Shown: piece by piece, positions 1-64,000 of the stretch
How positions within the stretch are numbered: the stretch's first letter is position 1
How the letters are laid out: each line of letters opens with the position of its first letter
NCBI RefSeq assembly: GCF_963675165.1
Contig: NC_087387.1
Coordinates: forward strand, 2,593,501 to 2,657,500
Source of the DNA: Halichondria panicea
Taxonomy: Eukaryota > Porifera > Demospongiae > Suberitida > Halichondriidae
DNA length: 64,000 nucleotides
Direction: 5' to 3'
The notes under the pieces: generated by a model
Seen by the model: only the letters and a program-made list of their open reading frames with translations
What the model was told of the DNA's origin: nothing
The model's database searches: none
Position numbers and translations under genes: made by a program

Positions 1-579
1 TTCTCTGCATGTCAACGATACTGCACTGAGAAAACATATCAAAAGTGTCGGGCCCCCCCTGACTGCCCTGGGGGACCACCTGGTGAGCTTGAATGTTAAT
101 TACGCATTGTGCTTTATGGACCTGCATGATAGCAGCATTAAGATATAGTGTTCATGCAGTTTATTTAATAAGGCTATATAATTATGGTGATTGAATTAAC
201 ATGCATGTGTACTGGGATTTCTCCATTCATTATAGGGATAAATAATCCATGGTACGTTGGTTCCAAGAACTACGGAGATTCAATAGTCAGCCAGAACAAA
301 ATGGACACTAAGAGTAAGTAAAAATTAATGTGTAGCTCTATATCATATAATCTCGTCAGTCTTGAATGAACTTGATCATCATCGCTCATCTGTGGCGTGA
401 GGATATTAGGATTTGTAACCTTATGCATAGGCCGTGATTCTGTAGTAAGACTAAATAAATAAGAGTACAGCTACAATTATACATGCATATAGTTATTTTA
501 CTGCATAAATTCAGGTGAGCTTGAGGAGGAGATTCTCGCTGCGGTTGAAGAGATACTGAAGGAGAGGATAAGCAACTAA
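1..579 (+). CDS. 3' end of an unrecognised spliced gene (partial)
   Basis: The last two coding exons are supported by splice signals and matching phases: 236-313 (after a TATAG acceptor, before a GTAAGT donor) and 515-579 (after TTCAG, ending in TAA at 577-579). Together they encode a C-terminus containing NNPWYVGSKNYGDSIVSQNK and then an acidic, probably helical tail ending in EEILKERISN. An upstream exon ending at position 82 before GTGAGC is compatible in phase, but only when read in the frame giving a Cys- and Pro-rich peptide. A different frame of the same exon looks more protein-like but does not join, so that exon is uncertain. I do not recognise the family. The rest of the gene lies to the left of the window. 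Confidence 0.4.
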
Positions 580-2240
580 GCCAGAGGGCACAAACTGACA
601 TAAGGACTTGCTATAATTTAAAGATCTAGCTAGAGCTTCTAATTTGATTCAGTTGATTATTTTCCAAAGCATGTATATATATGTTATAGTTATATATTTA
701 CCATCAATCGTCTCTGGCATACAAGCTATAGATGGCCATGCATGCAAACCTGTGTATATATAGTATTTAAGACAATAGCAATGCCATGTACTATGAGTGT
801 GGGAGGATATTGTATACCTAATCTGAATGATATCAGAAGCAGAGGGACACAGCTTTGCCTATAGAGCTCTCTAGCTGGTACTAAACTAAGAATCTATATA
901 TCTCTTCCTTCCTCTCCAAGACACTATAGTTTAAACAATTAAGTTGACCGTGAGAATGAGCAAACTGACAATTATAAAGCACATCTATGCTACCAATACA
1001 CACATAACACTCTACCATATAGATAACACGCAATATCGATCGTGTTCAAATATAATTATAGTCTCTATAAATCATATAGGCACCCAATTTTTAAATATAG
1101 ATGTACCTGACTGTATTATGCAAGTACAACAAACCTAGCACCCATGCACATCAAAATATCCTGTACAACCACGCAAAATATGGTAACGTGCACCACCATG
1201 CACATATCTATACAACACACACAGAGAAACAAAAGCAAACAACTTCACCTTCTTCTGAATCAGTGTATTATAGATATATAGCAGACTTCTTTGGACACAA
1301 TGAACATTGCATGTGCAAGCAGATAGTATATATATACTGCGGTCCAACATGCACAAACTGATAACACAACACCATGCATATACTTTCAATACACTCATGC
1401 ATTGTGCTGCATGTATCAACACTGCATTAGATACAGTCAGGTTTATTTCAGTGCGGGTTAGCTGATTAATTTCGACCTGCTTGAAATGTTCTCTCACCTG
1501 CTTGGAGCACATAAATTTCCTACATGTCAGTCACCCGCTTGATATTTCAATTAAAATATCAATATACCCCACCCCCTCAGACAACCGTTGAAACTACATG
1601 CGCTATTCCTACACACTGGGAGGTCAATCAGAGTAGCATCATTTTTCACTTCATTTCAAGGGTTGCAGGCACTATAATTATGCTTCCACTGTACATATAT
1701 AAGACCCCACAACTATACTAGACTAAGACCATGCTGCTCCAACTCAGTATAGATCTTAGGTACAACTACAAGCCAGCAGCCAACACCAACAAAATACCTC
1801 ATATATATACGTATGAACATGCTATAAGATTGCCCCCTTAATTAAAGTATGCTTCTTTTGTATAACAAACCACTAAGATCCCAGTAGAGGATAGTCAGGG
1901 TCAAAAGTTCTTCTGCTTCCAGAAAACATTTTAATTGCATTCCAATGGTCTAATCTTCCTTTAGTACCTCCAACCCTTGTAAACTTTTCACTGTGGTTGG
2001 AGGTAATAAAAAAGAGTAGACGATCGGAACATGTACAGATGTTCACATCCAACTATTTCAGTAACAAGGAAGTATCCTTCACTTCCAGGAATCCCGACTG
2101 GGACCAGATATAGTGTACAGTAATAAATCATGGGCAAGGTAAACTGAACCAGTAGTAGGGATTCCAGCAAAAGGTAACTATTTGCAAAGAGCATCCATGA
2201 ATAAAATAAAATATGGGGTGTTATAGTGTGTCAAAATGAC
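580..2240. other. Gene-free AT-rich stretch
   Basis: No open frame here has convincing codon use, splice signals or a recognisable family. The sequence is rich in TATA and ACATGT-type motifs and short AT runs. Two overlapping frames around 1101-1512 run on opposite strands through low-complexity sequence and are judged to be chance. Confidence 0.5.
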
Positions 2241-2481
2241 TACCGTATAGCGCGAAATTTTCGAGGCACTTATATTTTGTGGAATGGCCTCTAAAAGTAT
2301 TTCGTTGCACAATGTTCGCGGAGTGACTGCTTACCGGAAGCCACGCCTTTAAATCTTTGCACGTTATATAGCAGATAATTAATTAAAGAACAAATTTCAT
2401 GGACTTAATTTTCGTGTAGGATTGCTAACCCATAAAATCCGCGAAAATTAAGCCCCTCGAAAATTTTGCGCTGTACAGTAT
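2241..2481. mobile_element. MITE, CCGTATAGCG-end family, copy 1
   Basis: Terminal inverted repeats of about 25 bp. The left end reads CCGTATAGCGCGAAATTTTC after TA. The right end is its imperfect reverse complement, also followed by TA, so a TA target duplication is likely. There is no coding capacity. Related elements lie at 5508-5664, 21889-22120 and 26391-26543. Confidence 0.7.
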
Positions 2482-2484
2482 ATG

Positions 2485-3270
2485 ACAATGTACACACTAC
2501 AACATGCATATCCGCATTACAATATGCATGTCAACATGCACATTCATTACGATATGCAAGCATATACATGTTACAATATACATACTCTACGTGAGTATAG
2601 ATGTATAGTGTACTTTGACCCAATGACTACAATAATCTAGGCTCCACCCTTTCCTATCTATACAATCATAATTAAGTATGTTGACATGCATGTTGACTAT
2701 AATTATATAGTCTCCCAAGCCACACCCCTTCACTCTAAAAGGGTCTGGCAACAGTGTGCCACCACCAATCAGATTGTAAATTTGTGAAACGTCATATCGT
2801 TAAACCATGCACACCACATGATGTCATGGATTAGCATGCTGATAGGCTGAGCAGCTAATAGTGGGCGTGAAAAGTGATACGTAATTAAATTCCACTGGGA
2901 CTGTTGTCAGACTCTTCTTCGAGTGAAGGGGTGTGGCTTGCAACACTACATGTTGACATGTATATATGAATGCATACGATATACATGTTGACATGCACGC
3001 TGGTATACGATAATTAAACATTGCATATTGTAATGTGTATATTGACATTAATTGTATAATTATGCTGATATTATACATACTGTAATATGTATATGATGCA
3101 TGTTGACATGTATAATTATACTGTAACATATGGCACGTTGACATGCATATTGTACCGTGTGTATATGCATGTTTCCATGGATATTGTAACATGCATATTG
3201 TATTGTAACATGCATATTGTAACATGCATATCGTACATATGAATGTTGCCATGCATATTGTAATGGGCTG
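2485..3270. repeat. Foldback region with ATGCAT/ACATG-type subrepeats
   Basis: Both flanks (about 2485-2700 and 2940-3270) consist of degenerate copies of CATGCATATTGTAACATG-like units in opposite orientation. They enclose a clear inverted repeat: 2716-2755 pairs with 2900-2940, and the arm contains CCACACCCCTTCACT. This is probably a non-autonomous element whose arms have expanded by internal tandem repetition. No gene is seen. Confidence 0.55.
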
Positions 3271-3281
3271 TCTGCAATCAG

Positions 3282-3315
3282 TGGACTGGACTACTGGACT
3301 GGACTGGACTGGACT
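3282..3315. repeat. GGACT microsatellite
   Basis: Imperfect tandem GGACT pentamers. The complementary motif (AGTCC repeats) recurs in inverted orientation at 4505-4545, and shorter copies occur near 4836 and 10624. This suggests that the pentamer is part of a dispersed element. Confidence 0.6.
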
Positions 3316-4069
3316 GAACCAATTACATTCCTTTTCCTCAAAACAAGACCACAATGAATGACAATGACAGATGCATATACATTTACTATGAAGAACATAC
3401 TTCTTACCTCATAGTGGCAAGAACAAAATGCTTGTGTATTTTAAATTAGACTCTGCATGCATGGTGATGGAAGAGCATGTTTAGCTTTCTGTATAGTATA
3501 GGAGGACAGGTAACTGCATGGCCTAGCTGGTTGGGCATTCTTGCTTAATTGAACCACAATTGGCATCTATAGAACTGTTGTTTTAGGCTCAAAAGGAGGC
3601 TAAATTGAAAATGGTACACTGATAGTCCGATAAAGCGTGTCTGCTTCTCTGTTGAGCTGTGGAGAGTGAATATTTGCCATTTTTCATAGTGTACAAAGAG
3701 TCTATGTGCAATGTCTGTGTGCATGCTCCTGTCGTACTTTTCATGAAGCCTTTGCACAATGACATGTACACACTATCTTTCTAGTAAACTAACCACAAAC
3801 AAGACATCCAGTCGTAGTGATAAAGGATGTTCCTGTACAAGGAAAATCATTTGAAAAAGGGTGCTGTTTCTGGGGGGGTTTGAAAAAAGGCATGAATGTT
3901 TAGAGATACACTTGGAAATGTTTACCTGAACGTTTGCTGTGTTTATAATTACGTTAAACAACAGTTCAATTGTTGTGTAAGCAAGAATGCTGCTTATCAT
4001 TGTGTTCTGGGTGTGTTTGTAATGTATACATAGTGTAGTACATATATAGATCTATGTGGTAAAAAAGTA
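3316..4069. other. Gene-free spacer
   Basis: Nothing supportable as a gene. Short overlapping minus-strand frames between 3545 and 4000 have no splice context and no recognisable domain. Confidence 0.4.
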
Positions 4070-4462
4070 CAGGGTTTTGCAGAATTCTTGCAACAGGGCT
4101 AAACAGACACAGCAATGACTTCCATATATGGAAGTCAACTGCTGACTTACATTATGCAATGGTCATCCTGAAATGTTGATGAGACAGGAGCTGACAAAAG
4201 AAATTGCCAGAGGAGATTTGGTTACAATAATTATAAGACCTTCTGTCTTCACGCTTATCAATATCAGCCAATACCACTGTTTGGAGGGTGTTTCGTATCA
4301 ACCTTATGAATGCTTACAACCTGATAATCATATATCCCTATATGCTGCATATACAATACATGTACACAAAATACAAAATTTTATAGTCAGCAGTTGACTT
4401 CCATATATGGAAGTCATTGTAGTGTCTGTTTAGCCCTGTTGCAAGGATTTTAAAAAACCCTG
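4070..4462. mobile_element. MITE with ~80-bp terminal inverted repeats and TA duplication
   Basis: The left arm begins CAGGGTTTTGCAGAATTC and continues to about 4145. The right arm (about 4384-4462) is its reverse complement. Each arm contains the self-complementary block TGACTTCCATATATGGAAGTCA. The element is bounded by TA on both sides, as in Tc1/mariner-type insertions. It is 393 bp long and non-coding. A lone end of the same family lies near 6740-6775. Confidence 0.75.
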
Positions 4463-5396
4463 TAATGGTTTATAATCACAATCATTTTGTTTTGTGGTCA
4501 AGTCAAAGTTCAGTCCAGTAGTCCAGTAGTCTAGTCCAGTCCAGAGGAGGTAAGCCAAGGTCAACAGGGTCACTTTTAAATTTCCATATCTTGTGGTTTC
4601 GAAGAATGCAATCAAAGGTCAAAGGTTGCAATTAAATCTGAGATCTCTTCTCTCAAGCTTGTTCGTCTGGGGCGCGATAGCTCAATTGATTTCTGCTATG
4701 ATTATGAAGAGGATGAAGCTAGTGGTGGTGTATAAACCCATGCAGGGGTGCGAGGGTAAACTCAGTTTTACATGTAAAACATAAGCCCACGTGATGTTTA
4801 ATTAGTGACCTTTTGACATTGGCGTACCTCCTCTGAGTCCAGTCCACTGTAATGTGTATATGAATGCACACCATGTGTACATTGTCATAGTCATTTTGAC
4901 ACAGATAACACCCCATAAATAAACACCCACACTATATACTAGCTTGTAGGAAACCAATGACAATACATTAAGGAGGAAATAGATTGGAAACGGTTTAGTG
5001 CTTTACATACGTACATAGAGTTGCATGATGCTTTTAACAACTTTATGGCATTTAACTCAGTTGCTCAAAAAACTCAGCTAAGAAAAACGACCATTCATGG
5101 AGGCATTGTTGTTTATAAATTGCCTAGTTATAGTGCCTTGTGCTACTATTGGAACATTTTTGAAGTAAACCACCATTACAGATGTTTTTATCTTAACTTC
5201 ATGCAATTTTATATATACATACTGCAGCATGTTACAGTGAACAATTTTGGCCATTTCTATAAAATTTGTTAGATAGAACCTAATCTACCTAAAAAGGGCA
5301 AGTTTCACAGAAACCGGGCGACGACCCAACTTCATTACGTACGTATGTATGATGTATCGGGAAATTACTAACTGATTTGTAAAAAAGTAAGAAAAG

Positions 5397-5466
5397 TTAC
5401 CGGGAATCAAACCCACGCCTAATCTATCATCTAATCTACTAAGCCATCACCCTAACCAATAAGCCA
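5397..5466 (-). repeat. tRNA-related sequence (SINE head or tRNA pseudogene)
   Basis: On the minus strand an A-box-like TGGCTTAGTAGATT (5433-5446) is followed about 20 bases later by a B-box-like GGTTTGATTCCCG (5401-5413). Spacing and order match an internal Pol III promoter. The acceptor stem does not pair convincingly, so this is more likely a tRNA-derived repeat or pseudogene than a working tRNA. No anticodon is assigned. Confidence 0.35.
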
Positions 5467-5507
5467 CACCTATTCTGTCCCTAGTCATCACATACATACA
5501 TACAGAT

Positions 5508-5664
5508 ACCGTATATAGCGTGTATATTTTATTTTTGTGGTTTTCGCCTGATTAAGCATGTACCGTGATTATAACCATGAATTTAATATCGCATGCATGC
5601 ATGTTGCTATTCCGCAAAAACCTTTCTAACAGTCATTCTGCGAAAATTTATACCCTATATGGTA
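5508..5664. mobile_element. MITE, CCGTATAGCG-end family, copy 2 (divergent)
   Basis: The left end is CCGTATATAGCGTGTATATT. The right end contains GCGAAAATTTATACCCTATA and then TGGTA. The ends are inverted and imperfect, and related to the elements at 2241, 21889 and 26391. Length is 157 bp. Non-coding. Confidence 0.5.
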
Positions 5665-5719
5665 TACATAGTTAGGGATTGCAGACTTGCAGTGCACTTG
5701 CAAAAGAAAATTGCCATGT

Positions 5720-5922
5720 CAGGGTTTCATCTAGGATTAAAAGTTTGGGGGGAAGGTTTGGTTGAACGCCGCAAAATGTCCTACCCCCTATTACATGTTA
5801 GTGCATCACAGTAGATCTAGTTACGTATTGCACATCACAGACAGTACTAATGTGATGACGTCATTATTCTACAGGGGGGGGAGAAGGTTCACCCCTGCCC
5901 CCCATGCACTAGATGAAACCTT
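5720..5922. mobile_element. Short inverted-repeat element (GGGTTTCATCTAG ends)
   Basis: The left end is AGGGTTTCATCTAGG and the right end is CTAGATGAAACCT. The middle is asymmetric, with G-runs on the left half and C-runs on the right. A similar terminus, ACTAGATGAAACCC, occurs at about 22334, next to a poly-C run. Non-coding. Confidence 0.5.
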
Positions 5923-6097
5923 GCATGTACGTATATCATTATCTGCATTCTAGCCTACATGTAAGCTTGCTCTTTTATTTAATAGGGCCTAGATATACCT
6001 ATGATAGCATTCTTGAAAAGCTTAGTATGTACACGTATCTATTGTAACGGTTTGACTGGTTGTACATGTAATTTATTTACAAAGTTTACTATTTTAC

Positions 6098-6129
6098 ATA
6101 GGCTCTTAGCTTTAAAGCTAAGAGCCTAT
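6098..6129. repeat. Perfect 32-bp palindrome
   Basis: ATAGGCTCTTAGCTTT is followed directly by its exact reverse complement with no loop. It may be an old inverted-repeat end or a cruciform-prone site. No function is evident. Confidence 0.7.
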
Positions 6130-6152
6130 TGTACACTGTGGTTTACTATGCA

Positions 6153-6715
6153 GATAGAAAAGTAAGAGGGATTGGTAACGGAAGCAGTTCACGTGATCAT
6201 TTTACATTGAATCTGCAGTAAAACCTCGAAAACCTCAATATACTATCCACGTTTTACGCCCTATGAACGAGGTTATTTTGCCAGGTAACTCGTTCAAAAT
6301 AAGAAAGTTGTGTTTCCTTGAGACATCATCTCTTTCAACAATTTATAACCTGCCCAGTCTGTGACCCACGTGTAGTACTTGTTAATGACTGACCACACCC
6401 AGTAAAAAGGGATGTTCCAGTGAAGTTATAAGCGTACAGCTGCTACTTATAGTCTTGTATTGCTAAAATATGTAAGCGTACTGGTTATAACTGCTAAAAT
6501 AGGTATAGACCTTTAAATATGAGTGAGTTGCACAGACTGAGCATGTTTGCTTGTGGTATATTATGCATTGTGTGTAGAAAATAGGCCATTAGCTTGGCTA
6601 GCCGAACCACGCCCAACTCCAGCTTTGGCTTGTTGACACAGCCTTGATTAAACTGGGGGTAAAGCGGATATTACTCGAGGGTACTTCCGTTACCAATCCC
6701 TCTTCCTCTTCTATC
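6153..6715. mobile_element. Foldback element, GGGATTGGNAACGGAAG family, copy 1
   Basis: The left end, about 6153-6200, contains GATAGAAAAGTAAGAGGGAT and then TGGTAACGGAAG. The right end, about 6672-6715, holds the inverse (CTTCCGTTACCAATCCC). An internal segment (6587-6640, around GGCCATTAGCTTGGC) recurs at 14118-14175. A pogo/Tigger-like CAGTAAAACCTCGA end sits inside near 6214. Non-coding. Other copies lie at 30297-30777 and 63513-63726. Confidence 0.5.
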
Positions 6716-9348
6716 TATCTTCTATCTAGCTTTACACAGCACTGTTGCAAAGATTCTGCAAAACCCTGTAGCCCTTAATAAATATGCACTCAATGATAAG
6801 GACAGATCAACACTTTAGGGAATTCTCCTAAACTATAAACCCACACTACAGATGTATCCATTCATAACTTGATACCTTAACAACAACAAGGAAGGAGGTC
6901 CAATGATCCCATAAACTCTGACTGGGACTTGACCGGTTTAATAGAGTTTAAAGGACATATAACTGTACCACAGATTTCAAGTTTGGGCAAGGTAGACTAA
7001 AGTAGGGATTCCACAAAATATATTACAGTACAAGCTATACATGTATTAAGTACAATGTATAGTCATGTATATCTATAAAGGCATAAGTATAAAGGCATAA
7101 GTATTTATGTTAGGGGCGTAGCAAGCAAGTTTAGAGTAGTCAGGCCAACTATCTAGGCCTTGCACATGAATTGTTCAGCATGTTCATTAATGTGAATGAA
7201 AAACGTTTTGCAGTATCAAACTTTATATACATATCTCAACAGCACAACATAACCTACACAGAATAAATAAAAAAAAAAAAATAGGTCCACCGCCAAGTAT
7301 TACTCATTATGTTCCAAGGTTACCTATTAGTCTCAAAATAATGCTGGCAAGGCCTAACTATTTCACTAATTGATTGAGTATTACCAGGAAACAATTACGC
7401 AATTTTCAATAATGACGACATTATCTACCTAGTTACGAAAAGTAATCCAGCCAAACCGCTTGCTACGGCCTTGTATAATAATGTGCTATATCTACACTGT
7501 AGTGCACTGTACAGTGCATACTAATGTAGTCAAGTAAAGACATTGCCACTAGCCTCGATCCCAAGCCCTTAGAAAACAGTTTTAATTTGGCTACATTGCC
7601 ACCAACAAACGGGAATTACAAATTAAAACAGTATTACATAACGACAGCTCACACCTCTCCCTGCTCTAGTATAGACACAAGTTGGGACCTGCACAGTCAC
7701 TGAGAGAGGCTTGAGGTCCATAGCAAACCAGCTCCTTAAAGTTGAAGGTGAACCTTCTCTCAAGTCTACTGTTCTGTGCAGTGGAAATGGACATCAATAC
7801 TTTGGTGGCCAAGAGTGCTCAGGGGACTGGGAGAAGAGGAAACAAGAATGACGTAATAATAAATTATTATGTAACAGATTTGTGCATAGGGTAAAATATA
7901 TATATTACTGGAGTAGATGACGTTACCAATGAGCTATTTTAGGCTACGGGATATTTGCTTCATGGGTACTGAAAGTTCACCTCTGAAACAGGCCGGTTTT
8001 GAAAAGCCAAAGCTACCGGTGTAGAAGTGAAATGGGCACCCTCAGAACTTTGGGGACCCCACCCCAGTATAAATATATACTTATAATGGCCATGCTTTTT
8101 TCACAAGATGAAATATTTGGTGTCCGAAACAATCGTTGATTTAAGCGATACCAGCTGTATGTACCAAATCAGATATGAAACTTTTAGCTACCCAAACTAA
8201 ATTGCATTACAACTAGCACTCAATTTTGTTTGAGGGCCTTGCCCCGCTAGAAGAAGTGTCAATAGGTATCCGACGAATAGACTATCAGCACACATTAGCA
8301 TACCTCATGGCTCTGAGGAGGCAGTAGAGGTAGAACTGACATGTACATGTATATATACAACTTACATGTACATTATGTATATGTCGTGTGCTGCTACAAA
8401 ATCATCATGCCGGTTTGAAGCAAGTTAATAGCATGTACATCCATTATTACACATCCTTCGTTTATGAATTGACTTACCTGTGTTATGAGGAAGAGCATGA
8501 CAACTTCTGACAGAGAAATTTGAGAGACTTGTCCCAATGATTCCCAGGGCTTTTTCATACACACACCCTCATGCATCTTCCTTGGGAGAGGGTGGGAGTT
8601 ACCTTTGTCTTGTACAAACTAACGAAAATCAGGGTCATTGCATGACATGGTATGAAATGGGAGTTTGGAGGAGGGTGTGAATACCATACCATACCATACA
8701 CAAAAGAGTACTGAAATCCGCAATCAACAGCATAATTTAAAAGGCTAGCTTAGTTTTAGTACACACTGTCACACACAATGTGCAGTACACATGCGCAATT
8801 GTTTTGTTCCTTTTATGGTTAAATTTCAGTCAACTACGAGTACCAGTACTAGTGGTTACCTGTTAGGTTAGCGCAGTGTGACCAGTAGACAGTCCTGTCC
8901 TAGTTTGGATTGCTTAACTATCATCTCCAGGGTTAATTATACATGTAGTCATGTGAATCCTACATCTATTTGTACCTAACAATGCTCTCCAGGGTGAACT
9001 CGTACCTGATATCAACCTCAGCCTCCACAATTTGAGGGAGGGGATAGGGTTAACACTAACTATGTTATACCATACAGGCAGCAGCATGTACATTGTATGT
9101 GATTGGCTTACCGTTTCTTTTCTAATTAGCCAGGCTGTAGTAGCTAGTATGGTAGAGCAGCTAGCTGGTATCTAAACATGTAGCATCCTTCTAAATCTGG
9201 TAGGTATTAAAGCCCCTCTAAAGTCTCCATCAGAGCAGCTGGTAGCTATAATAGAGTACTCTCTTAGAGCAGTTGCCAGTCATTTTGTATCTAGTGTAAA
9301 AAAGTTTACGATGTGGATTCACACACAAGCACAACATACTACTTATAC
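6716..9348. other. Mostly gene-free stretch with exon-like fragments
   Basis: No complete gene. Two short stretches look exon-like. One is 8483-8580 (minus), open from a CTCTCCCAAG acceptor to a strong CAG|GTAAGT donor, encoding a peptide with SLSEVVMLFLITQ. The other is 7700-7840, open on both strands. I could not link either into a gene. Poly-A at 7268-7281. Confidence 0.3.
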
Positions 9349-9500
9349 AGTGGAATCTCTTCTAACAGACACCTTTGACTCTAAAGAAAATTTTTTTGGA
9401 TGTTATACAAAGGTAACTTTTGTTGAGGGATTGCTTTGCACACTACTGTTCATTGGGACCTGCACGTGGGTGTCTAGTGTCTTTCTTCAGGGGAACCGTT
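9348..9500. mobile_element. Pogo/Tigger-like inverted-repeat end (CAGTGGAATCTC)
   Basis: The sequence CAGTGGAATCTCTTCTAACA matches the general form of pogo/Tigger-type ends (CAGTNNAACCTC). Similar starts occur at about 6214, 20524, 21153 and 60110. No transposase is present here. The overlapping 125-codon frame (9311-9688) runs through this repeat and is not considered a gene. Confidence 0.4.
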
Positions 9501-9782
9501 ACGAGGATGTGACTAATATTATAATACAACGATCCCAGTGGCTAGAGTTCCTGAGTCCCATATGGTCAGAGCAGTGTTCACTCCTTAAAAATAATTACCA
9601 GACATCAAACATAAGAGTGTATGTACTGAGAATGGCAAGCTCTCGGCCCGAGGTATATACACGTCCAAATCTCAGTATACAAGCATAGTATTCATCCTAT
9701 TTATTAAAGGCACCACTTATATGCAAAACATGTGACGTTGCTTAACTTCGGTGATCAGACGAGAGCCGGTGTTTTCAACGTA

Positions 9783-10114
9783 AAATACCTCTAATTAAGG
9801 CGACACTTTTTAATAATTACGAAGCCAGAGGTCGCTTCTTTTAGAGGTTGAAAAATTATGTTGAATACCTAGGGTCCCGCATCTAATTGGAGGTAGCTCT
9901 ACTCAGTCTACTTGCCTCGATTTCTAGCCGCTTAAAAATGTATATTTTACAGTGGGCTAGAATAGGCTAGGTGTGGCTATATTTACCTCCATTTAGGATG
10001 CAACATTAAAAATAGTTGTCAACGCAGCTGTCGCTACTTTTAGAGATCAGAAAATTACGTAAACTCAGGTGTGTCGCGTATTTGGAGGGCTGCCTTAATT
10101 AGAGGTATTACGGT
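9783..10114. mobile_element. MITE, CCGTAA-ACCTC family, copy 1
   Basis: The left end is AATACCTCTAATTAAGGCG. The right end is CCTTAATTAGAGGTATTACG, then GTA. Interior blocks (AGAGGTCGCTTCTTTTAGAGG, GTTGACAACTATTTTTAATG-type) match the element at 37297-37652, so the two are one family. About 330 bp, non-coding. Confidence 0.65.
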
Positions 10115-10899
10115 ACTGTATACACGTAATGGGAAAATTTGGCGATTTGGCGAATTTTACCACAGATCGCCAAATTTTAAAACTGCCAAATTAAAGTTTG
10201 CTGGTCATTTTAACATCATACCGTAAATTTGCCTAAGACGCACAATTAAAAACGCTAATTTGGTTCAAAAACTTCAAATAGCTCATTCGCCAAATATTCC
10301 CGCTATACAATATTATGTGGTTAGAGTGGTGAATATACGGTAGTACGTGAAATCGTAAGGTAATGGCAACCCACAGGGTAATAAATAACTATTAAACCAC
10401 AACTTAGCTTGGATATGAACCTTATCCAAGGCTAAACTTTTTATATGCAGAGTTGTGCAATCTTCTTATGTGATAACACTTGGTAAGGAGTTCCACTTGG
10501 TCTAGTGCATTGTGTTTGAACAGCCTCGAAATAATGCCACAATGAATGCTACCAACAGATACAGTAAAGATCACCTAATGTGTTTAATAGTTTCGACCAG
10601 CAAGGGATGAATTGTTTGTCCCATATGGACTGGACACTGACTGGACTGGTCCCTTCTCTTTATACTGAGGCAATAAAGTGAGGTGGATAAATGATGCATG
10701 GTAACAATTAAAGTGGCAAGAAAGCTGACAATCTGGGGGAATGACCTTTTGACAGCTTTAGATCTACAAGAGAGTGTTTGAAGAGGTAAAACTTGTGAGC
10801 TTATTGTACAACCTAATGCTTAATTAACCACAACCTGACGAAGCACTACAATACAGTACTTAATACAGGAGTAATTAATATTGCTATAGAGTTGCCTGG

Positions 10900-11318
10900 T
10901 AGACTCGTGAGCCGTCACTTTTGCACGGCGAAAAGTAGACTGGTCAAACTCCGTGTAGAATCTTGTACAACGTTTGCTACTATAATAGTGGCAACTCAAG
11001 TGGCTAGACCGCATGCAGTTACCACAAGATCATTGATAGTGACGTTAAATGCACGTGATGCTCACCATCATAGGCATAGCATGCAAGTTATACTTAAGTA
11101 ATGAAGACTAGCTATAGTACATACTGACACAGCACTAGGAAACTTTTGTGTAGCTAGTTTTGTGGTAGTCTAAGTATTACATGCAGTAGACTGATGTCAC
11201 GAAAACCACAGCCATTTAGAATCTTATCTGATATGCTGACTGCGTGTGCAACACAAGATTCTATCGGAGTTTGACCAGTCTAATTTTCCCTGCGCAAAAG
11301 TGACGGCTCACGAGTCTA
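10900..11318. mobile_element. MITE with ~70-bp terminal inverted repeats
   Basis: The left end is TAGACTCGTGAGCCGTCACT. The right end is the exact reverse complement over this block, and homology continues inward through a GTTTGACCAGTCTA segment. The flanks share an imperfect 8-bp repeat (TTGCCTGG / TTGCTGTG), compatible with hAT-type insertion. A lone end of this family lies at 62892-62915. Non-coding, 419 bp. Confidence 0.7.
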
Positions 11319-11759
11319 TTGCTGTGGGGTGACTACTCCTTCTAATCTAGCTTTGCTTAATTTGCTTTCTCTGCTAAGAGAGCAAAACTAAACTGAGAGT
11401 TCTGTGCAGCCGCCTTGGAAATTTTCAGGAGGTTGTCCTCCAAAAACTTTTTATGACGTAATGCAATGACGTCGATGCAACCGCACAAACCCAACTGTTA
11501 GATCGCAAAGCCGATTGAGCCCCATGCACCCCCAACTAGTTGGAGCATGCAAAGACTATATAGACTACCAACCCACAATCTTGTTTTCGAACTTTTTGTT
11601 ACTTCAGTGCGCATGCTCTTCCAACCCTACTCTTCCCCATTTTTTCACAAAATATTTTTTGCACTTGTAATTATTAGCTATGGGTGTGCTATAAAACTCC
11701 CACATAGCATCAGAACAGACTGTATAATATAAATTATGGGTAAGTGCATGAGATCAAAG

Positions 11760-12798
11760 GGGGTGCATGGAAAAGAAGGAAACGGAAAACGGAAACGGAA
11801 GGCGGAAACGGAAAACGGAAACGGAAAACGGAAATATCTCAGCTATCTAAAGTTAACGACCATTACCATTCTGTATTTTTTGCAGTAGTGAAAGTTGATA
11901 GCAGAAGATGTATTTGTAGGGGGCCCCGGGGTGCTGTGGGGAAGTCTATCCATCTAGCTATGACATTCAAGGAGCAACTAGGTAAGGTAGCTTGAGACAA
12001 GGGGTGCTTTATGTTCTCTTCATTCTCATCAGTACAGTGCTTTTATGCTTTCATGTTCACTTCACTCTCATCAGTTTAATTACCATTCTGTGTATATATA
12101 AATCAATAAATAAACATGAGAGTGAACATGAAGCAAGTGAAGTAAAAACCGAAAACCGGACAAGTACAAGGCTACCATGCAGTACTGTTTAGATGGCTAG
12201 GTTCAGCCATTGCAGCTGTATCTTAGGGTCTTACTGTCCAACATAAATTACAATCTTGTGTAAGGTTCAGCCATCAAGTTGCCATGCAATGTTGCAGCAC
12301 AGTCCATGTTTTGCAAGGCCATTGCAAAACATGGACTGTGCTGCAAGATTGTATGGAGAAGTAAGACCCTTGCCAAGGGTCTTACTTCTCCATACAATCT
12401 TGCCTGACGTCATCTGTTACTTGCGAAAGCTGGATGTATTCAGTTCTCAGATTCTGGCCTCCTATTGCTTTTCCATGTACTCAACTTTCATATCAGTCAA
12501 ACTGACAGGTTCACTTCATTCACTCTGATCGACCAGGAGCGTAGGAAGCATGCTCTGGAGCACCCCTTTGTCTCAAGCTACCTTATCTTATTGCTCCTTG
12601 AAGCTCCTTGAAGCTAGATAGATTAGATAGGCTTCCTACAACTCAGCTCTCTACTATCCATATTCATATTCATGTCAAAAAACACAGAATGGTAATGGTC
12701 GTTAACTTTACACAGCTGAGATATTTCCGTTTTCTGTTTTCCGTTTCCGCTTTCCGCCTTCCGTTTCCGTTTTCCGTTTCCTTCTTTTCCATGCACCC
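11760..12798. mobile_element. hAT-like foldback element with ACGGAA arrays and nested hairpins
   Basis: The 8-bp direct repeat GATCAAAG at 11752-11759 and 12799-12806 flanks a 1,039-bp element. Its ends are inverted (GGGTGCATGGAAAAGAAGG). The terminal repeats are about 250 bp long and begin with degenerate tandem ACGGAA hexamers (11775-11830; inverted 12722-12790). Homology then continues inward through GTTAACGACCATTACC-type sequence. The interior contains two perfect hairpins. Short open frames (e.g. 11744-11995, 12256-12528) simply read through the repeats. An 8-bp duplication is typical of hAT transposons. No transposase is encoded. Confidence 0.75.
12292..12401. repeat. Two adjacent perfect hairpins
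   Basis: Hairpin 1 has 25-bp arms at 12292-12316 and 12322-12346 with a 5-base loop. Hairpin 2 has 27-bp arms at 12345-12371 and 12375-12401 with a 3-base loop. The arms pair perfectly. The short loops and perfect pairing differ from typical metazoan pre-miRNAs, so they are described here as structural repeats inside the foldback element. Confidence 0.8.
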
Positions 12799-12806
12799 GA
12801 TCAAAG

Positions 12807-14100
12807 GTCACTGGTAGGATCTTCCCTCAGGATTATATTGATACTATATACTTAAGTGAGTGAGGTGATAAAGTCCAGGGTATACTCACCGTAGTGTCGA
12901 CACTGAAGTTTTAACATCAACTGCATTGTTTAAATCGTCCCCAAGAGTAGTGGTTTAAGATAGTTAAGTCATTAAAGAAATCATCAAATAACTTCAATAT
13001 TAAAGACTACGTTACTGATCAGCGTGGTCACACCCGCTTCAGTTGCTCAGGTGAACATTTAATTGTATTGCAAGGTTATAGAACTTGATTCCCATGCACC
13101 ATCGACACCATGCTGTGTATATCAACCAAGACCCACTTCAGGGAGCACTTTCCACTGAAGTACATGTACTTACCACTTATAATTCTCTCCATGCATGCTA
13201 CAGATCACATTGCTCTGGTGCATGCATGTGTAAATCTAATTTACCACTCGGAGCCATACTATATAATTTGTACAGTGAGTCAGTCACATGTATATACAAT
13301 GTCAATACATCCTACTTTCTTCTTCGGCATGGAGTGACTTGTACCTTTTCTCAGCAATTTCGTAGTATAGATAACTCCAGATGTTTTGTGGGTAAATTTG
13401 TAGAGAATAATGAATCCCTTCTCTCGCACAGGAGAAAGCAACCGTTAAAAAAATTCCCATTCATATTGAGATTTGTAGCAGCATTTTCTATATGCAGAGC
13501 TACAACATTATTATAATATGGACCACTAGGTCGGGATAATTATTAAGAATAACAATCGTCTTACACTTACATTTTCTCTGCTATTGCACTCAAATTCTTT
13601 CTCGATAAAGACATCCTGGTAATGTCTTTATTAATTTTTGCACCAGCCCTTGCCGACTTTTTTGTTTTGATTTTCCCTCTAGTTTGCACACGACAATTTG
13701 GAATTCGTTAGACCAGTCGTGATGTCTTTTGTCACTAAGCCATGTCTTGACGAACTCCCATCAATACTCGAATAGAACAGTCTCCTTTAATTGCTTTAAT
13801 CGAGGAGCTGATATACAGCTATGCTAGATAGCGGTTTATCAGCACAGTTTGTAGTCTGTACAAAAAGCATAAATAATGAGACTGAAAACTAAGCTGCAGT
13901 TCTAGAAGTTTATACAGCACAAAACAAAGCTAAAAATAGCTGTCTACTATTCTAGACAAGTGTACACCTTAACACTTACACTGTTCTTGTTCTACCATGT
14001 TCAATCAAGTTCCTAACAGTAATTAGGCTTGCAATATTTGGGCCACTTCCATAGTCAAGAACCCTAAACTCACTTTCATCCAATGCTGAGAAAAATTCAT
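12807..14100. other. Gene-free stretch
   Basis: Overlapping frames at 13085-13516 have no recognisable domain or splice context. No repeats with clear boundaries are seen. Confidence 0.35.
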
Positions 14101-14117
14101 GAAGATACTTTCAAAGA

Positions 14118-14230
14118 TAGGCCATCAGCTTGGCCATAGACGGGCCGCGCCCATCTACAGCTTTGGCTTGTTGGAATGAATCGCGAGGCAAAGCAAACTG
14201 ATGTTACTCGAGGGTTTCCCAGAGAATTAT
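14118..14230. repeat. Dispersed repeat shared with 6587-6700
   Basis: The block around GGCCATCAGCTTGGCC, the GCTTTGGCTTGTTG block and TTACTCGAGGGT occur in the same order at 6587-6670. This is a fragment of the GGGATTGGNAACG foldback family. Confidence 0.5.
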
Positions 14231-14405
14231 AAGCTTGAGGGTATAAAGTACAAGTATAATTTTTTGAATGTACAGAAATGATAATAAAGCTGTACTGCAT
14301 GATAATTAGCTATGGCTGTTCAGTTTTTTCACTACCAGTTTCTATAGCATTTGCTGGGTTGATGGTAGGGTTCCCCAGTATCTTTTATTGTCTCTACGAG
14401 GAACA

Positions 14406-14650
14406 CTAACCAATGATTTTAACTGTTCTGGGTCCATTGTCACAAGCATGAAAGCGTGTCTTCAACTTGTAGCATTTGTTAACTTTGTCCTCCTGACTTC
14501 TGTTTCTATCCTGCAGCCATGTTTCAAAATTGTTTACTTCAGTAGACTGCTGTGTCTCTTTGGGAACGATAGTGCACTGTAGCATTGCTGCAAGCTGTTC
14601 CTTGCAGCCGTACAGATCAGAAGAGAAGCTTGAGCTGGGGTGGGGGGGCT
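14406..14650 (-). pseudogene. Unidentified decayed coding sequence (fragment A)
   Basis: About 80 codons are open on the minus strand, ending at a TAG at 14406-14408. The peptide contains FETWLQDRNRSQEDKVNKCY and then KLKTRFHACD, with codon use and composition that look like real protein. Upstream, a second open stretch (about 14710-14830) lies in a different frame, so the sequence looks frameshifted. Family not recognised. It could be a remnant of a transposon-borne or lineage-specific gene. Confidence 0.25.
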
Positions 14651-15131
14651 TGAGTGCAGAGAAAAGAGGAGGCTGGGCTCATTTGTTGCAGAGCGCTTCC
14701 TGCACAAGGTAGATTATGAAGTCACTAGTTCGTCCATTCGAATGTTGAAGCAAGGCCAATGCAAAGGTTTTTTAGCAGAGAAGCAGAAATCATCTAGCTT
14801 GTCAGAACAGGACATTTTGCTGTTTAATTATGGGACACTATAACACATAGCCTCGGATACCTCATGCCCATGTACTACGTATCTATAACTTATACCACAC
14901 TTACTTCACCACTAATTGATCTCATCTGTAGGATATATAGAATATTAGCATACAGCCCCAGGCATGCACAGTTTTTCAAGTTGTTTTTTAGTTTTTTCAT
15001 TTGTTCAAGAAAGTAAGCAAAGAGAAAAGAGTCATGCTTGACAGTACTAAGACGACGGCAGAAACACAGAAGGTGCTCTTCAACAAGATGGCTAAGCTTC
15101 CATGGGTCCATGGGCGCGGTTTAGATACATT

Positions 15132-15290
15132 TTATTCAAGAAGAGCTTGCAACTCTAGTAGGGGACGTTGAATGGTCAACGCTTGGACCAAGGAAACTCT
15201 TGAGCATCTGTAGGAGTCAACATGTTGCTCAACTAGCTCTTTGACGGCTGCAAAATCCGGCATAGTCTTGTTCTTTTTTGCAGTCTGCAT
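15132..15290 (-). pseudogene. Unidentified short ORF (fragment B)
   Basis: A 52-codon minus-strand frame starts with ATG at 15288-15290 (MQTAKKNKTMPDFAAV start) and ends in TAA at 15132-15134. A further open frame (14890-15111, MDPWKLSHLVEEHL start) follows downstream on the same strand. With fragment A these may be pieces of one dead gene. No domain is recognised. Confidence 0.25.
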
Positions 15291-15347
15291 CGTGGATTGA
15301 ATTGTTGCTAGGGGGAGGTCCTTTTATAGTGCTGCGGTCACGTGGTA

Positions 15348-15492
15348 TAAGTCAGATATGCCACACCTACTTGGAGGATATTCACCCTATATATCCTCCG
15401 CTACCATGGTTACATACCCCTCGGAGTAACCACGATAGCAGAGGATATATGGGTGCATATCCTCCTCTTAGGTGTGGTATATCCTATACTTA
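15348..15492. repeat. Short foldback element
   Basis: Inverted arms contain CCACACCTACTTGGAGGATA on the left and its partner AGGTGTGGTATA on the right. They meet near a central GTTACATACCCCTCGGAGTAAC. Length 145 bp. Non-coding. Confidence 0.65.
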
Positions 15493-15633
15493 GACACTAG
15501 TAGTACATGGGAAGTACTTGGGAAGTACACGGGAAAAGTGCTTCAGAGCAGGTATACTATGGGACTTAGTATACCTGCAAATTTACTTAGTATACCTAGT
15601 GTTGTCAAGTAATTGTATTGTAGTCAAGCGGTT

Positions 15634-15645
15634 TGCGCATGCGCA
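15634..15645. promoter_or_regulatory. NRF-1-like palindrome
   Basis: TGCGCATGCGCA exactly matches the palindromic form of the NRF-1 binding consensus known from animals. No gene start is seen nearby, so any function is unknown. Confidence 0.3.
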
Positions 15646-15649
15646 CTAG

Positions 15650-15860
15650 TATCTAAATGAGTTAGACAGTATTTTGGAGGTGTCTATGGGATTTAGAAGC
15701 CCAAAGGCACTGATTTAGTATCCCGAGCGTAGCGAGGGTACTAAAGTGGCTGAGGAATAGTGTGGTTATAGTGTCCCTCATCCCTCGGGCAAAGCCTTCG
15801 TGATATGGGACACTATAACACATAGATACCTCATGCCCATGTATTATCTATAACATATGC
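15650..15860. repeat. Dispersed repeat (GATTTAGAAGCCCAAAG block) and GGGACACTATAACACATAG repeat
   Basis: GATTTAGAAGCCCAAAG followed by GTATCCCGAGCGTAG recurs at 48114-48150. The 3' part, TATGGGACACTATAACACAT, is a direct repeat of sequence at 14830-14880. Non-coding. Confidence 0.55.
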
Positions 15861-16641
15861 TCGATACAGAGGGATTGGACAGGAATATGAATTTTGCTGA
15901 GTCTGAGAATAGGCTGAGTTGAATGCTTTCCTTCACCCACCTATACGAGTAAGGGCATGCATGCATGCATGTGCTGTGATTTGAATCGTAAAAAATAAAA
16001 CCTGAAAAATACGGGTTTTGTATAGAATGGCAGGGGCAGATCCAGGCGAGAGGAATACAGGCCTTATCCCCCTGGCCTCCTTAATGCCAAATTCTATCAT
16101 AATATAATCTACCAGTTATGCTATAGCTATAGCTATATACTTACGAAACGTGATCCCTCTCTCTATTTTTAGCACACAATAAAGAATCATGTGCAAGTGG
16201 CCATTACTATGTTTATACTTGATGTTACTAGTGGACGACATGCATGGGAAGAAGTAGTCTGTATGTTAATTTTTACTTGTTTACACTGCATGTGTCTATT
16301 TTGTACTTTGGTTTACACTGAGGAATACTGTGGGAATAATAAGCAACTTAAAAAAGAACAGTGATATATATATATATGTGACAGGGCTTGTTTTGAGCAT
16401 AATCGAGGCAAGCTATATATATATATAGTATTAAAATTGGTAGTTGTCACGCATATCTAATATACTGGTTCTATTCCTACCATTAAACGCGACGCAGCGC
16501 AGATTATTGTATGTTCAGATGCATGCATATATAGCTATATTTAATATAATTATATTCTCCATAGCTGCTAAAACTAATTGTTAAAGTCACTATACCCTTC
16601 TCTACAAATCAAACTGCTCATATTCATTGTTGCCATGCACT
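15861..16641. other. Gene-free AT-rich stretch
   Basis: Contains short TA microsatellites (near 16370 and 16410) and no supportable gene. Confidence 0.4.
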
Positions 16642-18012
16642 TTCTTATTTCTTGAAACTGCAGATACCTTTGACCCAGGTTTCAAGTACTGGTATGTGTT
16701 GTATACCAACCGGGTTAAACTTGCCTCTGGTTATCGGGTCTTCAGCGAGAATCACATAGTCGGCTTCCTCCACTGCCATGCAGGCTGCATTATTGGTAAC
16801 AATTTTGAGCGCCTGCTCAGGAGTAGTGACCTTTTAACTTTCATTCAGGACATTTTGTGCAGGATTTTTTCCCATGATCCTCGTAATGCCCTGCTCCATC
16901 ATGCGTAGAGGACCCAAGGATGTCATGGAGCAATCAGTGTAGAAAGTAATGCACATCTCCTTCTGCAGAGCAGATTGGTAGACACCAAAGATATTGGATT
17001 TCTCCTTAAAAATGGCATTCTTAAAATGTGTAGCCCCAAATTCTAACATGGTCAATCAAAAAGCTAGGAGGATCACTCATGCACTCCAATATTTCTTTGT
17101 CCACAAGAGAACAATGTTCAATGCAATGCCTTTTCGATGTTCCACTTTCTCCTTTGAAAGCGATCTTGAAGGTATCCAGAGGTGAGTTTGATGGCCTTGT
17201 CAGAGATCAGCTTCACAGTTTCCTGGTAGGTGTTTTTGGATTGTTCGGTCAGGGGCTTATACTCTGGGAGACTTAATTTCTGCAGCATGCATGCAGCAAG
17301 AGATTCAATCGCCTTGGCGTACCCCCCCCCCCCCGCCTAATCTTTTTAGGGTGATTTTTCAGGTACCTATATATATAATAATTATATCAATGACATCGAT
17401 AGTGTTGTCTGTAGAGGCAGCGTCGTAAATTAAAGTGCATGGCTGCTCGCGACAAAGCAGTATCAACATAGCTGTCCAGGTTGTCAAAAATGCTCGTGAT
17501 CTCAAATTGGAATTCTGGAATAGCTTTCAAAGCAGGAAGCATTTCATAAAGCTCTTGAAACCCTCCAGCTTTATTGACGTACTCGAAATACTCAACAAAA
17601 GTAGGGTAAGTTTCTCTTATGTCGGGGTTGGCATCATATATCAGCTGTATGGCTGGAGTGTTGACGTAACTAGTGTGACTAGAAGCAGCAATCATGTATA
17701 CGGGAATGTCTGGTTCCATGGTATCCACAATATCGGGTTCAAAAGTGATCAGCTTGTTCAAGCCATTTGGACGAGTAGTTGTCACGTTGAATGGCATGAG
17801 AGATGGACCAGTGGCAAGAATCCATGCTCCTAGTTTTCGCCAAGTCACCATTGGATTCTAGAACAGATTTTGCATTTGCTTTCTTAAGCCAATCTACATT
17901 GTAGTTTGATTGCATATCTTGACCATCGAAAGGACCAAAGTCATTCCAAGCCATTGTGATTACAGTGGATACTATGTGAACGTGCGGTTCGATTATTCCA
18001 GGTATAAGTGCA
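16642..18012 (-). pseudogene. Decayed YtcJ-like amidohydrolase, copy 1
   Basis: Minus-strand sequence collinear with the gene at 45951-47770 from its stop codon region (16642) to the metal-binding HVH region near the N-terminus (18012). The best-preserved open piece is 17387-17851. The GIIEPHVHI motif, the SSHTSYVNTPA region and a DTALSRAA block are readable. Damage includes frameshifts (for example after DTALSRAA), a loss of roughly 170 bp that removes the second metal-ligand region, a deletion near the C-terminus and a poly-C expansion at 17324-17337. Like the parent it has no introns. Clearly non-functional. Confidence 0.85.
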
Positions 18013-18593
18013 TACTTCCTTGAAAACAAAGAGGATATAAGGGAGCGAGGGTATTAGGTATTTAATATTGGATCATGAAATCATTAATTAAATCACGTCA
18101 TATTACCTTCGGGTATTATCCATTACAATGAATATCAATGTTCTGGCTCATGTGGTTCTTTTGACATTATACATAATGCAAAAATGTCGTCAAATCAATG
18201 AGATGATAACAGATCATGAGCTATATAATTATGCTGAGCATGAGGGAGCTGGACAGGAAACTAAAGTCTAACTTGCAGTGGCCTTATAGGAGAAGTTAGA
18301 ATCTCGTCTAGACTATAATATTATAGAGAGACTGATCCTGAATCAGGTATACAGATTGCATCTTCCTAGGGTGCAATCATGTAGAGGTAGAGACTTGTCT
18401 ATCATACAGACTTCAATTCACAAGGTCTAGCACGCATGCGCATACCTTTGACCGATAGCCTCGAATCAAAGCAAACCAGGCCCCCAGAAAATAAGCCCCT
18501 CCCTGTGACAATGTTTGAAAAAGGGTCGACAGAGCTTATAATTTTATCTTTCTGAAGGAGGCCAGTCACCGCCAGTTTAGTCTGCCGCGCGCT
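18013..18593. other. Spacer upstream of CCDC12 with NRF-1-like site
   Basis: No gene. It holds the presumed promoter of the + strand CCDC12 gene. The sequence CACGCATGCGCAT at 18431-18443 resembles an NRF-1 site and lies about 150 bp before the start codon. A TCGAATCAAAG repeat fragment lies near 18470. Confidence 0.4.
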
Positions 18594-20049
18594 ATGAGTG
18601 AGTTAGAAACAGAAGCTCTTAAACGAAAGGAGAGATTAAAGTTACTCAAGAGTAAGAGAGCTATCGATCAAGAGGTATGATGTGGATATTCCAATTGTAG
18701 CCCATCACACACTATCTACCTTCAGAACACTTCAGCAGAACAAGGAAAGCAGCCAGAGAAACCAAAACTCAAGTTTAGAAGCTATAACCCACAAACTGAG
18801 AGTTTGAAAGAGACCAAACTACCAAAAGCTAAACCAAATGCTGGTAAAAATTGATGATATAATTATAAAATGCCTCCGTTTAATATTGCATTGGCTTGTG
18901 AAGAAATGGAATCGAAGAAATTTGTATGTGAATGACGCGACGCTTTGACGCTCTCCCCTTCTTGCAACAAGCTGAACTCTGCGGTTAGATGCGTGGCCAA
19001 TATTAACACAGTACAAATCCCAGATAATTAGAAACCAGTGTCCTCCCTTCTTTGGGTGGACGGGCCACGCCCATCTAGATCCATACTTACAGTCTATAAA
19101 TTAATGCACACTACCGTCTAATTACAGCGCCACAATAATTGATTATGATTTTCCAGTGGCTCACAAATAGGAGTATTTGGCGCTTAGCGATAGAACGTAA
19201 AATAATAGCTGTTCTACGAGGCTATAATAGGTCAATTGCATGTATACCCTCGACTTCAGGCCGCATTCTAATTACCTAGGTCAGCAAAAATAATTATAGA
19301 TTGTACTTGGCATAGGATGGTGCTGTGATTAGAAGGGCGGTACCATGCAAAAGTCAATCAACGTTGTATTTTATTGAGATTCTACTTTATCACAGTTGAA
19401 CCGGAAATACAAGATGTTCTAAAATCGGCTAAAGACAATGATATTGGAGATGTGGTGAGTATTATACGTTCGTCACTTTTACTATATATACATGTATGCA
19501 GTAAAGGCTAAGTGAGTGTCTGTGCTTCATGTCCATTTGCTACTACCTGTAAATGTTATTTGTAGAATCTAGCCAATCTGGCTCCTCGGAAAGTGGACTG
19601 GGATCTGAAGAGAGACATTGCCAAGAAACTTGATAAACTGGAGCGGAGGACGCAGAAGGCAATTGTGGAAATAGTTCGTAAGTCTCCTTTTCCATGCAGA
19701 TCTGCAATGTCTGTTTGCATGCGATTGCCTTAATTGAGTTTCCTGTAAATGTTCAACTCTATAATTATTATGTGTACATTATTATATACATGACTGTATA
19801 GTGAGTGATATAGTGGACATATAATTATTCAGCCAGTTACTTTTTACTGTAGCGATGTCCGTTGGGCAGTGTACATGTATAGAATGTTCATATCAGTGCA
19901 ATGCATAATCTTTCAATTTCTGTTCATGTTATCATCAAACCACACAACTCACAGAGTCACGACTGGCTGGTCCAAAGGAGGGTGAAATTGATCTGGCAGC
20001 AGCGGTGGCTATAGCTGGCAAAGAACAGACAGAGTACGACTCAGACTAG
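18594..20049 (+). CDS. CCDC12: CCDC12, coiled-coil spliceosome-associated protein
   Basis: Five exons: 18594-18674, 18726-18843, 19396-19454, 19566-19677 and 19955-20049. All introns are GT-AG and all phases join, giving 154 residues (the human protein is about 166). The N-terminus is basic and helical (MSELETEALKRKERLKLLKS). The hallmark segment NLAPRKVDWDLKRDIAKKLD lies in exon 4, followed by a coiled-coil LERRTQKAIVEIV, and the protein ends EYDSD. The family belongs to the cwf18/CCDC12 group found in activated spliceosomes (established knowledge). The start is the first ATG after an upstream GC-rich stretch. The gene is tail to tail with IFT139, stop codons about 0.8 kb apart. It appears intact. 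Confidence 0.93.
19136..19205. repeat. Dispersed repeat GTGGCGCTTAGCGATA family
   Basis: Within CCDC12 intron 2. Sequence around CAGTGGC...GGCGCTTAGCGATAGAACG is similar to 20275-20345 and, inverted, to about 43850-43880. It is a fragment of an unknown dispersed element. Confidence 0.45.
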
Positions 20050-20861
20050 AGCCATGTAATAGATAGGTACCCCTCTTTCCATCATGCAGCTCTCTAACTT
20101 CAATTTTCTGTTTTCAAATCAACGTACTGAAGCTTTGACTCTACAGTAACATGTATGTGTACAGCTATTATAGTTCTTGATATCAGAGATACATGTAACC
20201 ATTGGTACAGAAACATAGATAAGTGGACCGTTGATAATGTATACCGTCTTTTCATTATTATTGCCAAATTTTGATTTTTCAGTGGCGCAATAAATCCATT
20301 CAGTTTGGCACTAACTATTGGATTCGAGTGGCGCTTAGCGTTATAATATATGTACATACCTATATATAGCTAGAGCATAATATTATAGCCCTTTCCACGT
20401 ATACGAGCTAGGCTGTTTTACTAATAACTACAGAAAAATCTAGCTTTGTGAATGATCGAGCCAAATCAACAGACCCTTGTGCGATCTAACTATTGTGTTC
20501 TGGCAATTAGTAATACCAGTAGTACAGTGGAACCTCTGTTAACAACCATGCACCTCCGAATAAAGGCCAGCTGCTATATAACGGCCAGGCATCCAAGGTT
20601 CCAAATGAACAGTTTGTGTACAAAACAACCTCTCAACAAAGGCCACCTCTGTATAAAGGCCAAAACATTGTTCCCCAAAGTGGCCTTATAATTTCTTCAG
20701 GGGCTGGTGCATGCTAGTAAGAGGGCACTGCAATAATTCAATTACAATTGAATCTGTAACTCAATTTCAGCACATAGATATTATAGTGAGTTACAATTAA
20801 CGGCTAAATACGTAATAATTATGACATCGTAATCGTTCCTACATAATTACTGTAGCTTGTT
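20050..20861. other. Spacer between convergent CCDC12 and IFT139 with repeats
   Basis: Contains the GTGGCGCTTAGCG repeat (20275-20345) and a pogo/Tigger-like end, CAGTGGAACCTCTGTTAAC, at 20524. The latter is followed by AAAGGCCA-type subrepeats up to 20690. The 79-codon frame at 20452-20691 is this repeat. Both genes' 3' UTRs should lie here. Confidence 0.5.
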
Positions 20862-23800
20862 CTATGGTCTAAGTGATTGCCTTGCTTTTTCCAATATTTC
20901 TTTCTTTATCTTGGGGTAATCCGGATATTTCTCGAGTACTTTCTGACACACCCCAATGGCATCCACAAACCTTTTAGCTTTGAGATAGTTGAACCCAAGT
21001 CTGAAACCTGCATGCATGTGAGCACAGATCATGTCACATAATAATTTGCCAAATCAAAGAAGAATGTGTAAAGGTAATTATGCATGACTTTGTACGTACC
21101 AGAAGAAAAATAAGTAAGCTAATTAGCATTGAATGATTCGAGTGTATAATACAGTACACTCTCGTTAATCCGGCCACCTTTGGGACAGTGCAGCTTGACC
21201 AGATTTCAGAAATAGCCGCGGCTAAAAAAACGATCCTACCTCGAATCTAATAGCGGTTCTGTCTCGAGGATAATGAATCATTATGCTCTCTATTAATTAA
21301 CAATTTATCTGCCAAATCACACCCAAAACGTCATAACCGACTGTATTTAACATATAAAATTTAGTTTGGGGCAACCAGTACTGGCGGATATATGGAATAG
21401 CAAGTGGCCGTAATCAATCTACTGAACTCACCAACATTAGGGTCAGAGAAGTTGCAGTACTTCCAGGCATACTCGTAGTAGTCGGCAGCGTCTTTGTAGG
21501 ACGAATCTTTCTCTGAAATGTAGCCACGATACTCCCACGCCTTGGAGCTTGACTGTAGAATGCACACATAATTCAATTTTTGAATTTTAAGAAAAAGTCA
21601 CTTCGATGTCTACGCTAAAGTAACCACAACACCAATTTAATTAGTACATTGTAAGACAGCTGTTACATGCTCAGTGTGGCAACAATGTTTTCATGTACAT
21701 GCATGTACGTATATACATGTTTACATACACCTACATGTACCTGCAGCATATATCTTTTTGATTTTCATAATACCAATTTACATGTACTAAGCCCTACAAA
21801 TACCATCCAACAATGATTTGTATCTGTACCCTGCCTGGCCTTAGCTGACAGTTGGATGGTTTCTAAAAGTGTGAGATGCTTAATAACAATACCGTACGTA
21901 TAGCGAGTAATTTTCATGGGGTAAATTTATTTCATTCAAAAACGGTGATTTTCACGAGTAAAATTTCTTTTGATTTCATTGCTTGATTTCATTGCCTGCA
22001 CTGCATTGCATGCGTTCTAGTAAACCATGCCCACGCCTACGTTATCGTGGGGGTGTAGGTCAGGTTGCCCACGAAAATAACGAATATTTTACCCCCTGAA
22101 AATGACCCGCTATACGGTACTCAGAACCCACTATTCATCTAGTTTGGAGGGGAAGGAATGTGGTGGGCGCACAATAGCATGGCGGAAAATTTTCATTTCT
22201 GAAATAGATTGCTTAGATGTACAAAATAATTGTATATATACGAACCCCCAGTGTCATACTTTTAAGTAATAAAGCTTGGAGAGGAGCTGAGCATTTTGGA
22301 AGGGAAGCTTCCCGTGCCCCCCCCCCCCCCCCACTAGATGAAACCCGGCCTGTTAATATAAAGTCTCTGGTGTCATTCTAGTTTGTATCATAATAACTAA
22401 GTTCAAGACTCACCTTGTTGTACCTGATGCACTTTTTGAGCTGTTCTATAGCTACATCAAGTTTGTTGTTCTGGACAAAGATGTCCGCTAGTAGGATCCA
22501 GCATTTCTCAAATTCCTCAGCTTCTTCAGAGGTCCAGGTCATCTTGGAGACCCTTTTCAGTTGGTTTCTGGCCCGGGGTGTCTGCTTGAGGATCATGTGA
22601 GCTGTCGCTATGCCAAGCAGTACAGGCACACTGTCTCGCTGTGGGTAAAAGAGAGTTGATGTTTGCACTGTTCATGTACGTAGGCATTCTTCAACACACT
22701 TACTGTACTATATTGCAATACATGATCTCAATCATGTACTGTACTACATGCATTCAAATTCAAATGCAAATTGAGTTCAAAAGATGAAACCCTGCATGTA
22801 CATGTAAGGAGCTGACCATGACTATTTACAGACCTATACATGTATATACATGTAGTGTACGGTGTAACTTTCAAATTCACTGATCAATGCATGTTTATGC
22901 ACACACCTCCGCTGCAGCCATTTCCATAAATCTCTCGAGAGCCCTCTCAGCGTTTTGTTTGGTCTTGGTGGCCAGGAGTGTGTAGTTCTCTAGTACCAGG
23001 ACTCTAGTCTCAGACTTGGGGGACTTGGGATGCACCTCTTTTAGTAACTTCTCAGCTGTCTTCACGGCCATCTGGTGGTCCTCTTCGTTAGAACTGTATG
23101 ATAAAAGAATTGTTGGGATATCAGTAGGGTCTTAGAAGCTACCTCATTACAGTAGAGGTAAACGTGGTAGCTAACATTGCACAGTATATGAGACAAAAAG
23201 TCTTGGCTGTAAAAATGCATGCATTTGCATGATATTTAACGCTTGGGCATGCACACAAACAATTTACAAAACTGTAGCTGCATGGATAAAGCTACATGTA
23301 CGTGTATACATACATGCATGTACATGTATGTGCTTGTGAATACAGTGTACAACATCATAGATCAAGAGCCCCCACGCAACTGATAGTAGAGTCCAACAGC
23401 CTTCTTTACTCATTGCCTCACCATAATACACAACATATATACTCTTCTGAACTTTGCTACAAAACTGCTACCATTTGAATAGTGCCAAAAAATGCATTTG
23501 TGTTTATGATTCAAAGTGTGTATGCACACACCCTGAGCTGACTCCCTCCACAGACTTGAAGGTCTCTCCTCCAAGCATCTCATTCTCCGGGTTGAGGCAT
23601 ATCTCCACCATTGAAAACAGGGCCGTCTCCCCCCACTCACTGTCCTTACGCGCCTGGTTGAAGCAGTGTAGGGCTTCGTTCATGGAGTGCTGGTACCTGC
23701 ATAGGCAGTAGATAGGGTACAAGTCATGTGCCAACCTGCCGTATACACACAACAATGTGTCAAGGGGATTGTTATGATTGATGTACTGACAGGAAATAAT

Positions 23801-26800
23801 TATGATACAACACGCAGTATATACATGTAGTACTCAATCTGAATTGCGAATGCATATTGAAGCATGAATACTTTACAGGCGCTATACAGACATGTGCAAG
23901 ATACAAAGGACCAACCGTTTCATGAGTCCCTTACAGTAGCTGAGGCCTGGCTGATAGGCTGACCTGGCACATGCCTTGTTGGCCTCCTCCAGATAGTGGG
24001 AGCTGCTCTCCAGCTCACCAGCCCTCCTGTTTAGCTCTATGAGCCCAGCCAATGCCTGAAAATGGTCTGACAGTGTGTGTGTACAAGGGGGGGGGGGGGT
24101 GAGATAAACGAACTGTGGTGAATGTTAGCAAGTTGTTAATTGTCATGTAGTAGTTTGCTTACACCAAATCAAGAAGTCTTGCACCAAATCTTGGGCTTGT
24201 CATGCAATCTCAATTGTCTGACTCATAGCCATTGAAATAATAATTATGACTATAATTATAGATTGTTCATTGAATACATGTACATGTACATTCGAAGGAG
24301 GTTAGATTAAAATGTAGTTACAGTATATTGTATATGTCTGTACACGTACAAACATGCATGTAATTAGAAAGGCTGTTATTATTGTATATGTAAAAACTAA
24401 CCGGGTTTCTTTCTTAAAATGTCTTGAAAGTGCCCTGCAGCCCTAGCGTAGTCCTCTTTACGAAATAGAAGGTCTGCCCTCATCTAGCGAGTAATTTTAA
24501 AGCAATTAGTAATTAACTACAGTTCTGTACAACAGTAAATACTTGCGAGAGGCAAAGCATTACTGCACAATCACTACAATCAATGTACATGTACATGCAT
24601 CTATCTAATACTGTACCAACTAAATATATGTACAGTAGCTACGGCCGGTAAAGCTGACTGTGTGTGTGTCAGTGTATTCCAGCTGTATAACAGAATGAAA
24701 GGTCATAATCGGGAGCCTTATGCGTAGATTTTCTGAGATTACTAAGTGTAATTTTCTTTACAAAGCTTTACGTCACAATTTTGGAAAATTTATGCGTAAG
24801 GAAGTCTTGTCAGAATATAAAAATGCACGTGTGTATACATCTCACTGCAAAATGGTTCCATACTATCAATCTTACCACAGAGGCTCTCTCATTATCCGGG
24901 TCTGTTCTAAGCAGTGTCACACACTCCTGTTCACAGGCGTCTAATTCTCCCTTCTGTAAGTGTAGATGAGCAAGTGCTATCCGTGCCTCGGAGTAGCTCT
25001 CATCAAAGGATAGAGCGTCTCTGTACAGTCGCTGAGCGTCTGCAAATTTTCTATCACCTACAAAGTGATCTGCCACCTGACCACAAATCCTGATATATGT
25101 AGCAGAATAAAACAATCAATTAACCTTGCCGTCTCTGAGTGAACCGAGGTACATGTACATGTACATGTAGTTATAGTTAGTTAGGAATGCATCCAACACC
25201 AACTCTCTAACGTACATGTATATATAGACTATAATTTATAGTAACAGCAAAATGGAACAATCGCAATCAAAAATTAACTCACTTTGCTGCAAGCAGCTTT
25301 TGTGCTGGAAGAGTATCAGGCTGCTCAACTCCAACTCTCTTCAGCACTCTGTGTGGAGAAGGTTCATCATAATTATAAGTGGGTATAGCACATGCAAAAT
25401 GGTACATACACAAATCCTGAACTTGGCTAAGATTCTTTTTAATTTAAAACAGCTTCCACATTAGCCTCCAATGAAAATGAAAAGCTTACGTCAATTGGAT
25501 TTCCCCGGCATTGGAGAGAGCAGCGAGTGCTTGGACTGGTCGTGTGGCTCGTTGGTGTACCTTGGCTAGCAGCAGCTGGTACCGGACATCTTCCATCATA
25601 GTAGCCAGATCTGTGCTCTCTGTAAGGAGAGCGTGACAAGAATGTAGGGGTAAGAGACAGTTCGGTGTGATGCATACAAATGTTTCATGTATAAAAGTAC
25701 TGCTTGCAGTGTTCGCCCACACAGTAGTTATGTTAAGGATTGTTTACGTTCCATAAATTCTGATGTAGTGGACAATAAGCGTTAAATACTCGCTGGAATG
25801 AAAAATGCTTGCTACTCGGCAAAGCTACCTCACATTGGATACAACTATATAACTATACCAGTCTCAAAAACTAGAGAAACGAGTATGACCCAGCCAGTGC
25901 TAAGCGTATAGGGAGTTTATGACGAATGTGTTCTAGGGCTGGAGTTTATGGTATGTAGTTAAACTTCACCCAGTTGCTACGATACAGATCCCAAGTGGGG
26001 TATATATCTAGTAGTAAATCAAGCTGTCTTGACTATAATCGTCATTTTTTATGCACGCACTTCGCCAGCAAGGCCATTTTTTTCAGTCTGTATAGATATA
26101 CATGTAGATAGAAGCATGCAAGCGAGCCACCCTCAAGTACATGTATATCGCTATAGTAGGTCACTGTTTAGTTTACCTTTCTCTATACTACTAGTCTATT
26201 AAAAATTGGCTGTCGACTACACAACCATCTCAGTAAAATTTGTGCAATCTAGTTTGCGTACTGATAGCTAGCAACTGCAAGCTGTACAGCTGCTCCAGGA
26301 TGAATCAAGTGCAAGTAAGAGTTTCTATAGGCTTCTAGTCATGTTTACTTGGATTTCAATAGTTACTTGCATGAGTAGTGCATCAGTATATACCGTATAG
26401 CGGGTAATTTTCGTGGGGTTAAAAACTCGTTGCCTGCTTGCATTCCTACGTTCTGGTAAGCCACGCCTACGTTAAAATTTCGTGGAGGTCAGCTTGCCTA
26501 CGAAAATAACGAATATTTTACCCCACGAAAATTACCCGCTATATGCATATAAAATAATTACAGAAACAGTGTCTCTAATTATCATCAATATTGCTGTAGC
26601 TGAAAAGTCAATCAGCCAGATTATGAATGTTACGGAGATTGATTATGTTAACAGTGATATGTATTATTTTTTATTTTGTTTTGTGAAGGGGGATGCGCGA
26701 ACGCAGTCCCCCACTACCAAAAATTGCGCACCCGAGTTTCCCACGTTTGGGGAAATCGCAAGCTTCAACTTGGCGAAGTGCAATGCACAAGTCTCCACCT

Positions 26801-29800
26801 GAGGGAACTGCCTTCTTGATCACAGTATCCCCTGTGCCAGGTAAGTTAAATTTCAGGCCCAGCTGATCGCACTTTATAGCGTTGTGACAACACAATCATT
26901 TGTGGTTACAATGTTGTCACGCCATTCACTATGAATACCATTATCTATGGCATATTTATGTCATCCCTTAAGTGTAATCTTTCGCTATTTTTCCGGTTAA
27001 TATCTGACACTTGGGTTCACCTTGGAATCGTTCACGGTAATATCGACACTAAATTTCATGAGTTCTATATATACAGTACTTATATTAATTATGGGAAATT
27101 ACAACTTTAAAGCTGAGCCACCCACCACATAATATTCGAAGAAATCTACACATGTTCCTAACAATGCCCAAGAACGCGCTACCCTTAAGTTAATTACGGT
27201 TTTAGGATAATTATATTGTTTGCTTATTAATTATATGAGATATTGTTTTGTATTTTTCCATTGTCATTGAAGTGTTTGTATGCATGCAGGTAATAACATA
27301 TATTCAAGCAAAAACTGTCTGTCCTTCCTTTCTCCACTACATGAAGAGTACAGAATAGCCACAGAGATTCGTGGTGGACACTGCCTTGTTTCTGCGTCAG
27401 TTTTCTAGAGCTACATGCAGAGGCCATGGAGTGACATACAAGAGCTCTATGACAAGATTTATACTTAACTCAGGGCCAGATGTTTAGAAAGTGGAAAACT
27501 GGCGCAGAAGTTGTGTAGCTAGATTTGCCGAAATTACTGTACAGAGGCTGAGCGGGAACGCCCACTTTTCTTGTGTGGGCGAACACTATATCCTAACCTT
27601 AATTTTAGGGCTCAAAATGGGTTCACTTTATAGTGCCGGATTTTATACGGTACTTTTACAGTGCCTTCAGTCCAGATACTTAGCATGCATAAGCCCAGCC
27701 AGTATTGTGAAAACACTTCAATGAGCCTGCTACTTTCCTCTACTGTGCGTGGAGCGGCCATCTTGGTCTTGGAGTGACGTTTCACTGACATCAGAAATTG
27801 TAAATTGTGGTAGGTATTGGTCACATGCGGGCGGTCGCCGCTCACGCAGTTATTGTCAGGAAATTCATAGATTACAAGCGTATACGTCATTACCATTGCA
27901 GTTAGTCTTTGATTTAAAAAGTGTTAGTAGTGGATCGACAAGATACAACATCTATATACATGTAATAACAATTATGTGTTGAAAAATCTGAACAGTTTGC
28001 TTGAGTTCCGTTGCTAAGCAAAAAGGCATATAAAAACCCCGATAATTGAGTAGTAACCAGTATGTGTATTTATGTGAACCATACTACATCATGCATAATG
28101 TTCGGTGAACTATTCAGGAATGTTGTACCAGAATTCCACACCTTAGCTGACAACGATTGGTATTTTTCATCGCTAAGCGATTGTCCACTATACGATAAAC
28201 CACCATAATTATACCCACCACCTTTGGTTGCCACGGAAGTCTTTGGAATCATTCTTTTACCTTTACCTACATAATGATATCAGCAGTACTTCTTAGAAAT
28301 GCCAATTTAACATGTACATGTATGTACTAATAGGACCAAGTTTTTTTCACTCTAGACTAAAGGCACCATGAAGTTGAATATTTCATACATCCTTGTTTGG
28401 AACATGTTAAGAGTGAAGACCACCCCTTGCTAGACTGAAGTCTTTGCAGGATTATACAGTCTAGGCTTGAATCTCCCATGCAAGGTGTACATGTGTGTAA
28501 CAGCAAGTAGAGAAGGTACAATGTAGGACCTTAGTAATTAACATTCTTCCATAAGAGTTTACAATGTGAGCTTGCTAGAGATCATAACAGCAGATCTACC
28601 AACCATAGCCACTGAAATTTAAGGAAAGGTTGAAGTTAAAGAGCCACACGTAAATGGCACACATTCCATTGCCATCCTTTGAACAGGATGGGTGCATGAA
28701 TAGCACTGAAACAGTGATGTGATATTTCTTTGTTTTGTGTTGTTTTGTGAAGGGGGATGCGCGAACGCAGTCCCCCACTACCAAAAATTGCGCACCCGAG
28801 TTTCCCACGTTTGGGGAAATCGCAAGCTTCAACTTGGCGAAGTGCAATGCACAAGTCTCCACCTGAGGGAACTGCCTTCTTGATCACAGTATCCCCTGTG
28901 CCAGGTAAGTTAACTTTCAGGCCCAGCTGATCGCACTTTATAGCGCTGTGACAACACAGTCATTTGTGGTTACAATGTTGTCATGCCATTCACTATGAAT
29001 ATCATTATCTATGGCATAGTCGCGCATTTATGTCAGCTTTCATCGAGTACAAAAAAGTTGTTCATTAATAATACACTTAGTAGAATTATTCTGGCAAGGC
29101 CCACATTTGGGATTATATGTTCTGGGAACAACTACCGACTGTTGGAGGCTCAACCATAAATCTACCTAATAATCGAAGCATCTCTCACAAAAAAACCGGG
29201 GCCCAAAACCAACAGAACTGTACACAAATACCTACCTTGATCCTTGTGGTCAAGTGCCACCAAGAGAGTCTTCTCTGCTCTATCGTAGTGTTTGAGCTTC
29301 AGATAAAGCTCTGCCAGGTCTCCTCTGAGGAATTGCTGGTTGGCTGTCTTGAGGGCTGCCTCGTAATAATTGATGGCCTTGTTGTAATGGTGTGTCTTGA
29401 CGAGTGCTTGCCCCACTTTACTGGCCAGGATACCGTCGCGAGGATTGGCCTTCAAGGCTGATTCGTATACTGACACGGCTAGCTCAGGCTGAAGGAAACA
29501 GATCAATCATTGAATCGGCGGGAAAAAAATTTGATAACAATGTCCACATACGTACACTGTATGGGAGTGGGTATTAAATGTACATGTGCACATACTCAAA
29601 TCTATACCACAAGACATAATAATAGCCATATCGACCATGATGCATGTACATGTAGCCCGGGATATGAAATGCCTAATGGGTATCAAAAGAACTTCAGAAA
29701 GTTTTTTACATGCACTAAGTACAGTTAAGTGTAGTGTGGTGTGTGTGTCTTATACTTGCCTCCTGTACATTCATGTAGGCATCTCCTAGGAGCAGTGAGG

Positions 29801-32800
29801 TTGGTGGCCCTGGTAACTTCTCACACAGATCCTTGTAGCACGCCACATACATCTTCTTGTCTTTCCTGTATTGATACCAATTCATCTTTAGATCTACATT
29901 GTACGTTCAAGCACATTTATACGGGAGCACACATATCTACATGTAACTCACACGGCCTGGGCTATACCGTATTACTAGTGGGTAAAATTTGCGAACGAGC
30001 CAAAAATTTGACCCCTTGCAATCTACATGTACATGTAACTATTGCGTTCTGGAAAGGATCGTGTGTCATACCAGTAGCAGTTTAGATTGACTTATGTTTG
30101 ATGCTCGCACAACATTCTAGTAATACGGTACTGATACTACATGTAATACATGCAACGGAAAAAACACAACCAATACCATTTACACTAAATATAGCATCTA
30201 GAGTGAGATGGCCTCAAGTACAAGGACGAATCGGAAAAGAATGTCCTTTGAATTATACGTTATTTGTCACTACTATGGCAATAGGATTGATTCAACCATA
30301 GATTGAGGAGAAAGGGATTGGAAACGAGGTACCCTCGAAGTACCATCCATGTTTCCCCACGGTTTTAATCGAGGCTTACTTCCAACGTGGGGGTCTAAAC
30401 ATGAATAATTCATGAGAATTGTTTTTGCTGTCTGTAAAAAGTCCACGCGAGCACTTATGCTGCAAAACATCAACTTCATCAAATACTTGTGGCCATTTGG
30501 GACACAGCACACTACTTAGTGACACAACCTTAGCTATATTAACTAACACAAGCATGAAAAATCGCGAAGTGTTAGACTAGCTACTTTATGACAATTAAGA
30601 TTGTATTTTCTTTGTTTCCAAATGATACTCACCATCAGGGGGCATTTGTTTAAGTGTTATAGGGGTCTTTGAGACGCATTTGTTGAAACACGAATTGTTT
30701 CTGAGCTCTACATAGATTTCATTGTAAAACATCACGTGAACCACTTCCGTTGCCAATCCCCTTCTACTCTATCTATGATTCAACCACCAATTTTAACACC
30801 TATTCATACTTGTATATCCACCTCACCTGTCCCTATGGTAGATCTGTGCCATCTTTTCCACCGCCTGTATGTAGTAGGGCTTGTCATCAGTAATGGTCTT
30901 GAGCAGAGCCAGTGCCTGGTCACTGTCCCCCCTGGCCAGGGCAAGGTCTGCATTCGCTATTGCTATCCTGGAATCATGGTGGTGCATGAGTTACCTTCTG
31001 AATACTGTATGTACGTAATGACGTACATGTACAAGGGTGGAGTCTACATGACTGGTTATGGTACAATTAGTACCAGTACGTACCATTAATAGACTGTGCA
31101 TATGTATTTTCATTCGAAACAGTTAAAATATTGCATGGGATTAACATTATTTTCCCTAGACATAATACCCTACACTGTACACCTACCTGACTTCCTCGGG
31201 GTTGCCAGCAAACGTATTGATGGCATCTTGCATGACTTTGGCAGCCTCGTGGGTGTGTCCTAGCTTAGTGTGCACCTGTACCAACTCCAGATACACAGTC
31301 ACTGTCTCACTAGGGCTGAGGGGGGGAAGGAGGGACTTGCCCGGACGTTTGGAGGAGATGAGTTGGAGGGCTGTTTGAAGAGACGAGAGAGAACCATCCA
31401 GAGAGCCACTTTGCTTCTCTGCCAGAGCCTTCACCAAGTGGTAGACAGCATAGCTCTGGACCTACAGGTAATTAATTTGTGAGGTGGACAATGTACGCAC
31501 ATGTACATGTACTGTCAGGGTTTTGAAGTAGAGGGGGGAAATGAGAAAAGTAACCAGAAAATGTTGCTAAAAAAAGGTCAACTGTTATTTCAATACCCAG
31601 CTATGGACACTCAGTCATAATTGAAAGGGGGGGAGGATATCCCCCCTTTCCCCCTGTATGACACCCTGACTGTATGTACATATTTGTACTAGTTACGGGA
31701 AAGCCTGTTTGGGATTATACATGTAGACAACCACACTCTAAGGAACAGTTTTTGTACAAGAAAGAGGCCACCTTTGTGTGTACGTAAAGGCCAACAGCCT
31801 TCCTCCCAAAGGTGTCAATCTGACACTGCTTGCACGTACATGCGGTGACATGTACAGTCTACCTGTATGTACCTCAAAGTTGCTGCTGAGTGCCATCTCG
31901 AGAGAGTTGGAGCACTGTTGGGTGTTGCCCTGTTGTAAGTGTATCTGTGCCATGAGGAGGTGGCTCTCCATTGAGCTGCTGTCCTGCTCCATGCAGCGCT
32001 GCACTAACGTTGCTGAGGCCTCAACATCACCTGTGTCAGTAATGGGGGACATAGAGAGAGTGAGCCTGTGTATACACTACATGTATGTACATGTATGTGC
32101 ATACGTACATGTACGTATATATGTAAGTGCTGTGGCTAAAGTGGAACCACCCAAAGGGATATTCTTGTAAGGCAACCTATTACAGGGGAAATGTCCCTAC
32201 AGTGTCGTATATTCAATTAAGGATAAGCACACCATAAGAACTTGCAAGTACCATTGCTAATTGCATTATAACCATGTACTGTGACAGTGTGCTCTATCCA
32301 TTTTTACATTTGTATAGCAACAGTTAAAATCCATAAAAACAGCAATAAACAAACAGGTGTAAACAAACAGGCCAACTATACACTGACCTGATAGGAATCT
32401 GATCTTTGCCAAGAGGAATAGAGTTCTGAGCATACCTGGTGCACATTTGAGCACCATGTCCACTGGTCTGACGGCCTTACGCAGGACTAAGGCTACTTGA
32501 GAAGGGGAGGATGCAGGCTACAGGGGCATGCATGGGAATGGGTGATGGGTGGGGTCAATAGAGACTTGAAATTATTATGAGTTACAGGGATTAATTTTTG
32601 ATTACCTACAATGTACATGTAGAAAATTTGCATGCCACATTTATGTGACATGGACATCTGTCACTCCAACAAATACCTCATGTATACGTACGTATAAATG
32701 TACATGTCATGTATTGCATGCATGTCTCTGTCTTGTGCATGTTTCCATACAAGACTCGCTATACAGTGTCTACGTAACATGTATTACATCAAAACTGCTG

Positions 32801-35800
32801 TTAAAATTTCCTTAATAGTAACAATGAGTGCATATCGTACCTCAGTGGGTGCATAGGCCATCATGGTGGTGGCAATCTGATGGAGGAAGTGCGGGTTGAT
32901 CAGCTGGTAGTACTTGTCACTCAGTGGGGTGCCCTGCACAAACAACAGCATTGAGCCCAGGGTACAAGTATTAACTACATGTAGTTTAGAGAGGACATAC
33001 AATGTACGTACAATACAAGCATTGAATGCAAACATGTATGTGTCCCTGTATATATACGTACATGTAGGTACGTATATTCGACTTTTAAAACTTCAGCAAC
33101 TGTACAACACTACAAATATACTTCAACACATAATACATGTAATTATACCAATTAAATCTACTGCACTATGAAATGAACCCATAGCGTGCAAGTCACCGTG
33201 ACAGGTGCTACGTGAAATTGAAGTGCAATCATGTTCACCATACCTTGACAGTGTTGGCATGAACGTCTAATGCTTCCTCCAGGCTAGCCAGCACCTCTGT
33301 CACTGGCCGCTGCTTCTGTTGACCCAACAGGGCATGCAGGAAGATCAGCTCAGACTGCTTGCCTATACTAGACTGGACCTGTGGGGAGAAGGGGGCGGTA
33401 AAGTTATTAGAATTCTTTCTACGACAAAATTTAATGTGAAAATGTAGAAACGGTTAAGGAAACACTGCGGGAACCGCCATGCACGCACAAAAATGTACAT
33501 GCAACTATATTATACACTATGACTCAGTAGTTAGCATTAAATCCAAATTGTACTAATGAGACTGGAAAAAAGTCGGCAGGTACAAATACATTGTACCTCA
33601 TTAAGGAATTCCAGCTGTTGCTCCGCCTCCCCGATCTGACGGTCAGTGATCTGACAGTAGATAATGCCAGCCAGGGCAGACACACTGGTCTCGTCCATAT
33701 TGAAGGCCTTACGATACGTCTGCAGAGACTCCTTACTCTGACCGTTCAACCGGTGCTGATAGGCAAGCTATGGGATGGAAGATATGGTAAATTAATTATG
33801 ACACTAGTATGGACTGTACTTACCTACATGTACAGTCCATACTATGGTTAAGCTCATACTGTACTTGACCGTAGGAGGATCAAGTACACAATGCAATCTT
33901 GTGAAACGGAAATATATTAAACTGAGAATGAATTGATCCTACATAAGTGTTTCCTTGCACAAAGGTCATGCTACTTGTCAGTACGTGTATAATACTCTCA
34001 TAAAAGAGGTTCGTATATACATACATTAGCCTCCTTCACAGCCTCTCCTTTTTCTGTTCTTTGTCACAATAAGAGAAAATTGAAGGAACAAGAAAGAAAG
34101 AAGGAAGCGACAAAGAAAAAGGAGAGCCTGCCTTGCTAAGTCGCGTGATCCCCTACTGATGTAGACAAATTTTAACGAGCGTAGGTCAGAGAAAACCTCA
34201 ATAACTGTCCTCCCACACAGTACTTGGAGCGCATTTACCAGGAACATAATCTGTACTGGAGTGTATAATTTTATGAACAGTAGAGTCAGCCTTCGTGTCA
34301 GTAGAGGAAGTATGAAAGACTAGAAAACTAGAGCAGACTATACTGCTGTAATAATTATATCTACTAGTCAAGTGGGTCTGTTCTGAACTCAGGAAAAAAA
34401 CTGAGCTAAATTTAGATCTAGATCTAGATCTTTAGTCTTTAGTCTTTACTAGGTAAGCCCTCGTCTACGATGTCTCCACACTTGATTCTGACTTACTATC
34501 TACAATGCTAACAGCTTTTATGTTAGAGTTTGCAATGCGTAGGCATGCTGTAGCTTTTTGCTCTGTCAGGCTCCACCCAGCTAGTGATTGCCCATGCTCA
34601 TTTTCACTTGTCTACCACTTGTCTACCGTCACGCGACTTAGCAAGGCAGGCTCTCCTTTTTCTTTGTCTCTTCCTTCTTTCTTTTTTTGTTCCTCCAATT
34701 TGTCCCGTATTTTATCTTATTGAACTATTGTGACAAAGAACAGAAAAAGGAGAGGCTGCGAAGAAGGCTATACATACACGTGATAGTCGTGTACACAAGT
34801 ACGTATACTGTTATGTGTGCACTACAATTAGAATTATAAGTGGGTATACTGTACATACCTCCGTGATGTAGAGTGAATTGGAGGGTGCCAGTGAGATGGC
34901 TCTCTCTACTAGAGTCATAGTTTGCTGGAGAACCAGCCTGTTACCATCAGACTATGTGGGGTGAGGTGGAATGTTAAACTCAGCTATTAATTGACTAATT
35001 CCTAATTACACAGCGTAATAAAATACATGTAGGCTACCAGTGTTCCATAAATAACACAGGCTATAATTATAAGCTGTTCGATACATGCAACTACATAAAT
35101 CAGGGCTGCATCCAGGATTTTGGATCAGGGGGGGGCGAATTAGGCAAATTAAAAATGTAGGAGGGGCAAAGTCATCAGAATTATAGCAGTAAAAACTGCC
35201 ATATCCTAGGGGGGGCGAATTACCCCCCTCGCCCCCCTCAATGCAGCCCTGTAAATGTATGCGCACATAGTTATAATGTACCAGTAAAACAACGAGTAGT
35301 GCAACATACTGCACCAGATATCAGAGAAAGCACCTGTACATGTACATGCATGTAGTTAAACTAATGACAACACACCAGTCGTGCGAGGGCTAGTGAAGTG
35401 TCATAGTAGAGGCCATGGTTACTGGGCTCACAGCGGTCCACTAACTGGACTAGTCCTGAGATCTTCTCAGCAGCTTCATTGAAGTCACCGTCCCGGGACA
35501 AGAGGGAAAGGGCCAGCAGACGCTGAGCCTCTATGCAGTTCACATCCACACTCAGGCATCTGCATGAGGTGGGGAAACAACTCACACATGTAATTATTAC
35601 GTAACAGGGTGCACTTTTACAACATGCAATTCAGGTACTAAGGTACTAAGGTACTAAACACCCGCCTCCACATAATGTAAGTATAATTGGGGCGAACGAA
35701 GAGAGTTCCTACATAGTGTTCGATGTAGCAATTTTGTCTGTATTGTACATGTATTTCATATGGACCGTCACGATATTAGCTTGTTGTACACATGATCCCA

Positions 35801-38719
35801 TGCCAACTTCTACGTGAACCAATGCGCATGCGCACAACAAGGTAGCTACATTAGGACACAGAGACTTTTGAGGACACAGGCATGCCTGCAACAAGTCAGA
35901 GCAGCTCAAACGGAACTTCTGACGTGCTTTACAATTGTGATATTAAAACCTTGGTTCTCCTGTTAGCCTAACTGCTGTGCATAATTTGGCCACATTGTGA
36001 TTGATGTTGAATATTTTGCCCTCAGAGATATATTATTTCCAAATGTACATGTATGTACATACCCAGGACAATGCAGCTTCACTTCACGGTATGAATTTGC
36101 TTTTGGGACTCATGATCCTTACCTACCAAGCACGTGTACAATTCACAGAATCTCTGGTCAAACCAACTTGTCACTTTCTCAATTGCTAATGCTCGCCCCA
36201 AACATGCTTTGCATGCTCCTAGTTTACACAACTATACATGAAACTCCCTTACACTCTACTCTCTCACCTGCGAGCGGTGTCGACGGCTTGCTCCCAGTCT
36301 TGCAGTGCTAACAGAACCTTCATCTTCTCCATCAGAGGTGGTAGGAACCCAGGATAGCTGGCCACCGCTTGATTGAGCATCTCAAGCGAGAGGCTAAAGT
36401 TGCATCGTAGCAAAAGGAACTTGGCCTTTCCAAAAAGGGCGTCCACTGGTTTAGGCTCCTCGGGGCTGAAAAAGATTGTGTAATATGTGAACTACATGTA
36501 CATTATACACGTACACGTATTTGCACACTCATAATCACACACTTAATATTGGACAAAATTCTTTGGAAATTAGAAATTCATGAAAGGGCTTCAATAATGA
36601 AGTACTGGGTACATGTGCGTACATCATTGATAATACATACATGTATAATGTTCAAAGACATCCTACCTAGCAAGAGCTTTGTCAAAGAAGTTGATAGATT
36701 TCTTGGCAAGTGCTTCTCTGGCTGAGGTGAGGTCAATCCACCCCTTTAATACCAGCCCCTCTGTTGAGTTGGGTGCCATCTTGAGCAGTTTGTCAATGTA
36801 CTCCCTAGCTTTGTCGTTCCTACCAGACAGCCATAGGAACATGCTCGCATTGTATAGCGCCTGATGTGGAGAAAAAAAGTGGCTTAAACAAATTAGTTAC
36901 ATGTATGAGCAGGAAAAAAAAGGGAAGTCAGACTGACTTGTGCGTTTGACAAATGAAAGTGCATCTTAAAACAATACACTGCTTATTGGTTTCTTTGGCC
37001 ATTCCCACATACATCATCACATGTACAGTACCACGTTTATGTTTATAGTCACTACTGCTACATAATTATATAGCTTATAGTTTGTGTGTGGTATTCACAC
37101 TTTGAGGTCTAACCTTCTCCCCACATGTGGTTCTCACTGTTCGAACTTGAGCCTCTAGCTTCTGGATAGCCTCACGGTCTACACGTACATGTACGTATGA
37201 CATATTAACACAATGGCATACACTATTATACATGTATCGTACTCTACCAAGATACGCCCACGTCCGAAATTATGCCCACCCACTCAAGTTCCTGCATACC
37301 GTAAGACCTCGATTTAAGGCGACTCTCCAAATATGTGACACCCAGGAGCTTCAGCAATTTTCTGACCTCTAAAAGTAGCGACAGCTACGTTGACAATTAT
37401 TTTTTAATGCCGCGTTCTAAATAGAGGTAAATGTAGCCACTCCCTAGCCTCGATTGTAGCCCACTGGAAAATCAGTGTTTTTAAGCGGCCTGAAATCGAG
37501 GCAAGTAGACTCTGTAAAGTTACCTCCAATTAGATGCGACCCTCTAAATATGCGACATCAGGACTTCAATATAATTGTTCAACCCCCAAAAGAAGCGACC
37601 TCTGGCATTGTAATTATTAAAAAGTGTCGCTTTAAATCGAGGTCTTACGGTAGGCTAATTTGCCTCGAGAATACGCCCACCAGGACGTGATCAATTGTCA
37701 GGTGAGTGAGCAGTTGGTTTAGAAGTTTCTTGTGTAAGCTGGTTAGCTCTGAAGATAGCTAGATATAGCTAAATCCTAATTATTGCTCCCATTTGCAAGT
37801 ATAAGAGAAAAGGCGCTACATGGTACTTAGGGCCCCGTTAATTGTTTAAAATAGGCATAACCTGTCAGGTTACTATTCAATACATTAGTTATGTACATAC
37901 GTAGATCTGTATTATAGTCCATAATTAATTAGTGGGGGATATTACGGTAAACAAGTTAGAACAGAACATTGGGAAAAATCAAAACCAAAGCAATTGTTTG
38001 TGTCTCACCAACTGGAGTGCACTTTCTGTGGGCATAGATGAGTAGGAGAGGAGCACACAACACCACATCCCTCCGGTCAACAATCGGCACCAACTCACGC
38101 ATGCCTTCAGACAGACGATCTACACAATTGTAATTATTAGATACACACTGACAGATTGATCATAATAATTATGTCATTGGAGGTGATCAGTATTATCAGG
38201 AGTGCATGAATATTATGTCACCGTACACGCACACTGTTTATCATCACACAGTAAATGTTAACACGGTACTTTTTTGTGAGCAGGTTGCTAGATATGTTAA
38301 ATGTGGATATCTCAACACTAACTTCATAGCACTTTTTTTACGGCTCTACCCCAACTTGCAAAACATTAAGTAGCTGACCTTCCATGATGGTGGAGTATCC
38401 CTTCCAGAAGGTAAGGAGTGGGTCAGCCCCACACTCTTTCACCACCTCCAGCACACAAAGGGCCACCTTACGGAAGTACCTCTCCCGGGCGTAGTAGTGG
38501 ACACCTGCCTGAACATTGAAGCATGGGACAATTCGATACGACAGTGTTAAAAAAAACTGTCAGTATGCTACTGGACAAACATAAGGCCAAGAAGACAGGA
38601 TATTAAAGCAGATACACAGTGTGCCTACACGTACACACAGTGCCACATATTTTTTTATCCACACACATGTACGTACAGCAGATTGCAAAACTAACCAGCT
38701 TGTTGCTGATGTCAGCCAT
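20862..38719 (-). CDS. TTC21B: IFT139 (TTC21B), IFT-A tetratricopeptide subunit
   Basis: Complete gene, 27 coding exons (5' to 3'): 38696-38719, 38379-38508, 38009-38119, 37114-37178, 36667-36860, 36268-36465, 35376-35559, 34859-34951, 33597-33767, 33244-33378, 32841-32933, 32388-32517, 31873-32030, 31187-31461, 30827-30967, 29760-29865, 29236-29488, 25490-25619, 25283-25348, 24876-25089, 24402-24483, 23916-24066, 23532-23696, 22907-23093, 22414-22638, 21432-21552, 20862-21007. All phases join, giving 1,315 residues against about 1,316 in human. The protein is a long TPR solenoid, starting [20 protein letters not shown] and ending [18 protein letters not shown], both typical of the family. 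IFT139 is a peripheral IFT-A subunit needed for retrograde ciliary transport (known). The exon at 29760-29865 uses a GC donor. The largest intron (25620-29235) and several others carry mobile elements. Confidence 0.97.
21889..22120. mobile_element. MITE, CCGTATAGCG-end family, copy 3
   Basis: Inside the IFT139 intron between the exons ending at 22414 and 21552. The left end is TACCGTACGTATAGCGAGTA and the right end ATGACCCGCTATACGGTA. The inner parts of both arms (ATTTTCATGGGGTAAA / TTTACCCCCTGAAAA) also pair. 232 bp, non-coding. Confidence 0.75.
26391..26543. mobile_element. MITE, CCGTATAGCG-end family, copy 4
   Basis: The left end is TACCGTATAGCGGGTAATTT. The right end is CCCCACGAAAATTACCCGCT, then ATA. 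It has the best-matched arms of the four copies. 153 bp, non-coding, within the large IFT139 intron. Confidence 0.8.
26671..26952. repeat. Direct repeat, left copy (GGGGGATGCGCGAACGCAG)
   Basis: Nearly identical to 28733-29018 over the whole length, including GGGGGATGCGCGAACGCAGT, a GTTTCCCACGTTTGGGGAAA block and ATTATCTATGGCAT at the end. Read on the minus strand both copies have an open frame containing [20 protein letters not shown]. The same frame recurring in both copies suggests they descend from a dispersed element with coding ancestry. Could be a solo LTR or SINE-like unit. Confidence 0.7.
28733..29018. repeat. Direct repeat, right copy (GGGGGATGCGCGAACGCAG)
   Basis: Partner of the repeat at 26671-26952, same orientation, 2.06 kb apart. 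Differences are a few substitutions and a small indel near the 5' end, so duplication or insertion was fairly recent. Confidence 0.7.
30297..30777. mobile_element. Foldback element, GGGATTGGNAACG family, copy 2
   Basis: Lies in an IFT139 intron. The ends are inverted (CATAGATTGAGGAGAAAGGG left; partner CCCCTTCTACTCTATCTATG right). They are flanked by a 7-8 bp direct repeat (ATTCAACC at 30290-30297 and 30778-30785). The left 215 bp is homologous, in inverse orientation, to 63513-63726. Non-coding. Confidence 0.65.
31514..31670. mobile_element. Short inverted-repeat element (GTCAGGG ends)
   Basis: The left end is GTCAGGGTTTTGAAG and the right end ACACCCTGAC. It contains a self-pairing GGGGGGGAGGATATCCCCCC centre. 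157 bp, in the IFT139 intron between exons 32030 and 31461. Non-coding. Confidence 0.5.
34036..34775. mobile_element. Foldback element with ~115-bp arms in IFT139 intron 8
   Basis: The left arm (34036-34150) contains CCTCTCCTTTTTCTGTTCTT and CCTTGCTAAGTCGCGTGA. The right arm (34628-34775) is the inverse, with one extra segment of about 30 bp. The arms are purine/pyrimidine-rich on opposite strands. About 740 bp. No transposase. Short frames inside are repeat read-through. Confidence 0.7.
35101..35251. mobile_element. MITE with CAGGGCTGCAT ends and TAAAT duplication
   Basis: The left end is CAGGGCTGCATCCAGG and the right end TCAATGCAGCCCTG, flanked on both sides by TAAAT. It contains two GGGGGGGCGAATTA blocks in opposite sense contexts. 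151 bp, in IFT139 intron 7. Non-coding. Confidence 0.7.
35823..35834. promoter_or_regulatory. NRF-1-like palindrome inside an IFT139 intron
   Basis: TGCGCATGCGCA, identical to the site at 15634-15645. It lies in the intron between exons 36268-36465 and 35376-35559. It may mark an alternative promoter or be a relic of a repeat. Confidence 0.25.
37297..37652. mobile_element. MITE, CCGTAA-ACCTC family, copy 2
   Basis: The left end is CCGTAAGACCTCGATTTAAG and the right end TTAAATCGAGGTCTTACGG, both bounded by TA. The interior matches the element at 9783-10114. 356 bp, in an IFT139 intron. Non-coding; the open frame 37475-37690 is element sequence. Confidence 0.8.
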
Positions 38720-38946
38720 ACTCGAACTCTACTGTCTACTTCTTACTGCACCACAGTCTCAAAACTGCACTCAGTTAATTAGTTAGAGTTACGGTACCGT
38801 AGTCACATTGTAGTTTATAGACTCTCGATCAGCTCTCTGCAATTAACTCTGCAGCAGTATCTTCACCTGGCCGCCCGGGTATCTTAGCTTCCAAATGGAA
38901 CACATCGAGCACCAGAGGCAAACCCCTTTTTGTTTACTGATACGTA

Positions 38947-38961
38947 GTTGCTCGGAGTAAC
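38947..38961. promoter_or_regulatory. X-box-like RFX site upstream of IFT139
   Basis: GTTGCT-CGG-AGTAAC fits the RFX X-box form (RYYNYY, 1-3 bases, RRNRAC). It lies 228 bp upstream of the IFT139 start codon. RFX factors drive ciliary genes through this motif in many animals (known). A nearly identical site precedes DYNC2I1. Confidence 0.6.
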
Positions 38962-38998
38962 CAAAAAATTGCCCAATGGTGTGAACTATTGCCTTTAC

Positions 38999-39006
38999 GC
39001 ATGCGC
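38999..39006. promoter_or_regulatory. NRF-1-like motif near IFT139
   Basis: GCATGCGC within ACGCATGCGCAAG, 280 bp upstream of the IFT139 start and 38 bp beyond the X-box. It resembles an NRF-1 half-palindrome. Confidence 0.3.
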
Positions 39007-39089
39007 AAGAACTTAAGTTCTACACTACTAGATCTAGTTACTTATTTTTAAACAGTTAGTGTTTTCAGCTACAACTATACTATACACTG

Positions 39090-41120
39090 TCTGGCTGGAG
39101 CAGTTTTCTACTACTAAACTACCTAAGCACATATTTAAAGTTCACCTATACAACTATAGAACTAGCTAGAGCAGTTTTTTCCCCCTGCATAGACTAAACA
39201 GTTATTTCTTGAACCTGCATACACCATTCACCCAGGTTTCAAGGACAGGTTTCAAGGACAGATATCACCCCATATCAACCGGGTTAAGCTTGCCTCAAGT
39301 TATCGGGTCTTCAGCAAGAATTACGTAGTCAGCAAGCTTTTCTTCTTCTAATGATCCCACCTACTCATCAACTCGGCACTACTGCCATGCCCCATTGTTG
39401 GTAGCAACCTTGAAGGCCTGCTCAGGTGTGACTCTTCCATTTGCATTCAGAACATTTCGTTTAGGATCTTTTTCCATGATCCTCGTGATGGCCTGCTTCA
39501 TCCTTCGAAGTGCATGGACCCATGGGAGATACGTGCAGTCACTGTGGAAAGAAGATTTTATCTCCTTCTTCACAGCAGATTGGCAGACTCTAGATTTCTC
39601 CTCAAAAATGACATTTTTGAATGTGTAGCCCCACCAACGTGACCGACCAAAAAGCTAGGAGAGATTCCAAGATCACTCATGCGCTCCAATGCTTTGTCGA
39701 CAAGAGAACAATGCTCAATGCGATGCCTTTTCGGTATTCCACTTTCTCCTTTGACAGCAATCTTACAGAGTGAGTTTGATGGCCTTGTCGCCATTGGCGT
39801 GACACATAATAGACCAACTTTACCTTTGTCCTCATCTTCCGAACCATGCATTTGTTCGAATACAGAGTCAGGAGTCATTTCGTCTGGCTGAGAAAATGGA
39901 GGGAAATTGAAGGCTCACAGCGGTATATGCATCTGATTGATACCCTTGATTCGTGCCATTGGAGACCTGTTTAACACAACCCTGTATATATAATTGTTCT
40001 TGAATTTTCCAGTCAGAGGTTAGCTTGTATTCTCTGCAGCATGCAGCAAGAGAAGTAATCATTGAGGCGTAGCCATGCAACTATAATCTTATTAGGGTAA
40101 ACTTTGAAGGTGATCAGCTTGTTCAAGCCACTTGGACGAACAGTTGGCAAGTTGAAGAGTGGATCTATAGACCAATATCAAGAATCCAGGCTCTTTTTTT
40201 CAGGTCACCACTGCATGGATTCAAGAGCAGATTTTTCACTTGCAATGGCTTGCTTCAACAAGTCAGTATTGTAGGGTTCTTGTATGTCTTGTCCATCATA
40301 CGGACCAAAGTCGCTCCAAGCCATAGTGATTGCTGTGGGAACGAAGTGAACGTGTGGTTCAATCAATCCAGGTAAGAGCGTCTGTCCATCTGACAGCTTA
40401 ACAGTAGCTTATTTTCACACGATTGAGCGAGAGCCAACAGAGTGAACTTTCCTACCATGAAAGCCGATGGCATCAACCTTAGCCACGCTTCCTGCAACAA
40501 TTGAATGAACTGTTCCACCAGTCAGTCAGTGCATGTACATCACTGTGTCTGATCGAGAAGAGGCCACCGACTTTGGGATGGTCTTATCAGTTGATGAATT
40601 TGTACATTCCGCACGCCATTTTTGTAAAAAACTCTTTGAAACTTAGCTGCAAAGAGCGCCTTAAATACACATGCAGCTGTGTGCCATAATAATTTTGGAG
40701 GGTTTACCTATAATTATATACATGTATACGAATTGCAATGTACATCAGCGGCTTTATTTTTGATCACATGCACTAATACTAAGAGTGTTTATGGCTCATT
40801 TAAACCATCACATGCAGTCATGGGAATATTCACAAGTTCAGTGTTTTACAGATATGCGTAGGATGAGGTTGTATCCAGGACAACATTAGCAGATGCATCC
40901 CAATGGTTAGCATCATTAATTTGAGAATGTACTTATTGCATGGATTAAAGAACAAGGTAATATTGCACTATCAAAAAAATTAATGTAGCTCATGGTGACC
41001 ATAATCTTTCACTTATACCAAGGGCGTCTCTGTATACGCCCTTGCTTATACACAGAGCACTTTATAATATCACAGTCAGGGAAACTAATGGATAACACTC
41101 TGGGTCATAGAGCTAGCTCT
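39090..41120 (-). pseudogene. Decayed YtcJ-like amidohydrolase, copy 2, with flanks
   Basis: Inverted copy of the 45170-47885 region. Coding homology runs from the stop codon region at 39208 to the ATG region at about 40619 (MACGMYKF start still readable). Homology continues past both ends. Downstream it includes the CTGGCTGGAGCAGTTTTCTA block (39095). Upstream it includes the TTTAAATACAC promoter-like block (about 40660) and the GTAGCTCATGGTGACCATAA repeat (about 40985). The copy has frameshifts, a local duplication near 39240 and deletions in the middle. Extended flanking homology points to DNA-level duplication rather than retroposition. The open pieces 39379-39573 and 39570-39878 are in different frames. 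Non-functional. Confidence 0.85.
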
Positions 41121-41319
41121 TATATCTTATACTTGGTTTGCCTTTCGGAATGCAGTTGATATCATAACAACTTTACAAGAGAGATCATTCTCATGTTGAT
41201 CATGTTCACTTATATATCTAGCATGCATGTACTTTATACCATCTCAACCATGGCAAAACTAATACTGCATATACACTATAATTATTATATAGAAGCCAGC
41301 AGAAACCAGCCACAGGCAG

Positions 41320-41600
41320 CAACATACAGAATTAAGGCATGAACTAGAAGAACTGGGCATACCAGCAAAGATTTCAGGAAGTTGAGCAGTCTACTTTCAC
41401 CACTATAGAGTCTTATCAGGCATGGCAACACTTTTCTACAAACGCCTGAGCTCACTATGCTCGCCCATAAATGGGACCTCACTTACAACAACACCCTGTG
41501 CTGGCTAAGGTTCCGCCGAGTCCCTCTTACGCTTGGCCATCCCAGCTATCAGAGGTGCAAGATCGTCAGTGGGACATGCATGCAGCAAGGACACCCGTTG
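41320..41600 (+). pseudogene. Possible retroelement pol remnant
   Basis: In one + frame, broken by stops, a stretch reads GMATLFYKRLSSLCSPINGT and then LLRLAIPAIRGARSS. This resembles the conserved C-terminal tail of a retroelement polyprotein as I remember it from invertebrates. The assignment is weak. No ends or target duplications were found. Confidence 0.2.
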
Positions 41601-42268
41601 AGATTGACCTGATCTCAGCAGAATCCCATCTTGTAAATGAATGGACAGTAAAATCCATTTACAATGAATCTACCGTATACGTGTACCCTTGGGTTTTGTC
41701 ACTTTCATTACTGTACATGTCATGCATTCTCTCACTTGGGGCCTAAAAAAACAAAGCTTCTATATATATCTTTTGTTATCCCACTAAAACGAAACAGTAT
41801 ATAGTCAATAATTAGCGTGGCACCTAACTCTGTCCCTAACACTATTACCCTAAGCCAACCCTAACCTAGATCTAGCCCATTTTTTTCGGTTGTTTTGTTT
41901 TAGTGGGACTACACACCTTCTCTTGGATTTTTGATTTGTGGATTTGCAAACTAATTGCAGATCCATCCCGTACCCCTCCCCTTATTGACAGGAAATGCAA
42001 AATACTTACTACCTTGTAGATCTAGTCAAATGAACTCTTGATCTAGTACATGCTTCATGCTGTACTATCATTCATCAAGTATACTATCATTCATCAAGCC
42101 ATCAGCCATTTAAGCTCCTCTTCTATAAGGACTGTGTGCTGGGTTCATTGTCAACAATTGCAAACAACCAATTATACAAAGCAGACTGAGAGTAATACGT
42201 ACGTCTTCTATAACTCTGGTACCTAATACTTTTTAAGTGAAACAAAACATGGCGAGAGGCAATCATTA

Positions 42269-42538
42269 GTACAGCACAACGCAAACATCTGCCAAGCTGT
42301 CACTATTTCCGAAATTGAGCAAATTCTGAGTACAATCTATCCTACTGCCAATGTTAGTGTTGTGAATTCAGCTATAGGAGATTGGTTATCTGATCCGCTA
42401 TTCAGAGGATCATTCATTCACTACTCAAATTATCTAAGATTTAGTGACTTTGATCGTTTAGGAGATCTGGTTGGAAATCTGTACTTGAGTGGCAGCGCTA
42501 CATCTGTAGATTTTGCATGGTGCATATTTTGCCAGTAG
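42269..42538 (+). pseudogene. Flavin amine oxidase C-terminal fragment
   Basis: Ninety codons open and ending in TAG at 42536-42538. The core reads GDWLSDPLFRGSFIHYSNYL and then DRLGDLVGNLYLSGSATS. This matches the FAD-binding C-terminus of polyamine/monoamine oxidases (W..DP..RGS, then GNLYLSG.ATS where most have GRLYFAGEATS). The catalytic N-terminal part is missing and the usual Gly-Glu of GEATS is Gly-Ser, so this is a fragment of a dead gene copy. The sequence just upstream (42200-42268) is shared with 56330-56400 in a DYNC2I1 intron, suggesting transport within a mobile element. Confidence 0.6.
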
Positions 42539-43130
42539 AGAAACGGCAGTGAAGGTGATTGGTACAGTAATGCGATAAATAAATGCTCAAACACATATTA
42601 ATTGTCCTGCTTGGAGTACTTTGTGCCACATACTATATTGTTGATAGGAAATGGCCATGCATGCATGCTCACTTGTATAATTTGTATGTGAGAAACTGTA
42701 ATAATAAATCGATCTTGACTTAATTACTTTATGGATATCATAATAAATTTCTAGTATACTATTCCTGTTGTATATTTATAGGTGACACTGCATGCATGTG
42801 CACCCACGTGTTCATGTGCCTTCATAATTATAAATACTAAAGTGCATGCATGGGCAGATTATAATTTACCACTCATGCATGGCCCATAATAAATAATCTT
42901 TATGCATTCTTTGTCTCATCTGTTGGGGAGTACAATTATAGGCCATATGTGCCTTCTGTACAACCCTTTCTCTCTTTTGAGTTCAAAATTCAATTCAATG
43001 CATGATTGTGCACATTGTAACCAGTCGATTTTATGCCTTAGCTTGCTGCTGCCTCGATGGAATTCGAAGTGTATGTAGCAAGCACATTGACTATTGTTGA
43101 GCATGTGTCAACGACTTGTGTATATAGTGC

Positions 43131-44462
43131 GATTGCCTCACACGAGATCAACTTTCATGAGATCAACTCCCACGAGATCAATTCTTACCAGAGCAACTTT
43201 GCATGAGGTCAACTGTCAATAGATCAACTCTCACAGAATCAACTTTTCATAGGATCAACTCAACTCCTGAAATCAACTCAAATCAACTCTAATCTTGTTA
43301 TCCAGAAATTAACTTTTTAAAGGTGTTGGCCTCACTTTTTTAGCTAATTACTATTGTGCATGTGCGCCCATGCCAAAGATTGGCAGGTATTTAGTAATAA
43401 GCCCCTATAGATTTAGCACAATGCACGCTAGCTCATTCACAATGGCTCAATCATCAAGAATTCCAGGAACAGTTGAAGAGCTATAGGAAAGACTTCGAGA
43501 GGTATATCTACACGAAAATAAGACGTACATTTTATGGTATCTGTGGCATTTTGTCCACTGACATTTGTTAACAGCCTGGCTTGCCATCCAACAAACATTG
43601 ACGAGCTAGTGGACTATTTTGTGCACTTACATGTAGTACAACCTGGACCAATGGAAACATTCACTTTCAATCACATCAGCCCAGAACCAACAATGGTATT
43701 TAATAATGAAAAAAGTCATCGTTAGTACAAAAGCAACCCCTCAACACAAAGGCTGCCTCTGTATCCGAAGGTGTTTGTTATAATAGGGTATGTCACACTC
43801 AAATTTCAGTGAGGTGGTGAAAATAATAGCTTAGAGCTAGGATGATGTTACTGCGTTCTATCGTGATAAGCGCCACTGAACTGATCAACCTGTTAAACTA
43901 CTAGACTTCTATATATGGTATGTAATCCTATAGGCCCTCTAATAACCAACACCCACTCAAGTCAATGGCCCACACTTTAAAGGTGCTGTTTCAAATTCTT
44001 ACCCATTCAGCTGTACAGCCTGTAGTACCGAACAGTATAATGGCAGCTGCAAAAATTCAACTAACAGGCATCCGATTAATATGGATTGAGTACATCCAGC
44101 CAAAACAAAGATTCAGAGCTATACATGCATGTTTGTAGCTACATCTCGGCCATAGAGACGCAAAATAAAAGAGAAGAATCCATACAAACACTGTTTGACT
44201 GCTTCAACACATGAGGCATGACTCTGAAGAGTATATTTATTTTACCAGCCAGCAAGCATCTTAATTGTAAAATTTGGAAGTGTAGCGGTTTTTTGTAAAA
44301 CTGAGTTGATCACATGAAGTTGATCCTATGAAAAGTTGATTCTATGAGAGTTGATCTACTAACAATTGACCTCATGCAAAGTTGCTCTGGTAAGAATTGA
44401 TCTCGTGGGAGTTGATCTCATGAAAGTTGATCTCATGAAAGTTGATCTTGTGTGCACACACC
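43131..44462. mobile_element. hAT-like foldback element with ATCAACT subrepeat arms
   Basis: Flanked by the 8-bp direct repeat TATAGTGC (43123-43130 and 44463-44470). The arms (about 43138-43310 and 44300-44462) are inverted. Each consists of roughly ten degenerate units of 15-17 bp with consensus CATGAGATCAACTYTC. The 1 kb centre is non-repetitive. Length 1,332 bp. The target duplication length fits hAT superfamily insertion. No transposase is encoded. The centre contains a broken reading frame (see 43442-43740). Confidence 0.75.
43442..43740 (+). pseudogene. Broken gene fragment inside the foldback element
   Basis: An ATG-started stretch (MAQSSRIPGTVEEL start) meets a TAG after 14 codons. 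After an intron-like gap ending TTAACAG, a second stretch contains HPTNIDELVDYFVHL and then PGPMETFTFNH. The repeated (T/N)(V/I)(E/D)EL pattern and the spacing recall N-terminal PB1-like modules of lineage-specific proteins, but I cannot name the family. Probably a host gene piece captured by the element. Confidence 0.25.
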
Positions 44463-44470
44463 TATAGTGC

Positions 44471-45123
44471 TTGTGTATATACACAAATGGCTTGCTGCTT
44501 CGTCTTTGAAAATATTCTATGGCTACTAAGATAGTCCAGAAAGACTACTTCATACTACTCAGTCCTACATGCTGTGTAGCTGGTCTAAACCCTGAAAACG
44601 TTAAAGGATAATCGCATTCATGACACTATATCCAATCTACGACAGAATCCAATATCAACATTGACAAATTGAAAGCACGCTCCTTTGTTGTTGTACAATT
44701 TACAAAATTTTGATCGGTAAAGGGATAACAAACTAGCTATACAGCCCTTTTTTCATTGTCCAAAACTTTACATTCAACCCTAAAACTCATAGCTGTACAT
44801 CGTTTTAGTTGTGCATCGTTTCACAACTTGTGCTAATGAATTTTCTACAAATCTGTCAAAATTAGTACCATAAAAACAGAGAAAAATCTTAAAATAATTA
44901 CTACCCGTCTATAATAGCAACCATAATTATAACATAATACCTATAATTATACAAAAGTGGTGTACAATTCAAGGTTCCCCTAATGTTGTCATGCCTACAA
45001 AGACATTCGTACTCAGCTTAATTCAGACAGTGTAAGTGCATAATTGTTAGGTATATTAAAGTACTGCAGTAAACCAGGTATAAGATGTAAGAGCTCTCCC
45101 CCTAACGTTGTCAAGACTACAAT
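44471..45123. other. Gene-free spacer
   Basis: AT-rich. Two degenerate precursors of the repeat that follows are visible (CCCCTAATGTTGTCATG at about 44978 and CCCCTAACGTTGTCAAG at about 45101). No gene seen. Confidence 0.4.
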
Positions 45124-45796
45124 AACTCTATATGCTCATAATTATAAAAAAGTGTTAGTTGCCATGAACTGTGATGCAATGGTATGTAGTATTACAAAGT
45201 GCTCTGTGTGTAACATAAACTGAACGATTATGGTTACCATGAGCTACACTCTTTAATTCACTCAAAGTGCTATAGTCACTGGCATATAAGAGCTGCCTCC
45301 CCCTAATGTTGTCATGGATACAATAACTCATTAAACCATTCTACACATAGTCATTGCTGTAAAACTAATGACTTGTGAATATTCTCCATTAGTCGCCATG
45401 ATTGCTGTCTCTTTGATGTATCCATTAATATACAATTAGTGTGGTCAAAAATTGCATTCTTAACTCTATATGCTCATATTTATAAAAAAAGTGTTAGTTG
45501 TCATGAACTGGTATGTATAGTATTACAAAGTGCTCTGTGTGTAACATAAACTGAACGATTATGGTTACCATGAGCTACACTCTTTGATGTACATTAATTC
45601 ACTCAAAGTGCTATAGTCACTGGCATGTAAGAGCTGCCTCCCCCTAATGTTGTCATGGATACAATAACTCATTCTACACATAGTCATTGTTGTAAAATTA
45701 ATGACTTGTGAATATTCTCCATTAGTCGCCATGACTGCTGTCTCTTTGATGTATCCATTAGTATACAATTAGTGTGGTCAAAAATTGCATTCTTAA
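45124..45796. repeat. 338-bp tandem duplication upstream of the amidohydrolase
   Basis: Copy 1 is 45124-45461 and copy 2 is 45462-45796, both starting AACTCTATATGCTCAT and sharing CCCCTAATGTTGTCATGG and GGTTACCATGAGCTACACTC. Copies differ by scattered substitutions and short indels. The block ends about 150 bp before the amidohydrolase start codon, so it may affect its regulation. A related segment lies upstream of the pseudogene at 40960-41090. Confidence 0.8.
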
Positions 45797-45950
45797 GAGT
45801 GTAAAGTCGCTGATGTACATCACAATTTAGAGAAAAACACACCTAAGTATTCTTCGTTGTGGCCAACAACTGTGTATTTAAGGGGCCTTTTGCAACTAAG
45901 TTTCACTGAAGGAGTTTCTAACACAAAACCTTTCACAGCAAGACGAAAAC

Positions 45951-47770
45951 ATGGCGTGCGGAATGTATAAATTCATCAAGTCCTTTAAGTATGACAAGAC
46001 CAGCCCAAAGCTGGTGGCCTCGTCTCGATCGGACACAGTGATGTACACTGGTGGAACAATTCGTCCAATTGTTGCAGGAAGCGTGGCAAAGGTTGATGCC
46101 ATCGGTTTTCATGATGGGAAGGTTCACTCTGTTGGCTCGCTCAATCGTGTGAAATCTAAGATGGATAGCTTGAAAATCAAGTACGCTACTGTCAAGCTGT
46201 CAGATGGACAGACGCTCTTACCTGGATTGATCGAACCGCATGTTCACTTCGTTCCCTCAGCAATCACTATGGCTTGGAGCGACTTTGGTCCGTATGATGG
46301 ACAAGACATGCGAGCACCCTACAATACTGACTGGTTGAAGCAAGCCCTTGCAAGTGCAAAATCTGCTCTTGATTCCAGTGGTGACCTGAAAAAAGGAGCC
46401 TGGATTCTGGGTACTGGTCTAGATCCATCTCTTATGCCATTCAACTTGTCAACTGTTCGTCCAAGCGGCTTGAACAAGCTGATCACCTTTGAAGCAGACA
46501 CTATCGATTGCTTGGAACCAAGTACTCCCGTCTATGTGATCTCTGCTTCTGGCCACACTGGTTACGTCAACACTCCAGCCATACAGCTGATATACGATGC
46601 CAACCCCGACATCAAGCAATCTTACCCTACCTTTGCTGAGTATCGCGAGCACGTCAATGCAGCTGGGGGGATGCAAGAATTTGAAGAAATGCTGCTTGCT
46701 GTGAAGGCTATTCCGACATTCCAATTTGAGATTGCGAGCATTTTCGAACACCTGGATTCTTTGTTGACACTGCTCTATCACGAGGAGCTACATTGATCTA
46801 CGATGCCACCGCTTCAGACGACACTATCAAAGCAGTTGATCAATACCTGAAAGTTCACCCTAATAAAATTAGGGTTGGCTACGCAACTATGATTGAATCG
46901 CTTGCTGCTGCAGAGAATCTTCCGGAGTACAAGCCTCTGACTAAAATATTCAAAAACAACTATGCAGGGTGTGTTAAACTGGTCTCCGATGGCTCGAACC
47001 AAGGATTAACAGGGTATCAATCAGATACATACCGCTGTGAGCCTGCAGGCAATGTGGGAGCCTTTAATTTCCCTCCATTTTCTCAGCCAAAAGAAATGAC
47101 TCCTGACTCTGAGTTCACAAAAATGGTTCAGACGATTGTGGACAAGGGTTGGCCTATTATGTGCCACGCCAATGGTGACATGGCCATCAAACTCACTCTG
47201 GATGCCTTCAAGATCGCTCTCAAAGGAGAAAGTGGGATACCGAAAAGGCATCGCATTGAGCATTGTTCTCTTGTCGACAAAGAAACATTGGAGCGCATGA
47301 GTGATCTTGGAATCTCTCCTAGCTTTTTGGTCGGTCACATTGGATATTGGGGCTACACATTTAAAAATGCCATTTTTGAGGAGAAATCCAACATTCTTGG
47401 AGTCTGCCAATCTGCTCTGCAGAAGGGGATGAAAATTTCTTTCCACAGTGACTGCACTGTATCTCCCATGGGTCCACTTCGAATGATGGAGCAGGCTATC
47501 ACGAGGATCATGGAAGAAGATCCCGAAAAAAATGTTTTGAATGTAAGTGAAAGAGTTACACCCGAGCAGGCCCTCAAGGTCGCCACCAACAATGGAGCAT
47601 GGCAGTGCCAAGTTGATGAGTTTGTGGGATCACTAGAAGAAGGAAAGCTGGCTGACTACGTAATTCTCGCTGAAGACCCGATAACTCGAGGCAAGCTTAA
47701 CCCGGTTGGTATGCGTGACATACCCGTCCTTGAAACTTGGGTGGATGGTGTATGCAGGTTCAAGAAATAA
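45951..47770 (+). CDS. YtcJ-like metal-dependent amidohydrolase, intronless, with one frameshift
   Basis: Two collinear frames, 45951-46762 and 46763-47770, together encode about 606 residues of an Amidohydro_3 (YtcJ/COG1574) protein. Family motifs occur in order: PGLIEPHVHF (HxH metal ligands, residues 97-99), SGHTGYVNTPA, DGSNQGLTGY, CHANGDMA, RHRIEHCS, FHSDCTVSPMGP and GSLEEGKLADYVIL near the C-terminus. The family hydrolyses N-acyl or related bonds; the substrate is unknown. The frame shifts at a short T-run near 46760: one missing base ends frame 1 at 46796, and the other frame resumes at once. Either a sequence error or a recent inactivating mutation. No introns. A TATA-like GTATTTAAGGGG lies at about 45875. 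Two inverted decayed copies lie at 16642-18012 and 39090-41120. Confidence 0.85.
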
Positions 47771-48087
47771 CTGTTTATGCTTGAAAAAACTACTCTTCTA
47801 GCCAAACATTGTAGTTCTATATAGTTGTATTGCTGAACTTTAGAAGTGTGCTTATAGTAGTAGAAAACTGTTCCAGCCAGACAGAACACTTAATATGGGC
47901 TTAGGATTAGTAGTTCTATTTGTAGAGTTATAATTATCAAGAGTTATAAAAGTATCGAACTTACTAAGTACACTGTACACACTGTGGAAAGTAAGGTGAC
48001 ATGCACATGAGCTGCATGATGCTCTATTGACGCTACTCACGTATTGGTGCAGTTTATAGCTATACGTACGTATCAATAGCTAGACGC

Positions 48088-48206
48088 TGTTTAGGAAGTT
48101 TCTACGATTTAGAAGCCCAAAGGGCTGGTTGTAGTATCCCGAGCGTAGTGAGGGTTCTATTAGCTCTGAGGGCTTCTAATCATCATGAAACTTCCTAAAC
48201 AGTGTT
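48088..48206. repeat. Short foldback (GTTTAGGAAGTTTC arms)
   Basis: The left arm is CTGTTTAGGAAGTTTCTACG and the right arm GAAACTTCCTAAACAGTG. The inner block GATTTAGAAGCCCAAAGGGC and then GTATCCCGAGCGTAG is shared with 15690-15735. 119 bp, non-coding. Confidence 0.7.
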
Positions 48207-48306
48207 AAATCATAGCAACTGTGAGTCTCTATCCAATCAGATTTGTCTAATTTTTTTTATACATGATTGTCTAAGTGAAGTGCATGATTGTCTAATTAAG
48301 TAAAAG

Positions 48307-48517
48307 CAAGGGCGTATAAAAGAAGAGAGGGCATGCAACTCCTATATGAGCAGAGTTCAAACGTGGGCGGATGAATGTGCATGACTGTGCATGAAATGAA
48401 ATTTCTATTTTTAGCACTTCATGCAAATGCACACATTCCTCCGCCCACGTTTGAACTCTGCTAGCTATGTATACTGATAGTGGAGTTGCATGCCCTCTCT
48501 TCTTTTATACGCCCTTG
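48307..48517. mobile_element. Foldback MITE with GTAAAAG duplication
   Basis: A 7-bp direct repeat GTAAAAG (48300-48306 and 48518-48524) flanks inverted ends beginning CAAGGGCGTATAAAAGAAGA. The arms continue through GAGTTGCATGCCCTCTC and CGCCCACGTTTGAACTCTGC blocks, so nearly the whole 211-bp element folds on itself. Non-coding. Confidence 0.8.
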
Positions 48518-48732
48518 GTAAAAGTATACATGATTTTCTAAGTTGCATGGATAGAACACTTCCTCTAACCAATCAGATTGCAGCAAACATGAGGCAAATG
48601 TTAACTTTCTTTGTCTAGAAGAAAATTATACTCCGAGTCGCTTGTATTTTCTTCTTCACACAAACACACAAACATGGTGATGCAGCAGTCTTTGCTCCTC
48701 CGGTAAAAAAACTGTACTACTATAGCACTCTC

Positions 48733-48900
48733 CAATTGGAGATGTAAGTCGAGTCAAAATACTTGTCAAGTATAACTTTCAAGTTGGTATATGTACAGCA
48801 AGGAGAAATTATAAGGCAATTGGAGATGTAAGTCGAGTCAAAATACTTGTCAAGTATAACTTTCAAGTTGGTATATGTACAGCAAGGAGAAATTATAAGG
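48733..48900. repeat. 84-bp tandem duplication
   Basis: Two consecutive copies, 48733-48816 and 48817-48900, appear identical. Each starts CAATTGGAGATGTAAGTCGA and ends AATTATAAGG. The identity implies a very recent event or an assembly artefact. Confidence 0.9.
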
Positions 48901-49744
48901 ATTGGGTTTCCAGTGATGACAAGTGCCTACAGAAAGCGACTATACGTTTTACCCAGGATTACATATCGAGACATATACAATGAAGTAATTCGTTATCATT
49001 CCCAAAAATGTTAGGAGGACAAGCCACCCAATAAGCCGAGTAGATTCCAAGAACTGCCTACTTTGGCACTTGTTGGCCAATGCAAGTATCCTCGAAAAAG
49101 ATATGAAAACGATTGAGATTATATTATAGTGGGTAATCGGTTAGGGCTCTAGAGAATATAGGCTAACGGTTTCCGGCTAAGGTTTGGAACTTTGTCACAA
49201 CATCTATATAAATAGTTGGTTCGATGTTGCTTGCATATATCTACACATCCTCCGCAGTGCTCAAAATTGTAGTGCTGTTTCAGTTAGGGAGAGATTGGAG
49301 AGATCTTACGGCTAAAATTACACGGAGTAAGCTTGAATAAATTTTCTAACTGAAAAATTTGTCTAGAAATACGGAGATATTGATGTTACACACATTTTTT
49401 TTACGATCACTCCCGTTTCCACCTAAATGGATTTCCCACAATAGAATAATGTTGTAATGGTATCAGCACAAATGTTCCAATCTTGAGATACATGTACAAC
49501 TATAATTATACTCACACATTATTTTGTCTACTCTCCAGACGGCATGGATGCACTGTATCTATTGAGGATAAGGAAAACTATCTTCGCAATGTCACCGCAG
49601 AGTATGAAACGAAAGAAATATGCAAATAGAGATAAAAAAAACTGGCTCGTAAATGTGCGGATTTAGAAGTTAGCCTCAATGATGAGCAACACAATGAAAT
49701 GTGTTAGAAAAGCTAAGCTCAGATGGAGCTGCTGACATAGAAAA

Positions 49745-50105
49745 GTCCTTAGCAGAATAGCTCCCAACACAGATAAGAGTCACACTCAACGTAAGCAAAT
49801 GCGAGTTTGAGAAGAGCAAATTGAAATTCCTCGGTCATGTGATAGATGCTGGTGGGATTCGAGCAGACCCAGACAAAACATCAGCTATTCGGAATATGGT
49901 ACCCCCCACCACCAATGTATCTGAGCTACGACGCTTCATGGGGATGGCAAATCAAATAGGAAAGGTTTCAAGCAAACTACATTGTAGCAGAAATTTCCCA
50001 ACCACTTTGATTGCTACTTAGCAAACGAACAGCCTGGATGTGGGGACATGACCAAGAGAAAGCCTTTCAAGACCGACAATTTTGGCACTCTATAATCCAC
50101 TTTCA
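49745..50105 (+). pseudogene. Ty3/Gypsy-type reverse transcriptase/RNase H remnant
   Basis: Decayed pol sequence. It reads KCEFEKSKLKFLGHVIDAGG, then DPDKTSAI and VSELRRFMGMANQIGK, the palm-to-connection region of Ty3/Gypsy reverse transcriptases. After frameshifts come AWMWGHDQEKAFQ and ILALYNP, typical of the start of the RNase H domain. Interrupted by stops (for example TAG at 50019-50021). No LTRs identified. Upstream sequence from 49550 may include more of the polyprotein, unrecognisable. Confidence 0.75.
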
Positions 50106-50503
50106 TCCCCTCTTTTTTGTTTTCGATAAGCTGCAGATCAACTTGGTCAATCAAAACCAACCATGCACTCTAGCTCTGTAGACATCAAAATAATTAACTG
50201 ACACCTTTTATAATCAGTCACTTGCTGTTGAGTTGAGGGAGTTGGGGATGAGCCGGTAGAGCAGCAGGTAGAGAGCGTGTAGAGCTGGTGAGAATAATAG
50301 TTGAGACACGGCAGAGCTCGTAGCATGGTAATGGTAACAGACTCACGGTGCAAAAGCATGGCAAAAAGTGATGACGACCCGCAAATCTGCCTAGACTCTT
50401 TTTCAGGTCTAAGAAGGTCGATTATTTCCTAATCTCAATCTGTTTTTGTTTGGGCCTGGGCATCTAGTTGCTCAGAGTAACCGGCTGGCTGGAAGTTATC
50501 AAA
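50106..50503. other. Upstream region of DYNC2I1
   Basis: Contains the X-box-like site and the presumed promoter. A 70-codon minus-strand frame (50147-50359) ends at a possible donor but has no further exons or recognisable domain. Confidence 0.4.
50467..50481. promoter_or_regulatory. X-box-like RFX site upstream of DYNC2I1
   Basis: GTTGCT-CAG-AGTAAC fits the RFX X-box form. It lies 23 bp before the DYNC2I1 start codon, within the typical proximal range. It differs from the IFT139 site by one base in the spacer, and flanking bases are also shared (TA before, C after). Confidence 0.65.
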
Positions 50504-53500
50504 ATGTCCTCTGGAAGGAAGGTGGGTTTGGTATAGGTAGGTTTGTCTCAGAGCCTGTCTGTTTTGTAGCTGATAAAGCCGTGGTTCATGTGCTCTCTAC
50601 TGCAGAAAGAGAAGAGTAAAAATGATACTTGGGGAGAGCAGGAGCTAGCCAGGTACATTGGAGGGGGAAAGGATGCAGCTAAAAAGAAACTAACATCTAC
50701 AGATCCCTATGGGTGAGTCCAATAACTAACTTGTCAATATGTACTTAGATCTAGATGTAGGCCTACTAACTTTAGTAGCTTTAAATAGTGGAACAAAATG
50801 GAGAACCCAGTTTCTGTCCAATGAAATGGTCATGATAAAAATTCATATCAACAAAGTTGCATATTAGAGGGTGGGTGGTTTTAGATTTTGGGAAGGTGTG
50901 TCCTGAATCATGACAAGGCCCCAGGGGTATGCTTGTTGCTTACCGTACTTCTAAGGGGCCGCTTTTTAATACGTTCGAGGCTAGTGTATGCAAAACAAGA
51001 AATAGCATTATGTGGTGATTTATAGGAGAAATCTCCAGGTGGCGCCTTATTAGAAGGGGGTGTCTTTTAGGGAAATGGGGTCTTGTCAGTTGTAGAGCAA
51101 GGGTTCTAGTTAACTACTGTGTACATAATTATGTAGGCCCATGTAATCATTCTCATATGATAATTATTAAGCTCTTCTTGCAGCTCACAGAAGGGGAACC
51201 CTAGAGCTAAAGCAGGTGGTACCTCGTCAAAGGACCTGACTAAGACCACTAGACATACGGGCAAATCAGACCTTAAGAAAACAAACTCTAGTGAGGCCAA
51301 ACCTAGCACTGAGACTAGTGGTAGACGAGAGACAAAACCTTCTGGAGGTCAAAGTACAGGGAAACACGAAGGTGACAAACGACGAACAAAGGATCTCAAG
51401 CATGGTGAAAAAAAAGACCCCAAATTACAGGGAAGATCAACACTGAAAGAGTCAAGTTCCAGGCGCATTTCTGAGAAAGATAGAGGCCATCAAAGTGACT
51501 CTAAGAGCAGCAGAGAGAAGCATAGTGGGTCAAAGACAACTGAGAAAAGACGTAGCGATAATCCTAAGCCTGAAAGGTCTAGGGATGAAAAGAAGACAAG
51601 TATTGCAGTAAATAAAGAGGAGCTCAAGCAAAAGGACCGTGCTCCACTACCATGTATGACGTAAAACATACAAATGTTTTCCCTTGACTATGACGATTTC
51701 GAAAGCCTTTGTAATTAATTAATTATTATGCTTAATACATATTAATTATTATACATAATTATTTACTATGTCCATCTTATACATACACACTTTTATTATT
51801 ACTTTCAGCAACAGAAAAGCAAAAAGAAAGTAGTGCTAATGAGAGGGGCAGCCCCCAGCCCATGCTGGAAGTGCTGGAAGACCTGGGGAATGAGGACTAT
51901 CAGTATGACGAGGAGTTCGAAGTGAGTATAATGTGTACAATGTACATGTAGCTCATTATTGGAGTCTACCGTAGCGAGCATCAAACACACATGTATGTAA
52001 TAATGCGAACCTTGCTTGTTGCTAATGGGGTGCCCCGAAACAACCATGAGGGTTCAGCAAATTGGGCATGGCCCGACCTTCTGTTAGGACGGGATGTATT
52101 GCAAGCTTATCTGGGACTTGTTTTGGAAGTATAACCAACCACGTGAAAAATGCTGCAATCTGATACGGCGCCTCTATAGTGGTGGCAGAACAATCCAAGA
52201 TAAGTTTGCAACCCGACCTTCCCTCCTAACGGAAGGCTGAAGTGTTGACTAATGGATGTCGCATCATAACTTAGGATTTTGATATCATATCGTTTACTGA
52301 GTGTGAGATTAAATTGGCTACAGTGTAAAGCCAAAATAGTGGCTATTAATTTTCCTATTAGGGTAATTATAATTAATACGAGGTGGGATTTATTCGCTCC
52401 CACTTTCTGCAGCCTGACTACGATGATGACTTTGATGAGGTGGCTGAGGAGGACTTTGATGATGACGGCTTTGATGATGATGATGATGATGACAACAATC
52501 CTAGCTCACTTTCCGAGGACAATGGGGAGGTACCTGCCACACCCACCAATGCTAATGTGGGCATGTCATCTACCGATTCTAAAGCCGTTGTGATGAAGGC
52601 CATGGACCTTGTAGAAATAATGCAAGCAATGGATGCAGAAAATCAAATGGTGGAGGACTCTTCATCGCAGCCTCGACCACAGTCACGTAGTGACAGGGTT
52701 ATTAGTGGGCGTGGTGTACGAGCTTCCCCTAGTCACAAGTTTGTGGATTTTTCGTATGCTCAGACGAGAGAGGTCAATCAGGAGGTGTCGAAGAAGACCA
52801 GGAAGAGGGGGCAGGTGAGTAAAGTCAAAGCACTACTCTTGATACAGTGCACTCTTTGGAGTATACTGAACCTGCACTATTTGAGTACCTACTATCCAAA
52901 CCCAATTAATATCTCGATGCTGTGTGATTGTGAATGTTGCGTGCTATGTTAATCCTAATATTGCATATTGTACATAACGAGAACATGTGTCACGTACAAT
53001 CTCCACTGACGACTGTGTCTGACTTTTGTTTCGCAATCCATCGAGCCTTTGTGTATTTGCAGGAGCTCCTGTCGTTGATAGAACTAGACATTACAGCCTA
53101 TGACATGTTTGACCTCCCACCTCTCTCTGAGTATGAGGTCTACGTGAAGAAGTTTGGAGCTGATGACGCCAGACAGGTGGGCAAGTACATTACATGTATC
53201 ACTAGAGCCTGTTGATTGGTGCTCTGAAACAGTAGAACCTTATGGTACTAAGTGCTGAAAATCATCAGCACAACATTGGTACATATAATTATAATAATTA
53301 TACTACACCTAGGTCAACATTCTCTTTCTTTTTACAAGTGTACTTGCCTAGGATACATGTATACAGATTGAAATCTTCATTATAGAGTGCTCGTGGTAAT
53401 GGTCGATAATTATTTTCCATGTATGCCAATGCTCACACACATCCCATTCTCCCCTCCCCTCAGGCCTCAATGCAGACTGGTGAAGACAATGTGGAGAGTG

Positions 53501-56500
53501 AGGTCCAGACAGAGGGAGTGATTATAGAGGAGCGATGGACACAATGCCCACCAGAAGACCTCAGGGGATATGGAGGTTAGTTCAGTATATGCCTCACTCT
53601 ATGTATGCCGACTTTTGCTCATAATTATAGTATCAATATAGAGGCCTGGGTAGGAGGATAGCTCATAATGTGTATGTGCGGAAGATTGTTTGTAGAGAAT
53701 GCCTATATACAACATGAAACCAGTAGGATCAGGCAATGGAAGGCAACTGGGCTACACAAGAACTTACTAATCAATCTATGTTTGTCCTTCCTACCCTCAT
53801 GTAAAGTACTGTAATTATGTAAGGCTCCAAGTTCACTGGCAAATTAAAATTTACATTAACTGTGTAAAATGAACATGTACACGTCTATCTGATCTGCTCG
53901 TGTTCAAATTGTGTTTTTTTGCAGGACCTTCCCTGAGCAGTGATGATGGTGTGTTGGAGGCTGGGGTGCGTGGAGAGAGTGCTATCAGACTGACCTCGTT
54001 CCTCAGCAGGGCAGGACAGGTTTGTATTTAGCATACATGTACCGGTAGTTGCATACATGTACTGTATCTATGCTCTATACACACAATAGAACACACCAAG
54101 CCTTGATAGAGATACGTAAGTCATCATCAGTGACTTTCCAATGCTGTAATGTTGAGAACTGTTGCATGCACATACATGTGTACATTATTTTAATGTACAT
54201 GCTATAATGTAGCTTACGTGGCACAACACTGAAATGTAACAATTTATTCTGTTAACTGTATAATTTACTAGCAAACGTACATGTATATCACACTGTACAA
54301 TGTAAGTATGTCGATCCTGTGCCTACCCAGGTGTGCAGTGTTTTGCTTGAGGAGAATCTGCTCTATACTGGAGGGTCCTCATTCCAATCAACCCAGTCCC
54401 AGTTCCCATTCTGCTCCAGCTCTCTTACCATACAGTCACCTTCCTACTTGTCAGGTATATGTACATGTATGTTGCCTAGCAACTACATTTTTAATTGGCA
54501 AATACATGGTTGGATTAGAAACTTTTTTCGTATTTCGTTGGGTCTTATATAAAGTATCAACTCATGAATTGTGTATGCGTACCGGTCAGCTGAAAGTTAA
54601 ATGTAACAAAACCTTAACGCGTCGCAATAACAAAATTCTAACGTAGCAATCCGCGTGCATAACGAGTAGTGTACAATTTATAATTGTGGTATTTGTAATT
54701 TACAATGTCATTGATTTCCTCAGATTGCTCAGTAACCAGTATCAGCCATAGCCCGTCCCAGCCACACCTCTTCCTAGCCACCTATGCCCCCACTGACCAA
54801 GTCTTGTTTGGCAACAAAAGGGAATCCCCTGGCCACATCCTCTTGGGCAACGAGGGGGTGGTTCTACTGTGGAGCAATAGGGAGGCAAGCAGGCCACAAA
54901 TGTACGTTAACTTAATACGTGTACATGTAACCATAATTATTATGTACTCGCTTTTGTCCTGCAAATTTGTTTTAAAACATAATTATTGCTACCCTATAAA
55001 CAAGCCACCCCAAGTATCGATTGTCTCTCTGCCCTCCTTTCTCAGGGTTCTGGTGTGTCAGTCTCGACCCACCTGCACATGTTTCAGTCCCCACAAGTCG
55101 TCGCTGGCGTTCGCGGGGCTCAGTGATGGCTCAGTGGTGCTATGGGACCTGAGAGAGCCAGCTGCCATGCATCGGAGAGACGGGGAGGACCCTGTCATAA
55201 GAGTTCCCACCTTCAGTACTGGTGAGTGGAAGGGCTATTTATGTGTGTATATGAGAGCCACTGAGAACCATTTTACTATAAATTATATTCTTCAGTTTTT
55301 AGGGTGCATAATAATAATTATAGGTTCGTGTATCCTTAGCAGTAGATGTAGTTGTTGTGTTATTTAAATGCGTGTATGCTGCATGTCGGTCTTTGTACTG
55401 CATGTTCAATCTAAAGCACGTACACCATCGCATGCTGGTCATATTTACACAGTACATGTATGTGTGCATGCTTCCGGATCAATTATTTGAGGCATGTACA
55501 ATGTGCGTAACAGGTTAATCTGGATATTAAGTGTGACAATTGTTATGCCTCGAGGCGTAGCCGCACGAGGGATACGGTAAAGCTGACTATGTGTGTGTCT
55601 GTAACTGCTCAACGGTTGCCATGCGACGAAAACTAACAGCTACTATAGGCTTCTAGCCACGTTCTCTTGGATTTTAATTCGTGGATTAGCAAACTAAAGC
55701 TTCTTTCTCGAGTTATGGCTAGTTTGACTCACATTGAAGGCTGTTGCAGTCTCTTCAGAATCTTTCATAGCATCACCTGTTCGCACAAACTTTCTATTCA
55801 ACTTATGAGTTAGCCTTGCACTAAAGCGCTAGTTTTTTGTTAGCTACAACAGTCAGAAAGAGCTGCTAAAGAAGCTAGCTATTTTAGTGGCCATTACTGA
55901 ACTTGCAGACACACCCCTTATTCCTGGATGTAATGCGCATGTGCGCTCAATACCACGTTTGTAAGAGAATCCATTTTGAACCCCAGATCTTGGCAGCATC
56001 AATTTTCTTCTTTGTTGAGGCCCTGGTAAGCCACAAACCAACCTTTTCTGATAACTCTTTTTAGACTGCTTGTTATAGATACTACTTTCTGTGATTGAAT
56101 TCTGTCTTTCTTATCTCACAGACTACCACCTTTTCTGATAACTCTTTTTAGACTGCTTGTTATAGATACTACTTTCTGTGATTGAATTCTGTCTTTCTTA
56201 TCTCACAGACTACTGCTTTGACAAAGATTTGTTCCCACTGTTTGGCTACAGGCCATTTAAGACGATCAGTATGCACTATTAATTGTGGACACCCCTTTCT
56301 TGTCATCAAAGCATATTGCAAATTATTTACCTCTTCTATAACACTCTAATACTTTTGAGTGAAAGCAAAAACATGGCAAGAGGCATTAGCAAGCGCACGC
56401 TTGCAACACTCGTTGTACATGTACTTCTGATTTTGTAATTTAAAGAAGTACATGTAACCAACCATTAATGTGTACATGTTACATTGTATAGCAAGATTAG

Positions 56501-59460
56501 CTCTATACATAAGCTTACAAACAACTAACGATTTCATACATGTATTTTGTTCTCTCCAGCTGGTATTCCGTTACTGGACAATCACAACTCTCCCGTGGTC
56601 TCGGTCACCCCGATCTCTGCACCTTCTCACACCCTCCTCTCTCAAGAGGACAGCTCCACCACTGGACTCTCCTTCCAACTGGCAACTCTTGACAGGTACA
56701 TGCATGTATAATTATGGGCTGCTGAAGCTGAAATACTGCTGTGTTCAATGTAGGACAGTTTTTACTGGCGTGTACTGGTATACTGTGCCGCATAGTGCTA
56801 ATAAGACATGAATTAGTATCGTTAGATGTGTCGGCCACAAAGTGTAAAGACTCATGTATAACTGTTGGGAACTATTATGCACATGGCTTATATGTACACC
56901 AAAATCCACTGAATAGAGAATGAGCAACCTAATACATGTACAACAAAACTCCCACAAATCTGATTAGCTTACGAGAGCTGGGCACAACTCAGGTTAATAA
57001 CATACATGTATTATAAGCACTAAGAAAAAACTTGCCAATAGATTGTTATGTCAGTGTCGGTAGGGTGTAAGCAGTATTAAATTAGAATGAATACGTACAT
57101 GTCAGTCAGCTTTACAATTCTCCATTCAGTTCTGGTGGTCTGCACCTGTGGGTGGTGGTGGAGGTGTTTTCACCAGACCCACACGGCTCTGACTCTGACC
57201 TGGGTCTGGTCCCTCGGGGACGGGTCAAGCTGGTCAAGAGTTCCACTCTGGATGTGACTAGTGGTACACCGGCCCACTGTCTCCAGTTTAGGCCCGGAGA
57301 CACCAACCACCTCTATGTAGGCTCTGACATGGTGAGTATAGCCTCAAGCTGTTAGCTACGCTGTTGGTATGGCACTGTTATTGTACATGCATGCATGTAT
57401 TACAACCTAAGTTAAGTACACAGTATAACTATTATACACTGTCAAATGTAGGTAAAGTTAATTGGGGTATATAGGGGTGGGTATTACGTCATGCACTTTC
57501 ATGTACACTTCTTGGTTAGATGTATAGGCCAGTTGATTTACCGAACTATTGCCATACCGACATTTTCACGGGTGTAATAATTCGCTATTTGGCTTGAGAG
57601 CCCTCAGAAGATACGTTCGTGGTTTTATCACAGATCAATGGCAGGAAACCACACCCACCAACAAGCTTTCCATGTACTAACGTATAAAATAACTGATGCC
57701 TTTCGTGTTAACTGCTCTGCCCTCAAAAAATGCAAAATTTTACACAGCGCGAGGCATTTAGAAGTAAAACACGAATGGTCCCAGAGCCACTACGTAAACT
57801 TCAGTGTAAAACATTAAGTGAACCATGCACTTTCGTTACTAATCACTCTCTTTTATCTATGCTCACACGCACACCCGCACATAACACACACACCCAGGGA
57901 TATATTCATCATTGTGCAAGATATGGCAGAAGACCGATTCCAAAGACACATGTTCCACATACTGAAAGTGAGTGTTGTGCTAGTAGTTTTAAAAAATGAC
58001 TCGTAGGTTTTACTTTTTATTAGGAGTGGTTTAGGCTACATGTATTTACATGTACATTGTTGACTTTCCTTGGGCTTAATAATGGTTTCCTTCTGAACAA
58101 TGGATTTACGATGGATACATACATGTATATGTATGCATGTTCAACAATAATTAGCTGTAGCGCTGTAATTGAATCAGTCTGTTAACCTCTGTATTCAGGT
58201 GGGTCATGTGATGTCCTCGCTCTCAGTTTCTGTCCATGGCAACCCGATCTCTTCTTAGCTGGCTACTCTGACGGAACCATCTCGCTCTGTCACATAAACA
58301 AAGGTACACGTATACAGACGAATGTACTCTATAATTATATACAATAAACACATGCAGTGACACGTATACATAATAATATTATCACTTCTGAAGCTTCATT
58401 AACCCATGGCCAGTTCAGCCACGTACATGTATACAATATTAACACGAAAATGTGGGCTAATTAAATGAAACACTGAACTTGGTACATGTACGTGTGCATG
58501 TAAAATGCAATGTCTACCCATATTCTTGCACCCCCAGTTCATCCGCTAGTCTCGTGGCCGTACTGTGTGGGTGGGCGTGTCTCCCAGCTCCAGTGGGTTA
58601 CTCATAGACCTGGAGTGTTTCTGGTGCAGGACAACACCTCCACCATATACCTCTGGTGAGCTGAATTAATGGATTTGAACATGTATAGCAAGAGGGTTGC
58701 TTATAGCATAATAATACAATTACCCGAGCGTTATCAGTAGTCAAAATCTTTCAATTCTATATCGACCTTGAACAGTTTCAGTATGGGTCCGCAAACGTCA
58801 AAGTTGTGTTTTAATCGTGTGTTGTTTGTGTACAAAAGCATTTGTAAGCAAGAGTATGTACTACTCTTAGTATCACGTAAGTACAAGGTTCATCATGTTC
58901 GTAGGGATCTGTTGAAAAACGAGGCTGAACCTGTCTATAAACACACCCTGAAAGAAGTGTAAGCGAATACTACATGTACATATACACAGTTGTTCCCCCT
59001 CCCACTTACAGTGTGTAGGAATGTACACAAATCGCGATCGTGTTGTATGAAATCCTCATTATAAGTGTATATCCGTATAATTATACAAACATTACGGGTT
59101 TTGAATGTATATGCATGTATAAGGGCAATGATAGTTAATTTGGCTCGATCATGTTTCTCTTAACCAATGGTGATCAAAGCATAAGTACTGCATGACTGTC
59201 ACAGTGTGTGTACGTATAATTATAACAATTAACTTGCTTATAAACCCCTATCTTGCAGGTGTGTGTGCCTCTCACTCAACCAGCCAAGCAGCATTTCGTC
59301 TCCTCCAACCATTACTCCCCCACACATCCACTACCCATCCACCCTCACAGTGGCGAGCACCAATGGCAGTGTAGTTATACATCAACTCAAAGACTCTGGT
59401 AACGCATCAAATAATGATAAACTTTTGACTTTTGACAACTATGTCAATAGTATATTCTAG
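50504..59460 (+). CDS. DYNC2I1: DYNC2I1 (WDR60), cytoplasmic dynein-2 intermediate chain 1
   Basis: Complete gene with 18 exons: 50504-50521, 50606-50712, 51184-51653, 51809-51921, 52413-52814, 53063-53176, 53464-53575, 53925-54019, 54331-54454, 54724-54901, 55046-55221, 56560-56695, 57130-57331, 57898-57967, 58199-58303, 58538-58655, 58905-58958, 59259-59460. All phases join, giving 931 residues (human about 1,066). The N-terminal 200 residues are Lys/Ser/Glu-rich and disordered. An acidic stretch with a run of seven Asp follows in exon 5. The signature LLSLIELDITAYDMFDLPPL is in exon 6. The C-terminal half is a WD40 propeller (GSVVLWDLRE, GLHLWVVVEV, TIYLWDLL, GSVVIHQL). The protein is a subunit of the dynein-2 motor for retrograde transport in cilia (known). 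Appears intact. Confidence 0.95.
52077..52242. mobile_element. Short inverted-repeat element in DYNC2I1 intron 4
   Basis: The left end contains CCTTCTGTTAGGACGGGATG followed by TTGCAAGCTTATCT. The right end contains AGATAAGTTTGCAACCCGAC and then CTAACGGAAGG, an imperfect inverse. About 166 bp. Non-coding. Confidence 0.6.
55540..56410. repeat. Repeat block in DYNC2I1 intron 11, with 87-bp tandem duplication
   Basis: The 1.3-kb intron contains segments found elsewhere: GGTAAAGCTGACTATGTGTG (also near 24655), TTCTCTTGGATTTT (also near 41925), and CAAGAGGCAT with its upstream block (also 42200-42268). Within it 56041-56127 is duplicated as 56128-56214, period 87, beginning ACCTTTTCTGATAACTC. Probably one inserted element. 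Confidence 0.6.
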
Positions 59461-59521
59461 ATTCTAGCACTAGCTGTAAGTCTCAGTGTTCATATTATTT
59501 TTTGGGGCTGAATTGATGATT

Positions 59522-59527
59522 AATAAA
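59522..59527 (+). promoter_or_regulatory. Candidate polyadenylation signal of DYNC2I1
   Basis: AATAAA, 62 bp after the DYNC2I1 stop codon. It is the first canonical hexamer downstream. Confidence 0.45.
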
Positions 59528-60109
59528 GAAGGTTGCTTGATTTATTACAGGTATATAAACAGTGAGATTAAGCTTTGCCTTTTTCCGAGACGAGCGGACA
59601 CGGTTAATATGATGTTTTGTAGAGGAATTGTACCGCTATGCAAAGTCATGGTAATAATTATGGGGATTTGACCGCTTTACAGTTATAATGTGTGCTACAT
59701 GTATAATTATGCAATTAACTACAGTCGTGCATGTATAAGTCTTTACACACTGACTAAGTATATAACATGCTAAACATGTGAGTATGATTCTGAAGATAAT
59801 TTTCTCCTTGTACGAACATAAAATGTTGCACCCATCTTCAAGTCGACTAAGTGGGCGTTTTCATGAGGCACATCACTGCATGCATACACTTGCATGCAGG
59901 CTCTACTAATTATAATCTATTATACTGAGTATACGTAACTTTTTAATACATGCATGTATATAGACTATAGACCTAGAATGAATTTTTCAAGTTGGACACA
60001 GATGTACATAATTACAGTATAGACTCACTATTCCTGCTCTCTGAAGTATACGGCCACCTCGATCATTATATCGGCCATACTTGGTTTTCAATGTAATTTT
60101 ATACGTTTA

Positions 60110-60160
60110 CAGTGGAACCTCCCATAACAGACCCTCCCACTAGAGGACAACCTCCATGCC
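60110..60160. mobile_element. Pogo/Tigger-like inverted-repeat end
   Basis: CAGTGGAACCTCCCATAACA, similar to 20524 and 9348. A lone end; the partner was not found. Confidence 0.35.
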
Positions 60161-60337
60161 GCCTCAAATTAACAGACTGACCAACCCCTCGCTATGCTAC
60201 AGAAAACACAAAAACGTAAAGAAATGTGCTTATGAAACTCAAATCCAAGAAATAGAGTACTCTTCTATAGCTTTCACCACACTCGTGATGTCCATTAACA
60301 GGAGGCCTGGCCCCGCTTCAGCGTATACCGCACATGA

Positions 60338-60990
60338 CCCACACTCAACCAGCCAAGCAGAATTTCGTCTCCTCCAACCATCACTCCCCCACACATCCAG
60401 TACACATCCATCCTCACAGTGGCGAGCACCAACGGCAGTGTATAGTCATTAACTCAAAGACTTTGGTAACGCATCAAATGATGTAAACTCTTGCAACTAT
60501 GTCAATAGTATAGATTCTAGCACTACATGTATATAAGTCTCAGTGTTCATGTCAATGTTTTGGGCTAAATCACCTTGAATTGAAAACGGTTGCTTCATTT
60601 AATTTGTATATAAACAGTGGGATTACTTCTTCCGAGACGAGCGGACACGGTTAATGTGAAAAAATTGTACCACTTGGAAAATTACCCTATAGGTTTGACC
60701 AATATCATGGTAATAATTATGGGCATTCAATTTAGATCTACCGCTATAATGTGTGCTGTGAGACACCAAAAAAGATCACATGCAATTTTTTGAACATTTG
60801 AACTCTTTGTCTAGCTAATTATGATTTGCGTGAAAGCGCTCACAAATCTGAGCAAAATGCCCAATAAGATTTCTAGTGAAATGCGTGAAGACTTAATATA
60901 CATAAGTACGTAGTACTGCATGGCTTCTCATGCAGGCTTTACTAATTATAACCTTATATAACTCATTAGCCTCGATTCCAGCCCGCTCTC
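60338..60990 (+). pseudogene. Degenerate duplicate of the last DYNC2I1 exon and 3' flank
   Basis: Sequence from about 60340 matches the last exon (from 59268) and continues through its 3' flank to about 60970, about 1.07 kb downstream and in the same orientation. The coding part keeps the QPS..ISSPPTITPP region but hits a stop (GTA TAG) where the gene has VVIHQL, because of a small deletion. The copy lacks the preceding exons, so it cannot make a protein of its own. Confidence 0.75.
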
Positions 60991-61027
60991 AATTGAGAAA
61001 GTGAGAGGGGCTGGGATCGAGGCTAAT
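60967..61027. repeat. Hairpin (AGCCTCGATTCCAGCCC arms)
   Basis: ATTAGCCTCGATTCCAGCCC pairs with GGGCTGGGATCGAGGCTAAT around a CTCAATTGAG-centred loop. Similar AGCCTCGAT-type arms occur near 7551 and 63751-63808. Confidence 0.65.
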
Positions 61028-61222
61028 AGCTCAATATAATTGCGATTATTGTACCTAGACCATGATCGAATGCATGCATGTGTTCAAGTTGGACAAAGAC
61101 GTATATATATATAATTATCCAAGACTCAATACGTACTTGCTGAGGCCTATAAAAGTGGTATGCATGCAAGTATAAGTAATGTGCATTACCATCATCAAGT
61201 TCCATACAAATAGTTCGAATGT

Positions 61223-62587
61223 TTAGTCAGTTTCTTCCTCGAGTGGAATCAATTCTTCTGTTTCAAATTTCTCATAGTTTCTACCTTGCTTAAAAAAGCC
61301 ATCAGAAATAATATCTGCTTTAATTCCACTTGGCTCCTGCTCCCCATCAAGACGATAAACACGCTGGGCTCTTCCGATGAATTGAGCAAATTTGACAGGA
61401 GAGTGAATGTTTGTGGCAATTGCAGCTACACTGATAGGTGGGTGGTCGAAACCCTCGAGCAGCATATGCACAATTATAATCAGAGTTAATTTTCCTGCCT
61501 TTAAATCGCAAATAACAGATTTCTGTTTAGGTTCGGACATTTCACTGTGAATCACTGAAGCTGTTAATGGTGAATAATTGTGGCTCCACTCTTCACAAAT
61601 TTGCTTAGCATCGGCTATAGATGAAGCACATAAAATCGCCATATGTTTCGTGCCGCCTGGTAACGGTTGATCCCTGTTTTTTTCTTCCAGTCTCATCTTG
61701 ATTTTCGGAAGCAACTCTTTTGCTTTTTGTAGAGATTCACTTGGCACATAACGTGAACCTACAATCTGGTCTAAATCTATTGGATTTGTATCACGAATAA
61801 TTTCTTTCTCTACAGCATCTTTTCGACTCATATGATAAGCGAACCCAGTGCTGTCGATATCCTCGGTTATTTTTTTCTTGTCGGAACGAAATGGAGTTGC
61901 TGTGAAAAACACAACTTTTGCATGAGCTTCAAACCTGTTTATAATATCTTTCCATGTCTTAGAAGGAAGATGATGGGCTTCATCCACTATCACTACTGAG
62001 AACGAGTCTTCATCCAATTCACTCCAAGTGTAGATGTTTTCTCTCGACTTCGTATGACCTTTTTGGGAATTGACAAGACATATGTGATATAGGCATAAGG
62101 TGAAGGGTGCAATGTCATCAGCTGTATTGATGATATGGGCTCTGTAGTGGTACCTTTGTATTTTCTTCTTCTCATTGAATAGGCCTCTTTTCAATAGAAA
62201 AGAATTGCAAATGTCATCTCTAGGGACAAAATTATCAATTAGTTGCTTTAAGATCACTTTACCTGGTGCAATAACAAGGATGGGTTTGTTCAAATCGATA
62301 CCTTGAAGTTTCTTGCTAGAAACATACTTCCCAAAGTAGTACGGCAAGCAGCATATCACTCCTGTCTTTCCAGAGCCAGTGGGCATCGAGACAATAGCTG
62401 TTTGGTTGGCTGTCGCAGGAGTAGAAAACCAGTTGATAACGCTTTCAAGAGCTTCAAGCTGGTGATCATAAAGTCTTCCTTTTTTCTCAAGACTTTTTAC
62501 AATTTTTTGTCCATGCTTTTCAAGAAAAGGAGGTTCAGTTTCAGTTGAACTATCAGAATCAGTATTCTCATCAATTTTTGATGCCAT
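61223..62587 (-). CDS. Superfamily 2 DEAH helicase, intronless, bacterial-type
   Basis: Single frame of 454 codons plus stop. I start at the ATG at 62585-62587 (MASKIDENTDSDSS); eight more in-frame codons upstream begin only with GTG. Motifs in order: LYDHQLEALESV (40-50, Q-like), MPTGSGKTG (Walker A, 68-76), VIVDEAHH (Walker B, DEAH at 202-205), FFTATPFR (motif III, 228-234), AILCASS (317-323), LLEGFDHPPI (motif V) and QFIGRAQR (motif VI, 402-409). This is the pattern of the type III restriction/HsdR-like ResIII helicase branch, common in bacteria and their mobile DNA. No nuclease or methylase domain is attached. Lack of introns, unlike its neighbours, suggests transfer or retroposition. Substrate and role unknown. 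Confidence 0.85.
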   Translation of the reverse strand: MASKIDENTDSDSSTETEPPFLEKHGQKIVKSLEKKGRLYDHQLEALESVINWFSTPATANQTAIVSMPTGSGKTGVICCLPYYFGKYVSSKKLQGIDLNKPILVIAPGKVILKQLIDNFVPRDDICNSFLLKRGLFNEKKKIQRYHYRAHIINTADDIAPFTLCLYHICLVNSQKGHTKSRENIYTWSELDEDSFSVVIVDEAHHLPSKTWKDIINRFEAHAKVVFFTATPFRSDKKKITEDIDSTGFAYHMSRKDAVEKEIIRDTNPIDLDQIVGSRYVPSESLQKAKELLPKIKMRLEEKNRDQPLPGGTKHMAILCASSIADAKQICEEWSHNYSPLTASVIHSEMSEPKQKSVICDLKAGKLTLIIIVHMLLEGFDHPPISVAAIATNIHSPVKFAQFIGRAQRVYRLDGEQEPSGIKADIISDGFFKQGRNYEKFETEELIPLEEETD

Positions 62588-62639
62588 AATTATAATATTC
62601 TTGCTGGCCACAAAATGTACAAAATGTACTCACTTTATA

Positions 62640-63512
62640 TAACCAGGATAGCAGCATCACTATAGTAACCTACAACACTGGTACCACACGTCACATGACT
62701 AGCCAAAAGGATATTAACTCGTGCATGAATATCATCAAGACTGTTAACTTTGATAGTGGATACATGCAGTCCTTTTAGTAACACTTCAGAGAACAGCTCC
62801 ATATACGCCAATGAAACTCATTTGAAAATGGTGTATCAAAGTGTCCGGGGGTTCTCATTTCGAGATACATTGTATATAACACTACACCCATGCAACAGTG
62901 ACGGCTTGCGAGTCTACTAATTCAGATACTTTGCAGTTAATGTGGCATACAGTAATTAATGCATGTTTGCTTCTCTTCCCCACTGGCCTACCACACTGAC
63001 ACCACCATGCACCCCCTGTGATGACACTTGTTTGTGTATAATTATAGGGAAACTGGCTAAATAATTATATTGGGTCAATTAAGCGGAATAATACACCATT
63101 CTCAACGGAGTTTCATTGGCATATAATTATATGGAGCTGTTTTCTGAGGCTGTGCTGAAGGTCATTCAATGTAGTGTACGTAGTGGCTCTGGGACCATAT
63201 CCGTGTATCTCTTCTAACTCCCGCAAAAGCCTGGGAAACTTATTGTGTCCAATGCATACATCTCAGAGCTACCCCCATTACTGAAATTCAGAATCACATG
63301 CCCTTTGATAGTAGGTATCGAATCTCGATTGTTGTGAAGTAGCTAGAGGTACACAGAGCGCTTTTTCATGCTTATATTCCTATAGTACCTACACAGCCAA
63401 AAATCCACGGGTCTGTTTCAGGCCGTTTGGTGAAAACGAGCGTATCAGGACGTAGCCCACCCACGTCCTGTGTACAAGCCGTTCTCACGGGGCTGTGTAA
63501 CTAAATAGTGTC
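62640..63512. other. Gene-free end region
   Basis: No gene seen. Includes a lone end (62892-62915, GTGACGGCTTGCGAGTCTAC) of the MITE at 10900-11318 and a possible small element bounded by ACACAGCC (63391) and GGCTGTGT (63490). Confidence 0.4.
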
Positions 63513-63726
63513 CTGTGTCCCAAATGGCCACAAGTATGAGATGAAAGTTGATGTTTAGCAGAACTGCTCGTGGACTTCTTACAGAGAGCAAAACAATTCT
63601 CATGAATTATTCATGTTTAGCCCTCGTGTTAAAAAGTAAGCCTCGATTAAAACCGGGAGATACACGGATGGTACTTCGAGGGTACTCTTCCGTTTCCAAT
63701 CCCTCTTTACTCTATCTATGGTTAAA
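63513..63726. mobile_element. Foldback family GGGATTGGNAACG, copy 3 (partial)
   Basis: Homologous in inverse orientation to 30296-30510: CCCAAATGGCCACAAGTATG, ATGAATTATTCATG, GCCTCGATTAAAACC and TCTATCTATGG occur in the same order. The other end was not located. Confidence 0.65.
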
Positions 63727-64000
63727 TGTACTATTTTATGCATGCAGTCTATTAGCCTCCCTCACCATGCAGCCTTCAAGAGAAAATGCGGCCTGGGATC
63801 GAGGCTAGCTGTCTATGTAATAGCAGGAGCGCTCCTGGTAATGGTTGTACCATGGATATCAAGGATTTGTACTACCAGGGCACTGCCCTCAGTAGTACCA
63901 AGAGGTCATCCTAATGAACTCTTGGTAGTACAATAACAATATACACAGCAGATATCCACGTACAGGTAGCTTGTACTATGAACACCTATAGAAGTAGCCT
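63727..64000. other. Gene-free end of the window
   Basis: Only repeat fragments are seen (GCCTGGGATCGAGGCTAG at 63791 and an imperfect inverted pair of GTACTACCA-type sequence at 63868-63932). Confidence 0.4.

Follow-up and report, generated by a model that had tools for sequence, protein, structure and literature searches.

The window (the whole 64 kb stretch of DNA that was analysed) carries two ciliary genes, IFT139/TTC21B and DYNC2I1/WDR60 (Table 1), and the identities of both are confirmed by comparisons of their predicted proteins. All seven IFT139 ORFs that were scanned (the lowest begins at nt 22378) match a TTC21 ARM family at E <= 0.01, four of them above the curated cut-off, and the protein sequence from exons 1-2 can be aligned with the N-terminal ends of solved IFT139/TTC21B chains (E 1.5e-8 and 1.1e-6). 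The IFT139 N-terminus scores better against 8bda, a chain named only IFT139 that we take to be the Chlamydomonas protein, than against TTC21B. The DYNC2I1 product matches human WDR60/DYNC2I1 (phmmer, E 3.5e-61) and gives a WD40 match that is weak and falls short of the curated cut-off. A search of viral_contigs with the partial DYNC2I1 protein returned four pattern matches, none of which was confirmed.

Table 1. Genes and promoter elements in the window (positions in nt of the window).
Feature	Position	Strand	Details
IFT139/TTC21B gene	21361..38719	-	Approximate, low end by eye; start codon 38719
TTTTTGTTTAC	38927..38937	+	Ends 9 bp before X-box 1; perfect forkhead GTAAACA on the minus strand
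X-box 1 (putative)	38947..38961	-	GTTACTCCGAGCAAC in IFT139 sense (GTTGCTCGGAGTAAC on the window plus strand); inverted GTTRCY half-site pair, spacer 3
CCAAT box	38973..38977	+	11 bp beyond X-box 1
TTTTTGTTT	50443..50451	+	Ends 15 bp before X-box 2; without RYMAAYA match
X-box 2 (putative)	50467..50481	+	GTTGCTCAGAGTAAC in DYNC2I1 sense; inverted GTTRCY half-site pair, spacer 3
DYNC2I1/WDR60 gene	50504..59460	+	Approximate, past ~57355 by eye; start codon 50504
Third strict RFX dyad, GTTGCCTAGCAAC	54471..54483	+	Spacer 1; DYNC2I1 intron, ~4 kb past ATG

Two 15-mers, referred to here as X-box 1 and X-box 2, lie close to the starts of these genes, 228 bp (IFT139) and 23 bp (DYNC2I1) from the predicted ATG, exactly where the earlier note had placed them; the distances are counted from that codon and not from the transcription start. 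Each 15-mer consists of the half-sites GTTGCT and GTTACT, arranged head-to-head and 3 bp apart, with T at position 6 of both halves, where C is the commoner base. With both strands counted, the 64 kb contain only two exact matches to GTTGCTNNNAGTAAC, X-box 1 and X-box 2, and 100 dinucleotide shuffles of the window gave none. The stretch common to both promoters is 18 bp long (TAGTTGCTC[G/A]GAGTAACC), with 17 of 18 bases identical on the window plus strand, and on that strand the 15-mers do differ at a single spacer base, as had been claimed. The claim does not hold in gene orientation, in which GTTACTCCGAGCAAC and GTTGCTCAGAGTAAC differ at positions 4, 8 and 12 (3/15), because IFT139 and DYNC2I1 point opposite ways.

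In the part of PMC10530576 that was available, the RFX monomer consensus is given as GTTRCY and the X-box as GTNRCC N0-3 RGYAAC. Both sites contain GTTRCY as an inverted pair, and their spacer of 3 bp falls within the 0-3 bp range. Strict dyads (GTTRCY N0-3 RGYAAC) are rare in the window: three were found against 0.287 expected per window (300 Markov simulations), two of them upstream of the ciliary genes, one at each and at distances below 250 bp, and the third within DYNC2I1. When the same half-sites were counted at other spacings, inverted pairs numbered three at spacers 0-3 compared with 0.065 per spacing at 21-500, and the window holds no everted or direct half-site pairs at spacers 0-3. 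A strict dyad precedes both ciliary gene starts in the window (2/2) and neither of the two other gene starts examined (0/2), for which the 1 kb upstream was searched and one of which has a broken reading frame. The third dyad has the same letters as the X-box of Drosophila CG1126/BBS5 in Table 2 of PMC2375033, and is the top-scoring site in the window by a fly-derived X-box matrix.

That both 15-mers fit the X-box form, as the earlier note had it, is true of the GTTRCY dyads and of looser fly consensuses, and not of the form GTNRCC N0-3 RGYAAC or the 14-bp spacer-2 form. Two matches to GTNRCC N0-3 RGYAAC occur in the window and neither is X-box 1 or 2, each of which misses it by one base, the T at position 6, whichever strand is read. 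This failure does not exclude an X-box, because sites of RFX-dependent fly genes depart from the form in the same way (GTTGCT AGT AGCAAC and GTTACT TT GACAAC, among the entries in Table 2 of PMC2375033). The restricted fly consensus GYTRYY N1-3 RRHRAC is matched by both 15-mers and shows no excess in the window (6 observed, 8.38 expected), nor is there a clear excess of RYYNYY N1-3 RRNRAC (78 observed, 72.35 expected). RTNRCC N1-3 RGYAAC occurs twice against 1.17 expected, with neither 15-mer among the matches, and GTTRCCNNNRGYAAC with up to two mismatches was found 18 times against 25.94 expected. By the fly matrix, which was built from 26 X-boxes (16 with spacer 2, seven with spacer 1 and three with spacer 3), the two X-boxes share second place in the window with a site at nt 29804 within the IFT139 gene. 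Four sites reach the X-box score, compared with 1.59 in 200 simulations; on the real sequence the matrix gave 0.375 sites per spacing at spacers 10-300, and three at spacer 6.

Forkhead sites follow the consensus RYMAAYA. The 9-mer TTTTTGTTT, contained in TTTTTGTTTAC, ends 11 bp before X-box 1, and two of its four occurrences in the window are next to X-box 1 and X-box 2, each on the same side. It was chosen after the fact, and random anchor pairs shared any 9-mer likewise in 160/39352 cases in the same orientation and 154/39352 in the opposite one. It forms a perfect forkhead site at IFT139 only, not at DYNC2I1, and RYMAAYA has no match within 300 bp upstream of the DYNC2I1 start codon. We regard it as doubtful that TTTTTGTTT-N11/15-TAGTTGCTCRGAGTAACC would be a module (a forkhead-like element plus a spacer-3 X-box) that co-regulates retrograde transport genes and prefers spacer 3 over 2, a proposal drawn from one IFT-A and one dynein-2 gene. 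The order is fixed between the parts of this arrangement, and not relative to the gene. The CCAAT box near X-box 1 is weak evidence, because the window contains 131 copies of CCAAT, and GCATGCGC, a word near X-box 1 that we take to be NRF1-like, is likewise kept as weak (four occurrences in the window).

Could two unrelated near-palindromes simply have been spotted upstream of ciliary genes since RFX is the expected regulator there? The sample is tiny, just two ciliary genes, the looser X-box consensuses are not enriched in the window, and 10 of 1477 random pairs of 300-bp segments share at least 18 bp with no more than one mismatch, in a motif-free control that sets no requirement for the RFX form and counts both orientations and repeats. 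Against this stands the probability that two 300-bp promoters would each contain a strict dyad by chance, which is 1.8e-6 at the simulated rate and 2e-4 at the window's own rate; these figures are post hoc, the motif having been spotted before they were calculated. Coincidence is, on balance, unlikely. It is highly improbable that both promoters acquired the site as a piece of some dispersed repeat or through a shared duplication: duplications are abundant in the region, with a duplicated block starting ~125 bp from X-box 1 (at nt 39087), and a reading frame that by eye resembles a retroelement ends ~450 bp before X-box 2, but the 18-mer does not recur as a repeat unit in the window, because no other place in the 64 kb comes within four mismatches of the site-1 18-mer, and clear similarity between the promoters ends with the 18-mer, except for one 9-mer.

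Both sites can also be read as a 7-1-7 palindrome, GTTRCTC-N-GAGYAAC, with 7-bp arms and a 1-bp centre, to which some other dimeric factor might bind and so control both genes. To our knowledge, no other factor has such a site. The extra C..G of the palindrome is kept in both sites, the full pattern appeared in 0 of 300 simulations, and the base after GTTRCY is C in both X-boxes, compared with A in the RFX consensus GTTGCCA (the portion of PMC10530576 available). However, each 6-bp half is an exact fit to the RFX monomer, and both genes belong to the type that RFX targets; another factor seems very unlikely.

An RFX X-box is the best-supported identity, and is partly supported by the half-sites, the spacer within 0-3, the typical position and the ciliary nature of both genes. 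We estimate at roughly 0.8 the probability that both 15-mers are functional promoter-proximal RFX X-boxes of the spacer-3 form. On this reading, each site would be bound by an RFX dimer through the two inverted GTTRCT half-sites, and binding would turn on both genes in ciliated cells: IFT139, which encodes an IFT-A subunit, and DYNC2I1, which encodes a dynein-2 intermediate chain. Two components of the retrograde transport machinery would thereby be produced together. We infer that the genome encodes an RFX protein that binds both sites and activates both genes. The earlier suggestion that RFX controls cilia in this lineage can reasonably be drawn from two genes, and is partly supported.

The canonical vertebrate X-box is a 14-bp element of inverted GTTRCY-type halves with spacer 2 and C at position 6; the halves here are alike, whereas the spacer is 3 and position 6 is T. 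Among the fly data of PMC2375033, as far as that source was available, the closest parallel is the X-box of D. melanogaster CG3769/D2LIC (GTTGCT AGT AGCAAC, 71 bp before the ATG), which resembles the sites described here in its GTTGCT half-site, 3-bp spacer, nearness to the ATG and association with a dynein-2 gene, and whose gene is down 63-fold in the dRfx mutant. Its D. pseudoobscura counterpart has a spacer-2 form (GTTGCC AG GACAAC), and 16 of the 26 fly X-boxes have spacer 2, in contrast to spacer 3 here. Among the D. melanogaster entries for down-regulated genes, 14/20 sites are found at distances of 60-321 bp ahead of the ATG, and in D. pseudoobscura one site is 5 bp away (PMC2375033); human X-box sites cluster less than 500 bp from the TSS. 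According to the parts of the fly literature available, the presence of an X-box alone does not predict RFX dependence and IFT-A genes are not dRFX targets, whereas IFT139 here is an IFT-A gene; its prior as an RFX target is lowered for that reason. In the choanoflagellate, the cRFXa motif (PMC10530576, in part) likewise resembles an RFX half-site and is over-represented close to the TSS in ciliary promoters, but is a monomer sharing GTTGYCA, while the sites here are inverted pairs with T at position 6. Likewise, C. elegans DAF-19 X-boxes and FKH-8 (PMC10393296, in part) place an RFX site near forkhead sites or binding at core ciliary genes, whereas here a perfect forkhead site is seen at one of two genes, from the DNA letters only.

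RFX control in this lineage would be unsurprising, because RFX is reported to regulate ciliary genes in a choanoflagellate (PMC10530576) and, according to PMC2873420, every metazoan genome sequenced contains RFX genes alongside IFT genes, as stated in the available parts of both papers. No description of X-boxes at sponge ciliary genes, including those of Amphimedon, was found in the accessible portions of the literature searched, and nothing useful on RFX regulation of TTC21B/WDR60; in the available text, PMC3315471 has TTC21B only in a reference title, PMC12221973 contains no occurrence of 'RFX' and PMC1794439 none of the C. elegans gene names tried. The X-box pair is probably real but an expected, incremental extension of known biology. 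The 18-mer provides a precise, cheap search pattern for a genome-wide test, with GTTRCY N0-3 RGYAAC and TAGTTGCTCNGAGTAACC as candidate patterns for counting. If true, the reading would place an IFT-A gene under RFX control, which is not seen in flies, and if this lineage diverged early in animal evolution, the sites would lend further support to RFX control of cilia predating or accompanying animal origins.

The two 15-mers that the earlier note placed upstream of the ciliary genes IFT139 (X-box 1) and DYNC2I1 (X-box 2) were recovered at the coordinates claimed, 228 bp and 23 bp before the predicted start codons, and their shared pattern has no other match in the window. Judged by sequence and position, they are probably real X-boxes in the expected place. 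The near-identity between the sites is longer than was claimed, extending over 18 bp of the window's plus strand (TAGTTGCTC[G/A]GAGTAACC, 17 of 18 identical), and no third place in the window lies within four mismatches of the 18-mer. IFT139 and DYNC2I1 are transcribed in opposite directions, and the reported single-base difference holds on the window strand only; in gene sense (GTTACTCCGAGCAAC for X-box 1, GTTGCTCAGAGTAAC for X-box 2) positions 4, 8 and 12 differ. As the X-box is near-palindromic, this correction leaves the RFX reading unharmed.

Both gene names are correct. All seven IFT139 ORFs scanned matched a TTC21-specific ARM family (E ≤ 0.01), four of them above its curated cut-off, and exons 1–2 align to the N-terminal part of solved structures of IFT139 (E 1.5e-8) and of TTC21B (E 1.1e-6). 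A partial query from the plus-strand gene aligned over 392 residues with human WDR60/DYNC2I1 (E 3.5e-61); the first exons are similar to the human start, a piece that alone is below significance (−3.6 bits).

The published RFX monomer consensus GTTRCY, searched as an inverted pair with spacers of 0–3 (the strict dyad), occurs three times in the window (38947, 50467 and 54471), compared with an average of 0.32 over 100 simulations, one of which reached three, and of 0.287 over 300 further simulations. Everted or direct GTTRCY pairs at spacers 0–3 are absent from the window, and inverted pairs at spacers 21–500 average 0.065 per spacing. Looser X-box forms show no excess (6 observed versus 8.38 expected, 78 versus 72.35, 2 versus 1.17), nor does the 15-mer pattern with up to two mismatches (18 versus 25.94); the excess over chance depends on the motif form chosen. 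A matrix built from 26 fly X-boxes scored 54471 highest in the window, with X-box 1, X-box 2 and a site at 29804, inside the IFT139 gene, tied for second. At spacers 1–3, four sites scored at least as high as X-boxes 1 and 2, versus 1.59 in 200 simulations, and a control spacer of 6 gave three. Random 300-bp segments were also compared in pairs as a motif-free control, and their longest near-identical stretch attained 18 bp in 10 of the 1477 pairs, a count that includes repeats. On these simulation, matrix and motif-free counts, a site of such strength in the window is uncommon but not extraordinary. The evidential weight lies in both ciliary promoters having a dyad, for which the chance, post hoc like all such figures here, is 1.8e-6 by simulation or 2e-4 by the window's own rate. 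Neither of two other gene starts, the amidohydrolase at 45951 (a control gene with an interrupted frame) and the helicase at 62587, has a strict dyad in the 1 kb upstream.

The third, intronic dyad is spelled identically to the X-box of fly CG1126/BBS5 (PMC2375033). Human X-boxes are reported within −2300 to +1400 of the TSS; the site probably falls outside this range and so may be either a chance match or an element of the intron.

A forkhead partner site beside the X-boxes is possible, a lead and not a result. The sequence TTTTTGTTT (four occurrences in the window) lies on the same side of both, ending 11 bp before X-box 1 and 15 bp before X-box 2; beside the former it continues into GTAAACA, a perfect forkhead site with nine occurrences in the window, but beside the latter it does not. 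Among 39,352 random pairs, 160 share a 9-mer in such placement when both copies have the same orientation, and 154 when the orientations are opposed. FKH-8 is reported to act together with DAF-19 at C. elegans ciliary genes (PMC10393296), and a FoxJ1 protein is mentioned for the sponge Amphimedon (PMC3493443).

The surrounding genes and repeats are collected in the table. A genome_contigs search with the amidohydrolase-like gene confirmed no relative, and neither did one with the helicase-like ORF, a scan that reaches close relatives only.

Features of the window around the two ciliary genes
Feature	Position	Strand	Remarks
Third dyad, GTTGCCTAGCAAC	54471		DYNC2I1 intron, ~4 kb past the ATG
Amidohydrolase-like copy	45951-47770	+	Amidohydro_3 (Pfam) in two ORFs, one below cut-off; frame shifts near 46.73–46.80 kb
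Amidohydrolase-like copy	39271-40623	-	inverted, diverged copy of the 45.9–47.8 kb stretch
Amidohydrolase-like copy	16834-18053	-	assigned by eye from ORF similarity; no Pfam match in three ORFs
DYNC2I1 end, partial direct duplicate	59266-59668 and 60335-60727		~1.06 kb downstream; 108 nt at 92% plus further short blocks
Helicase-like ORF	61223-62587	-	ResIII, DEAD, Helicase_C; ~454 aa from first ATG; intronless in that stretch
Ty3/gypsy reverse-transcriptase-like fragment	49761-50021	+	by eye; no Pfam match in this frame, which ends ~450 bp before X-box 2
Perfect tandem duplication, 84 bp	48733-48900
Inverted repeat	43141-43260 and 44318-44437		120-nt arms, 96% complementary; GATCAACT-like units, by eye

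Of the claimed fit to the X-box form, the inverted GTTRCY pair stands, with a spacer in the accepted range of 0–3 (PMC10530576). Both sites depart from the stricter consensus GTNRCC N0-3 RGYAAC at a single base, and each of their halves carries T at position 6; these points count against RFX. PMC2375033 also counts against it, in that fly IFT-A genes are reported to lie outside RFX control and RFX dependence is not predicted by an X-box alone. The same paper provides a precedent for the form in the D. melanogaster dynein-2 gene CG3769, which is 63-fold down in the dRfx mutant and whose X-box is GTTGCT AGT AGCAAC (71 bp; Table 2), although the D. pseudoobscura counterpart differs (GTTGCC AG GACAAC). 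An RFX dimer would probably bind the inverted half-sites of X-box 1 and X-box 2 and activate IFT139 and DYNC2I1 in ciliated cells.
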